Positions 1 through 64,000 of a stretch of 64,000 nucleotides of DNA are shown here, piece by piece; position 1 is the first letter of the stretch, and every line of letters begins with the position of its first letter. The translations under genes and the position numbers were made by a program. The DNA is from Paenibacillus daejeonensis DSM 15491 (lineage in GTDB: Bacteria > Bacillota > Bacilli > Paenibacillales > Paenibacillaceae): the NCBI RefSeq assembly GCF_000378385.1, contig NZ_KB899662.1, forward strand, positions 287,129-351,128. Reading direction: 5' to 3'. The notes beneath the pieces are model-generated. The model was not told where the DNA came from. It worked only from the letters and a program-made list of their open reading frames with translations, and ran no database searches.

Positions 1-201
1 AACGAAAGAAACTTGCCTTAGAGGCACCAAGCGAGCGTGTCCCGACGCTGCAACGAAAGAAACTTGCCTTAGAAGCACCAAACGAGCGTGTCCCGACGCT
101 GCAACGAAAGAAACTTTCCTTAGAGGCACCAAGCGAGCGTGTCCCGACGCTGTAACGAAAGAAACTTGCCTTAGAGGCACCAAACGAGCGTGTCCCGACG
201 C
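1..201. repeat. 51-bp tandem repeat, about four copies
   Basis: Four head-to-tail copies begin at 1, 52, 103 and 154, each exactly 51 bases apart and differing by only a few substitutions. Each unit begins AACGAAAGAAACTT and ends near CCCGACGCTG. The array may continue left of the window. The copies abut directly, with no unique spacers, so this is not CRISPR. It lies beyond the yutD terminator and has no credible gene. Confidence 0.95.
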
Positions 202-224
202 ATCCCGCCTACCAAACGCCCTAC

Positions 225-262
225 CAAAAACAAACGTCCCAGGCTACCCAGCCTGGGACGTT
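225..262 (-). terminator. Rho-independent terminator of yutD
   Basis: A perfect stem CGTCCCAGGCT / AGCCTGGGACG (235-245 with 250-260) around a four-base loop extends by two A-T pairs on each side. Read on the minus strand it is followed by TTTGTTTTTGG, the expected U-tract. It lies just downstream of the minus-strand yutD stop. Confidence 0.85.
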
Positions 263-276
263 CTCTTTTCTTCAAC

Positions 277-1116
277 TTAACTTTGTGGCTCAGTCGGTTT
301 CTTCTCGGCGGCTTGGGGTTCTCGCTTCCTGCCTTCGCTGGACCTTGGGCCCTGTACGGCGTGCTCTTTGGCTCTACCCTCGCCTTGTCGACCCTCGTTA
401 CCTCTGTTCTCGGGAACTTTGGTCGCAACCGATTTATTATCCGATGACTTGCCTTCGCCCGAACGGCCTTCGCCGCCTCTGGACTCCTTGGCAACAGCCA
501 CTTTCGCTTCCGTTTGACGGCTCTCTGCAGGTTTGCTCTCATGCGAGCGGCCTTCTGCAGATTTTCCTTCATTGGCCCGCCCCTCGGCTGGTTTACCCTC
601 CCCGGTGCGACCCTCTGCCGGCTTGCCTTCCACATGTTTCGGTTTACCACTGGAACGCGAACCCCGATTCCGCGATTTGTGCGGTCGTTGGCGTGGTACC
701 GGAGCACCGTTACTGCTGCCACTGCCCGAAATCGTAGCCATCGCCTCAGGGTCAGACTCGACCGCTTCCACCAATTCCACGGTAGCAGCTGACTCAGAGG
801 ACTCTGGTTCGGCGCCGGGCTCTTTCAGATCCGGCTTTTTAGACGTAGCCGTTTTTTGCAGGACGAAATACGGACAGCCAAAATTACAATATTCACTTAC
901 GTAATCAGACATGAAGTAGAAACTGCTGTCCTTGGTTGCTTTGGGATGATTGTCGCGGAAAAAACCTTTGAGCCGGAGCTGACCGTAGCCCCAGTCGCCG
1001 ATAATATAATCATAGCGTTCGAGCACGTCGCTGTAGCGGTCGCGGAAAGCTTCCGCATTCCAGGCAGTCTTGTGCTCATGTACCAGCTCGAACGTACGTC
1101 CTCCAATATGAATCAA
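277..1116 (-). CDS. yutD: YutD family protein with long basic low-complexity tail
   Basis: The N-terminal 90 or so residues match the YutD (DUF1027) family of Firmicutes, whose function is unknown. They contain the conserved stretches RDRYSDVLERYDYIIGDWGY and SDYVSEYCNFGCPYFVLQK. YutD proteins are usually little longer than that domain. Here about 180 further residues follow, rich in Lys, Glu, Gly, Arg and Ser, with imperfect units such as GEGKPAEGR. This tail is probably disordered and basic, which might suit RNA or nucleoid binding; that is inference only. The gene sits downstream of lipA in the same direction, as in Bacillus, but yutC is absent between them and a small inverted-repeat element occupies the gap. 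A terminator follows the stop. Confidence 0.85.
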   Translation of the reverse strand: MIHIGGRTFELVHEHKTAWNAEAFRDRYSDVLERYDYIIGDWGYGQLRLKGFFRDNHPKATKDSSFYFMSDYVSEYCNFGCPYFVLQKTATSKKPDLKEPGAEPESSESAATVELVEAVESDPEAMATISGSGSSNGAPVPRQRPHKSRNRGSRSSGKPKHVEGKPAEGRTGEGKPAEGRANEGKSAEGRSHESKPAESRQTEAKVAVAKESRGGEGRSGEGKSSDNKSVATKVPENRGNEGRQGEGRAKEHAVQGPRSSEGRKREPQAAEKKPTEPQS

Positions 1117-1135
1117 CGCTTATACACTCCTTTAA

Positions 1136-1211
1136 GAGTTCAAAAAGCCCGCTTTTGATCACGAAGTAACGCAGGGAGCGGATTCGACTGAAAACCGATT
1201 TCTTTGAACTC
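1136..1211. repeat. Short MITE-like inverted-repeat element (copy A)
   Basis: About 76 bases bounded by GAGTTCAAA and TTTGAACTC, containing CGCTTTTGATCACGAAGT. The left half and the right end match a longer element at 48151-48317, so this looks like an internally deleted copy. It sits between lipA and yutD on the transcribed strand and may act as a hairpin in the mRNA. Confidence 0.75.
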
Positions 1212-1248
1212 GCACTTTACAAATCCTAACCACAATCGCGTGGCTGGA

Positions 1249-2145
1249 TTATCTGGCTGTGGTTTGCGCCTGCTCCGCCGATTTGACCTGCTCATGCGCA
1301 TGGTAGGAGCTGCGTACCATCGGTCCGGACTCGACGTGGCTGAAGCCGCGTGCCAGTCCTTCTTCCTTCAGTTTGGCGAACTCGTCCGGGTGCACATAGC
1401 GTACAATGGCCATATGATTTGGCGACGGCTGCAGATACTGACCCAGCGTCAGAATATTGCAATCTACCGCTCTCAGGTCGTCCATTGCTTGGAGAATCTC
1501 GTCCCATTCCTCGCCGACACCGAGCATGATACTCGATTTAGTAGGAATCTTGGGATTGAGCTCCTTGGCGCGGCGGATCAATTCGAGAGAGCGAGGGTAC
1601 TTGGCCTTCGCCCGGACACGGTCGGAGAGACGTTCCACCGTCTCAATGTTGTGGTTCAGGATGTCCGGCTTCGCGTCCATGACAACCTTCAGCGCATCCC
1701 AATTCCCCATGAAGTCAGGAATCAGAACCTCGATGCTGCATAGCGGCAGCTTGCGGCGAATGGCTTTGATCGTTTCGGCAAAAATCATTGCGCCTCCGTC
1801 CGCCAGATCATCCCTGGCTACAGAAGTCACGACGCAGTGCTGCAGACCCATCTGCACCGCAGCGTCAGCTACACGTTCGGGCTCTGCCAGATCCAGCTCG
1901 GTCGGCAGTCCGGTGTTGACTGCACAGAAGCGGCAGGCCCGGGTACAAATATCTCCCAGAATCATAAAAGTTGCTGTGCGGTTCGCCCAGCATTCGTAGA
2001 TGTTCGGACAGCGCGCTTCCTCGCACACGGTATGCAAGGTTTTGGAACGCATCATGTCTTTAATTTCCTTATAATTGCCATCGGTCGTCAGTTTGATCCG
2101 AAGCCATTCCGGCTTGGGCAATTTTTCACGTTGTTTCGTACGCAT
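1249..2145 (-). CDS. lipA: Lipoyl synthase (radical SAM)
   Basis: LipA inserts two sulfur atoms into octanoyl groups on lipoyl carrier proteins, using S-adenosylmethionine and two [4Fe-4S] clusters. Both cysteine sets are present: [12 protein letters not shown] near residues 41-52 for the auxiliary cluster, and CTRACRFC near residues 67-74 for the radical-SAM cluster. The closing Arg-Ser-Ser-Tyr motif is also there (RSSYHA). Length, 298 residues, is normal and no lesion is seen. The ATG at 2145 has an AAGGCAGG-like ribosome site about ten bases upstream. It is divergent from lytH and co-directional with yutD, the arrangement known from Bacillus. Confidence 0.96.
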
Positions 2146-2340
2146 AGGAGCATTACCTGCCTTATTTGTATTCGACAGACGCCGCCTGACGTCCGCTTAT
2201 AGAGAACTTGAAATCGTCACATCTCAACCATTATAACATGAATCGGATAAAAACCAATGATATGCAAATGATAACGTACAGGAAAAGTCACGGACAAAGT
2301 CGTGACGTAACGATTGATTTGAAACAGGAGGTGCTTGTCC

Positions 2341-3402
2341 GTGCGGCAAGGCAGAACATCCGCGCGCATGCTAACCGTGGCGTTGCTCGCCGCCGTCATG
2401 ATGACGGCTGTTCCGGCAGCGGGAAATGCGCAAAAAACAGAAGCGTCAGCGGAAGTTAATACGAAGACAGCCGCAACCGATCGTGCGCAGCAGCTTGCCC
2501 AGCGCAGGGAGCTGTTCGAGAGGATGAGCGCGGTGACGACGATACCCTGGCATGATTTTGCAGCTATTGATCAATATGAGCGTTCTCTGAACCAGGCGCT
2601 GCCCAAGCTGCGGACAGCGAGCGGCACCTTGCTGGGGATCTATATCCCGCCCGAGTTATGGAGCGGTACACTCAATCCTGACCAGGAAGATACCTCATTA
2701 ACGGGGATCGCCATGTTCGGAGGAATCGGCCGCGATGGCAATGGTGACGGGAAGGCGGATCGGACCGACGATGACGATCTCCTGTACACGATTGCGCGTC
2801 ATGTCCTGCAATCCGGCACCAATGACGAAGACTTCGGCATCGGATTGTGGGAGTATTATCACAATACCCGTGCTGTGCAGCGGATCACCCAGTTTTCCAA
2901 AATCTACGAAACCTTCGGTCACCTGGATCTTTTCGAGCATGCGTTTCCCGTCCCTGTAGGCACGCGGTATTCCTATCGCAGCACATGGGGAACCGGTCGC
3001 AGCTGGGGGGGATATCGTATCCATGAGGGCACCGACATTTTTGCAGATTATGGTCTGCCAGTCCGCAGTACCTGCTATGGCATCGTGGAGATCAAAGGCT
3101 GGAACCCTTATGGCGGCTGGCGCATCGGTATCCGCGATTTGGACAATGTGTATCATTATTACGCCCACCTGTCCGGCTATGACAAGACCGTTGGTGTCGG
3201 CGATGTCGTCAAGCCTGGCCAGGTCTTGGGTTGGGTCGGCAGCTCTGGCTACGGGAAACCCGGAACGCAGGGCAAATTCCCGCCACATCTGCACTATGGT
3301 GTGTACCGGGACCGCGGACTGGTCGAGTGGGCTTTCGATCCCTACCCGTCCCTGCGGGCATGGGAGCAGAGCGACCGCAAGAAAAAGAAGGGCAGCGGCT
3401 AA
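2341..3402 (+). CDS. lytH: LytH-like M23 metallopeptidase (L-Ala-D-Glu endopeptidase), sporulation
   Basis: A secreted or membrane-anchored peptidoglycan hydrolase. In Bacillus subtilis LytH (YunA) trims stem peptides in the spore cortex. The N-terminus carries a signal-like hydrophobic segment (MLTVALLAAVMMTAVPA). The C-terminal third is an M23 domain with the zinc-site motifs HEGTDIFADYG and PPHLHYGVY, plus YHYYAHL. The longest frame begins at a TTG at 2335, but AGGAGG (2326-2331) is only three bases from it. The GTG at 2341 is nine bases away, so I take GTG as the start, giving 353 residues. The gene is divergent from lipA and convergent with yunB, another sporulation gene. Confidence 0.88.
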   Translation: MRQGRTSARMLTVALLAAVMMTAVPAAGNAQKTEASAEVNTKTAATDRAQQLAQRRELFERMSAVTTIPWHDFAAIDQYERSLNQALPKLRTASGTLLGIYIPPELWSGTLNPDQEDTSLTGIAMFGGIGRDGNGDGKADRTDDDDLLYTIARHVLQSGTNDEDFGIGLWEYYHNTRAVQRITQFSKIYETFGHLDLFEHAFPVPVGTRYSYRSTWGTGRSWGGYRIHEGTDIFADYGLPVRSTCYGIVEIKGWNPYGGWRIGIRDLDNVYHYYAHLSGYDKTVGVGDVVKPGQVLGWVGSSGYGKPGTQGKFPPHLHYGVYRDRGLVEWAFDPYPSLRAWEQSDRKKKKGSG

Positions 3403-3418
3403 GATTAGCGCTGTCCTT
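3380..3418 (-). terminator. Probable yunB terminator inside the 3' end of lytH
   Basis: AAGGGCAGCG (3388-3397) pairs with CGCTGTCCTT (3409-3418) with one mismatch. On the minus strand the stem is followed by CTTTTTCTT, a usable U-tract for the convergent yunB transcript. On the plus strand the following T-run is weak. Confidence 0.5.
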
Positions 3419-3433
3419 CTTTGCTGCCCCTAC

Positions 3434-4276
3434 TTAAGGCTGAACCACGCTGCCTTCGATAATGCCGCTGCGACGCTCCTCCAGCCGCTCCATCGGAATC
3501 GCGATATTAGGTGCGCCGGCTGTGTTGTTGCCGACAGGATTGCCTTTGTTGTCGTAATAATACATCGGCACATCGCCGACAACGAGCAGGTACGAGATGG
3601 GAATCTCCGACTCCACGATCTGGGGTTTGGTATCAAACGGAATAATAATTGCCACTTCGGTCGTAACCCGGATGTAAACCTCGACCAGAATATTATTAAT
3701 CCCCACGTCCTCCTGGCGTGTATGCAGATCTGCCTTGACCGCACCAATCGGCTCGAACCGCACAGGCACTCGCGGCCCAAACGACGAGAGAATGGCGCTT
3801 CCCAGCGCTCTTCCCACAGGAATGCGCTCGGGGACATTCTTCACCTCCTGTAGTGTGGACTGTACTGTATTAATGGTCTCGGAGGTGATTCGCATATGCT
3901 CGGCATAATTGATCATGAATCCCGATACCTTACCGTTTTCACTCATCTTCCAATCGATCAGTTCGTCCAGGTCAGAACGTCCGGCTACCTGTTCACTGAT
4001 CGCCTTGTTGATTGCTTGTGTCGCCACCTGTTTCACGCGCAGCTCTGCAATATTCATCAGCGGCGGCCGCAGGTTGCGCTCCATAAAGATGAAGAACTGA
4101 AAGGAGAGCACCACCACTACGATTAGGACTAGCCACCACAGCCTGCGCCGCTTGCGCTTGGGCGGCTTGGTTCCTGAGGATTTGAATCGTATGGGCTTTG
4201 ATCTCCCCTGCGTTCCTCCGAATCCACCGCCACCGCCGAATCCGATCTGCCACCGCCGTCTGCCCCATTTAGCCAT
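3434..4276 (-). CDS. yunB: Sporulation protein YunB
   Basis: Matches the YunB family, required for normal sporulation in B. subtilis and of unknown biochemical role. A glycine- and arginine-rich cytoplasmic head is followed by a single membrane anchor (LWWLVLIVVVVLSFQFFIF) and an extracytoplasmic domain with FGPRVPVRFEPIGAVKADL, IRVTTEVAIIIPF and the C-terminal IPMERLEERR. The open frame runs up to 4369, but the GGGAGGGG ribosome site is placed for the ATG at 4276 (protein MAKWGRR...), giving 280 residues. It is convergent with lytH, keeping the Bacillus yunA-yunB pairing. Confidence 0.85.
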   Translation of the reverse strand: MAKWGRRRWQIGFGGGGGFGGTQGRSKPIRFKSSGTKPPKRKRRRLWWLVLIVVVVLSFQFFIFMERNLRPPLMNIAELRVKQVATQAINKAISEQVAGRSDLDELIDWKMSENGKVSGFMINYAEHMRITSETINTVQSTLQEVKNVPERIPVGRALGSAILSSFGPRVPVRFEPIGAVKADLHTRQEDVGINNILVEVYIRVTTEVAIIIPFDTKPQIVESEIPISYLLVVGDVPMYYYDNKGNPVGNNTAGAPNIAIPMERLEERRSGIIEGSVVQP

Positions 4277-4354
4277 CCGCATCCCCTCCCTGCTGCAGCG
4301 CATAATGATCGGCACTCCCGTCCCGCTTGGTATCAGCTTATGCTTGGCATACGA

Positions 4355-4392
4355 TAAAAAGAAGGCCAACCCTGCCAGTCAGTCCGACCTTC
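4355..4392 (-). terminator. Terminator-like hairpin upstream of yunB
   Basis: On the minus strand GAAGGTC pairs with GGCCTTC and is followed by TTTTTATCG. There is no minus-strand gene to the right of it, so it lies in the 5' leader of yunB, about 80 bases before the start. It could be an attenuator or the end of a small RNA. Confidence 0.45.
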
Positions 4393-4395
4393 GCG

Positions 4396-4472
4396 CCGAA
4401 ATAAGGGGTGTCAGTTTCACTAGAGCGGGAACAAGTTCCATAATCGCAAAATAACGCGCTTCAGTTTCCTTA
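4396..4472. repeat. Degenerate 50-bp-period repeat, two copies
   Basis: A core of about 27 bases ending CAGTTTCACTAG (4412-4423) recurs as CAGTTTCCTTAG (4462-4473), 50 bases apart, with several matching bases upstream. It fills part of the 337-base gap between yunB and the first SDR gene. Apart from this and the hairpin at 4355 I see no gene in the gap. Confidence 0.5.
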
Positions 4473-4613
4473 GCCTCCGCACGCTCCCTGCACTGCCACT
4501 GCACACCATCCACAACTCACAAAAAAATTCCAACCAAATCATAAATTTGCGGCATCGCTGCATTGGCGTGTTCGGCCTACAATAAAGTAGAAGCAAGAGA
4601 AATGAGGTGAAGC

Positions 4614-5387
4614 ATGAACCTGCTTAATCAAACGGTCTTCATCACGGACGCCGATCACCCTAGCGGTCGGGCGCTGATTGCCCGTTTTGCCCGTGAAGGT
4701 GTCCCGCTCGCGCTGAACAGCCCCTCCGGCGGTAATGCAATCCGCGAGGAGCTGGCAGCTCTTACGGAAGCTAAGGTCAAGCTGCTCCAATTAGACCTTC
4801 GCAGCCGAGCCGCCATCGTAGACGCTTTGGAGGCAGTTGAGGAAGAGCTCGGACCAGTTGGGCTGCTAATTCACAACCAGCATCGCTATGAGGTGACCAA
4901 TCTGGAACATTGCAGCGAATCCCTCTTTGTGGATGTGATGGACACCAACGCCAAAAGCGCCTTCCTATGCACTCAGATCATCGGCGGACGTATGGCGGAA
5001 CGAGGCTTCGGATCGATCCTCTATGTGACATCCATTCATGCCGAGAAACCTGCAGCCGCATCTTTTATTTACAGCGCATCCCAGGGGGCTATACAAATGT
5101 TGGCGGCAGAAGCCGCACTAGAATTAGGACGACGCGGCGTCCGAGTTAATACGGTCGAGATTGCACCGGTCTCCGGCGAGGAAGATCATCTGACCAGTCC
5201 GCTATCTACGTTGTACGACAACTATGCGCGCAAAGCTCCTCTGCAGACCGTCAAGGCCCGTGACCTTGCCGAGCTGGCACTGTTTCTCTCCGGCGATGAA
5301 GCCGGCGCGCTGCATGGTGCAACGATCCGCCTGGATGGTGGCTTCTTGCTGCACTACATGGATCACAAGATGAAAAAAAGCACTTGA
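4614..5387 (+). CDS. SDR-fold protein lacking the catalytic Lys (probable non-catalytic partner)
   Basis: A short-chain dehydrogenase/reductase fold by overall pattern: an N-terminal Rossmann segment (VFITDADHPSGRALIARF), LDLRSRAAI, a Ser-containing strand YVTSIHAEKP and a C-terminal LDGGFLLHY. However, the TGxxxGxG loop is degraded to TDADHPSG, NNAG is replaced by HNQH, and the YxxxK signature is YSASQ, so the catalytic Lys is Gln. Cofactor use and redox activity are therefore doubtful. Length (257) is normal and the frame intact. The gene starts at an ATG after GAGGTGAAGC. Another SDR with all motifs follows 34 bases later, so this protein may be a structural or regulatory partner in a hetero-oligomer. 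Confidence 0.8.
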   Translation: MNLLNQTVFITDADHPSGRALIARFAREGVPLALNSPSGGNAIREELAALTEAKVKLLQLDLRSRAAIVDALEAVEEELGPVGLLIHNQHRYEVTNLEHCSESLFVDVMDTNAKSAFLCTQIIGGRMAERGFGSILYVTSIHAEKPAAASFIYSASQGAIQMLAAEAALELGRRGVRVNTVEIAPVSGEEDHLTSPLSTLYDNYARKAPLQTVKARDLAELALFLSGDEAGALHGATIRLDGGFLLHYMDHKMKKST

Positions 5388-5421
5388 TGCCATGACCCGT
5401 ACATCACTCAGGAGGTGAAGC

Positions 5422-6192
5422 ATGGACGTAACCGGCAAAACCGCCCTGGTTACCGGCGCCGGCACCGGCATTGGACAGGGTGTGGCGATCGAGCTCGCAC
5501 GCCGTGGAGCCAAGGTCGCCGTGCATTACAACAGCAGCCGCGAAGGCGCTGAGAACACGCGCCGCCAGATTGAAGCACTCGGCGGAGAAGCGCATATCGT
5601 TCAGGGCAATATCGCTAACCAAGAAGAGGTACAGCGCTTCGTCAGCGAGACCGCAGATGCGCTCGGCGGGCTCGATATTCTCGTTAACAATGCAGCTTTG
5701 CAACTGAATCTGAGTCTGCTGCAGCACGATGAGACCAGCTTTGACAAAATCATGCACACCAACCTTAAAGGGTACTGGCTCTGCATGCAAGCAGCGCTTC
5801 CCCATTTGAAGAAGCGTTCCGCAGGACGTGTCATCAATATCTCGTCCGTCCATGCCAAACGCCCGACCGACTTTGATCCCGTCTACTCGATGAGTAAAGG
5901 CGGCATCCGCATGTTGACCCGGGAAGCAGCCATAGAGCTGGGACAGCATGGTATCACCGTAAACGCCATTGAACCTGGAGCTGTCGATGTCGGCAAGCAG
6001 CAAGTCCGTCCCGAGCTGCCGCCTGCTGGCGGCGAACCGATGGAGCGCAGCGATTTCAGGATGCACTTTCCGCTCGGCCGTGCTGGCAAGCCGCAGGACG
6101 TTGGCCATCTCGTCTGCTTTATCGCTTCTGATGCAAGCGCCTTCTTATCCGGCGCTGCCATCCGCTTAGACGGAGCTAGCATGCTGCTCTGA
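5422..6192 (+). CDS. SDR family NAD(P)-dependent oxidoreductase
   Basis: A complete classical SDR of 256 residues with the cofactor loop TGAGTGIG near residue 12, NNAA near 90, the catalytic Ser in NISSVHAKRP and YSMSK with both Tyr and Lys. The tail ends RLDGASMLL. It probably oxidises a sugar acid or polyol, since it precedes an enolase-superfamily dehydratase by 39 bases in the same direction; the substrate is not readable from sequence. The start ATG is behind AGGAGGTGAAGC. It resembles the degenerate SDR just upstream in layout, so the two may derive from a duplication. Confidence 0.9.
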   Translation: MDVTGKTALVTGAGTGIGQGVAIELARRGAKVAVHYNSSREGAENTRRQIEALGGEAHIVQGNIANQEEVQRFVSETADALGGLDILVNNAALQLNLSLLQHDETSFDKIMHTNLKGYWLCMQAALPHLKKRSAGRVINISSVHAKRPTDFDPVYSMSKGGIRMLTREAAIELGQHGITVNAIEPGAVDVGKQQVRPELPPAGGEPMERSDFRMHFPLGRAGKPQDVGHLVCFIASDASAFLSGAAIRLDGASMLL

Positions 6193-6231
6193 CCGAAGCT
6201 ATCATACTTTACCGTAAAGGGAGAGATCCGT

Positions 6232-7623
6232 TTGACTGAGAAAACAGCGACTTATGAAGAAACGTTGGCTCATGTAAACACGGCAAGTCGTCCTTCCGAA
6301 TTGCGCATCACCGATATTCGTTTTACCGATATTGTCGGTGGTCCTTTTCACAGCAGTCTTATCAAGGTATATACGAACCAGGGGTTAACCGGCTTTGGCG
6401 AAGTACGCGACGGGGCAGACAAAATTTATGCGTTGATGCTTAAAAGCCGTTTGCTCGGCGAGAATCCCTGTCATGTCGACAAGCTGTTCCGCCGTATCAA
6501 GCAATTCGGCGGCCATGCCCGGCAGGGCGGAGGCGTAAGCGGGTTGGAGATCGCACTGTGGGATCTGGCGGGCAAAGCGTATGGTGTGCCAATCTATCAG
6601 ATGCTGGGCGGCAAATTCCGGGATAAGGTGCGGATGTACTGCGACACCGAGGTTACTGGACGCAATACAGGTACTGCGATGGGTGAAGCACTGAAGAAAC
6701 GTATGGAGATCGGATTCAGTTTTCTGAAGATGGATCTCGGGATCGGCCAGCTCATCCATGAGCCTGGTGCGCTCAGTGCACCCATCGGCTTCCTGGAAGA
6801 GATGCGGGATAAATCACGCAACCGCTACAATCAGAATTTCAACGAAATGACCGACGAACAGATTCGTGAGATTACGAACCGTCATTATGACATCTACAAT
6901 ATTCCACACCCGTTCACCGGCATCCATGTGACCGAGCATGGGCTTGATATTCTGGAGCAGTATGTTGCCGACGTGCGGGCGGTCATTGGCTACCAGGTGC
7001 CGCTAGCGATTGATCACTTCGGCCACATTGGCGTGGAGGATTGCATCAAGCTTGGGCGGCGTGTCGACAAGTTCAATCTGGCCTGGATGGAAGACATGAT
7101 TCCTTGGCAATACACCGACCAGTATGCGCGACTGGCCAAGTCAGTTACCACGCCGATCTGTACAGGTGAAGATATCTACCTCAAAGAGAACTTCCGGCCA
7201 CTGCTGGAAGCAGGCGGGGTGTCGATTATCCATCCCGACGTTCTTACATCGGGCGGTATTCTGGAGACCAAGAAGATCGGCGATATGGCTCAGGACTACG
7301 GCGTGGGCATGGCGATTCATATGGCCGAAAGTCCGATTGCCTGTCTGGCCGCTGCTCACGTCGCTGCCGCGACGGAGAACTTCATGGCGCTGGAGTATCA
7401 CTCCTGCGAGGTCGACTGGTGGGATGACATTATCGTCGCGCCAAGCTACAAGGGCAAGCTGGTTCAACAGGGCTTCATGACGCTGACGGACGCACCGGGT
7501 CTCGGCATTGATGACCTCAACGATGAAGTGCTGGAGGCCCACCTGCATCCCGACATCCCTGGGGTCTGGGAAGCAACGGATCAATGGAACAAGCTGACCG
7601 CCAACGACCGTTTGTGGAGCTAA
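6232..7623 (+). CDS. Mandelate racemase/muconate lactonizing family sugar-acid dehydratase
   Basis: An enolase-superfamily enzyme of 463 residues with an N-terminal capping domain (GLTGFGEVRDG, SGLEIALWDLAGKAYG) and a barrel. The metal ligands can be placed as Asp in LAIDHFGH, Glu in AWMEDM and Glu in CTGEDIY. The late motif AIHMAESPIACLAAAHVA is also family-like. These enzymes remove water from aldonic or uronic acids after abstracting an alpha proton; the exact substrate is open. The start is a TTG at 6232 behind AAAGGGAGAG. It closes the three-gene plus-strand group and is followed at once by a terminator. A UxuA-like dehydratase and a sugar importer lie close by, which supports sugar-acid catabolism. 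Confidence 0.88.
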   Translation: MTEKTATYEETLAHVNTASRPSELRITDIRFTDIVGGPFHSSLIKVYTNQGLTGFGEVRDGADKIYALMLKSRLLGENPCHVDKLFRRIKQFGGHARQGGGVSGLEIALWDLAGKAYGVPIYQMLGGKFRDKVRMYCDTEVTGRNTGTAMGEALKKRMEIGFSFLKMDLGIGQLIHEPGALSAPIGFLEEMRDKSRNRYNQNFNEMTDEQIREITNRHYDIYNIPHPFTGIHVTEHGLDILEQYVADVRAVIGYQVPLAIDHFGHIGVEDCIKLGRRVDKFNLAWMEDMIPWQYTDQYARLAKSVTTPICTGEDIYLKENFRPLLEAGGVSIIHPDVLTSGGILETKKIGDMAQDYGVGMAIHMAESPIACLAAAHVAAATENFMALEYHSCEVDWWDDIIVAPSYKGKLVQQGFMTLTDAPGLGIDDLNDEVLEAHLHPDIPGVWEATDQWNKLTANDRLWS

Positions 7624-7636
7624 TCATACACAATAA

Positions 7637-7677
7637 AAGGCATGACGCTGCAAGCTGCGGCGTCATGCCTTCTTGTT
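7637..7677 (+). terminator. Rho-independent terminator after the dehydratase
   Basis: AAGGCATGACGC (7637-7648) pairs perfectly with GCGTCATGCCTT (7660-7671), followed by CTTGTTT. It ends the plus-strand SDR-SDR-dehydratase group. Confidence 0.8.
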
Positions 7678-7703
7678 TGAATAGGGAGCCCGCCCCTGCC
7701 GGG

Positions 7704-8273
7704 TCAGCCACCAAAAAGCCGACCATCATCATGCCACTGACCATACATTTTATTGTTCCTGGTATTCTCGATCAGCTTGTCCAACCGCTTCCGAAACAAC
7801 TCGGGCTCGGCCTTGACGCTCTGGATCGTATCGATTCGCACGGTTCGATACACCACCGGAAAAGCCATGAAATTTGCATACACCTGCTCTTCCTCTTTTA
7901 ATCGTTGCTCAATCACTGGATCAATCTTAAATGCAGTGCGGTCCATGTCGGGTAGCACCTTGCGGCCTTCATCGGTCATAAGACCAAGCCGTTCCAGACG
8001 GCGCACCCGTTCTTTGTTCAGTTCGGTCCAAGAGCTTCTCTTGCTTCGGGGTGAGAGCCGCTGGGCGACCTCCGTAGGCGAGATTTTCTTTTTCGTGCTG
8101 TCGATCCAACCGAAGCACAACGCTTCCTCGACTGCATCCAGATATAACACTTTGCCGGGCACCGGCGTCATGCTGACGATAACCCAGCAGTGGGCTGCCA
8201 TCCGGCTGTTGGCCTCCAGCCAAGCTCTGAGCTCTCCCCGCGATGCGACCTTAAGTACATTGGTCATTTCCAT
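7704..8273 (-). CDS. YdeI/OmpD-associated family protein
   Basis: A 189-residue protein of the YdeI family, some members of which are annotated as bacteriocin-protection proteins; the molecular role is not settled. Typical stretches are DAVEEALCFGWIDSTKKKI near residues 45-63, RLSPRSKRSSWTELN and the closing segment on small Arg/Lys-rich helices. The start ATG at 8273 sits eight bases after GGAGGGAGG. It is flanked by terminators on both sides and seems to be a single-gene unit inserted between two sugar-acid gene groups. A link to them is not supported. Confidence 0.8.
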   Translation of the reverse strand: MEMTNVLKVASRGELRAWLEANSRMAAHCWVIVSMTPVPGKVLYLDAVEEALCFGWIDSTKKKISPTEVAQRLSPRSKRSSWTELNKERVRRLERLGLMTDEGRKVLPDMDRTAFKIDPVIEQRLKEEEQVYANFMAFPVVYRTVRIDTIQSVKAEPELFRKRLDKLIENTRNNKMYGQWHDDGRLFGG

Positions 8274-8320
8274 ATCTGATTGCCTCCCTCCAACCTAAAA
8301 CAATTGCTTCTATCATATCA

Positions 8321-8362
8321 AAAACAGCCAGTATCCGTATTCGGAACTGGCTGTTTTTTCTT
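8321..8362 (-). terminator. Terminator of the importer-uxuA operon (bidirectional)
   Basis: AAAACAGCCAGT (8321-8332) pairs with ACTGGCTGTTTT (8346-8357) and has T-runs on both strands. It lies between the uxuA-like stop and the YdeI gene, both on the minus strand. Confidence 0.8.
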
Positions 8363-8381
8363 GAAGCTGGTCATTCTCCTG

Positions 8382-9344
8382 TTAACCTGCCTTCGCTGCC
8401 TCCATCAACCCCAGAATATAACCGACCCCGAACAAACGGCCGAGCAGCTCATATCCAGGATTCGCGTTGTCTTCGCCTTCCATGGTCGGTACATGGTCTG
8501 GCCGGGCGGGACCATCGTAGCCTACCGCGTAATAGGTTTTCATCGCTTCGAGCATGTCGGTTTTGCCGTCGTCATGAAACGTTTCCTCGAATTTGTCAGG
8601 CGTCCCCCGGACATCCCGGAAGTGGACGAAGAACATTTTGTCCTGCTCGGCAAAGGCCCGGATCGTCGCGGGAATATCCTCGCCAGCCGTAGCTAGCGTT
8701 CCCTGACACATCGTGATACCGCTGTTGGGACTCGGTACCAGATCAATGGCCCGCTGCAGCGCTGCCTTATTTCGGAGTATCCGCGAGATCCCGCGGATCG
8801 GTGTAATCGGCGGATCGTCCGGGTGCAGCGCCAGACGCACCCCCGCTTGCTCCGCTACCGGCACGATCTGCTCTAGGAAATAATGCAGGTTCTCCCATAG
8901 CTGCGCCTCTGACACCTCGCCTGCTTCGGTTAACGGCGCACCCTGCATCAGACTGTGATCGTAGCTGGAGACCAGAGCTCCGCCCCGGCTGCGGGTCGTC
9001 GTGGACGTGCGGAACCAATTGAATTGCGCCATGAAGTTATAGCATAGGACGGGGATGCCTGCTGCACCCATGTTCGTTATAAAACGTTGGAATACCTCAA
9101 TCTCGGCATCACGGCCCTCGGTGCCCAGCTTGATATGGTTGCTGGGGGGCATCGATTCAATGACGGTCAGGTTCAGCCCATGGTCGGCAAACCTTTGCTT
9201 CATCCGGATGAGGGGCATCAGCTCCCACGATTTCTCCATCTTTTCTTCCCAAGGCAGACCGCTCACCGCATGGTTCACATTCATCTGCTTCGCCAGCTGC
9301 CACAGCCGGGTCGGCTGCGACGGAAAAAATTCAGCTAATTGCAT
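8382..9344 (-). CDS. uxuA: UxuA-like mannonate dehydratase
   Basis: A TIM-barrel protein of the UxuA family, which dehydrates D-mannonate to 2-keto-3-deoxygluconate in hexuronate breakdown. Visible family motifs are LHPDDPP, TMCQGT, FFVHFRDVRG, HDDGKTD and RPDHVPTM, which carry the metal-binding His, Cys and acidic residues. At 320 residues it is shorter than the E. coli enzyme (about 390), as many Gram-positive homologues are, so the precise substrate may differ. The start ATG follows AAAGGAG. It is the last gene of a minus-strand operon after the two permeases and the binding protein, separated from the latter by 89 bases holding a hairpin. Confidence 0.85.
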   Translation of the reverse strand: MQLAEFFPSQPTRLWQLAKQMNVNHAVSGLPWEEKMEKSWELMPLIRMKQRFADHGLNLTVIESMPPSNHIKLGTEGRDAEIEVFQRFITNMGAAGIPVLCYNFMAQFNWFRTSTTTRSRGGALVSSYDHSLMQGAPLTEAGEVSEAQLWENLHYFLEQIVPVAEQAGVRLALHPDDPPITPIRGISRILRNKAALQRAIDLVPSPNSGITMCQGTLATAGEDIPATIRAFAEQDKMFFVHFRDVRGTPDKFEETFHDDGKTDMLEAMKTYYAVGYDGPARPDHVPTMEGEDNANPGYELLGRLFGVGYILGLMEAAKAG

Positions 9345-9384
9345 CGGTTTCTCCTTTCGGAATACGGGAATTTCGCCGCAGAGA

Positions 9385-9407
9385 GACCCGCCCGAGCCGG
9401 GCGAGTC
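9385..9407 (-). promoter_or_regulatory. Intercistronic hairpin between binding protein and uxuA
   Basis: CGCCCG and CGGGCG (with an outer GAC/GTC after one mismatch) form a GC-rich stem around a three-base loop. No U-tract follows on the minus strand, so it is more likely an mRNA-stabilising or partial-stop hairpin than a terminator. Confidence 0.45.
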
Positions 9408-9433
9408 CTCCAGGTGTTCAGATGGTTGTTTAA

Positions 9434-10765
9434 TTAACCTGCTCTTGATGCGATTTCCATACCTGCCTTGTTCAGTTTCTCGTAAGCCTGTTCAATGGTT
9501 TGTTGACCGAAGCTGACGGCCTCCATTTCTTTCACATAATTGTCGGCCCATTCGGAGTAACCTGCGGCTACAGGGAAGAATGGCATTGCTTTCTCCAGAG
9601 CCAGGTCATAGAGCTCCTTACCAATAATATCTTTTGCCTCCAGGGTTGGCTCCAACTCCGCGTAGTTTTCAGCGGAAATTGGAATGCCTCTCGTCAGACC
9701 AAGCGCTTTGCCTGCTTCTTTATCGGTGATAAACCATTTGACGAACGTTTTGGCTTCGTCCATGTTTGGAGTGGCCGCATTAACAGCAAGGAAGATCGTC
9801 GACTGAGCCCAACCACCACCAGCTGGTCCGGTCGGCAAGGTCGTAACTCCGATTTTTCCTGGCATCAGCTGTTCCAGGGCACTTACCGATCCGGTTGTCG
9901 CACCGCGAGTCATGACGACGCCGGATGCCATCGGATCCGCTTGGGGATCATTTTCCTGGAATGCTGCACTGCGGTCTGCTGGCGGCACAATCCCCTGCTC
10001 CCTGAACTCTGCATAAGTCGAGTAGAACTCTATGAACATATCTTTGTCGAGATTAAACGTTCTGCCATTGTCAGCCATGATGGGTTCTCCGCCCATGCCG
10101 ACCTGGTAGTTGTTGTAATCCGCCCAAGCTCCACTGTCGCCGATTGGATATTTGCCGTCCGGCAGCTTGGCTTTCGCGTCTCTTGCCCATTGGAAATACT
10201 CCTCATACGTCCAGCCCGGTTGCGGCAACGGAATACCGTTAGCTTCCAGCTCTTCTTTGTTGAAGGCCATGCCTTGGGCATTCTGGCTGAGTGGAATGAC
10301 GTACAGCTTGCCGTCAATCTTCAGGTTCTCGATGACGGTATCATCGACGATGCCGGACAGATCAATATCGGTCAGGTCTGCCAGCTGCCCGCGGGTCACA
10401 TACTCTTGCAGGTAGGCAGCATCCATCTGCAGCACATCCGGAATGGTCCGGGAAGCGGCAAGTGTAGGCAGCTTCTGCCAATAGGCATCCCAGGACATGG
10501 CTTCTGTCTTGAAGGTCACATTCGGGTTCTGCGATGTGTAAATGTTCAGGGCATTATTCGTTGCTTCATGTCGTGCATCTGTTCCCCACCACATGATACC
10601 AAGCTCGGTTGCTCCCCCTGAGGTACCACCATTATCGTTAGGTGTTGAAGGCGTTGTACTTCCACCATTGTTCGGCGGATTATTGTTACCTCCGGAACAG
10701 GCAGTCAACAGGAGAAGCAAGGCCAGGGTGAGCAGCGACCAGCTTTTTGCATAACGTTTCTTCAT
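9434..10765 (-). CDS. Sugar ABC transporter substrate-binding lipoprotein
   Basis: A 443-residue family 1 extracellular sugar-binding protein. It has a lipoprotein signal (LALLLLLTACSGG; lipid-modified Cys near residue 23) followed by a Gly/Asn/Pro-rich linker, then a domain with IMWWGTDARHEATNNAL and the late SBP motif FVKWFITDKEAGKAL. It would deliver a sugar or oligosaccharide to the two permeases encoded upstream in the same operon. The ATG at 10765 is behind GAGAGGGG. No ATPase gene is in the group, so a shared MsmX-type ATPase elsewhere is presumed. The neighbouring uxuA-like gene suggests a uronic-acid-containing ligand. Confidence 0.92.
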   Translation of the reverse strand: MKKRYAKSWSLLTLALLLLLTACSGGNNNPPNNGGSTTPSTPNDNGGTSGGATELGIMWWGTDARHEATNNALNIYTSQNPNVTFKTEAMSWDAYWQKLPTLAASRTIPDVLQMDAAYLQEYVTRGQLADLTDIDLSGIVDDTVIENLKIDGKLYVIPLSQNAQGMAFNKEELEANGIPLPQPGWTYEEYFQWARDAKAKLPDGKYPIGDSGAWADYNNYQVGMGGEPIMADNGRTFNLDKDMFIEFYSTYAEFREQGIVPPADRSAAFQENDPQADPMASGVVMTRGATTGSVSALEQLMPGKIGVTTLPTGPAGGGWAQSTIFLAVNAATPNMDEAKTFVKWFITDKEAGKALGLTRGIPISAENYAELEPTLEAKDIIGKELYDLALEKAMPFFPVAAGYSEWADNYVKEMEAVSFGQQTIEQAYEKLNKAGMEIASRAG

Positions 10766-10801
10766 ACGTTTTATCCCCTCTCTGATGGTATGGCGGTAAT
10801 G

Positions 10802-11632
10802 CTATCCTTTTAGCCCTGTTGTAGCGATTCCCTCTACAAAGTACTTCTGTGCAAACATGAAGATCAGGGCGGAAGGCATAACGGACAGCAAGGACATCGC
10901 TAGCAATTGTCCCCACTGGACATCGAACTGGTCAATAAACATGCGCAAGCCCAGTCCGACGGTGAACTTACTTACAGAACTCAAGTACAGCAACTGGCCG
11001 AAGAAATCATCCCAGCTCCAGATGAAGGTGAAGATTCCGACCGTCACCAGAGCCGGCTTGATCAGCGGCAGGATGATGCGGAAGAAGATTCCGTAAACCG
11101 ACGCGCCATCGATTTTGGCTGCTTCATCCAGATCCCGTGGTAATCCCCGGATGAACTGAACCAGAAGGAAGATGAAGAAGGCCCCTCCGCCAAAAAAGTG
11201 AGGCAACACCAGCGGTACGTAACTGTCGGTGAAACCGAAATTATTAAACAAGATGTATTGCGGGACAATGGTGACCTGAGTAGGGAGCATCATTGTCAGC
11301 AGCAATATCGCAAACCACATGCCACGGAGCTTGAAATTCAGTCTTCCGAACCCATAAGCAACGAGAGCTGCGGTAATAACGCCACCAACGACATTGCCCA
11401 GCTCCATCAGCAGGGTATTGGCAAAAAATCGGCCAAAGCTGTGCTGATTGGAATAGTTCCAGCCGTTGGAATAGTTCTCCCACATCGGATCAGAAGGCCA
11501 GATCGTCGGTAAACTAAGCTCGGCAGCCGGCTTCAGGGAAGCCCCGACCCACCAGATGACCGGGTAAATCATAAGGAGCGAAAACGCTATCAACAGAATA
11601 TGAGGGAGAACTTTCGAACGAAAGGTTTTCAT
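10802..11632 (-). CDS. Carbohydrate ABC transporter permease (MalG type)
   Basis: A 276-residue inner-membrane permease with about six hydrophobic spans, an N-terminal span (ILLIAFSLLMIYPVIWWVGA) and the EAA loop DEAAKIDGASVYGIFFRIILP, where it contacts the ATPase. The C-terminus, VEGIATTGLKG, is typical of MalG-type subunits. Its start overlaps the stop of the MalF-type gene by four bases (ATGA), so the two are translationally coupled. It pairs with that gene and the binding protein as one importer. Confidence 0.93.
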   Translation of the reverse strand: MKTFRSKVLPHILLIAFSLLMIYPVIWWVGASLKPAAELSLPTIWPSDPMWENYSNGWNYSNQHSFGRFFANTLLMELGNVVGGVITAALVAYGFGRLNFKLRGMWFAILLLTMMLPTQVTIVPQYILFNNFGFTDSYVPLVLPHFFGGGAFFIFLLVQFIRGLPRDLDEAAKIDGASVYGIFFRIILPLIKPALVTVGIFTFIWSWDDFFGQLLYLSSVSKFTVGLGLRMFIDQFDVQWGQLLAMSLLSVMPSALIFMFAQKYFVEGIATTGLKG

Positions 11633-12528
11633 TTGGTTTTCCCCCCATCCGATTCGTAGAATACCCAGTAGCGTGAAGCTACGAAATTGATGAGCGTCAA
11701 GAGTGCAACGATGACCAACAGAATCCAGGCAAGTGCGGAAGCATAGCCCATCTGATAGTGCTTAAATGCCTTTTCATACAGGAACAGTGCATACATATAC
11801 GTGGAATTAACAGGCCCGCCGTTGGTGATGATAAAAGCAGCCGTAAACATTTGGAACGAACCAATGATGCCAAGCACCAGATTGAAAAACATAACCGGCG
11901 AGAGCATCGGCAGCGTGATGCTGAAGAATTTGCGGATGCGTCCTGCACCATCCACCGAAGCTGATTCATAGAGCTCGCCAGGAATCTGCTTCAGGCCGGC
12001 CAGGAAGATGACCATTGTCGATCCAAACTGCCACGTATTCAGCAAAATCAAGGTACCAAGTGCGGTATCCGGATTCGATATCCAGGCGGTTCCCTCAATA
12101 CCTATCCAAGAGAGAACATGATTGATATAGCCATCGGCTCCGAACATGTTGCGCCACAGGGCCGCTACGGCAATACTGCCACCAATTAATGAAGGAAAAT
12201 AAATGGCGGTGCGGTACACGTTCATGCCCCGTAAGCTTTTGACCAGCGCCATGGCGACCATGAGCGAGAAGAACAGCTTCAGCGGGACGGACACTAATAC
12301 AAACAAGAAAGTAACGGTAAGTGATTTGGTAAACGTAGAATCGTCGGTCAGGATCTTGACATAATTGTCTGTTCCTAACCATGTCGGGGCGCCGACGTCC
12401 AGCATGGAGTAATTAGTGAAGGATAAATACAAGGATTGGGTGATAGGCCAGAGCGTAAGCAATAGGAACCCGATCAGCCATGGAGAAATGAATATATAGC
12501 CGGCAAGGTTGTTTTCTTTCTTAAACAT
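11629..12528 (-). CDS. Carbohydrate ABC transporter permease (MalF type)
   Basis: A 299-residue permease and the first gene of the minus-strand sugar import operon. The N-terminus GYIFISPWLIGFLLLTLWPI is characteristic of MalF/UgpA-type subunits, and the EAA loop reads ELYESASVDGAGRIRKFF. Six membrane spans are visible. The ATG at 12528 follows GGAGGAGG. The predicted promoter with an embedded cre-like site is 46-74 bases upstream. Confidence 0.93.
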   Translation of the reverse strand: MFKKENNLAGYIFISPWLIGFLLLTLWPITQSLYLSFTNYSMLDVGAPTWLGTDNYVKILTDDSTFTKSLTVTFLFVLVSVPLKLFFSLMVAMALVKSLRGMNVYRTAIYFPSLIGGSIAVAALWRNMFGADGYINHVLSWIGIEGTAWISNPDTALGTLILLNTWQFGSTMVIFLAGLKQIPGELYESASVDGAGRIRKFFSITLPMLSPVMFFNLVLGIIGSFQMFTAAFIITNGGPVNSTYMYALFLYEKAFKHYQMGYASALAWILLVIVALLTLINFVASRYWVFYESDGGKTK

Positions 12529-12573
12529 GGACCTCCTCCTCTTGCGACTGTCTTGTAATGAGGCTGTTCCTAT

Positions 12574-12602
12574 AATGTATACGAAAGCGGTTACATGTGA
12601 AA
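12574..12602 (-). promoter_or_regulatory. Importer promoter with cre-like site in the spacer
   Basis: On the minus strand TTTCAC (-35, 12597-12602) and TACATT (-10, 12574-12579) are 17 bases apart. The spacer (12581-12596) reads on the plus strand ACGAAAGCGGTTACAT, one mismatch from the cre consensus WTGNAANCGNWNNCAW. CcpA bound there would block RNA polymerase, giving carbon catabolite repression of the importer-uxuA operon. The rest of the gap up to the aldolase gene holds no other clear signal. Confidence 0.6.
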
Positions 12603-12821
12603 GGTGAAGAATTTACGAATATGTCGGTTTTCTTTCATGAACGAAATTTGGCATAGGGGAAAAATTTACACTGGGACGCCGTCAAACAACACAAGAAAGT
12701 CACATCGACAACCGTGGCATTGTGCAGCACAATAAGACTATGACTTCCTAAATGAATTACAGGACTGCGGCTGATGCCGCGTCCAGGCTCAACCACTCTA
12801 AGGGGAAGAAGGTGCTTCATA

Positions 12822-13721
12822 TTGAAATTCGATCATCGGGATGACATTATTCAGCTGACGCCGCTCTGGGAGGGAGAACGCTTTGACAATGGAAGGCCGC
12901 GGGTATCGGAGGATATTCTGAACCGGATGCGCCGCATTACGCTTGAGGAAGCTTGGGGTCCCCTCTGGAACAGAGGATATACATTTCAATTTGAAGGCGA
13001 TTTCAAAATCATCCATCCTAATAAAACAATGGTAGGCCGGGCGGTGACGGCGGTTATGGTACCCAAGCGTCCCGATCTGCATGAAACGCTGATGAACTAT
13101 GGGCATGAGCAAGAAGGCAGACGCGGCTTCTTCAATCAGTGGGTAATCGACACGCTGACAGAGGATGATGTGGTCGTCGTGGATATGTTCGACAAGGTTC
13201 ATCTTGGTACTTATGTCGGGGGCAACCTGTCGACCGCGATTTCCACGCGAACCAAGCGTGGCGGTGCTGTCGTCTGGGGTGGCATTCGCGACAATCAACA
13301 GATCGTTGAGATTGATAATATTAATGTCTATTATCGGGGCAGCGACCCGACCGCTATCGGCGATGTGACGATGGTCAGCATGAACGGACCGACACGGATT
13401 GGCAAGGCCATCTGTATGCCTGGTGACGTCGTGCTCGGCACCCCATCTGGCGTCATCTTCATCCCTCCACATCTCGCGGAGCTGACCGTGGTACAGGCAG
13501 AGAAATCCCAGGTGCGGGATATCTTCGGCTTCGTCCGGCTCAAGGAAGGGGTTTACTCCACCGCCCAGATTGACGCCGCTTGGGACAAGGACCTGTGGCA
13601 GGATTTCAAAGGCTGGTTCGACAACGATGAAGCGGCAGAGTCATACCGTCATCTGACCTGGGAGAAGGAGCTGGAAGAGGCTAAGGAGCGTAGTGGTCCT
13701 GGCGGGGACGTACGGTTGTAA
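12822..13721 (+). CDS. RraA-like aldolase/decarboxylase family protein
   Basis: A protein of the RraA / 4-hydroxy-4-methyl-2-oxoglutarate aldolase superfamily, many members of which split 2-keto acids with a divalent metal. The metal-site motif is VWGGIRDNQQI, preceded by VHLGTYVGGNLSTAI and followed by KAICMPGDVVLGTPSGVIFIPP, where a swapped loop is usual. It has about 60 extra residues at each end compared with minimal RraA proteins. An ATG at 12774 is in frame, but AAGAAGG at 12807-12812 places the start at the TTG at 12822 (299 residues). It is divergent from the sugar importer and probably acts late in the same sugar-acid pathway; the reaction is inferred. Confidence 0.82.
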   Translation: MKFDHRDDIIQLTPLWEGERFDNGRPRVSEDILNRMRRITLEEAWGPLWNRGYTFQFEGDFKIIHPNKTMVGRAVTAVMVPKRPDLHETLMNYGHEQEGRRGFFNQWVIDTLTEDDVVVVDMFDKVHLGTYVGGNLSTAISTRTKRGGAVVWGGIRDNQQIVEIDNINVYYRGSDPTAIGDVTMVSMNGPTRIGKAICMPGDVVLGTPSGVIFIPPHLAELTVVQAEKSQVRDIFGFVRLKEGVYSTAQIDAAWDKDLWQDFKGWFDNDEAAESYRHLTWEKELEEAKERSGPGGDVRL

Positions 13722-13763
13722 GAAATGAATGAACCACGAATTAATAATAATAATAATAATAAT

Positions 13764-13803
13764 AAGCAAAAGCCAGCGACTCCACAGTCGCTGGCTTTTG
13801 CTT
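13764..13803. terminator. Strong bidirectional terminator after the aldolase gene
   Basis: A perfect 17-bp stem, AAGCAAAAGCCAGCGAC (13764-13780) with its complement at 13787-13803 and loop TCCACA. T-rich DNA lies on both sides. An AAT trinucleotide run (about 13740-13765) precedes it. Confidence 0.85.
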
Positions 13804-13897
13804 TAGTTGTGGTGGAGTTGTGGTTGAGCTCTACTTAGTGCTCACATCCATTCATAGCACTAAACCAAGTTCTGTTCGTGCATATAAGTAACTTGGA

Positions 13898-14080
13898 GCA
13901 TATTTTCCGCTATTTTTAGATTTGTGGCAGACAAACCGATTTTGTGGCGCATATTTTCCGTTATTTGAATGTGAGAAACCGAAAACGCCAAGCTTTTGAG
14001 GATATAACGGAATATTTGCTACATGTTATCTAGATATGCATTGATTTTCAACAGATAGCGGAATATTTGCTACATATCTT
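13898..14080. repeat. 51-bp-spaced repeats in inverted orientation
   Basis: GCATATTTTCCGCTATTT at 13898 recurs as GCATATTTTCCGTTATTT at 13949, exactly 51 bases on. Further right ATAACGGAATATTTGCTACAT (14004) recurs as ATAGCGGAATATTTGCTACAT (14055), again 51 bases on. The second pair resembles the reverse complement of the first. This accounts for most of the 372-base gap between the aldolase gene and the iron permease; no gene is seen. Confidence 0.75.
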
Positions 14081-14093
14081 AGTAGGGATTTCT

Positions 14094-16190
14094 CTAAGTC
14101 TTCTTGATTCGGTTCGTTCTGCTCATCAGATAGAGCAGGTAAGGCGCGCCAAGCAGCGCTGTAACGATGCCAGAGGGCAACTCTTTGGGGACAATCACCA
14201 TCCGGCCGATCCAATCCGCTCCGGCCAGCAAGATGCCGCCAAGCAGCGCGGCCACGATCATTGATTGCCGGAAACGCGGACCGACCAGCATCCGTGCGGC
14301 ATGCGGTGCAAGCAGGCCGATAAAACCGACGGAGCCAACATTGGCCGCTGCCACCGAAGCCAGCACAACGGCAACGCCCGCCACAGCCAGCCGAGTATTG
14401 CGCACCTGCAGACCAAGACCAGTCGAGCTCTCTTCATTGAAGGTCAACAGCTCTGTCCTGCGGCCGAGCCAGTAGGCAAGCGGGACCAGGATGAGCAGTA
14501 CAGGCACGATCCGCTCGACCTCGGTCCAGCCGCGATTGTACGTGCTGCCGGCCATCCAGGACAAAGCCGGCGCCACAGCAACCTTCGCGTGGATAATCAT
14601 CAGATTGATAATGGCCGAGCCCAACGCGGCCACAGCGATCCCGACCAGCGTCAGAATTGTTGGATGCAGTCCTCGCCTCCAGGCGACAGCATAAACCAGC
14701 GCCGCTGCTGCTGTGCCGCCAAGTACAGCCCCCAGCGGCACCCAGCCTGCAGCCAGCTGCGGGAAGGCAACCATCACGAGCAACGCGCCAGCCCCTGCCC
14801 CGCTGGTGATGCCAATCACCTGAGGATCACCGAGCGGATTGCGTACCGCATGCTGGAGCAGGCAACCGCTGATGGCGAGCGCCATCCCTGACAATCCGGC
14901 CGTGAGCAACCGGGGCAGCCGCATATCTACCAGGATCTGCCGATACATCGCTTCGCCACCGCCAGTTAGGGCAGCCACAACCTCCGAGAACGGAATCTTC
15001 AAGGTGCCATACATCAGACTGAGCACCCAGACCGTTAGCAGCACTACAGCAAGCAGCGGTGCCAGCACTGCAAATGGAACTCGCACACCGGAGCCGGTCA
15101 TCACCGTACCACTGGTGCTTCCTCCCGTCATTGTACGAGAGACGCGTAAGGCCAGCCAGATGAGCCATGGCGCACCGATCATAGCGGTGATGGCTCCCAC
15201 AGGCAGCTCGCCATACATATCGACAAACATCCGACCGAGCGAATCCGCACCGACCAGCAATGCTGCCCCCCAGATCGCAGAGAGCGGGATCAATCCGGCA
15301 TGCCTGATTACCCCCGAGAGCTTCACCAGGTGAGGAGCGACCAGACCGATGAAACCAATAGGCCCGACAACGCTTACGGTAATACTGGCGAGCACGACCC
15401 CGGACCCCATCGCAAGCAGCCGTGCGGTGCCGACACGTTGACCTAGCGAGCGCGCCGATTCTTCATGGAGAGTTAGCATATCCCACTGACGCGATGCCAA
15501 TAACACGATCAGCAGCATTCCCGCTACCCAGGGCCAGGCAAAGCCAACGCCGCTCCAATCGTTCTGAATTAGCGAGCCAGACCCCCACAGGAAGATCCCC
15601 TGCACGGTCTGCTGATTAAGCAGCACCAGCGCACTGGTCACAGAGGATAGCACCAGGGTGACGATCATTCCTGACAAAGCGATTCGCAGCGGCGAAGCTT
15701 GCGCTCTGCCTGCCAGCGCGTATACCGCAACAGATGCCAGCGTTCCACCGGCTACCGCGAGCGGCAGGGCATACTGAGCCAGCAATCCGGGATAGAAGAT
15801 CATCCCGGCTACTACGGCCAGATAAGCGCCTGCGTTCACGCCCAGCGTCGTCTCCGAAGCAAGCGGATTGCGTGTAACGGTCTGCATCAACACGCCTGCT
15901 ACCGCCAGCGCTGCCCCGGCTAGCAGTCCAATCACTGTGCGCGGCAGGCGAACCCCGCGAATCATGTGATGCTCCGTGATGTCCTGAGGTGAAATGATTG
16001 CCTGGATTACAGAGCCAACCGAGATATCAGCGAGCCCTTGCGTCAAGCTGACAAACGACAGAACGAGCAGCACTCCCACTCCCGAGAGCATCATCCACCA
16101 GGCCCGCCAGCCGCTGTTGGACGCAGTAGAGGGCGTCCCGTAGGCGCCCTCCGTGATGGATTGTGGTGCTGGTTTGTTGACCGAACTCAT
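14094..16190 (-). CDS. Fused FecCD-type siderophore ABC permease (FhuB-like)
   Basis: A 698-residue permease made of two FecCD domains in tandem, like FhuB. Each half carries the family motifs: RLPRTVIGLLAGAALAVAGV and VGPIGFIGLVAPHLVK in the first, RLPRLLTAGLSGMALAISGC and VGSVGFIGLLAPHAARM in the second. Each half also has a RNPLA/RNPLG segment. Firmicutes usually encode two separate permeases, so the fusion is less common here. It imports ferric siderophore together with the lipoprotein encoded upstream; the start codon overlaps that gene's stop by four bases. No ATPase gene is linked, so a shared FhuC/YusV-type ATPase is presumed. Confidence 0.93.
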   Translation of the reverse strand: MSSVNKPAPQSITEGAYGTPSTASNSGWRAWWMMLSGVGVLLVLSFVSLTQGLADISVGSVIQAIISPQDITEHHMIRGVRLPRTVIGLLAGAALAVAGVLMQTVTRNPLASETTLGVNAGAYLAVVAGMIFYPGLLAQYALPLAVAGGTLASVAVYALAGRAQASPLRIALSGMIVTLVLSSVTSALVLLNQQTVQGIFLWGSGSLIQNDWSGVGFAWPWVAGMLLIVLLASRQWDMLTLHEESARSLGQRVGTARLLAMGSGVVLASITVSVVGPIGFIGLVAPHLVKLSGVIRHAGLIPLSAIWGAALLVGADSLGRMFVDMYGELPVGAITAMIGAPWLIWLALRVSRTMTGGSTSGTVMTGSGVRVPFAVLAPLLAVVLLTVWVLSLMYGTLKIPFSEVVAALTGGGEAMYRQILVDMRLPRLLTAGLSGMALAISGCLLQHAVRNPLGDPQVIGITSGAGAGALLVMVAFPQLAAGWVPLGAVLGGTAAAALVYAVAWRRGLHPTILTLVGIAVAALGSAIINLMIIHAKVAVAPALSWMAGSTYNRGWTEVERIVPVLLILVPLAYWLGRRTELLTFNEESSTGLGLQVRNTRLAVAGVAVVLASVAAANVGSVGFIGLLAPHAARMLVGPRFRQSMIVAALLGGILLAGADWIGRMVIVPKELPSGIVTALLGAPYLLYLMSRTNRIKKT

Positions 16191-17236
16191 TGTGTCAACA
16201 GCTCTGCCGTTTTACTGGCCATCGTCTGCGCGCCCAATGGACCGCCGTACGGCCACATGTCGCCGCCCAACGCATACACTCGGTCTTCCTTGACGAAGTT
16301 CAGGCCGGTCCAGACCGGGTTATCCTTGAGCTGGTTCTCAATGACGTTGTCGCTCTCCTGAATAATGTGCAGGAAGTTGGCATCCTGAAGAGCTGGCAGT
16401 GCCTCTACGTCCGATGTAGTAAAGCCATAAACTTCGAATTGTTCAGGCTGGTGAGCATTCGTCAGTCCAATATGCTCCAGAATCTTCACCGCCAGGGAAT
16501 TGTCGGTTGAAATGCGGAACGTGACTGCGTTTTGGTTGCTGTATCCCATTGCCAGCGCAAACGGCCGCTCTGTCAAGCCGGCAGCCTCCAGCTTGGCTTT
16601 GGCTTCCGCGTAGGTCTGATCGAGATCGCTCAGCACTTGCTCGGCCTCGTCCTGCTTGTCCAGCACATCAGCAATGGTCTTAAACGTACTGATCATTTCA
16701 TCATACTGATCACCTTGTCCTTCTGCCGGATAAGGATCGAATACCAAGGTCGGAGCGATCTTGCTGAACGCTTCGTAGTGGGCCTCAATATTATTCTTCA
16801 GACCAATGATCAGGTCCGGCTGCAGCGAAGTGATGATTTCCAGGTTAGGTTCCTGACGCATGCCGACATCGGTCACTTCTGAACCAATCTCTACGGGAAT
16901 GTCCACCCAGGTGTTCATGCCCTCGATATCGGCAATCCCTACAGGCTGAATGCCCAGTGCAAGTACATCTTCTGCGTAAAGCCATTCGAGAGCGACGATA
17001 CGCTGCGGCACGCCAGTGATCTCCGTTTCTCCCAGCACATGCTGGATGGTACGAGTTTGCGATTCCGTATTGGATGGCTCATTGCCAGCTTCTTGTTCTT
17101 GTTTTTGTTCATTCTGTCCGCCCGCCGTCGATTCGTTTGGAGTGCCGCCCGAATTCGTTGGCGAGCCTCCCCCGCAGCCAGCTGCTACAAATGCCAAGAT
17201 AACCAACATCAACAATAAACCCTTCACGTTTCTCAA
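16187..17236 (-). CDS. Iron-siderophore substrate-binding lipoprotein
   Basis: A class III binding protein (FhuD/FeuA type) anchored outside the membrane. The lipobox is VAAGC, followed by a Gly/Thr/Asn/Gln-rich linker. Then come IQHVLGETEITGVPQRIVAL, PDLIIG and the C-terminal YALGGDMWPYGGPLGAQTM. The open frame allows a TTG at 17242, but the AAGGAAGAG ribosome site would touch it. The TTG at 17236, eight bases further, fits better (about 349 residues). A Fur-like box lies about 60 bases upstream. It forms an operon with the fused permease. Its closeness to the NRPS cluster could mean uptake of a related siderophore, but nothing in sequence ties the two. Confidence 0.92.
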   Translation of the reverse strand: MRNVKGLLLMLVILAFVAAGCGGGSPTNSGGTPNESTAGGQNEQKQEQEAGNEPSNTESQTRTIQHVLGETEITGVPQRIVALEWLYAEDVLALGIQPVGIADIEGMNTWVDIPVEIGSEVTDVGMRQEPNLEIITSLQPDLIIGLKNNIEAHYEAFSKIAPTLVFDPYPAEGQGDQYDEMISTFKTIADVLDKQDEAEQVLSDLDQTYAEAKAKLEAAGLTERPFALAMGYSNQNAVTFRISTDNSLAVKILEHIGLTNAHQPEQFEVYGFTTSDVEALPALQDANFLHIIQESDNVIENQLKDNPVWTGLNFVKEDRVYALGGDMWPYGGPLGAQTMASKTAELLTQ

Positions 17237-17295
17237 TTCCAACTCTTCCTTTCGTAAGTAGCTGTATCATAAGTAGAATAAGTATGTGGTTGAAT

Positions 17296-17317
17296 AAATG
17301 ATAGTAATTATCATTTT
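17296..17317 (-). promoter_or_regulatory. Fur-like iron box
   Basis: AATGATAGTAATTATCATT is close to the Fur consensus (tandem GATAAT inverted repeats). It lies upstream of the siderophore-binding lipoprotein gene and would repress it when iron is plentiful. Confidence 0.75.
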
Positions 17318-17438
17318 CAATCCAGAAACAATGATATCGGTTCTCAATTAGATTGTCAACAGTCTAAAAAAGCCAAGTTGTGACGTCTAGCTGCCCCTTA
17401 CGATCGCCTTCCCCGCTCTGACGCTTGCCACGAAGCAT

Positions 17439-17467
17439 AAAAAAGCCGCTGCCAGAACGGCAGCGGG
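17439..17467 (-). terminator. Rho-independent terminator of the AraC-type gene
   Basis: CCGCTGCC (17446-17453) pairs with GGCAGCGG (17459-17466) around a five-base loop. On the minus strand TTTTTTA follows. It isolates the regulator gene from the iron uptake operon downstream. Confidence 0.85.
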
Positions 17468-17510
17468 ATCTACGTGGCAGACTATGTCTGAGGCAAGCGG
17501 AAAGCGGTCG

Positions 17511-18671
17511 TCAGTTCGCGACCGCATCCCGGAACTCTGTCGGCGAGACGCCAACTTTTTTCTTGAACACTTGACTGAAGTATCTGGGATCCTGGTATCC
17601 GACCTGCTCCGCCACCTCATAGTTCTTGAAGTGCGTGGTACGCAGCAATTCTTTGGCCTTCTCAATACGAATCTGAGTCAAATGCTCGATGAAGGTTTGA
17701 CCCGTGTTCGTCTTGAACAGCAGGCTCAGATACGTTGGTGTCATATACACCTTGCGAGCTACCTCGCACAGCGTAGCTTTGTCGCATTCCTGCTCCATAA
17801 ACCGGATGGTCTTCTGAATAATGCGACGATGATTTTCTTTGGCCTCGGATACCGGTGACTTGCGGATCTCCTGATAACATCGCACAAGATAAGCCTCCAG
17901 TTCCTCCAACGTTTCCATACCGGGGATAGCCGTTACTTCGGTTTTGGCATGGGATTCTCCATAGCCATGGTCGGCAAGCAGCTTTCTCTCCGTACGGATC
18001 AATAGTCTCATAGTCATCTCATAAACCTGCTTGATGTCCGGCAGCCCTTCCTCAAGCAGAGGCTCAAAGAAACGGTGTACCGCTTCTGCCAGCTCATGCT
18101 CGCTCTCCGCAGCCTTAATTGCAGCTAGCAGCTCCTTCTCCCCTTGCTCGGGGTAATCAGCCAAGGTGCGGTACGGCTTCTGGTCGCTGGCATACAGCAG
18201 ACGTTCGCTTCCCCGGTAAAAGCGGCTGTGCAGCGCAGCGTCCGCCTGCACATAAGAACGGTGCACCTCCGCCAGTTGACGGCACGGCTGCCCGATGCCA
18301 AAAGCCACATCCAGCTGCCAGCGATCCATCAACGTTCGCTGCAGCGCCGGCAGCAGATGTCTGGCGCTCCAGGAGAACAGGATCGCTGCCCGGCCTTGGT
18401 CGTCAATATAGACAATCGCCGTCTCCGGCAGCTGCTGCATCAAAATCTGGCGCAGTTGCTCCGTCTGGGAGTACGGATCCTGTCTCGTGCCAATCGGGTG
18501 TAGCAATGCAATTGCAGGATACGTATAGAAAGGATGCAAGCCCAGCTGATCAAACGCCTGCTTCAGCGGTAAGCCGGATTTGCGGCGACCACTAGTCAGC
18601 AGCTGCAAGAAACGGTCTCGCATCCATGTCATCATCATATCGTCTTTGAATAAAAGCTCTTCGTTCACCAT
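17511..18671 (-). CDS. AraC-family transcriptional regulator
   Basis: The C-terminal 100 residues form two helix-turn-helix units with the AraC signature: ATLCEVARKVYMTPTYLSLL, FIEHLTQIRIEKAKELL and EVAEQVGYQDPRYFSQVFKK, ending VGVSPTEFRDA. The N-terminal 280 residues resemble the central region of YesN-like regulators, but there is no receiver domain. In frame the ORF extends to 18767; AAAGGGG points to the ATG at 18671 (386 residues). Its place just upstream of a Fur-controlled siderophore uptake operon is like that of Btr before feuABC in B. subtilis, so it may activate iron uptake. It lacks the periplasmic-binding-type sensor of Btr, so this remains a contextual guess. Confidence 0.85.
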   Translation of the reverse strand: MVNEELLFKDDMMMTWMRDRFLQLLTSGRRKSGLPLKQAFDQLGLHPFYTYPAIALLHPIGTRQDPYSQTEQLRQILMQQLPETAIVYIDDQGRAAILFSWSARHLLPALQRTLMDRWQLDVAFGIGQPCRQLAEVHRSYVQADAALHSRFYRGSERLLYASDQKPYRTLADYPEQGEKELLAAIKAAESEHELAEAVHRFFEPLLEEGLPDIKQVYEMTMRLLIRTERKLLADHGYGESHAKTEVTAIPGMETLEELEAYLVRCYQEIRKSPVSEAKENHRRIIQKTIRFMEQECDKATLCEVARKVYMTPTYLSLLFKTNTGQTFIEHLTQIRIEKAKELLRTTHFKNYEVAEQVGYQDPRYFSQVFKKKVGVSPTEFRDAVAN

Positions 18672-18779
18672 GCGTATTTCCCCTTTCCGAAGCCCAAAGA
18701 TGTCGTGCAAGGGTGCATGCGTTCGCTTAAGATAATCTGTTAAGCTAAAGCGGACGTAAAGGAACAATCATTGTAGCAG

Positions 18780-19439
18780 CTATTCGTCGATACTGATCAT
18801 TTTGTACGCGTGCATATGCTCGATAAATGCCTGCTCGGCCGCGACGGGGTCCCCCGATCTTAGTGCCTCAAGCAGTTTGTGATGCCATTCGGCCAGCTTT
18901 TCCGTGGTGTGATGACGATTGGAAATCGCCATGAAGCGCATGACTTTCGTACGTAAACGTCCCCACAACTCCTGGATCGCCTGATTGCCGCACTTGATAT
19001 AGAAAAACTCATGAAAATCCATGTCCAGCTCCAGAATGCGAAAAGGTTCGTTTCCCCTGCTCGCCTGGTCCATTTCAAGGATAAGCAGCTCAAGCGTTCG
19101 ATAATCCTCTGCGGTCAGCAGAGTCATGGACTGGCGGACGGCAAAGACTTCGATAATTTCCCGCAGCACGAAGATATCCTTGATTTCTTTGGCTGTGATA
19201 GTGGAGACGACGGACCCTTTGTTCGGAATGCCGACAATCAGCCCTTCCTGCTTAAGCCGCTCCAACGCCTCTCGGACAGGTGCCTGACTGACGCTGAATC
19301 GCCTGCCGATTTCAGTGACGATTAGCCGCACACCGGGCGGCAAGTCACCGGTCAGAATTTCCTGCTTCAAGGACCGGTACACGTGCTCGCTGATGGATAT
19401 AGCCGGTTCGGATAGCTGGCTTCCTCTTATAGCGCCCAC
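18780..19439 (-). CDS. GntR-family regulator, FCD (FadR) subgroup
   Basis: A 219-residue repressor type. The winged helix occupies the first 80 or so residues, with LKQEILTGDLPPGVRLIVTE, RRFSVSQAPVREALERLKQE and VGIPNKGSVVSTI. The FCD ligand domain follows, with likely metal ligands in LDMDFHEFFY, AEWHHKLLEAL and FIEHMHAY. Such proteins often respond to sugar acids. The GTG start is close behind GAGAGGAG; no better start is in frame. Its promoter is clear and overlaps a cre-like site, and a palindrome near the start suggests self-repression. It may control the sugar-acid genes at 4.6-13.7 kb, but its palindrome was not found there. Confidence 0.88.
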   Translation of the reverse strand: MGAIRGSQLSEPAISISEHVYRSLKQEILTGDLPPGVRLIVTEIGRRFSVSQAPVREALERLKQEGLIVGIPNKGSVVSTITAKEIKDIFVLREIIEVFAVRQSMTLLTAEDYRTLELLILEMDQASRGNEPFRILELDMDFHEFFYIKCGNQAIQELWGRLRTKVMRFMAISNRHHTTEKLAEWHHKLLEALRSGDPVAAEQAFIEHMHAYKMISIDE

Positions 19440-19452
19440 ATCTCCTCTCGGG

Positions 19453-19471
19453 ATTATCGATTATCGATAAT
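19453..19471. promoter_or_regulatory. Palindromic operator candidate of the GntR gene
   Basis: ATTATCGATTATCGATAAT is an inverted repeat with one break in symmetry, lying between the -10 box and the ribosome site of the gntR gene. Its position would let bound repressor block elongation. Confidence 0.55.
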
Positions 19472-19485
19472 TTGCTGATAAATCT

Positions 19486-19523
19486 ATTATATGACTATTT
19501 TGCAAATATGACAACGCTTTCTT
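19486..19523 (-). promoter_or_regulatory. Sigma-A promoter of the GntR gene with overlapping cre-like site
   Basis: On the minus strand TTGTCA (19509-19514) and TATAAT (19486-19491) are 17 bases apart, almost the full consensus. AAGAAAGCGTTGTCAT (19508-19523) overlaps the -35 box and has one mismatch to the cre consensus. Confidence 0.7.
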
Positions 19524-19594
19524 TTGGAAAAATGGAAAACGCCCATCCTATAAGGATAGACGTAAATTTGCAGGGATCATTATAGCTCACGCGA

Positions 19595-20266
19595 TTAGTC
19601 CTGCAGCAGCTGCTCTAATGTCATCACGGAAACCGGCAGTTTATCAGGAAGGCGTGGAGCGCATATGGCCAATGCGTGTTCTGCATCCAGCTTGCGAAGC
19701 ATCAAGGCAGCAGGTAACCGGATGCCGTCAACCGACTCCAGCCAGGCTTGGTCATCCCCCACACGTACCGCAAACGAATGAAGCGGCCTTGAGAGGCCTT
19801 CGCCCGTTAGCTTGATATAGCTTTCCTTGCCCGTCCAGAGCTCGTAGAAACGCGATAGCCGATCCGATGGATCAGTTGCTTCCCCCAAATATGCCAGCTC
19901 CACCTTTGTAAAACAGTTCTCCGCCAGCCCGTCGTCCACTGGCCTAAGCTCCTCCACATCGGCGCCAACCGGCTCATCGCTGCACACGCATACGACATAG
20001 CAGCCGGCATGGCTAATATTGTGATGAAATCCGGGATGACTGATCAGCTCGGGTTTGCCTCGCTCGGAATAGCGATAAACCAGACTTCCATCGTTCGCCC
20101 TGATCAGCCGCTGTAGCAGCAGCTCCCCGGCAGCCGTCCGAACCGCATCCTTACGGAAACGAAACCGGGCGGCTTTGCTGCGGCGTTCTGGCGATACACG
20201 GGCCAGCAGTTTCTCGTATTGCCAATCCTCTGTTTCCGTATTCAAACGTACGGCTAACACTTTCAT
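19595..20266 (-). CDS. Sfp-type 4'-phosphopantetheinyl transferase
   Basis: Moves phosphopantetheine from coenzyme A to the Ser of carrier domains, turning NRPS and PKS proteins into their active form. The 223-residue protein has the expected motifs: FHHNISHAG near residue 80, VGADVEEL near 100 (Mg binding) and FYELWTGKESYIKLTGEGL near 140. It lies 216 bases downstream of the last NRPS gene and beyond that gene's terminator. It is therefore probably expressed partly on its own. It should serve the eleven or so carrier domains of this cluster and may serve others. Confidence 0.95.
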   Translation of the reverse strand: MKVLAVRLNTETEDWQYEKLLARVSPERRSKAARFRFRKDAVRTAAGELLLQRLIRANDGSLVYRYSERGKPELISHPGFHHNISHAGCYVVCVCSDEPVGADVEELRPVDDGLAENCFTKVELAYLGEATDPSDRLSRFYELWTGKESYIKLTGEGLSRPLHSFAVRVGDDQAWLESVDGIRLPAALMLRKLDAEHALAICAPRLPDKLPVSVMTLEQLLQD

Positions 20267-20304
20267 TTTTTCACCACTTTCAAATCTATGGACAAAAAAT
20301 TAGA

Positions 20305-20340
20305 CTGTTGAAAAAGAAAGCCTACAGTCACGGATCGATC
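20305..20340. repeat. Partial copy of the CTGTTGAAAAAG repeat
   Basis: CTGTTGAAAAAG, then GCCTACAGTCACGGATC, matches the left part of the inverted-repeat element at 40425-40528 (GCCTACGGTCACGGATC) with few changes. The right end is not recognisable here. Confidence 0.6.
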
Positions 20341-20433
20341 TTACGATCGCTGTTGTCCCCAGATTTCTGCGTTCAATAAGTTATCTCTGGATATACTACC
20401 ATATGGATGGCAGCAATGAATATTTTAACTTGA

Positions 20434-20472
20434 GAAAAATGGCGGCCCAGGTTATCTCCTGGCACCGCCATA
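20434..20472 (-). terminator. Terminator of the NRPS operon
   Basis: On the minus strand ATGGCGG and CCAGG pair with CCTGG and CCGCCAT in one interrupted stem, followed by TTTTTCTC. It sits ten bases beyond the stop of the 5213-residue NRPS. Confidence 0.85.
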
Positions 20473-20482
20473 TGCTTAACCC

Positions 20483-23400
20483 TTACTCGATATCTTCTAG
20501 CTTGGCTGTGAAACGTGAGGCGTTAATCTCACTGTGTTCTGGATGGAAGATTGTATAGTGACTGCCCTCAAAGGAACAGAACGCCAGCGGAAGCTTCGCA
20601 TAGGGCTCCCACAGCGTAGTATCCAGGGCCTCGCCGCCATCGTCCGTCGCCAGGCACAACAGGATTTGGGCTTGCAGCTTGTCCTGCGGGCGGTAATCCG
20701 CCTCTGCCAAGGCAAGGGCCATCATCGCTTCTGTATCGTAACGGCTCCACTGCTCATCCTCCTGCAGCACCGCCAGCTCACTGGCAATGTAGTCCGTCAG
20801 AGATGCACCTGCAGCAGATGAAGCTGCTGCCAGTGATTGCTCCGGCGACATTGTGTCGAACATCGCCAGCCATGCGACTTGCTCACCGGACGCCTCCAGT
20901 TGCCTGGCCACCTCATAACCAAATGTGCCGCCAAGGCTCCATCCGGCGATCCGATAAGGACCCTGTGGCTGCTTACTCTGGATTAGCTTGACATATTCTG
21001 CTGCAATAGCTGGCACATCCCGCTGATCCTGTGCTTCGGCGCTTGAAGCCGCCGAGCGGATGCCCCAATACCGGTCCGGTCCGTGCAGATGACGGATGAA
21101 GTGACTGTATCCGTCCACTTCGCCCGTAATATCGTGGAGTAGGAAGACCTGCCGGCCTTCACCTGTTCCGGTCCGGAGCAGGATCAACCCCTCATCGTCT
21201 GCAGTAGACTCTGCCTCAGGACTGCTGCCCTCGATTGTCGCTCCAGATGCATACAGCTCTGTCGCCTGTGCGGCCGCCTCCGGCTGCGTGTTGTCCAGCC
21301 ATGCCGCCATCTTATGCAGGCGAGGAACCTGGAACACATCGGCCAGTGCAAGGGTCAGCCCGTAGTGCTGCTGGAGACGCGCCGTCAGGACAAGCGCCTT
21401 GAGCGAATGACCGCCAATTGCAAAGAAGTCTTCGTTTCGAGACTGCGGTTCACGCTCCAGCACATCTGCCCATACCTTGCTGAGCAGACGTTCTGTCGGT
21501 GTCCATTCACCGTCCTCCTCCAACCTGTCCTCATTCGCATCCCAGACTGGGTCAGAAGCCTGCTCCATACTGACAGCCCGCTTCATCTCGATTCCCGCAG
21601 CCTCTGCCAACCCAGCCAACGTCTGCTGAGGCGCTGATACCACCTCCCGCAGCAGGGTGACATAATCGCGGGCCAGAGCTGCCGCCGTCTCCGCATGAAA
21701 TAGCGCCGTGCTGTACTCGACAGAGCCGAGCAGGCCGCCATCTCCTTCCTCCATCATCATCAAGGTCAGATCGAATAATGACGTATCTTGGGCCAGCGTC
21801 GCCTCTCTCATCTGCAATACATCCGTTGAGGCGTTCGTGCGCTCCGCGTGCTGCATCGCAAACATCGTATCAAACAGCGGATTACGGCTCGGATCCCGGC
21901 CGACTTGGAGCCGCTCCACCAGCTCTTCAAACGGATAGTCCTGATGGGTAAAAGCGTCTAGCGCAGTCCGTTTTGTCTGCTGCAGCAGCCTTGTAAAGGG
22001 TTGTCCGCTGCGCGGCCGTCCCCGGAGCACCAGGGTATTAACGAACAGGCCCGGCATCTCGCCGGATAGCGGGTGTGTCCGGCCGGCAACCGGGGTGCCA
22101 ACGTTCAGATCCTCCTGACCGGTATATAGGTGCAGCAGCATCTGGTAGGTTGCCAGCAGCACCATATACAGACTGCTCTCATGGGCCAAGGCTAATCGTT
22201 TCAATTGCTGGGCCAGTGCCGGGTCCAGCCGAAAGGACAGGCTGTCACCCGCAGTCGACAGCATGGGCGGGCGCGGGTAGTCCGTCTGCAGCCGCGTAGG
22301 CGACTGCTCACCCGACAGCTGCTGCAGCCAATATCTTTCTTGCTTGGCCACCTGGTCTTCCCCAAGCCATCCGCGCTGCCATAACGCATAGTCCTTGTAA
22401 TGCCACTCTACCGCTGGCAGCTGAGCCTCGGTGTAGAGAGCTGCCAGGTCAGCGAACAACAGCTGCACTGTAACGCCGTCGGAGATAATGTGGTGCATAT
22501 CCAGCATCAGCAGGTGACGATCGGGCGCCAGTTCCATCAGGCCTGCACGCAGCAGCGGCGCCCGCTCCAGCAGGAACGGTTCGCTCCAGCTTCGCATATA
22601 CCTCGCCAGCTGGGCCGATTGTTCTGTCCGGTCTGCTACCAGGACACCGCCTCGGAGCGTTGCATCTTGTGCAGCCACTTGCTCGGCTGCCGCAGCCGCT
22701 TGCGAGACGACGCTGCTCTTCATCAGATCGGCCCAGCCCAGCTGCGTCTCCAGCTTTTCCAGCTCCAGGTGAACGTCGTCATGTACCTGCTGCACTACGT
22801 CTTCCCCCTCCATATGGAAGGAGGTACGCAGCACCTCGTAGCGGTCAACCAGCGCCTGCAGCGCCACCGTCAGCCGCCGTTCATCCAGTTCCCCAGTCAG
22901 CTCATAAACTTGAGGCATGCTGTAGCTGGTGCCATCCTTGTCCATCTGATGCAGCACATACATCCGCCGCTGCGCAGCCGAGGCAGGATAGCTCGGGGCT
23001 TCGCTCGCCCGCTCCAGCGCCACCTCCTCCACACGCTCCGCCCCGTCGATCAGCCGGCTCTGCGCCTCCAATGTAGGGTGGTTGAATAGCTCAGCGAGCG
23101 CAACTTCGACGCCGAATACACGACGGATCTTGCCGCTCAGCAGCATCGCCTTCAGAGAATGGCCTCCCAGGGCAAAGAAATGATCCCGCAGGCCAATCGT
23201 CTGAACGTCAGGCAGCAAGTCACGCCAGACCGCTGCAAGGCGGCGCTCCGTCTCCGTCTGCGGCGCTGGCCCCCCGCTGCCCGTATGCAAAAACTGCTGC
23301 GGCCGTGGGAGAGCCCGCTTGTCCAGCTTGCCACTCGGCGTGAGCGGTAAAACGGCGAGCCGCGTGAACGACAGCGGAAGCATATGCTCCGGCAGCGTAT

Positions 23401-26400
23401 CTTCGAGCTTGCTGCGCAGGAGTGAGTCATCCAATGCCCGTTCGGCGGTATAGTAAGCGTGCAGCTCCAGCACCCCATCCGTGCCCGGCAGTGCGATAAC
23501 AGCGGCATCGCCGACTCCAGGAAGATGACGAAGACGGCTGGCGATACCCGCCGGCTCCACGCGATGTCCGCGAATTTTGATCTGCTCATCCATCCGTTCC
23601 AGATACACCAGCGTGCCATCCTCCTGCCAGCGTACCCGGTCACCTGTACGGTAGAGCAGGCCGCCCCGGGCAAGCGGATGATGGACGAAACGCTGAGCCG
23701 TTAACGCCGGCAAATTGCGGTAGCCTCTCGCCAACCCGATTCCGCCAATACAGAGCTCGCCTGCCGCTCCTTGCGGACACAAGCGCAAGCCTTCATCCAG
23801 AACATACACCTCGGTGTTGGCGATCGGCTGACCGATGGCAACGGGCAGCTCAGCATCCACTTTTGCTCCTGGCTCCAAGATATTCATGACCGCATCCACC
23901 GTACATTCGGTTGGCCCGTAGGCATTGACAATCATGGCGCTTGGAAAAGTGGCCTGCAAACGGTTGGCCAGTTCACCTGTCATTGGTTCGCCGCCGACCA
24001 GCAGCTGACTTATGCCCGGATAACGTCGTGCTCCGGCTGCGTCCAAGATCACGTTCAAATAGGACGGTGTCCCATCGAGACTATCAATTCGCTTGCACTC
24101 AAGCACGTCGAGCAGCTTGACGGGGTCCTTGTGTAGCGAATCGGGAACGACAACCAATGTGCCGCCGGTCAGAAGCGCTGTGAGCAACTGCTGCAGGGAA
24201 GCGTCAAATACATGCGAGGCGCTGAGTGCAAAACAAAGCCCGGACGCACTGTTGTATAACCTCCTGTGGAGATGCTCCACAAGATTGAGCGCGCTGCGGT
24301 GCTCCACCTCAACGCCTTTGGGCTGCCCCGTCGTGCCAGAGGTGTAGAGTACGTAAGCGAGACGGCGGTCAGTAACGGACTTGGCTGACAGTCCTGTCCC
24401 TTCTTTTGAACTCTCGGCTACCGCATCCGTATTCCCCTGCACAGTTGTCTGGCTGCCATTCTCGAGTACGATTAAGGGACCAGCGAAGGCCGGCGAAGCC
24501 GCCACCGGCAAGTGTTCATATCCTTGTTCCGTCACAACCGCGCACACGCTGCTGTCGTGAAGAATATGCCCAAGATAGTCTGCCGGGTAGGCTGGAGATA
24601 CCGGCACATAGGCACCGCCTGCTTTCCAAATCGCAAGCAGCCCCACAACCATCGAGACCGAACGGTCGGCCAGTAATCCGACCGTTTTCTCCGGAGCTAC
24701 CCCCACCTGCCGGAGCTGAGCGGCTGCCGCTTCTGCTTGTCCATCCAGCTCGGCGTAAGTCAGCTGGGTCGCGCCGTCAGTGACTGCAATCCGATCCGGA
24801 TAGAGACGGACTTGCGCTTCAAACCGCTCATGCAGGAGCTGTGTCGCGGTACGCGGCACCACTTCCCCCTGGAATGTCTTCAGCAGCCGCTCTCGCTCGG
24901 CGGCCGGAGAGATCTCAATCTCATCGAGTGACTGCTCCGGCATCGCCGCTACCTCGGCCAGCAAGTGACTCAGCTGGTCTGCCAGGCGGCGAGCGGTTGA
25001 CTTCCGGAAGAGACTTCGGTTGTAAACCAGTTCAAACGTCAGACCGCCATCGGCTTCACTCGCTGTCACTGTCAGATCAAACTGGGCGGCGGCGAAGGGC
25101 AGCGGATAGCCCGCGAGCGTCAGGCCGCCCAGCTCTCGCGCTGCTGTGAGCTGACCTCCCGAGAACGACGCATCGTCCATAGCGAACATGGTATCGAAGA
25201 TGGGATGGCGGCCTGTATCCCGCACCGGATGCAGCTTGTCCACCAGCTCTTCAAATGGATAGTCCTGATGACGCAGCGCAGCCAATACCACCTCCCGCAC
25301 CTGACCGACATAATCGGCGAACGTCTCGACGCCATCCGGCTTGGAGCGAAGAGCCAAAGTATTGACGAACAAGCCCGGCATCGCTGTGGCTTCCGGCAAT
25401 GTGCGTCCCGAGACCGGCGTGCCTACGATGAGGTCACGATGACCTGTGTACCGATAAAGCAGCGTTTTGTAGGCAGCAAGCAGCACCATGTACAAGGTGG
25501 CTCCCGATTTGGCTGCCAGCCTCCGCAAGCCTTCCGCCGTCTGCTCGTCCGTGTGGAACGACACGAGCCCGCCCTCAGGGTTCTGTACCTCCGGCCGCGG
25601 ACCATCGACAGGCAGCTCCAGCTCTGGCAGCTCCCCACTGAGCGTCTCCAGCCAGTAACGCTCCTGCGCCTGGTAATCTTCGGATCGCAGCCATTCACGC
25701 TGCCAGAGTGCATAGTCCTTATACTGCAGCTCGGCAAGCGATAGCTCTTCGCCTCTATACAAGGCAATCAGCTCGTCGAGGAGGACAGCCATCGTCACCC
25801 CGTCGGAAATAATATGATGCAAATCCAGCAGAAGTAGGTGTCGCCGGTCATCCATCTGCAGCAGCCCGCTCCGCATGAGCGGCAGACGGTCCAGCTCGAA
25901 TGGGCGTACCCAGGCATCAATCAGCTCGGCAATCCCCTCAAACTCTTCATCGTCAGGGAGCCCACCTGCGACTCCAGACTCTGTTTCCTGCACACCATGC
26001 AGGGGATAAGGCGCCAGCTGCAGCTTCTCCAACTCCACTGTTGCAGTGTCGGCAATTCGCTGAATCAACTCATCGTTTTCCAGATGAAACGTCGTTCGCA
26101 GGATCGCATGACGCTTGGTAAGCTCAGCAAGCGAACCTGCAAGTCTTGCATGATCAAGCTCGCCAGTCAGCAGGAACGCTTGGGGCATATTGTAGGCGCG
26201 GTCGCCGCCCCCGATGCGATGGAGCACGAACATCCGCTGTTGGGCGGACGTCGCCGGATACCATTCACGTGCATCCGCGAGAGTCAGGACTGGCTTGGAG
26301 GCACTAGCAGCTGCTGCCGGAAACTCGTCCAGCCAGTCGGCAAAAGCGCCCAGTGTCGGATGCTCAAACAGCTTCTGCATCGACACCTCCACGCCCAGCT

Positions 26401-29400
26401 CACGGCTCATCCTGCCGCTCAGCAGCAAGGCTGTGAGCGAGTGTCCGCCCAGCTCGAAGAAGTGGGCAGACCGTCCCGTCACGCGGGCGCCCAGCTCCTG
26501 CTCCCACAGTCGGGCGATCCGCCGCTCCAGAGCGGAGAGGGCTGCACCCTCCTGCGGTGCACGGCTGCCGCTCATCTCCTGCGGCTCCGGCAATGCCCGG
26601 CGGTCAACCTTGCCGCTGGGAGCAAGCGGCAGCCGCTCCAGATGACTGTACACCTGCGGCACCATGTAGGCGGGCAGCTGCCCGCGCAGCCAGCCTCGCA
26701 GCGTACCGGCAGGCTGCGGCTCGCCTGTGTAATAGGCCGCCAGCTGCCGGTCGCCGCTGGCCTTGCGATGCACGATGACGACGGCATCTGCAATGTCCGG
26801 GTGCGTACGGACGGCACTCTCTATCTCTCCCAGCTCGATCCGGTAGCCATTCAGCTTGATCTGATCGTCCAGACGACCCAGATACTCGACTGTGCCGTCC
26901 GGGAGCCAGCGGGCCAAGTCACCGCTGCGGTACATCCGGGCGCCCGGCACGAACGGGTCAGCAACGAACCGTTCCGCAGTCAGCTCCGGCCGGTTCAGAT
27001 AGCCGCGTGCTACCCCTTGGCCGGCGATACATAGCTCACCCGCTACGCCAATCGGCACCGGTTGATTCTGCGCATTGAGAATATAGAGTCTGGCTCCGCC
27101 TGACGGGTAGCCAAGCGGAATCGTTGGCAGCTCGTTCCATACGTGTCGGTTCTCTTCCTCTACATGATAATAAGCGGCATCCACACAAGTTTCCGTTGGT
27201 CCATACGTATTGCTAATCCGGAAGTCTGCGCCTGCCGAGACCTGCCGGATCGATTCAATGACAGCCGGTGTCAGCGCCTCGCCTCCGATCAGCATATACT
27301 CCAGCTGCAGCTCGCGGCTGCGCGGACCTCCCGCCTGCAGCATTACGTTCAGGTACGACGGCGTGCCATCAATCGCCTGAATACCGTGATCGACCAGATA
27401 GTTGGTCCACAGCACCGGATTGCCTTTCACTTCTTCGGTAAGCACATGCAGCGTGCTGCCTGTGAGCAGGGCAACGAACAGCTGCTGGACCGACGCGTCG
27501 AAAATATGAGACGCCACCATTCCCATCTGCAATCCCTTGCGCCCGTCATACAGATTCAGCCAGCTGTGGCGTACCAGATTAATGACGCTATGCTGCTCGA
27601 TGAGCACGCCTTTGGGCAGCCCAGTCGAGCCAGAGGTATAGATGACATATGCCAAGCTGGAAGGCTGAGCGTCCGCTACTTCGCCAGCCGGTAGGACCGT
27701 CTCCACAGAGCCGCCCTGCCATTGTAGCTCCTCACTATCCAGAGGCAGCAGCATGCCCTCATAACCGACATCAGGCTCCGTCAGTACAGTCATGAGCTTG
27801 ACCTGCGTGAGCACAATGCGGACGCCACTATCCTCCAGCACATACTTGACCCGCTCTGCCGGAAAGGCCGGATCAATCGGCACGTATGCAGCACCGGCCA
27901 TGAGAATGCCCATGATGCCGGTGACTGTCTCCAGCGAGCGTTCCGTGTACAGCCCGATCAGCGTATCTGCACCCGCGCCTTGCGCTCTTAACCGCGCGGC
28001 GATTCGGCGGCTCTCCGCCAGAAGCTCATGGTAGGTGAGACGCCGCGTGCCGCAGACCACAGCCAACAGGTCTGGAGTGGCTTCCGCTTGCTGCGTAAAT
28101 AATTGAGGCAGCGTCGACTGCACGCCAGGTGGCCACGAATGTCCACTCGCAGGGCTGGTGGCTTCTGATGATGAGGGCTGGCTTTCAGCCGTGTACGGGG
28201 CGGCTATCGCCAATTCGGAAGGCTGGCGATGGCCGGCCAACTCAATCGTCAGCAGTCGGTGCTCATCAGCAGATACGATTGGCAGTTGTCCGAGCTGTGT
28301 CTCCGGCGCATCGGTGACCGCTTGCAGCAGCTGCATGTAATGGTCGGCCAGCCGTTGCACGGTCGTTGCGTCGAAGAGATCGGTATTGTATTCCCATTCG
28401 AATCGCAGTCCCTGCGGCGTCTCATCTGCAGACAGCGTGAGATCGAAGGACGATACGCGGTATGGCAGCTGGATCGACGACAGCTCGGCTTCGCCCAGAC
28501 TAGCTGTCCGAATCTCTTCCTGCTGCATCAGGAACATCGTATCGAACAGCGGATTGCGGCTCGGGTCCCGGACGACATCCAGCAGCTCGACCAGCTCCTC
28601 GAACGGCACATCCTGATGCTCATAGGCCTCGATAGCGGTCTGACGGACGTCATGCAGAAACTGCGTGAATGAGCGGCTTGCCTGCGGTCGGGTCCGCAGA
28701 ACCAGCGTGTTAACGAATAAGCCCGGCATCTCTGTCGTTTGCGGGTGTGTGCGTCCCGCCACTGGCGTTCCAACAGCCAGCTCTTCTTGACCCGAATAGC
28801 GGGAGAGCAGTGTTTTGTAGGCAGCGAGCAGCGTCATGAAGAGAGTCGCGCCATGCGCACGAGCCAGCTCATTCAGGCGAGTGGTCAGCTCTTTGCTCAC
28901 GGCAAAGGAAAGACGCTCCCCATGAAAGGTCTGAACAGCGGGCCGACGGCGATCCGTCGGCAACTCCAGCACGGGCAGCTCGCCGCCGAGCTGATTGCGC
29001 CAATATGCACGCCCGCGTTCTGCCGCCTCGCTGCCGAGCCACGTCGTCTGCCATACCGCATAATTCGCATACGCGACCGCAGGTACAGGAAGCGACTGAC
29101 CTTCGTACAGCGCGGCCAGCTCGGACAACAGCACCTGGGCCGTAATCGCATCGCCAATAATGTGATGCATATCAATCAGGAGCAGATGCTTGGTCTCCCC
29201 TAGCGGCAGCAATCCGACCCGGAGCAGCGGTGCCTCGGCCAGATCGAAGGGCCTTATCCAATCCGCCAGCGTCGATAGCGCCTCTTGTTCATTATCTGAT
29301 GTCCGCGAATCCAGCTTCATTAGGGGCACGTTTGCCTGTGGAGCAATTTGCTGCACGATCTCTCCCTTAGAAATGACGAATGAAGTACGCAGGAGGCTGT

Positions 29401-32400
29401 GACGGTCGATTAACTTGGCAAGCGCAGCACCCAGTCGCTCGTGGTCGAGTGGTCCTTCCAGCCGCAACGCTTGCGGCATATTGTAAGCCAGCTCGCCGCC
29501 CTCCATGCTGTGCAGCAGATACATTCGTTTTTGCGCTGGTGTTACCGGGTAATGCAATTGCTCCGTAATGGACGGTAGCGGCTCCAGAACCGTTCGTTCC
29601 GCCCGTTCGATCCAAGCCGCCATCGCCGCAATGGTCGGCGCACGGAACAACTCCGATAGCGGCAGCTCCACCCCCAGCGTCTCGCGGATCCGCGCCGTCA
29701 GCAGCATGGCCCTGAGCGAGTGGCCTCCAAGCGCAAAGAAGTCCTCCTCACGTCCGGCATCCTTACCCAGCTGTTCGCGCCACAAGGTAGATAACTGGGA
29801 CTCCAGCGGCGTACGCGGCGCGTCCACAGCAGCCGCGCTGCTCCAACGCTCTGGCGATGGCAGCGCGCGCTTATCCAGCTTGCCGTTCGCCGTCAGCGGC
29901 ATCTCGCTTACACGAATCAGATGGGCCGGCCGCATGTAGACCGGCAGCCGCTCCGCCACCAGCGTCCGCCATTCCGCTGGCGGAATCGCCTGTTCTGCAG
30001 CGGAGGTGTACCAGGCCAACACCTGCTGATGCTCTGCTCCCTCGTTCTCGCCATCAGCTGGTCTTAGAGCAGCGACCGCTTCGCGGATGTCCGGATGGGC
30101 GGTCAGTGCCCGCTCGATCTCCCCCAGCTCGATGCGGTAGCCGCGTACTTTTACCTGATCATCGGTACGGCCGATATAGGAAAGATCGCCAGACGGAAGA
30201 CGTCGCACGAGATCGCCTGTACGATACATGTGATAACCTGGGCGGTATGGATCCTCTACGAAACGCTGCTCAGTCAACTCTGGAGCCCCCAGATAACCGG
30301 CTGCCACGCCTGCACCGCCGATGTAGAGCTCGCCTTGCACAAGTGGCGGCACAGGCTGCCCAGCTTCATCCAGCACATACAGCACTGCATTATCGATCGG
30401 AACGCCGATCGGCACGGCATCATCACCGGCCAGCGGTGTTCCTGCGCGCACCCGGAAGAGGGTACAGCCAACCACAGCCTCGGTGGGACCATACTCGTTG
30501 CAAATCTCCAGCTCACCTGGCCAGGACGCCAGCAATCGCTCGACCGGGGCGGCGTATAACTGCTCACCTCCGACAATGATCCGGCGCAGGGACGTGGCAG
30601 ACAGCTCGCTGAGCCGCTCCAGCAGTGCCAGATGCGCCGGGGTCGCTTTCATGATCGTCACCTTGGGACTCGCGACAATATGCTGCAACAATCTGCCGGT
30701 ATCCTCCTCGTCCTCACAGACAATGATGGAGCCACCCGTCAGCAGTGGCACGAACAGGGATGTGACCGTCAGGTCAAAAGACAGCGACGTAAAGAGCGGC
30801 ATCGTTGCCGGGCGCCCGTCGCTATAAGCTTCAGCAGCCCACCTGGCGTAGTTAACCAGCCCGCGCTGCGTCACCATTACACCTTTGGGCCGCCCCGTGG
30901 AACCAGAGGTGTAGAGCACATATGCAAGGTCATCCGGAGTCTCAACAACCCCTTCATGAGAGGAGACGCTCCCTTGGTCAGCTCCCTCTAGATTCGCAGA
31001 TATCACTTCTAATTCATGCCCATGGCCAGATTTCTCATCCCAGGCCCATACCAGCCCTTGATACACGTGCGGCTCTGCAGATGCCAAGGATCTCCATGCC
31101 GTGCGTTCCGCCAGGACCAGTGCTGGCTGACTATGCGCCAACATATAAGCCAAGCGGGCAGCTGGATAGCCTGGGTCCAGCGGCACGTAAGCCGCACCGC
31201 TCCGAAGTACAGCCAGAATCGCAATCACCGTGTCGATCGAGCGGCCCGCCAACAGAGCCACCCTTGCGCCTCGTCCGATATCCGCCAGCCGAAGACGCTC
31301 AGCCCATTGGCCTGCCTGCTCATGCAGCTCGGCATAGGTCATACTCCGCCCAGTAGCATCCTCTATAGCCACTGCATCCGGCGTCCGTTGTGCCTGTTCG
31401 GCAAGCAGCGGATACAACTGCGCAGACTCCGGCAGGGCGTGCTCAGGACCGCGACTCTGCATCATCAGGGCCTGCTGCTCCTCCTCGCCCAGCATCGGCA
31501 GCTGCGCCAGTGCCTGATTCGGGTTACCCGCGACAGCGTGCAGCAAGCGAACATAATGCGCCAGCATGCGGCCGGCTGTCTCCCGGTCAAACAGTGCCGT
31601 CGCAAACTCCAGCTCCAGACGCAGCGGTTCACCTGGCTGCTCGCCACCCTCGGCAAACAGCGTTAGGTCAAACCGTGCCGCAGCCGCCGGCAGCTCGCAG
31701 GCGCGCATCGTAACGCCGCCTAATCGGCCTTCGGGAAGTCCCGTGTTCTGCATCGCAAACATCGTATCGAACAGCGGGTGACGCGATGCATCCCGCGCCA
31801 CCTCCAGCGTCTCAATCAGCGCCTCGAACGGGACATCCTGATGCTCCAGCCCCTCCAGCGTAAGCTTGCGGATCTCTGCCAGATAGTCGGTGAAGCTCCG
31901 CTGGCCTTCCGGGAAGCTGCGCAGCGCCAGCGTATTGACGAACAAGCCCTGCATCGCGGCCGTCTCCGGATGCGTGCGGCCGGAGACAGGCGTGCCGACT
32001 GTCAGATCGGACTGACCGCCGTACCGGTACAACAGCGTCTTGTAGGCTGCCAGCAGCACCATGTAGAGCGTACATCCCTGCGAAGCCGCCAGTTCCTGCA
32101 ACCGGGATGTCAAAGCCGCATCCGCATGCAGAACCAAGCTATCACCTGCAAAGGACTGAACCACAGGACGGCGCCGGTCCACCGGCAGCTGCAGCGGCTC
32201 TGCACCTTGCAATCGTTCTACCCAATAACGCAGCTGGCGTTGCAGCTCGCCATGATGCAGCGATGCCTGCTGCCAGACCGCATAATCCTTGTATTGCAGC
32301 TTGAGATTCGGCAATGTCCCGTTCTCATACAACGCTTGGAGATCTGCCAGCAGGAGTCCCATGGACAGCCCATCTGTCGCGACATGATGAACATCCAGCA

Positions 32401-35400
32401 GAAGCAGATGGCGTTCTGCCTCAATCTGCAGCAAGGCTGCGCGCAGCAAGGGACCTTGGCTCAAATCAAAGGGACGGATCCATCTCCGCATCCGTTCGGC
32501 AGGATCAACGTCAGCAGAAGGAGATAGCCGCTCAAGCCCTTCCCACGCATCCGTTAGAACTCGCTGCACAACCTCACCTTCTGCCACGTCAAAGACCGTA
32601 CGCAGCGGTTCATGCCGCTGGATCAGCGCAGCCAGCGACTGCTCCAGCCGCCCGGCATCCAGTCCGCCCTCCAGCATCAGAGCTTGCGGCATATTATAGC
32701 GGGTATCACGCTTCTCCCACTGCTGCAGGACAACCATCCGGCGCTGTGCTGAAGATGCGGGGTACACGTCACGCTCGCCCGCGGACGCCAAGGGAGGGAA
32801 CGTGCCGGAAAAGCCATTGATAACAGGCTCGACCTTCGCATCCCCTGCCTCCATAGGCTTAGCCGATACCTGCGGGTCCTCAGTCACACCATCCAGCCAG
32901 GCCGCCAGTGCGCGAATCGTTGGCAGACGGAACAAAACCGCTGGCCCGATCTCCTTGTCAGATGACTTGCGAAGCTCCGCCGCCAGCTGCATCGCATGCA
33001 GCGAGTGCCCGCCCAATGCGAAGAAATCATCGTCGATACCGACTTTTTGCACATCCAGTGCAGTCTGCCAGAGCTCCGCCAACCGTCGCTCGGTTGTGGT
33101 CTCCGGTTGAGCCTCGCCACCGGTAACGATTGGCCTCGGGAGCCCTGCGCGGTCCAGCTTGCCATTGGCCGTAAGTGGCAAGTGTTCCAGAGGAATAATA
33201 TGAAGGGGAACCATGTAATCGGGCAGATTCAGAGACAAGTGCTCCCGGACCTCCGTTGGCTGGGGGACCTCTGCTGCCTCGGAGGAATAGTAAGCCGCCA
33301 GCTGCGGCGTGCCAGCGTCCTGCCATGCGACGACCGCTCCTTTATGAATTGCCGGGTGTCGTAGCAGGACAGACTCAATCTCGCCGGTCTCGATCCTGTA
33401 GCCGCGGATCTTCACCTGCTGGTCCCGGCGTCCGAGAAACACGATGCGGCCATCCGGCAGCCAGGCTGCCGAATCGCCTGTACGGTACATGCGCTCGCCA
33501 TCCATCAGCGGATCAGGCGTAAAACGGCGTGTCGTCTCCTCGGGCAGATGCAGATAGCCACGGGCCAGCCCGTCGCCAGCCACACACAACTCACCGGTCG
33601 CGCCCACCGGCTGCAGACGGTCATACCGGTCCAGAATATAGATTCGGGTATTGTCTACCGGCCCGCCGATTGGCAAGTTGGTCGCATGTTCGGTCAATTC
33701 ACCGCTTGTTGTGACAATCGTATACTCGGTCGGACCATAATTGTTCACGAACCGGTAAGGGGTTTCACGGTACACCCGCAGCTTGTCGCCCCCGGTCGTG
33801 AGCAGCCGCAGACTGGTATTGTCCAGCTCCAGGAACAGTTCACAGAGCGGTGCGGGCAGGAACGCTGCCGTAATCTCATGCGTATGAAAAAAGTCATTCA
33901 GCGCATGGACGTCCGTCCGCACGTCGTCCGGCACCAAATGAAGCTCCGCCCCGAACAGCAGCGCGGAGAACGTCTCCCAGACCGAGACGTCGAAGCCGAA
34001 GCCGGTCAGTTGAGCCGCGCGGTCTGAGGGTCCCAGACCGAAGTCGCGGTGATGCCAATAAGCAAAGTTGACCAGAGATCGGTGCTCGGTCAGAACCCCT
34101 TTGGGGTTGCCGGTGGTACCGGAGGTGTAGATGATATAGGCGAGGCGCCGGTGCTCGGGGGTGTCCAAGACATTCCCCTCTTGTCCGCTCACCGCAGCCA
34201 TATTTGCATCCCCATCCGTCCGCCTGCTTGTGGCAAGGGTATCCAGGCCAGTGCCTTGCCATTCGTTTCCTGCCAGCCCATCTTCGCCAAAGGCTTGTCG
34301 TTCATTTCTCGCTAACTCGACTGCCGCCAGCGTCCCTGTCTCCAGCGGCCATTGCACTGTCGCCGAACCCCCTAGATCAGCGAGCCGCTCGCCATCCTCG
34401 GGCAGTCCGAGCAGCACAGCTGCTCCACTGTCCCGCAGCATGTAGCGGATCCGCTCGTCGGGATAAGCCGGATCGATCGGCAGAAAAGCCGCTCCGGCCT
34501 GAAGCGCAGCCAGTACACTAACGACCCGCAGACTGCATGGCGGGCACAGAATCGCGACGACGGCACCATCCGGCACCTCAGCCTGACCGGTATGCTGCGC
34601 AAGCAGCAGTGGTCGCAGCTGCCCGGCGAGCCTGTCCGACTCGGCTGCTAGCTCTCCGTACGTAAGACGGCCATCCGGCCCTGCGACCGCTGGCAGCTCC
34701 GGGGTACGACGTGTTTGCGCTGCAAATAAACTATGTACTGTAGATGTATCTGGATAAGCTTGGGGCTGCGGGTTGAAGGCGAGCAGTGCAGCTTGTTCCT
34801 CACTGCTTAGCAGCTGCAGATGCTTTACCGGCTCCCCAGCATGCGTGACCGCCTGCTCCAGCAGCGTCCTCAGATGACGTTCCATCCCTTGGATCGCATA
34901 ATCTGGATAGACCTTCGCATTGTAGCTCAGCTTGAACAACAGCTCCTCGCCAGGATAGATGGCAACCGTCAGCGGATAACCTGTCTGCTCGCGCGAGTCC
35001 ATACCTGTTACTGCAAAAGCCGCCCCTGCGTTCCCCGCCCCCGTCAGCTCCTGCTCCATCGGGAAGTTCTCGAACACCACCAGATGATCAATGCGGATAC
35101 CCGTGCGCGCCTGGACCTCATAGAGCGGACTGAACGCATACTGCTGCGCATTCAGTGCCTCATCCTGCATGCGGCGCAGCAGCCCACCCAGCGATTCCTC
35201 TTCGCTGGAGGTTACGCGGCAGGGCACGGTATTGATAAAGAGACCCATCATGGACTCGATGCCGGGTACCTCCGGCGGGCGGCCCGAAACGACCGTACCG
35301 AACACGGCGTCGTCCGTATTCTGGTATCGCTGCAGCAGCACTCCCCACATCGTCTGGATCAGCGTACTGAGCGTCGCGCCGTGGTCCCTTGCGAGCACAC

Positions 35401-36124
35401 CCAGCTCACGAGACAACGAAGCTGGCAAGGTGAAGACCCGCTCCCGCAGCTCATAGGGCTGGCCTTCACCAGCCGGTGCGTACCCCGGCAAGCCGGGAGG
35501 CTGCTCTGCCCCTGCCAGCGCACCGGACCAGTAGGTGAGCGCTGCTTCCCGGTCCCTTTTGCCCAGCCATTCCAGATAACCCTCCAGCGGAACTGGGTCC
35601 GGCAGCACAGGCTCCTCCCCGCGCGTCAACGCCGCATACAGCTCCAGCAGTTCCCCGAACAAGGGCCCCAGACACCAGCCATCCATGAGCGCATGATGGA
35701 ACGTGATAATCAACCGGTAATCGCCACTGCCCATGTTCACAAGGGCAAAACGGATCAGTTGATCCTTGGCTGGGTTGAAGCCTTGAACCAGGTCCGCCGC
35801 CAGCAGCTCAGAGAGCTGCAAATCGCGGTTCGGCTCCAACTCCGTGGACAGATCATGCTGCGCAAGCTTCCATCTCCTGCCTTTTAGCACCACCTGCATG
35901 CCACGTTTCCCCGGCTTCTGGCTGAAGACCGTGCGCAGGCTGTCATGTCTGGCTACCAGACGGTTGATGGCCTGCTCCAGCTCGGCAGCCCGCACCTCCC
36001 CTTTTAGAGTAAGCGCACGCTGCTCGATATAGGCCGTCTGCTGACCTTCGCCCGCTTGCTGAAACAGCATTCCCTCCTGCAGCGGGGTCATCGGATAGAT
36101 CGTTTGAATGGCTATCTTGTCCAT
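20483..36124 (-). CDS. Five-module NRPS with terminal thioesterase
   Basis: A 5213-residue synthetase: C-A-T, C-A-T, C-A-T, C-A-T, then C-T-TE. Landmarks by residue: C1 HHALMDG about 145, A1 core 670, T1 Ser 1040, C2 HHVATDG 1246, A2 core 1741, T2 2134, C3 HHIIGDA 2320, A3 core 2831, T3 3227, C4 HHIISDG 3436, A4 core 3930, T4 4321, C5 HHIISDG 4543, T5 4905, TE GWSLGG 5063. Codes read by eye: A1 DVWFTGNIVK (Leu-like, unsure), A2 DLTKIGEVGK (Asn), A3 DAQDLGTVDK and A4 DAQDLGAVDK (both Gln/Glu-like). No epimerase is present. The last module has no adenylation domain. The frame is open to 36217, but AAAGGAGAG selects the ATG at 36124, 28 bases after the previous NRPS stop. Confidence 0.95.
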   Translation of the reverse strand: MDKIAIQTIYPMTPLQEGMLFQQAGEGQQTAYIEQRALTLKGEVRAAELEQAINRLVARHDSLRTVFSQKPGKRGMQVVLKGRRWKLAQHDLSTELEPNRDLQLSELLAADLVQGFNPAKDQLIRFALVNMGSGDYRLIITFHHALMDGWCLGPLFGELLELYAALTRGEEPVLPDPVPLEGYLEWLGKRDREAALTYWSGALAGAEQPPGLPGYAPAGEGQPYELRERVFTLPASLSRELGVLARDHGATLSTLIQTMWGVLLQRYQNTDDAVFGTVVSGRPPEVPGIESMMGLFINTVPCRVTSSEEESLGGLLRRMQDEALNAQQYAFSPLYEVQARTGIRIDHLVVFENFPMEQELTGAGNAGAAFAVTGMDSREQTGYPLTVAIYPGEELLFKLSYNAKVYPDYAIQGMERHLRTLLEQAVTHAGEPVKHLQLLSSEEQAALLAFNPQPQAYPDTSTVHSLFAAQTRRTPELPAVAGPDGRLTYGELAAESDRLAGQLRPLLLAQHTGQAEVPDGAVVAILCPPCSLRVVSVLAALQAGAAFLPIDPAYPDERIRYMLRDSGAAVLLGLPEDGERLADLGGSATVQWPLETGTLAAVELARNERQAFGEDGLAGNEWQGTGLDTLATSRRTDGDANMAAVSGQEGNVLDTPEHRRLAYIIYTSGTTGNPKGVLTEHRSLVNFAYWHHRDFGLGPSDRAAQLTGFGFDVSVWETFSALLFGAELHLVPDDVRTDVHALNDFFHTHEITAAFLPAPLCELFLELDNTSLRLLTTGGDKLRVYRETPYRFVNNYGPTEYTIVTTSGELTEHATNLPIGGPVDNTRIYILDRYDRLQPVGATGELCVAGDGLARGYLHLPEETTRRFTPDPLMDGERMYRTGDSAAWLPDGRIVFLGRRDQQVKIRGYRIETGEIESVLLRHPAIHKGAVVAWQDAGTPQLAAYYSSEAAEVPQPTEVREHLSLNLPDYMVPLHIIPLEHLPLTANGKLDRAGLPRPIVTGGEAQPETTTERRLAELWQTALDVQKVGIDDDFFALGGHSLHAMQLAAELRKSSDKEIGPAVLFRLPTIRALAAWLDGVTEDPQVSAKPMEAGDAKVEPVINGFSGTFPPLASAGERDVYPASSAQRRMVVLQQWEKRDTRYNMPQALMLEGGLDAGRLEQSLAALIQRHEPLRTVFDVAEGEVVQRVLTDAWEGLERLSPSADVDPAERMRRWIRPFDLSQGPLLRAALLQIEAERHLLLLDVHHVATDGLSMGLLLADLQALYENGTLPNLKLQYKDYAVWQQASLHHGELQRQLRYWVERLQGAEPLQLPVDRRRPVVQSFAGDSLVLHADAALTSRLQELAASQGCTLYMVLLAAYKTLLYRYGGQSDLTVGTPVSGRTHPETAAMQGLFVNTLALRSFPEGQRSFTDYLAEIRKLTLEGLEHQDVPFEALIETLEVARDASRHPLFDTMFAMQNTGLPEGRLGGVTMRACELPAAAARFDLTLFAEGGEQPGEPLRLELEFATALFDRETAGRMLAHYVRLLHAVAGNPNQALAQLPMLGEEEQQALMMQSRGPEHALPESAQLYPLLAEQAQRTPDAVAIEDATGRSMTYAELHEQAGQWAERLRLADIGRGARVALLAGRSIDTVIAILAVLRSGAAYVPLDPGYPAARLAYMLAHSQPALVLAERTAWRSLASAEPHVYQGLVWAWDEKSGHGHELEVISANLEGADQGSVSSHEGVVETPDDLAYVLYTSGSTGRPKGVMVTQRGLVNYARWAAEAYSDGRPATMPLFTSLSFDLTVTSLFVPLLTGGSIIVCEDEEDTGRLLQHIVASPKVTIMKATPAHLALLERLSELSATSLRRIIVGGEQLYAAPVERLLASWPGELEICNEYGPTEAVVGCTLFRVRAGTPLAGDDAVPIGVPIDNAVLYVLDEAGQPVPPLVQGELYIGGAGVAAGYLGAPELTEQRFVEDPYRPGYHMYRTGDLVRRLPSGDLSYIGRTDDQVKVRGYRIELGEIERALTAHPDIREAVAALRPADGENEGAEHQQVLAWYTSAAEQAIPPAEWRTLVAERLPVYMRPAHLIRVSEMPLTANGKLDKRALPSPERWSSAAAVDAPRTPLESQLSTLWREQLGKDAGREEDFFALGGHSLRAMLLTARIRETLGVELPLSELFRAPTIAAMAAWIERAERTVLEPLPSITEQLHYPVTPAQKRMYLLHSMEGGELAYNMPQALRLEGPLDHERLGAALAKLIDRHSLLRTSFVISKGEIVQQIAPQANVPLMKLDSRTSDNEQEALSTLADWIRPFDLAEAPLLRVGLLPLGETKHLLLIDMHHIIGDAITAQVLLSELAALYEGQSLPVPAVAYANYAVWQTTWLGSEAAERGRAYWRNQLGGELPVLELPTDRRRPAVQTFHGERLSFAVSKELTTRLNELARAHGATLFMTLLAAYKTLLSRYSGQEELAVGTPVAGRTHPQTTEMPGLFVNTLVLRTRPQASRSFTQFLHDVRQTAIEAYEHQDVPFEELVELLDVVRDPSRNPLFDTMFLMQQEEIRTASLGEAELSSIQLPYRVSSFDLTLSADETPQGLRFEWEYNTDLFDATTVQRLADHYMQLLQAVTDAPETQLGQLPIVSADEHRLLTIELAGHRQPSELAIAAPYTAESQPSSSEATSPASGHSWPPGVQSTLPQLFTQQAEATPDLLAVVCGTRRLTYHELLAESRRIAARLRAQGAGADTLIGLYTERSLETVTGIMGILMAGAAYVPIDPAFPAERVKYVLEDSGVRIVLTQVKLMTVLTEPDVGYEGMLLPLDSEELQWQGGSVETVLPAGEVADAQPSSLAYVIYTSGSTGLPKGVLIEQHSVINLVRHSWLNLYDGRKGLQMGMVASHIFDASVQQLFVALLTGSTLHVLTEEVKGNPVLWTNYLVDHGIQAIDGTPSYLNVMLQAGGPRSRELQLEYMLIGGEALTPAVIESIRQVSAGADFRISNTYGPTETCVDAAYYHVEEENRHVWNELPTIPLGYPSGGARLYILNAQNQPVPIGVAGELCIAGQGVARGYLNRPELTAERFVADPFVPGARMYRSGDLARWLPDGTVEYLGRLDDQIKLNGYRIELGEIESAVRTHPDIADAVVIVHRKASGDRQLAAYYTGEPQPAGTLRGWLRGQLPAYMVPQVYSHLERLPLAPSGKVDRRALPEPQEMSGSRAPQEGAALSALERRIARLWEQELGARVTGRSAHFFELGGHSLTALLLSGRMSRELGVEVSMQKLFEHPTLGAFADWLDEFPAAAASASKPVLTLADAREWYPATSAQQRMFVLHRIGGGDRAYNMPQAFLLTGELDHARLAGSLAELTKRHAILRTTFHLENDELIQRIADTATVELEKLQLAPYPLHGVQETESGVAGGLPDDEEFEGIAELIDAWVRPFELDRLPLMRSGLLQMDDRRHLLLLDLHHIISDGVTMAVLLDELIALYRGEELSLAELQYKDYALWQREWLRSEDYQAQERYWLETLSGELPELELPVDGPRPEVQNPEGGLVSFHTDEQTAEGLRRLAAKSGATLYMVLLAAYKTLLYRYTGHRDLIVGTPVSGRTLPEATAMPGLFVNTLALRSKPDGVETFADYVGQVREVVLAALRHQDYPFEELVDKLHPVRDTGRHPIFDTMFAMDDASFSGGQLTAARELGGLTLAGYPLPFAAAQFDLTVTASEADGGLTFELVYNRSLFRKSTARRLADQLSHLLAEVAAMPEQSLDEIEISPAAERERLLKTFQGEVVPRTATQLLHERFEAQVRLYPDRIAVTDGATQLTYAELDGQAEAAAAQLRQVGVAPEKTVGLLADRSVSMVVGLLAIWKAGGAYVPVSPAYPADYLGHILHDSSVCAVVTEQGYEHLPVAASPAFAGPLIVLENGSQTTVQGNTDAVAESSKEGTGLSAKSVTDRRLAYVLYTSGTTGQPKGVEVEHRSALNLVEHLHRRLYNSASGLCFALSASHVFDASLQQLLTALLTGGTLVVVPDSLHKDPVKLLDVLECKRIDSLDGTPSYLNVILDAAGARRYPGISQLLVGGEPMTGELANRLQATFPSAMIVNAYGPTECTVDAVMNILEPGAKVDAELPVAIGQPIANTEVYVLDEGLRLCPQGAAGELCIGGIGLARGYRNLPALTAQRFVHHPLARGGLLYRTGDRVRWQEDGTLVYLERMDEQIKIRGHRVEPAGIASRLRHLPGVGDAAVIALPGTDGVLELHAYYTAERALDDSLLRSKLEDTLPEHMLPLSFTRLAVLPLTPSGKLDKRALPRPQQFLHTGSGGPAPQTETERRLAAVWRDLLPDVQTIGLRDHFFALGGHSLKAMLLSGKIRRVFGVEVALAELFNHPTLEAQSRLIDGAERVEEVALERASEAPSYPASAAQRRMYVLHQMDKDGTSYSMPQVYELTGELDERRLTVALQALVDRYEVLRTSFHMEGEDVVQQVHDDVHLELEKLETQLGWADLMKSSVVSQAAAAAEQVAAQDATLRGGVLVADRTEQSAQLARYMRSWSEPFLLERAPLLRAGLMELAPDRHLLMLDMHHIISDGVTVQLLFADLAALYTEAQLPAVEWHYKDYALWQRGWLGEDQVAKQERYWLQQLSGEQSPTRLQTDYPRPPMLSTAGDSLSFRLDPALAQQLKRLALAHESSLYMVLLATYQMLLHLYTGQEDLNVGTPVAGRTHPLSGEMPGLFVNTLVLRGRPRSGQPFTRLLQQTKRTALDAFTHQDYPFEELVERLQVGRDPSRNPLFDTMFAMQHAERTNASTDVLQMREATLAQDTSLFDLTLMMMEEGDGGLLGSVEYSTALFHAETAAALARDYVTLLREVVSAPQQTLAGLAEAAGIEMKRAVSMEQASDPVWDANEDRLEEDGEWTPTERLLSKVWADVLEREPQSRNEDFFAIGGHSLKALVLTARLQQHYGLTLALADVFQVPRLHKMAAWLDNTQPEAAAQATELYASGATIEGSSPEAESTADDEGLILLRTGTGEGRQVFLLHDITGEVDGYSHFIRHLHGPDRYWGIRSAASSAEAQDQRDVPAIAAEYVKLIQSKQPQGPYRIAGWSLGGTFGYEVARQLEASGEQVAWLAMFDTMSPEQSLAAASSAAGASLTDYIASELAVLQEDEQWSRYDTEAMMALALAEADYRPQDKLQAQILLCLATDDGGEALDTTLWEPYAKLPLAFCSFEGSHYTIFHPEHSEINASRFTAKLEDIE

Positions 36125-36152
36125 ATGGCTCTTTCTCTCCTTTTCGTGCCTA

Positions 36153-39100
36153 CTACTCCTCGATTTCGTCGATGAGCGATTGCAGATCGTCCAGCTCGCC
36201 CTCCGACAAATCCGCATGCTTGAAGTCCGACGGCGTATGCCGGGCTTGCTCCGTCCCTGCGCAGTGCTCCACCAGGCGTATCAGCTCTTGCCGATAGTGC
36301 TCTGCCAGTTCGCCGATGGCCTCCTCCTTGTATTGCGTCTGATTGTAGCCGAAGCACAGAACCAGCCGCCCATCTCGAATCTCGCCCTCAATATTGATCT
36401 TCACTGGCATTTCCATATTGTCACTAAGCGTCCGCCCCAGCTCCATCACACTCTTCGGATCACCGAGCTTCATCGCTTTCACCTGGAAGCGCTGGTCCTC
36501 CGCCTGACTCTCGAACTGACCAAGATAGTTGAAGTTCACCGGTGGATCGATCCCAATCCGGTAGCCTGTTTTATTCTCCTCAGGCGTCAAATAGCGCAAA
36601 ATGCCATAGCCGATGCCACGCTCCGGGATACGCCGCAGCATTTCCTTGGTCGCGATAATCGCCTTCCCTGGATCATCCGTCCCTGCCGCTGACAGCGCCA
36701 CGGGAAACTGGGAGGTGAACCAGCCAATGGTCCGATTGATGTTGAATTGCTCAATGATGCTCTCCCGGCCATGCCCCTCGACATTAACCAGAATGCCGTC
36801 CAGCCCGCGCCACTGCTTGAACGCCTGGGCAAGTGCGGTGCAGAGCAAGTCGTTGATCTCCGTATGATAGGCTTCATGCACACCACCCAGCAATTGTTCT
36901 GTATAAGAAGGTGCCAGCTCCATATAGACGGCCCGAGCATCCTTGTAACGCGGCGTGTCCTCCGATTGCAAATCCGGCGCAAGCGCCGCGTAAGGCTGGG
37001 ACTCCACCTCTTCCCAGTAAGGCAGCTGGCGCAGTAGCGCTTCCGATGTCGCATACGTCTGCAGCCGCTCCGCCCAATCGCGGTAAGCGTCGGTTTTGTC
37101 GGGAAACACCACAGGCTCGTCCTGCTCTGCTTGCCGGTACCCGCTCTCGAAATCCTCGAACAGAATACGCCAGGATATCCCGTCAATGACGAGATGATGA
37201 ATGCAAATGACGAGATAATCGCCATGGCTCGCATGAACCAGGCCCAGCTTCACCAGCGGTCCCGTCTCCAGCTTCATCGAGGCCTGCAGCCGTTCGGCCA
37301 GTTGTGTAACCTCTGCCATGACTTCCTGCTCATCGGTCCCTGCAGAGCGAATCGTCTCCAGATCGAACCGCGCCGCATCCGGGCCTTCATTCATCTGCTG
37401 CATCGATCCGTCATCCCCTAGCCGGTAGGTCATGCGCAGCGCATCATGATGCTCGGCAATCCGGCCAAACACCTGACGGACCCTCTCCTCCTCCAGCCCC
37501 TCACGGGTATAGATGAGCGCGGCCTGATTGTGATGATGGAGGTCGGTCGCAAACTGTTCAAAAAACCACCGTTGCACCGGTGTCAATCCGGCTTCGCCAA
37601 CAACGGGTCCCTGATCGATGCTGCGCTTGCTCTCCTGAACCGCGCCTGCCATCCCGCGCACGGTCGGGTAGCGGAAGATATCCCGGATATCCAGCAGCAG
37701 CCGGTATTTTTGCAGCCGCGCCGCCACCTGGATGGCATGGATCGAATCCCCGCCAACATTGAAAAAGTGATCATCTGCACCGAAGTCAGGCAGTCCCAGC
37801 ACCTCCGAGCAGACCTCGACCAGCCGCTGCTCCAGCTCGCTGAGCGGTCCATCCCCCGAACCAGTCGGCAGCGTGATCGCTGTTGCCGGATCCGGCAAGT
37901 TCTTGCGGTCGATCTTGCCATTGGGGGTGACAGGCATTTGCTCCAGCTGCACCACGAACTTGGGCACCATGAAGTGCGGCAAGGCTCGCCCAACATGCTG
38001 CTGAACATCCGTGGCAGACAACCGCTCGGTTGCTGTCAGGTAGGCACAGAGGTAATCCTCCGAGGCTTCGTCATGGCGGACGATAACTGCTGCCTCCTTC
38101 ACGCCGGCATACTCGGCCAGTACGTGCTCGATCTCCTTCAGCTCGATGCGGAAGCCGCGCACCTTGACCTGATCGTCCATCCGTCCGGCATACTCGATTG
38201 TGCCGTCAGGCAGCCAGCGTCCGATATCGCCTGTCCGATACAGCCGCACGCCTGACATGGCCGCCAGATGATCCTCGCCGAATGCCAGCTTGGTGCGTTC
38301 TTCATCATGCAGATAGCCCCGGCCTACGGCCAAGCCGGAGACGCAGATCTCTCCCTTGACTCCTATCGGGCAGGGCTGCCGCTGCTCGTCCAGAATATAG
38401 ATCGTCACATTGCGGATCGGGCGGCCGACCGGAATCTGCTGGGCATCCGGCATCCCCCGCAGCACATGCAGCGTGACATCATCAGAGGCTTCGGTCGGAC
38501 CGTAGGCATTGACCAGCGGGATCTCCGGAAATTGATGGAACCAGCGCCGCGCGAGCGCCGTCGTCAGCTTTTCGCCCGTCACACTGACCGTCTTCATCTT
38601 CGGCAGTCGAATCCGATTCAGCTCCGCCGTCTCCAGTAGAATCGACAGATAGGTCGGCACCGCCTGCAGCACCGTGATTTCACGGCTGACGAGCCGCTCC
38701 AGGAGCGCTTCGGGCTGCATGATCAGCTCATTCGGGAAAATATGCGTTTCGCCGCCTGCCGCCAGCGCTGTGACAAACTGCCACACCGAGATATCGAAGC
38801 ATTGCGAAGCATTCTGCACGATCCTGCTAGTCTCGTCAATCGCCAGCTCCTCCATCATCGCCAGCATATGATTGAGCATGCCGACATGCTCCAACATGGC
38901 TCCCTTCGGCCTGCCCGTGGAGCCGGAGGTGTAAATGACATAACTAAGATCGTGGAGGTCGCGCTCCAGCTCTGGCGTATGGGATGGATAGCCATCACTC
39001 GCTCCGTCATCGATGCGCAGCGCCTCGCAAGGCTGCGGCACGGCTTGCAGGACACGAGACAACAGGTCGGTGCCTTCGGCAATCTCCCCGACGGTCAGAA

Positions 39101-40250
39101 CCAGTGAGGCACGCGAATCGCCCAGAATGGTCTGCAATCGCTCCTCCGGATAGTCTGGATCCAGCGGCACGTAGGCGCCCCCGGCTTTCCACACCGCAAG
39201 TATGCCGACGAGGAAAGCAATGGAGCGCGGACTGAGAATCGCTACAAGATCCTCCCGTCCTACGCCTTTCTCCCGCAGTAGATGTGCCAGTCGGCTACTG
39301 GCCTCGGCCAGCTCGCGGTAGGTCATGTGCGCTTCACCGCACACCACTGCCGTACGGTCCGGCGTCTGCGCAGCGTGGGTGTCCAGAAGCTCATGCAGGA
39401 AGCGGTAAGCATAAGGCTCATCCGCGCGGCCGTTGAAGCGCCGCAGCATCCGCTGCGTATCCTCTTCACTGAGCAGTCTGATCTCTGCCAGTGGACGGCT
39501 GGAATCTTCCAGCATCGCGCCAGCGAGCTTGCTCCAGTGGGCCGCGATCCGCGCCGCCGTCTCCTGGTCCAGGAAACGCTGGTTGTACCGCAGCTCGCCC
39601 TGGACCCCGCTGCCCTCCCGCCGGAAGCCAAAAAGCACTTCCCAGCTCTCGGACGGCAAGTCTTCAGCGGACTGGACCGAATCCAATACGACGGCCACTT
39701 CGCTCAACAGCCTCAGATCCGTGCTGCCTGTCAGCTCATCTGCCAAAACATCCATCGGATAGTTGGCATGAGCGCCGGCTTCCCGCACTCGTTCGCGAGT
39801 CTGCATAACCAGGGTTTTCAGGTGATCGGCAGCTTCCAGGTCGGACCGGAGGAACAGCACGGTGTTCATATACGAGCCGGATTGCGCCTGCCGATAGATC
39901 GGCGTCTGCAGAATAATGTCCCGCAGGCCGCTGTACTTGGCTGTGAGCGCGGCAGTGATAGCAGCCAGCAGCACATGCAGCGCCGGATCGGACCCTTTGC
40001 TGACTGCTAGCAGCCGCTCGCCGATTGCTTCTGGCACAATCAACGGCTCCGTGGCCAACTCCCGACCGGCCCCTGACGCTTGCAGGTGGTCGTGCGGAAA
40101 TGCCGTGCGCGTCAACTCGCCTGATAGACGCTCCCGCCAGTAGGTCCTCTCTGTCTCGCGCTGGGCGGCCGCGATTTTCTTGCGTGTCCATTGGTCCTCC
40201 ACAGCAGCTGTGCCACCACCGGACCGGTCCGTTTCATACGATTCCGTCAT
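36153..40250 (-). CDS. NRPS: half C domain, A, T, E
   Basis: A 1365-residue synthetase. The N-terminus corresponds only to the second half of a condensation domain (from RTYWRERLSGEL on); the HHxxxDG half is missing. A strong GGGAGGAA site right before the ATG at 40250 argues that this is the true start. The A domain has YTSGSTGRPKG near residue 445; its code reads DIWQSTADDK, which I cannot assign, though two Asp in the pocket would suit a basic residue. The carrier motif is GGDSIHA near 834. The E domain has HHLVIDGISWRIL near 1018, TIGWFTSQFP and FNYLGQF, so the residue would leave as D. It follows the KS hybrid protein, which ends in a full C domain. Confidence 0.93.
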   Translation of the reverse strand: MTESYETDRSGGGTAAVEDQWTRKKIAAAQRETERTYWRERLSGELTRTAFPHDHLQASGAGRELATEPLIVPEAIGERLLAVSKGSDPALHVLLAAITAALTAKYSGLRDIILQTPIYRQAQSGSYMNTVLFLRSDLEAADHLKTLVMQTRERVREAGAHANYPMDVLADELTGSTDLRLLSEVAVVLDSVQSAEDLPSESWEVLFGFRREGSGVQGELRYNQRFLDQETAARIAAHWSKLAGAMLEDSSRPLAEIRLLSEEDTQRMLRRFNGRADEPYAYRFLHELLDTHAAQTPDRTAVVCGEAHMTYRELAEASSRLAHLLREKGVGREDLVAILSPRSIAFLVGILAVWKAGGAYVPLDPDYPEERLQTILGDSRASLVLTVGEIAEGTDLLSRVLQAVPQPCEALRIDDGASDGYPSHTPELERDLHDLSYVIYTSGSTGRPKGAMLEHVGMLNHMLAMMEELAIDETSRIVQNASQCFDISVWQFVTALAAGGETHIFPNELIMQPEALLERLVSREITVLQAVPTYLSILLETAELNRIRLPKMKTVSVTGEKLTTALARRWFHQFPEIPLVNAYGPTEASDDVTLHVLRGMPDAQQIPVGRPIRNVTIYILDEQRQPCPIGVKGEICVSGLAVGRGYLHDEERTKLAFGEDHLAAMSGVRLYRTGDIGRWLPDGTIEYAGRMDDQVKVRGFRIELKEIEHVLAEYAGVKEAAVIVRHDEASEDYLCAYLTATERLSATDVQQHVGRALPHFMVPKFVVQLEQMPVTPNGKIDRKNLPDPATAITLPTGSGDGPLSELEQRLVEVCSEVLGLPDFGADDHFFNVGGDSIHAIQVAARLQKYRLLLDIRDIFRYPTVRGMAGAVQESKRSIDQGPVVGEAGLTPVQRWFFEQFATDLHHHNQAALIYTREGLEEERVRQVFGRIAEHHDALRMTYRLGDDGSMQQMNEGPDAARFDLETIRSAGTDEQEVMAEVTQLAERLQASMKLETGPLVKLGLVHASHGDYLVICIHHLVIDGISWRILFEDFESGYRQAEQDEPVVFPDKTDAYRDWAERLQTYATSEALLRQLPYWEEVESQPYAALAPDLQSEDTPRYKDARAVYMELAPSYTEQLLGGVHEAYHTEINDLLCTALAQAFKQWRGLDGILVNVEGHGRESIIEQFNINRTIGWFTSQFPVALSAAGTDDPGKAIIATKEMLRRIPERGIGYGILRYLTPEENKTGYRIGIDPPVNFNYLGQFESQAEDQRFQVKAMKLGDPKSVMELGRTLSDNMEMPVKINIEGEIRDGRLVLCFGYNQTQYKEEAIGELAEHYRQELIRLVEHCAGTEQARHTPSDFKHADLSEGELDDLQSLIDEIEE

Positions 40251-40424
40251 CGCTATTCCTCCCTGTGTATCTGATGCAGCTACCTCGGCGTCTTGCCGTG
40301 CTGCACTGTATGTAATGCCGGGCCCTATCTGGGCCGGGCTTCTAGTCTATACTTATAAATCACCCGACTGCCCGCCACCTAAGCAGGTTACTCGGCTAGC
40401 AGAGCAAATAAGGGGCTTTTTCAG

Positions 40425-40528
40425 GCGCTGTTGAAAAAGGAGCCTACGGTCACGGATCTAGTCGCTTTCTTCTAGACAAGTGTTGACCAGATTCGATTCC
40501 GTGCCTCCCCGGCCTTTTCAAAAAGCGC
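40425..40528. repeat. MITE-like element with GCGC...GCGC inverted ends
   Basis: About 104 bases bounded by GCGCTGTTGAAAAAGG and CCTTTTCAAAAAGCGC, which are imperfect inverted repeats. The left part matches 20305-20340. It lies in the 571-base gap between two NRPS genes of one operon. Confidence 0.7.
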
Positions 40529-40554
40529 ATTTCCTCAGATACGAACATCTCAAG

Positions 40555-40728
40555 ACAATTTACCTCTGGTGGACGCGTTTCCCGGGGTACGCCGCGATTC
40601 AAGTAACAATTTACCCTTAGTTGGCGTGTTTCCCGGGGTGCGCCGCGTTTCAAGTAACTTTTTACCTCTGGTTGGTGCGTTTCCCGAGTTGCGCCGCCAT
40701 TCAAGTAACAATTTACCTCTGGTTGGCC
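40555..40728. repeat. 51-bp tandem repeat, three and a half copies
   Basis: Copies begin at 40555, 40606, 40657 and 40708, each exactly 51 bases apart, with the shared words TTTACC, CGTTTCCC, CGCCGC and TTCAAGTAA. All minus-strand codons stay open in two frames, giving a repeating 17-residue peptide, but no ribosome site or typical coding pattern supports a gene. Together with the element at 40425 it fills most of the gap between the KS hybrid gene and the next NRPS. Confidence 0.93.
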
Positions 40729-40821
40729 CCGCGACGCACCAACCAACTGCCATCTTTTGCAGTTATTTCGCACTGACCCGGCCATGCGACGCTATCCTAA
40801 CTTCCTCCGGCAACGTTAAAC

Positions 40822-43800
40822 TTAAAAGTCAAACTCCATCTCGTAATCCTCGCTCTGGGCCTCCAGCAGGTCACTGCGCAGGCGGATGTCTGCCAGCTTC
40901 AGCTCGGGTTCTTCAGCCAGACGGGTGATGGCCTCTCTGTAAAATGCTGCCACGTCGTCGATGATCGTGCGGTCGTAGACAGCTGAATCGATTTTTAGAT
41001 CCAGTCGGCCTAACGATACGTCGACATTGAAGTCCAGCCAGGTGTTGTTGGCGTTGACCTTGGATTCGACGAGCGGCTGACCATCCTGCGCTTCACCTGC
41101 ACTCTGCTCCTCCACCGAGCCACTCTCACGGAAGTCGGTGAAGTTGAACAGCGTATCGGAGATCGGGTTGCCGGCATCCTGCGCGTCGCCGATTGCTCTG
41201 GCAATCTCGGATAGGGCCATCTTTTCGTAGGAAGACAGCTCCAGCATGTGGGCATGGAAACGGCGGATGTAGTCCGCCCAGCTCTCCTCGCCTGCAAACT
41301 GGGTGCGGACAGGCAGCATATTGAGGAAGAAGCCGACCATCGCGTCGCCATCCTCGCAAGCTGGCCGGTTGTGCGTCAGAATGCCGACCACCGCATCGTC
41401 TTGGTTGGTTAATCGGCTCATCAAGCGGGCATAGACGGCGAACAACAGATTACGCAGGGTCACGCCCAGCTGACCGGCAAGCTCAGTGGCCTGTGCCAGT
41501 ACCTCCGGCTCCAGACGATAGCGGTATGTGACCCGCTCCGTAAACCCTTCGCGATCGGTACCTTCCGGCAGCGCCAGACGTTTGTACCCGCGCAGCTCCT
41601 CACGCCAATATTCGCGCATGCTATCATCGTGCTTAATCAGATACTGGTCGAGCACGAACTGCTTGTAGGAATGAAGCAGCGGCTGCGGCCGGTAGTCGGG
41701 ATTGCTCAGCAAGGCAAAGTAAGTGTCACTCAATTCCTTCATCAGGATCGCGTTACTCCAACCATCCATAATGGACTGATGATAGATGAACAAGAACAGA
41801 TACTGCTCCCCGCCCAAATGGAATACACGGGTCCGCCACAACGGCGCTTCCCGGAATTCAAACGGTCTGCCATTCTCTTCGGCCATCACGGACTCGATCC
41901 GTTCGCGTTGAGTCTCCCGGTCTTGTCCCTCCAAGTCAATCACCGTGACATCCAGTTGGGCTCCGGCATGGACGATTTTCACGGGCTCCGCCGTATGCTC
42001 CAGATGGAAGCTTGCCCGCAGATTGGGATGCTTGTCCGCCATCAGAGCAAATGCCCGCAGGAAGACCGCTTCATCAAACTGCTCATAGCGAGCGCTATAG
42101 ACATACTGGATCATGTGGGCGGAGGTGCCTGGGTTCGCTACCGAGTGGAAAACCAGCCCTTTCTCGATATCACTCATCGGATAGGCGTCGTCCGGACGCT
42201 GGGCATCTGCTGGCCCGCCTTCCCATTCACTGGTAATTGTCTCCCGTAGCGATGCCATCCGCTGTCGCATCATTCCCTCAAGCTCACGCTTCTGCTGCTC
42301 GGCGGCCTCGTTCTGCTCCGGTGCAGATGTAGCAATATAAGCCGCCATTTCCGCTACCGTTGGATGGAGGAACAGGTCTTTCAGTTCGATGGCGTACCCC
42401 AGTTTTTTGAGGCGGATGGATGCGCGCAGGGCCTTGATAGAATCGCCGCCCATCTCGAAGAAATGATCTCCCCGGCCCACCTGCTTAATCGCAAGCGCAT
42501 CGCTCCATACTCCAGCCAAGGTTTCCTCTAGGGCAGAATCGGCTACATGCGCGCCGTCCTCGGTAGCCGATAACGCAGCCACCAGTTGCTCCTCGGCCAT
42601 ACGATGCAGCGCCTCTTCATCCAAGCCTCCGCGCACATCAAGCGGAAACTGTTCGACTTGTACATACTGCTCTGGTACCGCATAGGCTGGCGCTACAGCC
42701 TTCAGGCGGCCCTTGAGCTCGCCGCTGTCCTGCGGACGATCGGACCGATAGACAAGCGTCAACCGTGGAGCAGCTGTCTCTTCGCCTGCAAGCATAATGA
42801 CTCTTACCTGGCTAAAAATGCCGAGCGCCCGCGCTTGCTGCTCCACCTGGTGCAGCTGGACGGCAAAGCCTTTGATCTCCACCGTACGACGCGTCTCCCC
42901 GTCATAGCGGTACTTATCCTTGGCAGTCCTGCGGCCCTGCCAGCCGGTAGCCTGCCACTCGTCTGTGTCACCTCTATGGGCTGCACGGCACATAATCTGT
43001 CCGCTCACGCCTGCCGGCAGCGGCTGGCCGTCCGCATCGCAGACCAGCAGCTCGATTCCAGGCAACGGCTTGCCCAGCACAAGAGCTGCCAATTCATCGC
43101 CGTTGTGCCCCGAACCCATAGGTACGTTGCAGGTTGTAAGCAAGCCAAGCGCTTGCGAGCCGCACAGCTGGATCAGCTCGCAGCGCACCCCGAGCCCGGC
43201 CAGCCGGTCAGCAAGCGAGGCGACCTGCATCAGTTCGTCCGGCTGCGTCAGCAAGCCGATCCGCCGCACACTCTGCAATTGGTGCGCTGCTTCCGGAGTT
43301 TCGAGCAGCAGCTCCAACTGCCACGGCGTCGCGACCAGTGTCTCCGCTTGGCGTTCGGCCAACTGACGTCCCATGGCTCCGGCATTGTCCGGTACGGATG
43401 GCGAAGCCGTGCCCGCAGCAGCCGCTTCTGCCGCTGCCCCACCGAGCAGACCGAAGCCGGTCGCCGCAACCAGCGTGCGCTCATCACCCAGCGACTCAGG
43501 GTAGGACCATGAGGGGGAGAACGTGGCACGTGCAGCCTCCGGCTGCGTTGTCGCTGGCTTCAATGCAGAGACCACCTCCGCCGTACGCTGCGACTCAGAT
43601 GCCCCCTCTGACCCCGCTGTCTGTTGCTGCGATTCAACTGGCTCGTTCGACCCCGCTACCGTTTGATGCGGCTCCGCCCTCTGTTCTGTTCCCGCTACCA
43701 CTTGCTGAGACTCAGTCGCCGTGCCGCCCCCTACTTCCACTTGCCTTGGCACCGATGCCACTTCTATCTCCGCGAGCACAAATTCCCGCACTGGCAGGTC

Positions 43801-46800
43801 CGGCGATGCAATCAGAGCTTGCAAGCCTTGTTGCAGATGCTCGGCCAGTCCCTGCATGGTGTCGTGGAAGAACAAGTCGGTGTTGTAGGTCAACGCCGCC
43901 TGTATTCCGTCCTCTGTCGGAACGAATTCCAGATGCAGGTCGAACAGGCTCGTGACCCCGCGGTCTTCCATGTCCTTCAACGTCAGGCCCTGCAGCGGGC
44001 TGCTGCCAGTCAGGAGCATGTCGGTGTTTTGCAGCACCAGCATCACGTTGAACAGCGGCGAACGGCTCATGTCGCGCTTGATGGCCAACTCCTCGACTAA
44101 CCGGTCGAATGGATACAACTGATGCTGGTACGCGCCCAGCGTTGTCGTCCGCGCTGACTCCAGCAGATTGGCGAGAGTGGCATCCGGCTCAACCTGTGTC
44201 CGCAGCACGATCGTGTTCGCATAAAAACCAAGCTGATCCTCCAGCTCCACCTGACTGCGGCCAGCGATAGGCGAACCGATTAGCAGATCCGATTGACCGC
44301 TGTATTTGTAGAGCACCAGATTGGTCGCAGCCAGCAGCGCCATATACAACGTTACGCCGTGGGTACGGCAGCTTGCTTGCAGCTTGGCCGTGCTCTGCGC
44401 GTTCAGCGCAAAACGGATACGTTCTCCAGCATAGGTCTGCATCGGCGGCCGTGGCTTGTCCAGCGGGAGCTCCAGTGTCGGCAAGCTGCCGCCCAGCGTC
44501 TCGCGCCAATAGGCGCCCATGCCGTCGTAGCTGCCATCCGCTATGGATCGGGCCTGCCACTGCGCATAATCTTTATACTGAATACGCAGTGGAGACAATG
44601 GATATTCCTGTCCTTCCACCTGGGCATTGTACAGTACCGCCAGCTCGCGCAGCAGCACCTGGGAAGACCAGCCATCGCTAATGATATGGTGCATATTGAT
44701 GTACAGCACATGCCGCTGCGGAGCAACAACGAATAGTACCGCCTTAACCAGTGGACCACTTGCCAGATCAAACGGCAGCATCCGGTCCTGCTCCATCCAT
44801 GCTTCCGCTTGTGCCAGACCCTCTTCCACTTGTAGATCACGGCGCTCCAAAGCAATGCCGAGTGACTCACGGTCACGAATGATTTGTACCGGCTCCCCTT
44901 GGTCATCGCCAAATACGGTCCGCAGCACCTCATGACGATCTACCACCGCCTCGAATGCCGACGCCAGTGCAGCCTCGTCCAGCTGGCCCTCCAGCACCAT
45001 CGAAAAGGGCGAGTTATAGGCAACGAGACTCTCCGGGAACTGGCTGAGCATCCACATCCGTTTCTGCGCGGCGGATACCGGGTAACTCGCCTGCTGACCT
45101 GCAACCGGAATCAGATCCGGCTGTCCGCCTACGGCCTGCCCTGACAAGCCAGACCCCGTAGCGTTACCTGCCTGCTCCAGCAGTCCTGGATTTGTCACCG
45201 TATCGCTCGACTGCGTTTGACCTGCGGCAACAGCAGCTTGGGCTTGCGCCGTTTCCGGCACCGATAAGCCAGCTCCGCCAGGCGCTTGCTCCAGCTTAGC
45301 AGCCATGTATCTGCTCAGCTCGGATGGGGTGGGGTGGCGGAATATTTCTTCAAAGTTCAGCTCTACCCCAAACACGCCGCGCACCCGCAGCAGCACCTGA
45401 TTAGCCATCAGAGAGTGACCACCCAGCTCAAAAAAGCTGTCATTCGGACCAATATCCGGCTGCTTGAGCACATCACGGAAAATCGCTGCCACTTTGTCCT
45501 CGGGTCCAATCAGACTATCCACATAAGCGGAGAAACCGCTGAGCGTCGGATAATCGAACAAGTCCTCGAAATCCAGTTTGACGGCTAGCTCCTCGCGGAT
45601 TCGTCGGATGACGCGGGTAGCCAGCAGCGAGTCGCCGCCCAGCTCGAAGAAATGATCGTCCCGGCCGAGTGCATCCAGCTCCAGCGCCTCGCTCCAGAAG
45701 ACGGCCATGCGGCGCTCCAGCTCGGTGGCCGCAGGGTCCTTCAGTACACCTGCCGCCTCAGCTTGCTTCTCAACACCCGTCTCGTCCATCAGATCAGCCA
45801 TCGACAGCTGCGGCGTCTCACGGACCCAGCAGCGGATTGGCTCGAACGGATAACCCGGCAGTTCCGCCCGCTGAGCCGGACGACCCGCAACCACTGCCTG
45901 CCAATCTGGCGTGTGACCCTGTACGTACAACGCACACAACAGCTCTGCAATTGGATCTCCGACAGTCTCTGACGCGAGCAGTCCGCACATGCGGAAGCGA
46001 TTGTCCTCCACTCTTGATCCCAGTGCGGTGCCAAGCTCGCCGCCAGGCGCCAGCTCGACGAAGAGCACATCCCCCTCTGCAGTCTCGGACGCGATCAGCT
46101 TGTCTACGCGGCCCTCCAGTCCGTCCAGTGGCACAGGCTCGTACGTCTCGGCAGCCTTCATAACCTCTGCCAGTGGGCGTCGCTCGGCGATGACATCCGC
46201 AGCCAGTCTGCCAATGCCGACCGGCAACAGCTGAGCTACAGGCATCCGCCATTCTGACAGAAGACGGTACATCGCGATGAGGTGAGCCAAGGCGCGTACG
46301 CCATCTCGGCCTGAATCGGCAAGCTGCAAGGCTTGCGTGTACGCCTCCCGGTACACTGGATGACGTGTTTGCAGCGCCTGGATGACAGCCTCCGGCAGTG
46401 GTGTATGGTCCGTTACCAGCAGAATAGCCTTGCCTTGCTTCGATCGGCTATCCGCGAGCGACAGCATCCAACCTGCGCCTGACGCATGGCCATTATGCAG
46501 GGGTGCTGCACTGCCAGTCTTAACAGCCTCCAATCTCTGGCCGTTAGGCGCGGCGCTTCCTGAGTATCCCTCAGGCTGAACCACAGCCTTGGCTGCATCT
46601 CCGCCCAACGACTGCAGCGCTGTCCGCAGCTGCTCACGCAGCTCAGCCGCGCTGCTCGCCGAAGCGGCGAAGCGGCAGCGATAATGCTTGCGCCCTCGTG
46701 CCAAGGTCCAGCTGACGGAAGTCAAGTCAACATCATTCACCGTCTGCAGACGATCGGCTAATGCCTTCATCCGGCGCTTCAGAGCATCCGGCGTCCTGGC

Positions 46801-48126
46801 AGAAACGACGAAAGGCAAGGTGCCAGTTGATCCGGCATCCGTCTCAGATTGTTGCCCGTTCACAGACTCCGGCGCTTCCTGCAGCAGGACATGGCAGTTC
46901 GTGCCGCTAGCCCCAAGCGAAGTGACGCCCGCATAACGCGGATGTCCCTGAGGCTCAGGCCATTCTCTGAGCTCCTTGTTGACATAGACTGCGGAATTCT
47001 CGAAATCGATCAGCTCATTGGGCCGCTCGAAATGCAGCGTCGGGAAAAATACCCGGTGCTTGAGCGCCATCACGGCGCGCACAAGCCCCGCAATGCCAGA
47101 GGCATTGTAGCCATGACCGAGACTGGACTTGATGGTCGAGATCGGCACAATGCCGCGCGCATCCGTTGCATCGCGAAAGGCGGCACTCAGTCCTTCAACC
47201 TCCAGTGAATCCCCCAGCTTCGTGCCAGAGCCATGCGCCTCGATATAGCCGATCTGCCGTGGATCAACGCCAGCCTTGCGCCAGGCGTCGCGGACGACGC
47301 CGGCCTGCGAGATGCTATCCGGTGCGGTCGGGCTGGCGGAGCGGCGGGCGTTGTTATTGACGGCGGTGCTTTTGATAATCGCATGAATCGTATCTCCGTC
47401 GCGCTGTGCCGCCTCCAGCGGCTTGAGCAGCACCGATGCTGACAATTCCCCACACGACATGCCTGCGGCATCCTCGGAGAAGGCGCGTGATTTACAGTCC
47501 GGAGACCAGATGTTGAATTCGAACTGCTTGTCGCGGTATGGCTGCAGGTTCAGATTGACCCCGCACACAATGGCGCAGTCTGCTTCGCCCAGCAGCAGCT
47601 CGCCGACCGCCATATGAACGGCTACGAGACTGGACGAGCAAGCCGTGTCAATCACTGCCGCATTGCCCGTCAGATTGAACTGGCGGCTGATGCGAGTAGC
47701 CGCAAAGGCCGGCGAGTTGCCAGCCACCATCGTATCCGGGAACTCTTCGGCAAGTCGGTAATACTCGGGATTGATATCGGAGACGAAGACGGCTGTCCGT
47801 GAGCCGTCAAAATCGTCAGGGTTATATCCCGCATGCTCAAACAGATGATAGACACTCTCTAGCATGAGCCGGTGATGCGGGTCCATCACCTGGGCTTCCG
47901 CCAGCGACAGCTCGAATAGTGGATGATCGAACTTGTCGATATCCTCCAGATAACCGATCGGGCGCAGCGGCCGCTCCGGATTGAGCGTCGCATCCTTGAC
48001 CCGCTTCGCGGAGAGCTCCCGGACCAGATCGGGACTGCGCTTGAACAGCTCCGTTACCTCCTCGATCCCCGATGCCTCCGGGAAGCGGGCAGCTATGCCG
48101 ATTATGGCAATATCTCTACTACTCAT
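40822..48126 (-). CDS. Hybrid PKS-NRPS: KS, degenerate AT, T, T, C, degenerate A, T, C
   Basis: A 2434-residue hybrid. The KS (1-430) has DTACSSSL, EAHGSGT and IKSSLGHGYNASG, so its Cys and both His are present. Residues 440-780 follow an AT layout (DLTSVSWTLARGRKHYR, HPVYREAY, LPGYPFEPIRCWV), but the GHSxG nucleophile region reads LLPVGIGRL and the domain is shortened. Two carriers follow (GGDSLLA near 833, GGHSLMA near 903), then a C domain with HHIISDG near 1145. Residues 1520-1840 keep only late adenylation remnants (VEIKGFAVQLHQVEQQ) with no SGSTGKPKG core. A third carrier has GGDSIKA near 1894, and the final C domain has HQSIMDG near 2118, where the catalytic second His is Gln. Monomers must thus be supplied in trans. 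Confidence 0.92.
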   Translation of the reverse strand: MSSRDIAIIGIAARFPEASGIEEVTELFKRSPDLVRELSAKRVKDATLNPERPLRPIGYLEDIDKFDHPLFELSLAEAQVMDPHHRLMLESVYHLFEHAGYNPDDFDGSRTAVFVSDINPEYYRLAEEFPDTMVAGNSPAFAATRISRQFNLTGNAAVIDTACSSSLVAVHMAVGELLLGEADCAIVCGVNLNLQPYRDKQFEFNIWSPDCKSRAFSEDAAGMSCGELSASVLLKPLEAAQRDGDTIHAIIKSTAVNNNARRSASPTAPDSISQAGVVRDAWRKAGVDPRQIGYIEAHGSGTKLGDSLEVEGLSAAFRDATDARGIVPISTIKSSLGHGYNASGIAGLVRAVMALKHRVFFPTLHFERPNELIDFENSAVYVNKELREWPEPQGHPRYAGVTSLGASGTNCHVLLQEAPESVNGQQSETDAGSTGTLPFVVSARTPDALKRRMKALADRLQTVNDVDLTSVSWTLARGRKHYRCRFAASASSAAELREQLRTALQSLGGDAAKAVVQPEGYSGSAAPNGQRLEAVKTGSAAPLHNGHASGAGWMLSLADSRSKQGKAILLVTDHTPLPEAVIQALQTRHPVYREAYTQALQLADSGRDGVRALAHLIAMYRLLSEWRMPVAQLLPVGIGRLAADVIAERRPLAEVMKAAETYEPVPLDGLEGRVDKLIASETAEGDVLFVELAPGGELGTALGSRVEDNRFRMCGLLASETVGDPIAELLCALYVQGHTPDWQAVVAGRPAQRAELPGYPFEPIRCWVRETPQLSMADLMDETGVEKQAEAAGVLKDPAATELERRMAVFWSEALELDALGRDDHFFELGGDSLLATRVIRRIREELAVKLDFEDLFDYPTLSGFSAYVDSLIGPEDKVAAIFRDVLKQPDIGPNDSFFELGGHSLMANQVLLRVRGVFGVELNFEEIFRHPTPSELSRYMAAKLEQAPGGAGLSVPETAQAQAAVAAGQTQSSDTVTNPGLLEQAGNATGSGLSGQAVGGQPDLIPVAGQQASYPVSAAQKRMWMLSQFPESLVAYNSPFSMVLEGQLDEAALASAFEAVVDRHEVLRTVFGDDQGEPVQIIRDRESLGIALERRDLQVEEGLAQAEAWMEQDRMLPFDLASGPLVKAVLFVVAPQRHVLYINMHHIISDGWSSQVLLRELAVLYNAQVEGQEYPLSPLRIQYKDYAQWQARSIADGSYDGMGAYWRETLGGSLPTLELPLDKPRPPMQTYAGERIRFALNAQSTAKLQASCRTHGVTLYMALLAATNLVLYKYSGQSDLLIGSPIAGRSQVELEDQLGFYANTIVLRTQVEPDATLANLLESARTTTLGAYQHQLYPFDRLVEELAIKRDMSRSPLFNVMLVLQNTDMLLTGSSPLQGLTLKDMEDRGVTSLFDLHLEFVPTEDGIQAALTYNTDLFFHDTMQGLAEHLQQGLQALIASPDLPVREFVLAEIEVASVPRQVEVGGGTATESQQVVAGTEQRAEPHQTVAGSNEPVESQQQTAGSEGASESQRTAEVVSALKPATTQPEAARATFSPSWSYPESLGDERTLVAATGFGLLGGAAAEAAAAGTASPSVPDNAGAMGRQLAERQAETLVATPWQLELLLETPEAAHQLQSVRRIGLLTQPDELMQVASLADRLAGLGVRCELIQLCGSQALGLLTTCNVPMGSGHNGDELAALVLGKPLPGIELLVCDADGQPLPAGVSGQIMCRAAHRGDTDEWQATGWQGRRTAKDKYRYDGETRRTVEIKGFAVQLHQVEQQARALGIFSQVRVIMLAGEETAAPRLTLVYRSDRPQDSGELKGRLKAVAPAYAVPEQYVQVEQFPLDVRGGLDEEALHRMAEEQLVAALSATEDGAHVADSALEETLAGVWSDALAIKQVGRGDHFFEMGGDSIKALRASIRLKKLGYAIELKDLFLHPTVAEMAAYIATSAPEQNEAAEQQKRELEGMMRQRMASLRETITSEWEGGPADAQRPDDAYPMSDIEKGLVFHSVANPGTSAHMIQYVYSARYEQFDEAVFLRAFALMADKHPNLRASFHLEHTAEPVKIVHAGAQLDVTVIDLEGQDRETQRERIESVMAEENGRPFEFREAPLWRTRVFHLGGEQYLFLFIYHQSIMDGWSNAILMKELSDTYFALLSNPDYRPQPLLHSYKQFVLDQYLIKHDDSMREYWREELRGYKRLALPEGTDREGFTERVTYRYRLEPEVLAQATELAGQLGVTLRNLLFAVYARLMSRLTNQDDAVVGILTHNRPACEDGDAMVGFFLNMLPVRTQFAGEESWADYIRRFHAHMLELSSYEKMALSEIARAIGDAQDAGNPISDTLFNFTDFRESGSVEEQSAGEAQDGQPLVESKVNANNTWLDFNVDVSLGRLDLKIDSAVYDRTIIDDVAAFYREAITRLAEEPELKLADIRLRSDLLEAQSEDYEMEFDF

Positions 48127-48150
48127 GTCCCTTCACTCCCTGTATAGGTG

Positions 48151-48317
48151 GTTCAAAAAGTCCGCTTTTGATCACGAAGTGATACAGGATGCAGATTCGA
48201 CATCGAATCTTGAATGCACTCGAAACTTCCGGTGCTCACGTAGCTTCCAGCTACGCTCCGCTCCTCATTTCCTCCTGCCTCCAACCTTCTCGGTACTAAA
48301 AACCGACCTTTTTGAAC
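48151..48317. repeat. MITE-like inverted-repeat element (copy B, full length)
   Basis: A 167-base element bounded by GTTCAAAAAGTCCG and CGACCTTTTTGAAC. It shares CGCTTTTGATCACGAAGT and its ends with the shorter copy at 1136-1211. No ORF or transposase is inside. It occupies almost all of the gap between the carbamoyltransferase stop and the KS hybrid gene. Confidence 0.85.
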
Positions 48318-48319
48318 AT

Positions 48320-50005
48320 TTATTTTTTGTGTTCTCGCTCGTACAGCAAGCCATCCGACCACACATAGTTGGTGCCCTCCCAAGCCGTTGCCGAGGCGAC
48401 ATCCGGGAAGAAGCCTTTGCCGTTATAATTGGCACTCGTGTTGCAGAGCACAGGGACGCCGCTATGCCGCTTGTAAGCCGTCAGCAGCTCGGCTAACTGT
48501 GGGTTGTCTGCCGGATGCACGGTCTGCAGACGCGCGGTCCCATCGAGATGGATGACCGCTGGAATTCGGTTCACCCAGTCCGGCTTGACCCGGTGATCGA
48601 ACAGCATATATGGATCGCGAATGCCCGGTTCGAACAGCTCCGCCGCATCGGCCTCCAGACAGATCGGGGAGACGGGCCGGTAAGGCTCGCGGTGCTTGAT
48701 CTCATTCAATACATCCTTCATCGCAGGCGACACGGCCGGTGCGATAATGCTGCGGTTGCCGAGCGCCCGCGGTCCCAGCTCGGCTCTGCCGTGCAGGACT
48801 ACGACGGGCTCGCCCTTCTCATGCAGCAGCTGAGCCAGCTCCTCTGTGCTGCAGCTTCGCTGGGTCCAGCCAGCTGCCGGCTCCGATGGCACGACTGCTG
48901 GGCCGCTGTACACCTGCCAGTCCAGTCCTAGCCCGCCGCCGCGCGCCAGCAGGGCACAGCAGGCGGCGCCGATCGCGCTGCCCGAGTCGTTGGGGAACGG
49001 CGGCACGTACACCTCGGAGACGATACCTGCCTCACGGATCAAGGAATTCCATTTGATGTTGAGCGCACAGCCGCCTGCCAGGGCGAGGTTAGCGGATTTG
49101 CCGCCGTGGCGGCGGATTTTTTTGGCCAGCTTGTCCAGCAGCATCTGACCCAGGTAATCATGGAAGGTCCGCAGGACGTCCGCATCTTCATACGATTGCC
49201 CCGCCATCCGCTCCTTGAACAGCCGCGCCAGCTTGTTGCCGAAGCCCATCGGATGATCATACGCGTCCAGATAGATCTCGTCCCAGATGTCATACCACTG
49301 CGGCTGTGACTTCCCGAGCGCAATGTACGCCATCACCTTGCCCGCGACTGACAGACTGTCCTTGGCAAAACCGCCGCTAACCTGGAATGGGCCGAAATGC
49401 TGGGCGAACAGGCTGTACATGTTGCCGATCAGCAGGAAAATCGGGCCCAGGTTCTCGAATCCTCGCTGCTGCGCATCGTAGTAATACAAGCGCGGATACA
49501 TGCCACCGTCCCATACGAGAACGTACGCACTCTCGCCACGGCTGGCAAACGGACTGCTGCAGTACGCACCTGCCACGTGAGCCGCCGCATGATAGTAGCT
49601 TACATAGGGAAGGGAGCGGCCGCCGATTCGCAGCCCTTCGAAGGACCATTCCTTCAGCAGCGGGTCCTGCGGACCCTGCTCCTCATACTGACCCACGGCC
49701 AATTGGTAGGCCTCGCCTCCGTCAGCCGCGTCCAGCCAGTTGTGGCCCTCGCCGATCGTCAGCCGCGGCTGAATCGCCAGGGCATCCTCATCGTCGCCAC
49801 CCCAACCGTCCACTGCAAAATAATCAATATCTTCAATGCGGTAGCCTTCTGCTGCGAGAATCTCCTCAATAAGGGCTGTATCCTCAATCTGTGCGTACCG
49901 GCCTTTGTTACGGAGCTTCTCCACCTCAATGCTGAAGACCAGGCGCCCATTATCAACCAGAGCTACGGCTCCATCGTGCGTCAGCTTCAATCCGCAAATG
50001 ATCAT
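48320..50005 (-). CDS. NodU/CmcH/TobZ-family carbamoyltransferase
   Basis: Transfers a carbamoyl group from carbamoyl phosphate, through carbamoyl-adenylate, to an OH or NH2 acceptor. The 561-residue protein has the N-terminal Kae1-like part with a His pair in YYHAAAHVAGAY, YVLVWDGGMYPRLYY and LALAGGCALNIKWN, and the family-defining RAELGPRALGNRSI in the C-terminal part. Next to diaminopropionate genes, a likely acceptor is the side-chain amine of that residue, giving beta-ureidoalanine as proposed for zwittermicin and as in the viomycin group. Carbamoylation of a hydroxyl in the final product is the alternative. The ATG follows AAAGGAGG by eight bases and lies 20 bases after the C-A-T NRPS stop. 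Confidence 0.93.
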   Translation of the reverse strand: MIICGLKLTHDGAVALVDNGRLVFSIEVEKLRNKGRYAQIEDTALIEEILAAEGYRIEDIDYFAVDGWGGDDEDALAIQPRLTIGEGHNWLDAADGGEAYQLAVGQYEEQGPQDPLLKEWSFEGLRIGGRSLPYVSYYHAAAHVAGAYCSSPFASRGESAYVLVWDGGMYPRLYYYDAQQRGFENLGPIFLLIGNMYSLFAQHFGPFQVSGGFAKDSLSVAGKVMAYIALGKSQPQWYDIWDEIYLDAYDHPMGFGNKLARLFKERMAGQSYEDADVLRTFHDYLGQMLLDKLAKKIRRHGGKSANLALAGGCALNIKWNSLIREAGIVSEVYVPPFPNDSGSAIGAACCALLARGGGLGLDWQVYSGPAVVPSEPAAGWTQRSCSTEELAQLLHEKGEPVVVLHGRAELGPRALGNRSIIAPAVSPAMKDVLNEIKHREPYRPVSPICLEADAAELFEPGIRDPYMLFDHRVKPDWVNRIPAVIHLDGTARLQTVHPADNPQLAELLTAYKRHSGVPVLCNTSANYNGKGFFPDVASATAWEGTNYVWSDGLLYEREHKK

Positions 50006-50025
50006 CTCCTGCGCCTCCTTTTATA

Positions 50026-53000
50026 TTAAAACTCGATCTCGCGTAGCGTCTCTGCTGGCGTTTCCTGCTCCTGGTCGGCTTGGGACAGCTTGGCTGCGAG
50101 CGCCGAAACCGAGCGGTAATCAAACAAATCCTGTACGGTCGCTCGCCCCGGATACGCCTTCCCCAGCAGGGAATAGATGCGAATCAAGCGGTGCGAGTCG
50201 CCGCCGATGGCGAAGAAATCATCGGTTACGCCAAAATCCTCCCGGCCCAGCACATCCGACCAGATCTGCCATACCCGCTGCTCGATTTCGCTTCCTGGCT
50301 GTACCCTATCTTCGGCAGGGGTGCGGCTGTCCATGGCTGCCATGGCCTGACGGCGCAGCTCCCGGCGGTCAAGCTTGCCTGTCCGCGTGAGGGGCAGCTC
50401 GGGCACCTGCCACAGATGAGATGGTATCATGTAAGCCGGCAGTGTGGTGCGCAATCGTTGGCGCAGCTCTTCCAAGCGATTGTCGGCTTGCGAGCCTGCG
50501 GCACTCTGCGTAACCTCGCGGTTCGAGTGATCCGTCTGCCCCGCCTCTTCACGCAGGGATACGAAGCCGTGCAGCTCTGTCCGTCCGGCATGGCGTACCG
50601 CTACGACGGCAGCCGCCTCCACTGCCACGTCCGCAGCGAGCGCGGCCTCGGTTTCCCCGGGCTCGACGCGATAGCCACGGATCTTCACCTGCTCGTCCCG
50701 GCGCCCGGCAAACCGTAGTCTGCCCTCCCGGTCTCGGCGTACCAAGTCCCCACTGCGGTACATCCGAATGCCCGGTCGATAAGGGTCCTCACCGAATCTC
50801 TCGGCGGTCCGCTCCGCATCACCGATGTAGCCCCGAGCGACGCCTGGACCTGCAAGGTAGAGCTCACCTGTCGCTCCAGCGGGTACGGGCTCGCCGTCCA
50901 ATCCCAGTACGTAAGCCCGCATCCCTGCGACCGGTTCACCGAGATGAACTGGAGAATCGTCGCACGCGGCAGACAAGGCATCCACGGTCGTTTCGGTCGG
51001 ACCGTAGTTGTTGTATACCGCGTAGCCTTCGGCCAACAGGCCGTCCTTCACTGCTGGCGGCATGGGCTCACCGCCACATATGACGGTCCGCAGTTGCGGC
51101 GCGGGCGGCTCATCTTCACCCAGCAGCAGCTCGCCCAGAATGGAGGGAACGTAATTGACCAAGGTGATGGCTTCATCCACCAGACGTTTCCGGAACGCGG
51201 CTTTGTCCAGGACGAGTCCAGGCTCCGCGATCACGACCTTTCCCCCATGCAAGAGTGTGCCGAACCAATCCTCAACACTCGGGTCAAAGGTATAATCTGT
51301 TAGTTGAAGCACCGCCGTGCTGTCACCCAACGCGTAACGGCCCGCGAACCAAGTTGCTATGTTAATGACGCTGCCGTGCTCCACCATGACGCCTTTGGGC
51401 TTGCCGGTTGAGCCGGACGTGTACATGACGTAAGCCAAGCGGCCTGTTGACGAGGGCCCGCTGTCCGTATCGATATCCATAGCCGAAGCAGCCACTTGCT
51501 CCCGAGGCAATTGGTTCTCAGCTGTAAATCCCGCATGCTGAACTTCAGCATCGCTGGACCCCAGTCCGCGAGAATCTTGCACTAGTGCCTCGACATCCAG
51601 GACCTGTACACCAGGAGGGACACTAAGCTCAGCGGCCGCTGCCTGGTCCGCCAGCACGATACGCACCCTGCACTCCCCGAGCATATGACTGATTCGCTCC
51701 GGCGCTTCCTCCGGGTGGATCGGCAGATATGCGCCTCCCGCCCGCAGAATACCCAGCATCGCAGCCGGAATAAATTGGGACGGTCGCATCTGCAGCGCCA
51801 CGATCTCCTCTGCGGCCAGTCTGCCTGAGCGAAGGGCATGCGCAATATGATCGGCCTGACGGTCGAGCGCTTCGTAGGTCCATTCGCCGTCAGCGCTTTT
51901 TACAGCGATGGCTTGTGGCGTCCGGCGCACCTGTTCGGCAAAGCGTCCATCTATCGTCCCGGTCGTGTCGGCGGGCTGGACCTCTTCCCCAAGCAGGCCC
52001 GAGCGCTCCTCTGACGACACCATTGCAAGCTCAGCGATAGGTGCCTCTGGCTGAGCTGTCAAAGACAGCAACAACTGACGATAATGCGCCAGAATGCGTG
52101 TTACACTCCGTTTGTCGTAGCGTTCAGACGGACTGCCAAGTGTCAGCTCCAGACGCTCACCGGTCATCACGCCCAGCGTGAGAGCGTAATGCGTCGCTTC
52201 CTCCAACTCATAGCCGCTGACGGAGAGTGAGCCATCCGCTGCACGCATAGCACCCGGTTCGACCGGATAGTTCTCCACGACGACGATGGAGTCGAACAAG
52301 CTCTCGCCTGGTTCGGGACCCGCCTTTTGAATCCGGGATAGTGGCATCGACTCGTAAGCTGCGCGCGCACGCAGATCGGCTGCTACCTGCTGCAGCAATT
52401 CCCCGACCGTGCTGTCCTCCGTTGTCCTGACGCGCAGCGGAACCGTATTGATAAATAAGCCAATCATTGACTCTATCCCAGGCAATGCAGATGAACGTCC
52501 GGATACCGTCGTACCGAACACCGCATCCCGTGTGAGGCCATAGCGCTGCAACAGCAGGCCCCACCCGGCAAACAACAGCGCAGCCAGTGTCACCCGCTGC
52601 TCTCTTGCCGCTGCACCCAACCGGTCCGTTTCCTCGCGACTGAGCTCCAGCACTGCCGCCACAGGCTCTGCAGCCGGGATGGCCTCCTCGCCTCCATACG
52701 GCAGACGAGTGGTTTCTTCCAGATCCTCCAGGTATGTATGCCAGTAGGTGTCTCCTGCCTCTGCATCTTGCTGCTGAAGCTTCTGCACGTAGGCTTTGAA
52801 CGGTGCCGGATCGGCTTGCAGTTCTTGCCCCTTATTTCCGTAGGCAGCGAAGAAGCGCGAGAGCAACAGTCCCGTGCTCCAGCCATCGTACAAAATATGA
52901 TGATTGCAAATCAGCATGGCATGCTGCTGCTCTGACAGCTTGCACAGCAGAATACGGTAAGGCGGCTCCGACAGATCAAACCCGCGTTCTTGCTCCTCCG

Positions 53001-53367
53001 CACGAAGCTCCGCCAACCGGGATTCAGGATCTGCTGCATCACTGTAATCATGACTGCTGATCTTGGGCTCATGACGCTTCAGTACAATCTGCACGGGCTG
53101 TGAGAGTCCTTCGTAGCGGAACACCGTCCGCAGCATGTCCGAGGAAGCTGCTACCTGATTCCAAGCATCCTGGAAGCGTTCAAGGTCCAGCATGCCTTCC
53201 AGCCGAACGACAAATTGAACGTGATAAAGGGCTTGCCCCGGTTCCTTCAGCTCATGCAGCAGAATGCCTTCCTGCATCGGCGTTAATGCCAGCATGTCCT
53301 GGACTGCGGCCTTATCGATCGACTTGGGTTTTAGGGCACCAGCCTTCTGGTTTTGTGTATGATTCAT
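50026..53367 (-). CDS. Single-module NRPS (C-A-T)
   Basis: A 1113-residue synthetase with one module. The C domain starts at LTPMQEGILLHELKEPG and has HHILYDGWS near residue 156. The A domain has YTSGSTGKPKG near 652, NNYGPTETTVD and YRSGDLVRR; its code reads DPENIGNVDK, which I cannot match to a common residue. The carrier motif is GGDSHRL near 1056. No epimerase or TE is present. Being placed between the type II thioesterase and the carbamoyltransferase, and after the sbnA/sbnB pair, it is the best candidate to load diaminopropionate or its carbamoyl derivative. Its ATG overlaps the thioesterase stop by four bases, so the two are coupled. Confidence 0.94.
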   Translation of the reverse strand: MNHTQNQKAGALKPKSIDKAAVQDMLALTPMQEGILLHELKEPGQALYHVQFVVRLEGMLDLERFQDAWNQVAASSDMLRTVFRYEGLSQPVQIVLKRHEPKISSHDYSDAADPESRLAELRAEEQERGFDLSEPPYRILLCKLSEQQHAMLICNHHILYDGWSTGLLLSRFFAAYGNKGQELQADPAPFKAYVQKLQQQDAEAGDTYWHTYLEDLEETTRLPYGGEEAIPAAEPVAAVLELSREETDRLGAAAREQRVTLAALLFAGWGLLLQRYGLTRDAVFGTTVSGRSSALPGIESMIGLFINTVPLRVRTTEDSTVGELLQQVAADLRARAAYESMPLSRIQKAGPEPGESLFDSIVVVENYPVEPGAMRAADGSLSVSGYELEEATHYALTLGVMTGERLELTLGSPSERYDKRSVTRILAHYRQLLLSLTAQPEAPIAELAMVSSEERSGLLGEEVQPADTTGTIDGRFAEQVRRTPQAIAVKSADGEWTYEALDRQADHIAHALRSGRLAAEEIVALQMRPSQFIPAAMLGILRAGGAYLPIHPEEAPERISHMLGECRVRIVLADQAAAAELSVPPGVQVLDVEALVQDSRGLGSSDAEVQHAGFTAENQLPREQVAASAMDIDTDSGPSSTGRLAYVMYTSGSTGKPKGVMVEHGSVINIATWFAGRYALGDSTAVLQLTDYTFDPSVEDWFGTLLHGGKVVIAEPGLVLDKAAFRKRLVDEAITLVNYVPSILGELLLGEDEPPAPQLRTVICGGEPMPPAVKDGLLAEGYAVYNNYGPTETTVDALSAACDDSPVHLGEPVAGMRAYVLGLDGEPVPAGATGELYLAGPGVARGYIGDAERTAERFGEDPYRPGIRMYRSGDLVRRDREGRLRFAGRRDEQVKIRGYRVEPGETEAALAADVAVEAAAVVAVRHAGRTELHGFVSLREEAGQTDHSNREVTQSAAGSQADNRLEELRQRLRTTLPAYMIPSHLWQVPELPLTRTGKLDRRELRRQAMAAMDSRTPAEDRVQPGSEIEQRVWQIWSDVLGREDFGVTDDFFAIGGDSHRLIRIYSLLGKAYPGRATVQDLFDYRSVSALAAKLSQADQEQETPAETLREIEF

Positions 53368-54098
53368 CTGTTGTGGACTCCTCTCCTTGAATCGCCAGTC
53401 AGCGTTTCCCGCATAAGACCCAGGACATGCTCTGCATCCTCATGGATAAAAAAATGTCCACCTTCACAAATGTTCACGCGACAGGGGCCGCTGGTATAAG
53501 ATGCCCACTCCTCCATCGGTTCCGAGGGGCCCTCCAGTCTGCCCGTCAACACAGTCACAGGCATGGTCAGCTTGTCCATTTGCAATGCAGGCTTGTAGTT
53601 TTCCAGCAGCGTATAGTCTGCCCTGATAATCGGCAGGAACAATTCGCGCACATGCGGATCATCCAGCAGACCTGCCGGTGTTCCACCCTTTTGCTCCAGC
53701 TCCCTCTGCCATTCGTCATCGCTCATCTCCATCGCCCGCCGTTCCCGCTTGAAGGGAAGATGTGGCGGCAGCGCTCCGGACAGGATCAGATGCTCCGCTT
53801 CGGGCTGACCCATTGCCCGCAGTCTGAGGGCCGTTTCATAAGCGACCTTCGCCCCCATGCTGTGACCGAACAATACGTAACGTGTCGTGGACGCTTTTTG
53901 GAGTTCCGTCTTGATGATTCGGGCTGCGTCGGTTGCAGCCTCTTGCATATCGGCATAAAACGGCTCACCCATCCGGCTGCCCCTGCCTGCCAACTCGAGG
54001 GGGAGGACCTCAGCCTGAGCCAGCAGCGGGGCGCGCCATTTTTGATAAATCGAAGCCGATGCTCCGGCATACGGGAGACAAAACAGCAGCGTCTTCAT
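53364..54098 (-). CDS. Type II thioesterase
   Basis: A free-standing alpha/beta hydrolase that removes wrong or stalled groups from carrier domains. The protein begins MKTLLFCLPYAGASASIY, has the nucleophile elbow FGHSMGAKVAYE near residue 90 and the late His in CEGGHFFIHED. An in-frame ATG at 54104 touches the AAAGGAGG site; the ATG at 54098, seven bases away, is the better start (244 residues). It begins 13 bases after the sbnB-like stop and overlaps the next NRPS start, so it is firmly within the operon. Confidence 0.94.
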   Translation of the reverse strand: MKTLLFCLPYAGASASIYQKWRAPLLAQAEVLPLELAGRGSRMGEPFYADMQEAATDAARIIKTELQKASTTRYVLFGHSMGAKVAYETALRLRAMGQPEAEHLILSGALPPHLPFKRERRAMEMSDDEWQRELEQKGGTPAGLLDDPHVRELFLPIIRADYTLLENYKPALQMDKLTMPVTVLTGRLEGPSEPMEEWASYTSGPCRVNICEGGHFFIHEDAEHVLGLMRETLTGDSRRGVHNR

Positions 54099-54111
54099 GA
54101 CCATCCCTCCT

Positions 54112-55080
54112 TTAGTCTGGCAGTGTTAGGCCGACATCCTGCGTTTCTGCCAGCCGGTAATAATACGCCGCCATCGCGATATCGAACACCGCCATGCCCA
54201 TCGGGTTGAACATAACAGCCTCCGTGCTTGGCAAAGCCTGCATGGCTTCCGTGGTCAGGTCAGAGATCGGCAGCGTCTCCGATTCCTGCAGACCGCGCTC
54301 CAGATGCATCCGCTCAATATCCGTTCCTTCCCGGCACACTTCCTCCCAGTCATCTACCAGAATGGAGCTCGTATGGTCCAGAATATCGGGTGTAAAATCA
54401 CGCAGCGAGACATTCAGCAGCAGGCTACCCGCCTTGGGCGCAAGATCAATATAGCCCTCGCTGCTGACCGTGCAGGTGACGAACAGATCCGCATCCTTGT
54501 AGGCCTCCTGCCAGCTGGCTGCCACGGTCACTTGGTCCCGCAACGCCTCAGGTACATCTTCAAGCGAAATGCCCCGCAGATCATAGAGGACAATCGAGCT
54601 AATCCGGTCACCGAGCAGTTCGCCAATCATGCGCAAGTGCAGCCGGCCGATCGGGCCGTACCCGACCATGCCTACCTTCCACGAGTCCGGCAGACCGTCA
54701 CGCGACAAGTAGCGGCGCAGCACGGATGCGCTGACACCCGCCGTCCGGATGCCGCTGATGCGGGCCGCATTGAATACCGCCAGCGGACGTCCGGTTGCCG
54801 CCTCATTGAGAATGGTCATCGAATGCGCCCGCTGCAAGCCTTGCTCCAGGTTGCCGGGGAAGCTGGCCACCCACTTGATGCCTGCCGTATCCACCTCTCC
54901 GCCGACATAGGCAGGCATGGCGATGATCCGGTTTCTTGAATCCCCATAGCGCAAGTAAGGCTTGATGGGCTGGGCAAACTCTTTTGCTGCAAGAAGCTGA
55001 GCGGCTTCGTCGATCACATCCGCTGCCGCATGCCAATCGACGCCCAAACTGTCAATCATCTCGTCATTAAAATATCGCAT
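54112..55080 (-). CDS. sbnB: SbnB-like N-((2S)-2-amino-2-carboxyethyl)-L-glutamate dehydrogenase
   Basis: A 322-residue member of the ornithine cyclodeaminase / mu-crystallin fold. With SbnA it makes L-2,3-diaminopropionate: SbnB oxidises the SbnA product with NAD, releasing diaminopropionate and 2-oxoglutarate. The NAD-binding segment is VGMVGYGPIGRLHLRM near residue 140. Other family stretches are GIKWVASFPGNLEQGLQRA, AARISGIRTAGVSA and FNPMGMAVFDIAMA. Start ATG at 55080 is behind CAGGAGG. It follows the sbnA-like gene by about 156 bases and precedes the thioesterase by 13. Confidence 0.93.
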   Translation of the reverse strand: MRYFNDEMIDSLGVDWHAAADVIDEAAQLLAAKEFAQPIKPYLRYGDSRNRIIAMPAYVGGEVDTAGIKWVASFPGNLEQGLQRAHSMTILNEAATGRPLAVFNAARISGIRTAGVSASVLRRYLSRDGLPDSWKVGMVGYGPIGRLHLRMIGELLGDRISSIVLYDLRGISLEDVPEALRDQVTVAASWQEAYKDADLFVTCTVSSEGYIDLAPKAGSLLLNVSLRDFTPDILDHTSSILVDDWEEVCREGTDIERMHLERGLQESETLPISDLTTEAMQALPSTEAVMFNPMGMAVFDIAMAAYYYRLAETQDVGLTLPD

Positions 55081-55236
55081 GATGCAACGCCTCCTGATGA
55101 TAAGTTATGTATAAGGACTTTCATGCCTCTTACCTCTATATGCTGCTTTCGTTCGTAATGCGCCAATCGGGGCGCGGCCGGCCGCCGTGGCCGCCACCTC
55201 TGTCTGGATGTGCCTGGGCATGACCGCCCGGGCCGT

Positions 55237-56250
55237 CTAATGCCCGGGTCGGCGACCGCCCGCTGCCTCGCGTACGGATGGCCACGGTGCTTCGGGAGCG
55301 CCGCTGCTGGTCAGCTGCGCAGTCCACTCGGGATTGTACAGCGTGTCCATATAGGCCATGCCACCGTCCGCGCAGATGAAGGCTACCACAGGCTTGGCTC
55401 CACCACTGGCCCAGTTCTCGAAATACCGCGACAATGCGGCATACACGGTTCCCGAGGAGCCGCCAACAAACAGCGCATGCTCACGCATCAGTCGGTTGCA
55501 GCCTGCCACCGTTGCGGCTTCGGGGACGAGGATGATGTCATCGATCTGCGCCTCCCGCAGATTGGGCGGAACGATGCTGGAGCCGATTCCGGGGATCAGT
55601 CGCTTGCGCGGCGTATCCCCGAAGATGGCCGAGCCTTCCGTATCGACAGCAATGATCCGTGCTGCAGGATGGCTCTCCTTGATCCGGCGCGACACGCCTG
55701 CCAGCGTACCGCAGGAGCTGGTGCCGATGAAGACATAGTCAATGCGTGGCAGAGCTTCCGCCAGTTCTTTGCCTACGCCTTCATAGTGACTGCGCACACT
55801 ATCCGGATTGTCATATTGATTGGTCCAGAACGCGCCTTCAATCTCGGCTTTGAGTTGCTCAATCCGCTTCAGCCGTGACAACAGATAACCGTTGGTCTGG
55901 TCACGGACGGTGACTTTTTCTACTCTTGGCGAGAGGGAGCGCAGCAGCTTTTCGTACAATGGGTTGATGTTCGGATCAATAACGGGAATGAACCGGATGC
56001 CAAGTCGGCGACACAAGGACGCCAGTGCAATGGCAAAATTGCCCGATGATGATTCAATGACCGTCGTTTCCTCCGTAATTTCTCCCCGGGCAATGGCAGC
56101 CTCCAATATGGTGTAGGCCGGACGAATCTTCACGCTGCCGGTATAGTTATGACTCTCCAGCTTGGCGAACAGCTGTATCTTATTGTGTTTGAGCTCCACC
56201 AGCGGGGTATTGCCGATCGCTTCGCGCCATGATTGGAGTCGTTCCAGCAT
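55237..56250 (-). CDS. sbnA: SbnA-like PLP synthase for diaminopropionate (2-amino-2-carboxyethyl-glutamate synthase)
   Basis: A PLP enzyme of the cysteine synthase fold. SbnA joins O-phospho-L-serine with L-glutamate to give the precursor that SbnB splits. The PLP Lys lies in GSVKIRPAY, followed by ESSSGNFAIALA and the phosphate-binding GTSSCGTLAG. The longest frame begins at 56274, but AAGGAAGGG is spaced for the ATG at 56250 (protein MLERLQSW..., 337 residues). The C-terminal 30 residues are Pro/Ala/Gly-rich and look unconserved. It lies 41 bases after the peptidase-exporter gene. Together with the sbnB-like gene it marks diaminopropionate as a building block. Confidence 0.93.
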   Translation of the reverse strand: MLERLQSWREAIGNTPLVELKHNKIQLFAKLESHNYTGSVKIRPAYTILEAAIARGEITEETTVIESSSGNFAIALASLCRRLGIRFIPVIDPNINPLYEKLLRSLSPRVEKVTVRDQTNGYLLSRLKRIEQLKAEIEGAFWTNQYDNPDSVRSHYEGVGKELAEALPRIDYVFIGTSSCGTLAGVSRRIKESHPAARIIAVDTEGSAIFGDTPRKRLIPGIGSSIVPPNLREAQIDDIILVPEAATVAGCNRLMREHALFVGGSSGTVYAALSRYFENWASGGAKPVVAFICADGGMAYMDTLYNPEWTAQLTSSGAPEAPWPSVREAAGGRRPGH

Positions 56251-56291
56251 ATGCATCCCTTCCTTCCGGTTCATGGCATGGTTTGGACGCC

Positions 56292-59200
56292 TTATCGCGC
56301 CTGCCGCACCAGTTTCCCTGTATCCATCTTCAATACGTGATCTGCAGTATCAAAATAAGCATCGTCATGCGTGATCGCAATGACGCATGTACCTCGCGCC
56401 TTCATCTCCGGCAGCAGCTTCTCATAAAACATCCTGCGGTACGACGGATCCTGGTCCGCCGCCCATTCGTCGAACAGGCAAATCGGCCGGTCCTCCAGGT
56501 AGGCGAGCAGCAGCGCAAGGCGTTTTTTCTGTCCCGTGGAGAGGCTGGTCGTGCTGAAGGTTCCGTCTTTCACTTCGACCTTGCCATCTAGCTCCAACAA
56601 GCGGAGATAGGCAGCAATCTCGTCCTCACGCCCTGACGTACGGATGCCATACAAGGCGTCGAATAGGTGGAAATCTGCAAAAATAGCGGTAAACTGCTCC
56701 CGCAGCGCTTCGCCGTCAACAGGTTGCCCATTCATCAGAATCTCGCCTTCGTCGGGACGGTACAAGCCTGTGATCAGCTTGGCCAGACTGGACTTGCCGC
56801 TGCCATTGCCTCCGGTAATGAAGGTCACTTCCCCGCTGCGGAACGTATAATCCACCGGACCTACTGCGAACCGACTGCGGCCATCCGCATTCTCCGGATA
56901 ACGGTACACGATGCGGCGAAGCTCCAATGCCAGTTCAGGCAAATGATTGAGCTTGTGGGACTGCCCCGTTCCAGCCTCCAAACCAGCCTCCCTGGAAACC
57001 GCCACCTCCTGCCGCCCATCAACGTCCGGTATGGGGGCTGTCCCGGCCGCCGCATAGGCCAGCCGGCGTTCGTCGACCTCGCGAATCAGCTTCTTGACGC
57101 GACCCCAGCTGACGCGAATCAGAGCGATCTGCGGCAGGGAGTCCAGCAGCTGATTGACTGGCCCGGTCATGTACAGGAAGACAAAGACGTAGCTGCGCAG
57201 CATATCGCTATCCATCTGTTTGAAGATGGCCGGGAACAGAAACACTACACATCCGATGACGAGTACGAACAGCGTCTCACCAATGATAAACACGTGGACG
57301 AAGCGCATCTGCGCCCCGGTCCGCTTGTCCCGGAAGGTCTCGCAGCTCTCATCCATCGCACTGCGGAAGCCCGCCCGTCTGGCGCGGCTCAGGGACAACT
57401 CCTTGAAGCCCCGCAACAGATCGGCGATGTAGCCGAAGAAGCGGTTTTGGATATCCCGCGTCTCTTCAAACAGCTCGTTCGCTTTTTCCCCAACCAGATA
57501 GTAGATGCCCGCAAGCACGGCGATAATGACCAGAGATAGCAGCAGTGCATAGACATTCATAATTCCGAGGTAAGCGAAGCAGCAGAGCAGAGTCACCACA
57601 TTCGTGCCGCCTGTCACAATCAGCCCGATCGAGCTGCTGATCTCCTCCGTATCGCTGCTCAGCGTCGCCTCGACGCGCCCGCGCTCCATGCGCTCCATAT
57701 GGGCATAGTCGGTATCCAGCAGCTTGCCAGCCAGCTCCATCCGTTTTTCATAAACGAACTGGTTAGTCAGCCGTACCAGCATGGATTGGATATAGCGCTG
57801 GCCCACAACGTACATCAGCACCGCCAGTCCGAAATAGGCGATCAGTCCGCTGGTCAGATTGTCACTCCGGACAAAGGATTCATTAATGACAAAGATGATC
57901 ATTGCATTGCCGAAGCCGCTCATGACCGCCAGGACCACCGGCTGCAGAAGCGATCGATCCTGCGCTCTGGGGAACCAGGCGATCAGCAGCGAATAGAGCA
58001 AATAAAGAACGATTACGCCTGCAATCAGCCATACCGCCATCATTACCGTATCCGGCAGCCAGACCTCGACGAAGTGCCAGCTCAGGCCAAGTCCGATGAC
58101 TTGAGGCAAATAGTATAGCGCCGCTGCAGCGATAGCGGCTGCCACCAAACGTCCGGCCAAGGCCGTCAGCCACTTCCACGGCCTTGGCTGGGGCCGCCGC
58201 ACACCGCGCAGCACATCCCGCAGCGCCAAGCCCAGGTAGGCCAGAATCAGCAGAGCCGCCGGAGTCAGGATGACCAGCAGCGCTACGGCAAATGTATCCG
58301 CACGCTTGAACAGGTCCTGCTTGGGTACAGGTGGTTCGTTGCCCAGCCACAACTGAAGTACACTTTCTCCGATCAAAGCCGTCGTATCGCTATTGCGATT
58401 CGCCAGTATCGCTACGCCGCTGCCCTCCCCGGGTCGAAAAGCGACAAACGAGGAAAACGCGGGATTGCTGCCCGTATGGGCATATTCGCCCTCGCCGTCC
58501 TGGTACACTTCCCAGCCCGCTGCATACGAGGATCCCGAAGCCGAAGGTGCGACCGTGCGATCAGGCTCAAGGGTAGCGTCCAGCCAGGCCGGGTCAAAGC
58601 CATCAGGCAGCTCTGCTCCGAGCAGCAGCTCCAGCCAACGCGCCACATCATCCGGCGTGCTCAGGATGTAGCCGGATGGGGCATTGCCCTCGTAGAGCGG
58701 CGGGTCATATGCGGCCGGTTCGGTAAAACGGCCTTTGTAGCCCTGGCTAAGATCCTCCGGGTCGGCACCCGAGATTCCGACCACGGTCTCTTCAAGGCCC
58801 AGCGGCTCCAGTACGGATGCGGCCATGTAGTCGGCGAAGGACTCACCTGTCACGGTCTCAATGACCAGACCCAGCACCGCATAATTGATCGTCGCGTATT
58901 CATAGCGAGAGCCTGGCTCAGCTGTCAGTGGCTGACCGAGCAGCGACCGCACCGTGATTTCGGCTGCCGCTTCGCCTTCCGTTGGCGGAATCTCGCCAAT
59001 CGAGGAGAACGGGATGCCGCTCGTATGATACAGCAGCTGCCCCAGCGTAATGGTTTGCGGCTCTCCCTCATAGCTGAGCGCAAGCCAAGGAATATAGTCG
59101 GTGACGGGGTCATCCAGTGATAATCGGCCTTCGGCTTGCAGGCGCATCATAGCGAGGCCAGTCAGCGCTTTGCTGTTGGAGCCGAGCTCATAGAGCGTGT

Positions 59201-59456
59201 CTCCGTCCGTCGGCCGCGAGGTCTCTAGCTCCGCATAGCCAAAGCTGCGGTTATAGACGGTCTCGCCATCTTGAACGATGACAACCGATAGGCCCGGAAT
59301 TTCTGCACTCCGCATCCGGTCCTGGACCAATGCCTCAATGTCAGCTAACCGTTCCTCAGCAGAGAGCACGGCTTGCGCCGACACCGGCGAGAGGACTGCG
59401 AGCCAGCAGAGCCAGCCGACCAGCATCAGTAGAGGAAGCCGGTACCGTTTACTCAT
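56292..59456 (-). CDS. Serine peptidase (ClbP/XcnG-like) fused to cyclic-peptide-type ABC exporter
   Basis: A 1054-residue fusion. A signal peptide (LPLLMLVGWLCWLAVLSPVSAQA) leads into a beta-lactamase-like S12 hydrolase outside the membrane, with SNSK near residue 92 holding the catalytic Ser and Lys, a Tyr in YEYATINYAVLG and HTGSNP. Three membrane spans follow, as in ClbP-type peptidases, then a six-span exporter domain and an ATPase with GGNGSGKSS, LSTGQKKRLALL, ICLFDEW and an ITHDD switch His. The exporter resembles the PvdE/SyrD cyclic-peptide family. ZmaM-like D-asparaginyl peptidases share this plan. The NRPS just upstream makes D-Asn, so it probably removes an acyl-D-Asn cap during export. 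The ATG at 59456 overlaps the NRPS stop; GGAGGGG is seven bases before it. Confidence 0.9.
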   Translation of the reverse strand: MSKRYRLPLLMLVGWLCWLAVLSPVSAQAVLSAEERLADIEALVQDRMRSAEIPGLSVVIVQDGETVYNRSFGYAELETSRPTDGDTLYELGSNSKALTGLAMMRLQAEGRLSLDDPVTDYIPWLALSYEGEPQTITLGQLLYHTSGIPFSSIGEIPPTEGEAAAEITVRSLLGQPLTAEPGSRYEYATINYAVLGLVIETVTGESFADYMAASVLEPLGLEETVVGISGADPEDLSQGYKGRFTEPAAYDPPLYEGNAPSGYILSTPDDVARWLELLLGAELPDGFDPAWLDATLEPDRTVAPSASGSSYAAGWEVYQDGEGEYAHTGSNPAFSSFVAFRPGEGSGVAILANRNSDTTALIGESVLQLWLGNEPPVPKQDLFKRADTFAVALLVILTPAALLILAYLGLALRDVLRGVRRPQPRPWKWLTALAGRLVAAAIAAAALYYLPQVIGLGLSWHFVEVWLPDTVMMAVWLIAGVIVLYLLYSLLIAWFPRAQDRSLLQPVVLAVMSGFGNAMIIFVINESFVRSDNLTSGLIAYFGLAVLMYVVGQRYIQSMLVRLTNQFVYEKRMELAGKLLDTDYAHMERMERGRVEATLSSDTEEISSSIGLIVTGGTNVVTLLCCFAYLGIMNVYALLLSLVIIAVLAGIYYLVGEKANELFEETRDIQNRFFGYIADLLRGFKELSLSRARRAGFRSAMDESCETFRDKRTGAQMRFVHVFIIGETLFVLVIGCVVFLFPAIFKQMDSDMLRSYVFVFLYMTGPVNQLLDSLPQIALIRVSWGRVKKLIREVDERRLAYAAAGTAPIPDVDGRQEVAVSREAGLEAGTGQSHKLNHLPELALELRRIVYRYPENADGRSRFAVGPVDYTFRSGEVTFITGGNGSGKSSLAKLITGLYRPDEGEILMNGQPVDGEALREQFTAIFADFHLFDALYGIRTSGREDEIAAYLRLLELDGKVEVKDGTFSTTSLSTGQKKRLALLLAYLEDRPICLFDEWAADQDPSYRRMFYEKLLPEMKARGTCVIAITHDDAYFDTADHVLKMDTGKLVRQAR

Positions 59457-62400
59457 GAAACAGCCCCTCCAGTTCATCCTGACTGAGTTCTACCGTCTCA
59501 AAATCTGTCTTGGTAAACCGGCCTTCCTTCGCACGTGTACAATGCTCCAACACCTGATGGAGCTGTTCGCGCCAGTTGGCGGCCAGAGCACTTGCGTCTG
59601 CCGAAACGCCCTGATCAACCCGCACTTTCAAGTACAAGCGTCCAGATACCGTCCATGCAAGCGCCTCGATGTCACAAGCCGCGCCATTGCCCGGATGGCT
59701 GTCTGGGCCGGTAGCTTCATCCGCCAGTTCCAGCAGCTTACCAGCCCCTCCCGTTGATAGCTCGCCCAGATAGTTAAACATCACGCCTGGCTCTGGCTGA
59801 CGCGCAAAGGCTTCATTGTCTCGCAGATACCGGGCAATCCCGTAATCGATCCCCTGCCTTGGTACGCTCCGTATACGTTCTTTGACATGAACAATTGCCT
59901 GTTCCATCTGATGCTGCTGATTCACGTCCAGCTCTACATTCGCTAAGCTTAGTCCCTGCAATTCGCTGCACAGCAGCGGCAGTGGGTAGAGTGTCGTGAA
60001 CCAGCCGACCGTACGGGTCAGATCCTGTGCCCCCGGGAGCGGCTCTCGTCCATGTCGTTCCATCTGGATGACGAGCGTCTTTCCTGTTAGCCCATTACTC
60101 TTATTTAAAAGGGCACCAGCCAGCGCAGCCAGCAGCAGCTCTGTCGGTTCCGTGCGGTATGGCCGATTGGCTTCGCCTAGCCATAACGCCGTTTCCGGCG
60201 TTTCCAGCCATGCCTCGCCATCCACTGGCCCCATCGCCACCTCGATGTCTCTTGGCGTCATCTGCAGTGCTGGGCCTCCATTCGATTCCTTCTTAGCAAC
60301 ACGCCTACTAGCTGGTTCTCCACTGGCAGTCTGGACGCTTTGCCACTCCTCCCAATAGCTGATATCCCGGGGGCCGAGTGCAGCCGCTCTTGTCTCTAGC
60401 GCCCCGCTCCAATCCGCGTAGGAATCCGATTTTGCAGGAAGCTCAGGCCGGCTTCCCTGCCGCATGGCTTCCAGCAGCTGCTCCAGATCAGACGTCAGAA
60501 TAAGCCAGGATACGGCGTCCACAACCAGATGATGCGCAGTCAGCAGGAGGCGCCGCCCCCGCTCGCCCAGCTCCAGCCAGCAAGCTGCGAACAACAATCC
60601 CTGATCCAAGTCGAAGCTGCGTTTGCATCTGATCGCAGCCTCCCTGATGGCTACGTCCAGCTCTCCACCAGATACAGCCGACAGATCGTGGCGGCTCATG
60701 ATGAATCTGCGTTGTAGATGCTCCGGATTGTACCGCAGCCCGACAATTGTACCTTCGTCTGACCGATCCACATTGAGCCGCAATGCATCATGATGGCGAA
60801 CAAGACGCGTCAGCGCTTCCTCCGCCATTACCGGCGTCACCTGCGTGTCCAGCCGGAGCAGCACCGATTGATTCCAATACTGCGGTATCGGGAACTCGCG
60901 CTGGACAAACCATGCCCCAATTGGCGGCAAGCCCAGCCTGCCTTCTACCGGTAGGCTGTCACCCGGAGCTGAACTAGCCGCTGTCATACGCTCAGCCATC
61001 GCGGCAAACGAAGCCGCCTCCAGAACGTCTGAGGGCTGCAGCAGCCACCCCGCCTCCTGCAGCCGCGAAGACAGCTGAATTGCCTTGATCGAATCCCCGC
61101 CCTCACGATAGAAATCATCTTGCTCGCCCAGGCTATCGTTGCGCAGCAACGCACGGGCAAGCGTCAGTAGCGTCTCCAGCCCACTTGAGCCAGTTGCTTC
61201 TGTGCTACGATGGCCGGGATAAAGCGTCCCCTGCGCATGCTTACCAAGCGTCACTTCACGCTCGACCAAGGTGCGACGGTCGACCTTGCCACTCGGTGTG
61301 AGCGGCAGCGCCTCCAGCCGAATGATTCGGGCAGGCACCATATAGGCTGGAAGCTGTTCCCCAAGCTGCTGTCGCAGCACGTCTTCCTGCATTCCGGCTA
61401 CCCCAGTTACAAACGCCAGTAACGTGGGAGAGCCTCCCGCTAGTCCGACAGACACAACTGCCGCTTCCTTCACTCCGGGCTGCCGCTGTAGCTGACGTTC
61501 AATCTCACCCGGCTCGATCCGGTAGCCGCTCAGCTTGATCTGGTCATCGATGCGCCCGAGGTACCGGTACACACCGTTGTGATCCAGCAGCGCCAGATCA
61601 CCGGTCCGGTACATCCGCGAGTTCGGATAACCAGGTTCAGGCACGAAGCGCTCCGCTGTCAGTTCCGCTCGTCCGCGATACCCGCGCGCCACGCCCGTGC
61701 CTGCGACGCAGAGTTCGCCGGGACTTCCAATCGCCGGCTGTTTACCATCCACATCGATTAGATAGAGACGGGCATGTGCCGCCGCTTCGCCAATCGGTAC
61801 ATCCACCTCCTGATCGCTGCGACTGTCGAACAGATGAATCATACAGCCAACGGTCGCTTCAGTCGGTCCGTATTCATTGTAGACCCGCGGTCCGCCCAGC
61901 GCCTCTGAGGCCGACTTGGCCAGCGAAGCGTGGAGTGCCTCACCGCCAACAATCAAGGTATGCACAGGTGTGCGTACTGGAGGTGCTTCACTCAGCAGCG
62001 CCAAGTGAGCGGGCGTCAGCTTGATGACGGTCGCGCGCGCCTCCGCTAGAATCGCTGGGAGGACAGAAGCCGTGTCGGATGGCTGCCGGTAAATCGCAAT
62101 TCCTGCCCCGGCAACCAGTGGAGCGAACATCGAGGTTACGGTCAAATCAAAAGCAGGCGAAGAGTACAGGGCGAATATATCCGACTCGTCGCGCAGATAA
62201 CGTTCTGTCGCCCATGTCGCATAGGCATGCAAGCTGCCATGCTCGACCATGACCCCCTTCGGTTTGCCCGTTGAACCCGAGGTGTATATGAGGTAAGCCA
62301 GATCTTCCGGCTGTGCAAGGACCTTGAAATGAGCCGTATTGGTTGCCCTAGACGGAGAGCACCACTCATCCACTCTCAATACAGAAGCTGAAATTGTACG

Positions 62401-64000
62401 CATTGCCTCTTCAGGAAGCTCACGATCAGCCACTATCACAACACATTCACTGTCCGACAGTACATCAGCAATTCGACCCGCCGGATGACGAACATCCATC
62501 GGCACATAGGCTGCACCCAGCCACAAGACTGCCCAAGTGGCAATCACCGATTCTAGCCGGTGCTCACTATACAAGGCAACCCTGTCTCCCCGGCTTACCC
62601 CATGGGCTACCAGCCAGTCAGCCATGGCCTGAATTTGCTGCAACAGTTGGCTGTAGGTCAGCATACGCTCTCCATCACGCAGAGCGATGCGGGAGGGGGC
62701 CTGCTCGGCACTGGCGATCAATGACTCAATAACGGTCCGGTGAGCGGGGGACTGTGACGATTCATCGATACGCTTGTCTGCTTCCTCCATTAGCACATGC
62801 AAGGGGGCGTTCGGCTGCTCCAGCACTTGCTCCAGCAACGCAACCAGTTGAAGTCCAAATGATGCAATCTGTTTGCGGGTAAAGAGAGACAGCTTGTAAT
62901 CCAGATCCAGCCGGATTTGCCCCTCGCCCCAGTTCTTGACGATCAGCTCCAGCGGGTATAATTGCTCGCCCTTATATAACTCTTCACTGAGTAATGGACT
63001 GTCCCCCAGCTGTTCATGCGGATTGAAGATATACGTGTTCAAACAGACCTGAAACAACCCCTCGCCTTCTGGCAGTCGGTCCCGCAGCTGCCGAACAAGC
63101 AGATCGTAGGGATATTTCTGATGCAAATACCCCCGCTTGAACTGCCGGCGTAACTGCTTGAGCTGCTGCATCGCCGACGCTTCGAGGCTCACGTTGCAAC
63201 GCATGGGCATCGTACTGACATACATGCCGATCGCGGCCTTCTCTTCCCGTGTCGAACGGTTGTATACGGGGACACCCAAGGTCAGCTCGTCCACCTCGTA
63301 TGTGCTGTGCATTCCAAGTTGCAACACCAGTCCGAACAACTCATGCAGCGAAGTGCCCGCTTCCTGTGTCCACTTCAGCGTACGCACCGCCAGCTCGGCT
63401 GGCAGCTCCATCGACCAGCGGCCGCCCTTGCGCCAATCTGGAGAATCGCGGAACGGCAGCGACGGCACCTCCTGGAACTGCTCCAGCCAATAGTTGCGGT
63501 CTCGCTCCATACGTGGGGATGCGAGATATGCCTGTTCTTTGTCCAGCAATTCGATATAGGTCATGTCTGTCATCTCAGGCAAGCCGCCGGCTTCCGCTTC
63601 AGAATCTGCTAGCTCGGCATAACAGCTGCTCAATGCCTGGGTGAACAGCTGCGTCGACCAGCCGTCGAAGATCAGGTGATGGATTTTGACCAATAGTCCC
63701 GTCTCGCCCCTGCCCGTCCGAAAGATCGCAAATTGAAACAGCTCACTTGATAGAAGCTCGAAGGGCTGCCGGATCGCTTGGTCCAGCCAATCCTGCAGCG
63801 CCTGCTCCGGGTAACGGCTGTGACGGCAATCAAACGTTGGGATATGAGGGGGTACGGGAGGATGGATGGTTTGGAAGACTTCGCCATCCTTCATTGTGAG
63901 TCGGATTCGCAAGGAGGCATGGCGCCGCAGGACAAGCTCTACGGCTCTACTCAGTCTCTCCTCGTCAACAGGACCAGGCATCCGTGCAGTGCCACAAATG
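59449..64000 (-). CDS. NRPS initiation-like module: C, A(Asn), T, E (5' end beyond the window)
   Basis: The frame is open to the right edge, so the N-terminus is missing by perhaps 40 residues; the first visible residues, ICGTARMPGPVDEERL, fit an early condensation domain. C has HHLIFDGWS (about 63665-63690). A has YTSGSTGKPKG (about 62260-62300), NEYGPTEATVG and YRTGDLALL. Its code reads DLTKIGEVGK, one conservative change from the known Asn code DLTKLGEVGK. T has EGGDSIKA (about 61100) and E has HHLVVDAVSWLIL (about 60530), TVGWFTTLYP and FNYLGEL. It would deliver D-Asn. The N-terminal C domain would be a starter type that adds an acyl chain, as in ClbN or XcnA, if nothing lies upstream. 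The stop overlaps the peptidase-exporter start by eight bases. Confidence 0.93.
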   Translation of the reverse strand, partial: ICGTARMPGPVDEERLSRAVELVLRRHASLRIRLTMKDGEVFQTIHPPVPPHIPTFDCRHSRYPEQALQDWLDQAIRQPFELLSSELFQFAIFRTGRGETGLLVKIHHLIFDGWSTQLFTQALSSCYAELADSEAEAGGLPEMTDMTYIELLDKEQAYLASPRMERDRNYWLEQFQEVPSLPFRDSPDWRKGGRWSMELPAELAVRTLKWTQEAGTSLHELFGLVLQLGMHSTYEVDELTLGVPVYNRSTREEKAAIGMYVSTMPMRCNVSLEASAMQQLKQLRRQFKRGYLHQKYPYDLLVRQLRDRLPEGEGLFQVCLNTYIFNPHEQLGDSPLLSEELYKGEQLYPLELIVKNWGEGQIRLDLDYKLSLFTRKQIASFGLQLVALLEQVLEQPNAPLHVLMEEADKRIDESSQSPAHRTVIESLIASAEQAPSRIALRDGERMLTYSQLLQQIQAMADWLVAHGVSRGDRVALYSEHRLESVIATWAVLWLGAAYVPMDVRHPAGRIADVLSDSECVVIVADRELPEEAMRTISASVLRVDEWCSPSRATNTAHFKVLAQPEDLAYLIYTSGSTGKPKGVMVEHGSLHAYATWATERYLRDESDIFALYSSPAFDLTVTSMFAPLVAGAGIAIYRQPSDTASVLPAILAEARATVIKLTPAHLALLSEAPPVRTPVHTLIVGGEALHASLAKSASEALGGPRVYNEYGPTEATVGCMIHLFDSRSDQEVDVPIGEAAAHARLYLIDVDGKQPAIGSPGELCVAGTGVARGYRGRAELTAERFVPEPGYPNSRMYRTGDLALLDHNGVYRYLGRIDDQIKLSGYRIEPGEIERQLQRQPGVKEAAVVSVGLAGGSPTLLAFVTGVAGMQEDVLRQQLGEQLPAYMVPARIIRLEALPLTPSGKVDRRTLVEREVTLGKHAQGTLYPGHRSTEATGSSGLETLLTLARALLRNDSLGEQDDFYREGGDSIKAIQLSSRLQEAGWLLQPSDVLEAASFAAMAERMTAASSAPGDSLPVEGRLGLPPIGAWFVQREFPIPQYWNQSVLLRLDTQVTPVMAEEALTRLVRHHDALRLNVDRSDEGTIVGLRYNPEHLQRRFIMSRHDLSAVSGGELDVAIREAAIRCKRSFDLDQGLLFAACWLELGERGRRLLLTAHHLVVDAVSWLILTSDLEQLLEAMRQGSRPELPAKSDSYADWSGALETRAAALGPRDISYWEEWQSVQTASGEPASRRVAKKESNGGPALQMTPRDIEVAMGPVDGEAWLETPETALWLGEANRPYRTEPTELLLAALAGALLNKSNGLTGKTLVIQMERHGREPLPGAQDLTRTVGWFTTLYPLPLLCSELQGLSLANVELDVNQQHQMEQAIVHVKERIRSVPRQGIDYGIARYLRDNEAFARQPEPGVMFNYLGELSTGGAGKLLELADEATGPDSHPGNGAACDIEALAWTVSGRLYLKVRVDQGVSADASALAANWREQLHQVLEHCTRAKEGRFTKTDFETVELSQDELEGLFHE

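Follow-up and report, generated by a model that had tools for sequence, protein, structure and literature searches.

Peptidase-ABC fusion proteins of approximately 1,100 amino acids are encoded in the zwittermicin (ZmaM), edeine (EdeA) and paenilamicin (PamJ) clusters (PMC9889268). The fusion protein encoded in the locus described here resembles all three in domain order, length and active-site signature, as well as in its C-A(Asn)-T-E partner gene, while the assembly line of the cluster differs from theirs. The zwittermicin cluster shows a further likeness in gene content, as it combines the ZmaM fusion with 2,3-diaminopropionate (Dap) genes and a carbamoyltransferase, and it carries genes for aminomalonyl and hydroxymalonyl extender units. 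The colibactin peptidase ClbP of Escherichia coli consists of a peptidase and a three-helix domain, sharing its catalytic and D-Asn-binding residues with the fusion, and lacks a fused ABC part.

Contig C23 of a Brevibacillus formosus genome (G209) is presumed to hold the edeine cluster, on the basis of the species, its SbnA/SbnB genes and its A-domain codes. The locus L068 was dropped as the edeine locus, as the genome in question has its SbnA/SbnB genes and the edeine-like assembly line on a different contig. The fusion of the presumed edeine cluster shares 45% amino acid identity with the fusion studied here, and the two clusters have in common the C-A-T-E gene with an Asn code, SbnA/SbnB, KS proteins and a DIWExTxDD-like pocket. 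They differ in gene order and in the Gly and other codes of the presumed edeine cluster, where no NodU-type enzyme was found in the 60 kb read. In an edeine-producing strain of B. formosus, masses consistent with N-lauroyl- and N-myristoyl-D-Asn are described in the available text of PMC9889270.

Organization of the cluster

The window, a stretch of 64,000 nucleotides of Paenibacillus daejeonensis DSM 15491, lies on contig C4 of a genome of 7.46 Mb. The cluster spans 19.6 to 64.1 kb on the minus strand, from NRPS1 to the phosphopantetheinyl transferase gene at 19595, and its features are, in reading order:

59449..64000 within the window, minus strand: NRPS1, C(putative starter)-A(Asn code DLTKIGEVG)-T-E, first gene of the cluster (Pfam and local HMM scan)
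59509..60939, minus strand: epimerization domain of NRPS1, motif HHLVVDA, preceded by a T domain with GGDS
56292..59456, minus strand: ClbP/ZmaM-type peptidase-ABC fusion, 1054 aa (1061 aa from the ATG at 59477)
58386..59336, minus strand: S12 peptidase domain of the fusion, with S100, K103 and Y194 catalytic and T196, N265, N338 and E97 as D-Asn pocket (ClbP alignment)
57981..58310, minus strand: three-helix membrane domain of the fusion, with W467, W473, P458, P475 and D394; D388 lies just before it
56292..57938, minus strand: ABC exporter half of the fusion, membrane and ATPase domain (TIGR01194, cyclic peptide exporter)
55237..56274, minus strand: SbnA-type Dap synthase (TIGR03945; 400 bits, cut-off 349.95)
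54112..55080, minus strand: SbnB-type partner dehydrogenase (TIGR03944; 318.9 bits, just below the cut-off of 326.9)
53364..54104, minus strand: type II thioesterase
50026..53367, minus strand: NRPS2, C-A(DPENIGNVD)-T
48320..50005, minus strand: NodU/Carbam_trans-type carbamoyltransferase
40822..48126, minus strand: hybrid PKS-NRPS (the KS protein), KS-(no AT found)-ACP-ACP-C-(A-domain remnant)-T-C
36153..40250, minus strand: NRPS, (C-terminal half of a C domain)-A(DIWQSTADD)-T-E
20483..36217, minus strand: NRPS of 5244 aa, four C-A-T modules (DVWATGNIV; DLTKIGEVG; DAQDLGTVD; DAQDLGAVD), then C-T-TE without an A domain
19595..20266, minus strand: phosphopantetheinyl transferase, last gene assigned to the cluster

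No transporter besides the fused ABC half occurs among the proteins assigned to the cluster, to the left of which lie two regulator genes and then a periplasmic binding protein gene at 16187-17242. When the sequence was read past the right window edge, the start ATG of NRPS1 was found 98 bases outside, at the window-equivalent position 64098 (L009:6227). Upstream of it, approximately 1.3 kb contain only short, partly repetitive frames, beyond which genes for a metallo-beta-lactamase-fold protein, an rRNA methylase, a TrkA protein and an amidohydrolase are located. The preliminary description of this DNA had allowed for upstream genes that feed other residues into this module; no such module was found in the sequence read past the edge, where the genes are unrelated, and the NRPS genes of the cluster begin with NRPS1.

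Directly before NRPS1, L009:6228-6520 (minus strand) represents a dispersed repeat with 48 full or partial matches in the P. daejeonensis genome and 78 in Paenibacillus sp. 598K, which folds as RNA at -104.9 kcal/mol (a value without shuffle control). The gene downstream of its 20 long copies has the same orientation in nine cases and the opposite orientation in eleven. A leader RNA before NRPS1 was ruled out, given the absence of an Rfam match and of an orientation preference of the repeat.

We consider it highly probable, from the encoded domains and residues, that the cluster makes an inactive precursor capped with N-acyl-D-Asn, which is exported and uncapped by the fusion. The starter C domain of NRPS1 would join a fatty acyl group to Asn and its E domain would turn this residue into the D form, while the acyl-D-Asn cap would be extended by NRPS2, the KS protein and the NRPSs after it. 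Dap would be supplied by SbnA and SbnB, and a carbamoyl group would be added to its presumed target by the NodU-type enzyme. The capped product would be exported by the fusion, probably acting as a dimer because it contains only half an ABC transporter, and the peptidase, at the outer face of the membrane, would cut after acyl-D-Asn to yield a mature compound with a free amino terminus, which may be toxic. Export and activation of an acyl-D-Asn-peptide by a single polypeptide had been proposed in the preliminary description, and the sequence supports this proposal, with the D configuration, acyl chain, export and cleavage as its predicted elements. A fuller picture, which we hold to be possible and rather doubtful, is that of a so far undescribed peptide that contains Dap, a carbamoyl group and one polyketide insertion, where trans-loaded carriers would make up for the lost A domain and the A-less last module. 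Self-protection would here be provided by the fusion alone, each exporter half handing its cargo to its own peptidase, with no active drug inside the cell.

The presence of a ClbP/ZmaM-type peptidase marks a cluster whose product requires a cap, probably for the safety of the producer, and hence points to a compound worth isolating; the interest of the present cluster lies in product discovery. Among the titles listed in a literature search, none names this cluster, which is what is new here, the mechanism and the fusion type having already been described. Boronic acid inhibitors act on ClbP and ZmaM (PMC9889270, available text) and could be used to trap the capped precursor without genetics.

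The assembly line and its counterpart in Paenibacillus sp. 598K

The pocket DPENIGNVD of NRPS2 may, as a guess, accommodate a basic residue, and the four listed C domains nearest to that of NRPS2 derive from loci that contain an Asn C-A-T-E gene, in each case from the gene directly after the fusion. By analogy with the similar code in the presumed edeine cluster, DIWQSTADD is likewise guessed to belong to the Dap-using module. The pocket DLTKIGEVG recurs in the 5244-aa NRPS, where it is again, as far as the residues indicate, an Asn code, and the codes DAQDLGTVD and DAQDLGAVD of the same protein are near the Glu/Gln code DAQDLGVVDK (PMC12283262). SbnA exceeds its cut-off in 25 of 40 fusion-bearing genomes and in none of 14 controls, a genome-wide count in which SbnA is not tied to the fusion clusters.

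Matches to the KS protein (e-value 1e-100 or better) place the cluster in two of seven genomes of the genus, namely those of P. daejeonensis and Paenibacillus sp. 598K. The latter harbors the NodU-type gene, the KS protein gene and the next NRPS gene in the same order. This next NRPS is represented at a contig end by several matching pieces that do not all share one frame, and the 598K copy may thus be broken or misassembled.

Such features raise the question of whether the cluster is decaying and yields no product, which we judge to be unlikely. It contains one A-domain remnant, one halved C domain and an A-less last module, and the operon is split by a repeat-laden gap. This gap, 571 bp between two NRPS genes (40251-40821), holds 3.4 copies of a 51-bp tandem repeat and pieces of 48 and 25 bp of the dispersed repeat, and is absent from 598K, where 21 bp separate the genes. 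The A remnant lacks the core A motif and shares 52-54% amino acid identity with its 598K counterpart; elsewhere in this protein, the KS, ACP, C and T domains reach 77-93% and the linkers 30-32%. However, the 598K orthologue contains the same remnant and the same half C domain, and both are therefore old; a remnant that has been kept at this level of identity looks like a tolerated spacer, with the T domain loaded otherwise. Furthermore, the large ORFs of the window are uninterrupted in the ORF list, and, leaving aside the two remnants, the KS, C, T, E and TE domains give near full-length matches to profiles which were built from the window itself and with which Pfam agrees.

The predicted cap-forming module NRPS1

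The domain order C-A-T-E is assigned to NRPS1 by Pfam and the HMM scan, and alignment gives the A-domain pocket as DLTKIGEVG, an Asn code, confirming the NRPS with an Asn-like pocket and an E domain that had been noticed at first. The pocket positions were placed by GrsA numbering, and the tenth residue (K) is assumed. The NRPS1 ORF ends at 59449 and the peptidase-ABC ORF extends from 59477 to 56292, with two possible in-frame ATGs for the fusion: that at 59456, preceded by ggaggggctgtttc as a plausible ribosome site, reproduces exactly the eight-base overlap reported earlier, while that at 59477 gives an overlap of 29 bases.

The choice between a starter and an LCL assignment for the first C domain of NRPS1 was addressed with a C-domain tree, in which its ten nearest neighbours are all (10/10) first C domains of Asn C-A-T-E genes. 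It falls in a starter clade (support 0.885) of 50 C domains, of which 45 come first in Asn C-A-T-E genes, one is the presumed edeine starter and four are others, although the clade was defined as joining the 45 (NRPS1 included) and membership is hence partly by definition. The presumed edeine starter is the only candidate characterised starter reference in the tree. The four others, two from Ser-coded C-A-T-E genes together with those of L119 and L091, are drawn from 69 further first C domains, while none of the 46 C domains that follow a T domain and none of the six that follow an E domain within proteins enter the clade. Its place in this clade and its position as first domain of the first gene support the identification of the NRPS1 C domain as a predicted acyl starter.

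The wider occurrence of such modules was assessed in the best 80 of at least 488 homologous fusion loci. A C-A-T-E gene is present in 48 of these 80, and in 45 of the 65 with nearly full flanks, all 65 of which contain NRPS/PKS domains; where it is missing, the gene may lie farther away or be absent. In the same set, and counting readable codes, 46 of 48 single-module C-A-T-E genes carry the Asn code, versus three of 109 other A domains.

It is very unlikely that the cap is acyl-D-beta-cyanoalanine, acyl-D-Asp or another residue in place of acyl-D-Asn. According to the available text of PMC12283262, a cyanoalanine residue would agree with this pocket code, and two relatives carry a Ser code at this place, whereas the pocket code is identical to that of the presumed edeine cluster and the fusion retains both E92 and N331, which are tied to the specificity of ClbP for D-Asn over D-Asp (PMC9889268).

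The Ser code of these relatives, DVWHFSLID, is found in a C-A-T-E gene with a starter-clade C domain beside the fusion in Paenibacillus cellulosilyticus and an uncultured relative (L057:5433-9956 and L062:5444-9952), for which an acyl-D-Ser cap is possible. At three loci a stand-alone S12 protein without the signature described below is encoded directly before the fusion (L086:9998-11089, L092:9947-11050 and L120:9953-11059); the Asn C-A-T-E gene that precedes it has the same orientation in L120 and the reverse orientation in L086 and L092. In a Chitinophaga locus (L101), the Asn C-A-T-E gene is located directly before the fusion.

The peptidase-ABC fusion and its relatives

The translated fusion begins with a signal peptide, followed by a Beta-lactamase/S12 domain (residues 48-364; SxxK at 100-103), hydrophobic spans near residues 397-415, 436-462 and 481-499, and the ABC_membrane and ABC_tran domains. 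The domain scan and hydropathy agree on the S12 peptidase and three membrane spans seen in the preliminary description, but not on its full ABC exporter, as one membrane and one ATPase domain make the ABC part a half-transporter by its sequence. This part matches the cyclic peptide exporter family TIGR01194 (e-value: 7.6e-110; Bitscore: 368.1; cut-off: 286.2) and contains the Walker A, LSTGQ, FDE and ITHD motifs of the ATPase. Four of the usual six spans exceed the hydropathy threshold, and the predicted model shows six long helices. With three spans between it and the outside domain, the ABC part would be correctly oriented in the membrane, as the anatomy of the protein suggests. Among plasmid records, none covers 80% of the fusion, and the 15 listed of 81 match the ABC half only.

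Full-length ClbP is the nearest solved relative of the fusion (e-value: 7.7e-64), with an alignment that runs through the three membrane helices and 33% amino acid identity in the peptidase domain. A fold search with the AlphaFold model (mean pLDDT 79.4; pTM 0.61) ranks four full-length ClbP structures first (TM by target 0.83-0.89). Positions for D-Asn recognition and at the membrane interface have been named for ClbP (PMC9889268), and 15 of the 17 compared have the expected residue in the fusion, the exceptions being K235 and Q330, replaced by L and S, respectively; position 330 is variable among fusions. The catalytic residues S95, K98 and Y186 correspond to S100, K103 and Y194, in keeping with an S12 fold. 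The D-Asn pocket is represented by E97 for E92, T196 for S188, N265 for H257 and N338 for N331. The remaining matches are K240 to K248, F243 to F251, D381 to D388, D387 to D394, P451 to P458 and P468 to P475, with W467 and W473 in the three-helix domain equivalent to W460 and W466.

A relaxed signature (E/Q92, S95, K98, Y186, S/T188, N331 and an aromatic residue at 466, in ClbP numbering) is present in 79 of the best 80 of at least 488 fusion homologs, the exception being L091 with T at 331, and a strict version in 70 of these 80. The relaxed signature is absent from the seven S12 paralogs of the P. daejeonensis genome and from nine other S12 proteins near fusions.

The comparison with ClbP by alignment and tree, suggested at the outset, was carried out with ClbP as the only characterised reference and with the tree rooted on one of the paralogs. 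In addition to sharing the D-Asn pocket residues, the fusion falls into one group with ClbP, the 80 other fusions and 16 stand-alone peptidases that bear the signature (98 tips; support 0.77), and not with the other S12 proteins of its genome, all seven paralogs being outside; a grouping with penicillin-binding or esterase families lacking D-Asn specificity would have spoken against the original reading. A 101-tip group that excludes all paralogs has a support of 0.948, with several weak inner nodes (0.25-0.56). The near group of the fusion (13 tips including itself; support 0.96) consists of four fusions and eight stand-alone proteins, such that the fused and unfused forms are not cleanly separated on the tree.

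Least probable of all is that an enzyme of the cell-wall or beta-lactam type (penicillin-binding protein, esterase or FmtA-like), fused by chance to a peptide exporter, makes up the S12 domain and has no role in maturation, a reading rejected on the basis of tree and signature: an FmtA-like protein is the next solved relative and follows ClbP closely on the domain alone (181.9 versus 192.8 bits), yet the pocket and membrane-interface residues match the prodrug peptidases, with T at position 188 where the wider family has N (PMC9889268), the paralogs lack the signature set, and the fusion shares an operon with an Asn C-A-T-E gene, such a gene being near 46 of the best 80 of at least 488 loci.

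The signature was rejected as sufficient proof alone, as 16 of 20 stand-alone S12-membrane proteins, chosen from the same bacterial family, also carry it (L130-L139, L141-L145 and L149; neighbourhoods L150-L165). For 13 of these 16, no NRPS domain was found within the up to 20 kb inspected (one at a contig end), suggesting that the signature points to D-Asn recognition and not by itself to a prodrug cluster. According to the available text of PMC9889268, the authors of the ClbP study set aside network clusters lacking NRPS genes.

Among the matches listed, the closest named homolog of the fusion is that of Paenibacillus sp. 598K (78% amino acid identity), followed by one at 51%. When four candidates per genome were scored, at least 31 of 197 genomes of the family, P. 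daejeonensis included, matched at least 760 residues of the fusion, in at least 37 genes, one with an internal stop. The best 80 of at least 488 loci include Bacteroidota, Pseudoalteromonas, a SAR324 bacterium, Aminicenantes and a Delongbacteria bin. The available text of PMC9889268 names Firmicutes, Proteobacteria and Actinobacteria, and since Bacteroidota and some further phyla not named there also encode the fusion, more genomes are available to mine. Four Bacteroidota fusions (L097, L098, L112 and L118) have Q at ClbP position 92, and their caps may differ, since the E92Q exchange admits D-Asp into ClbP (PMC9889268).
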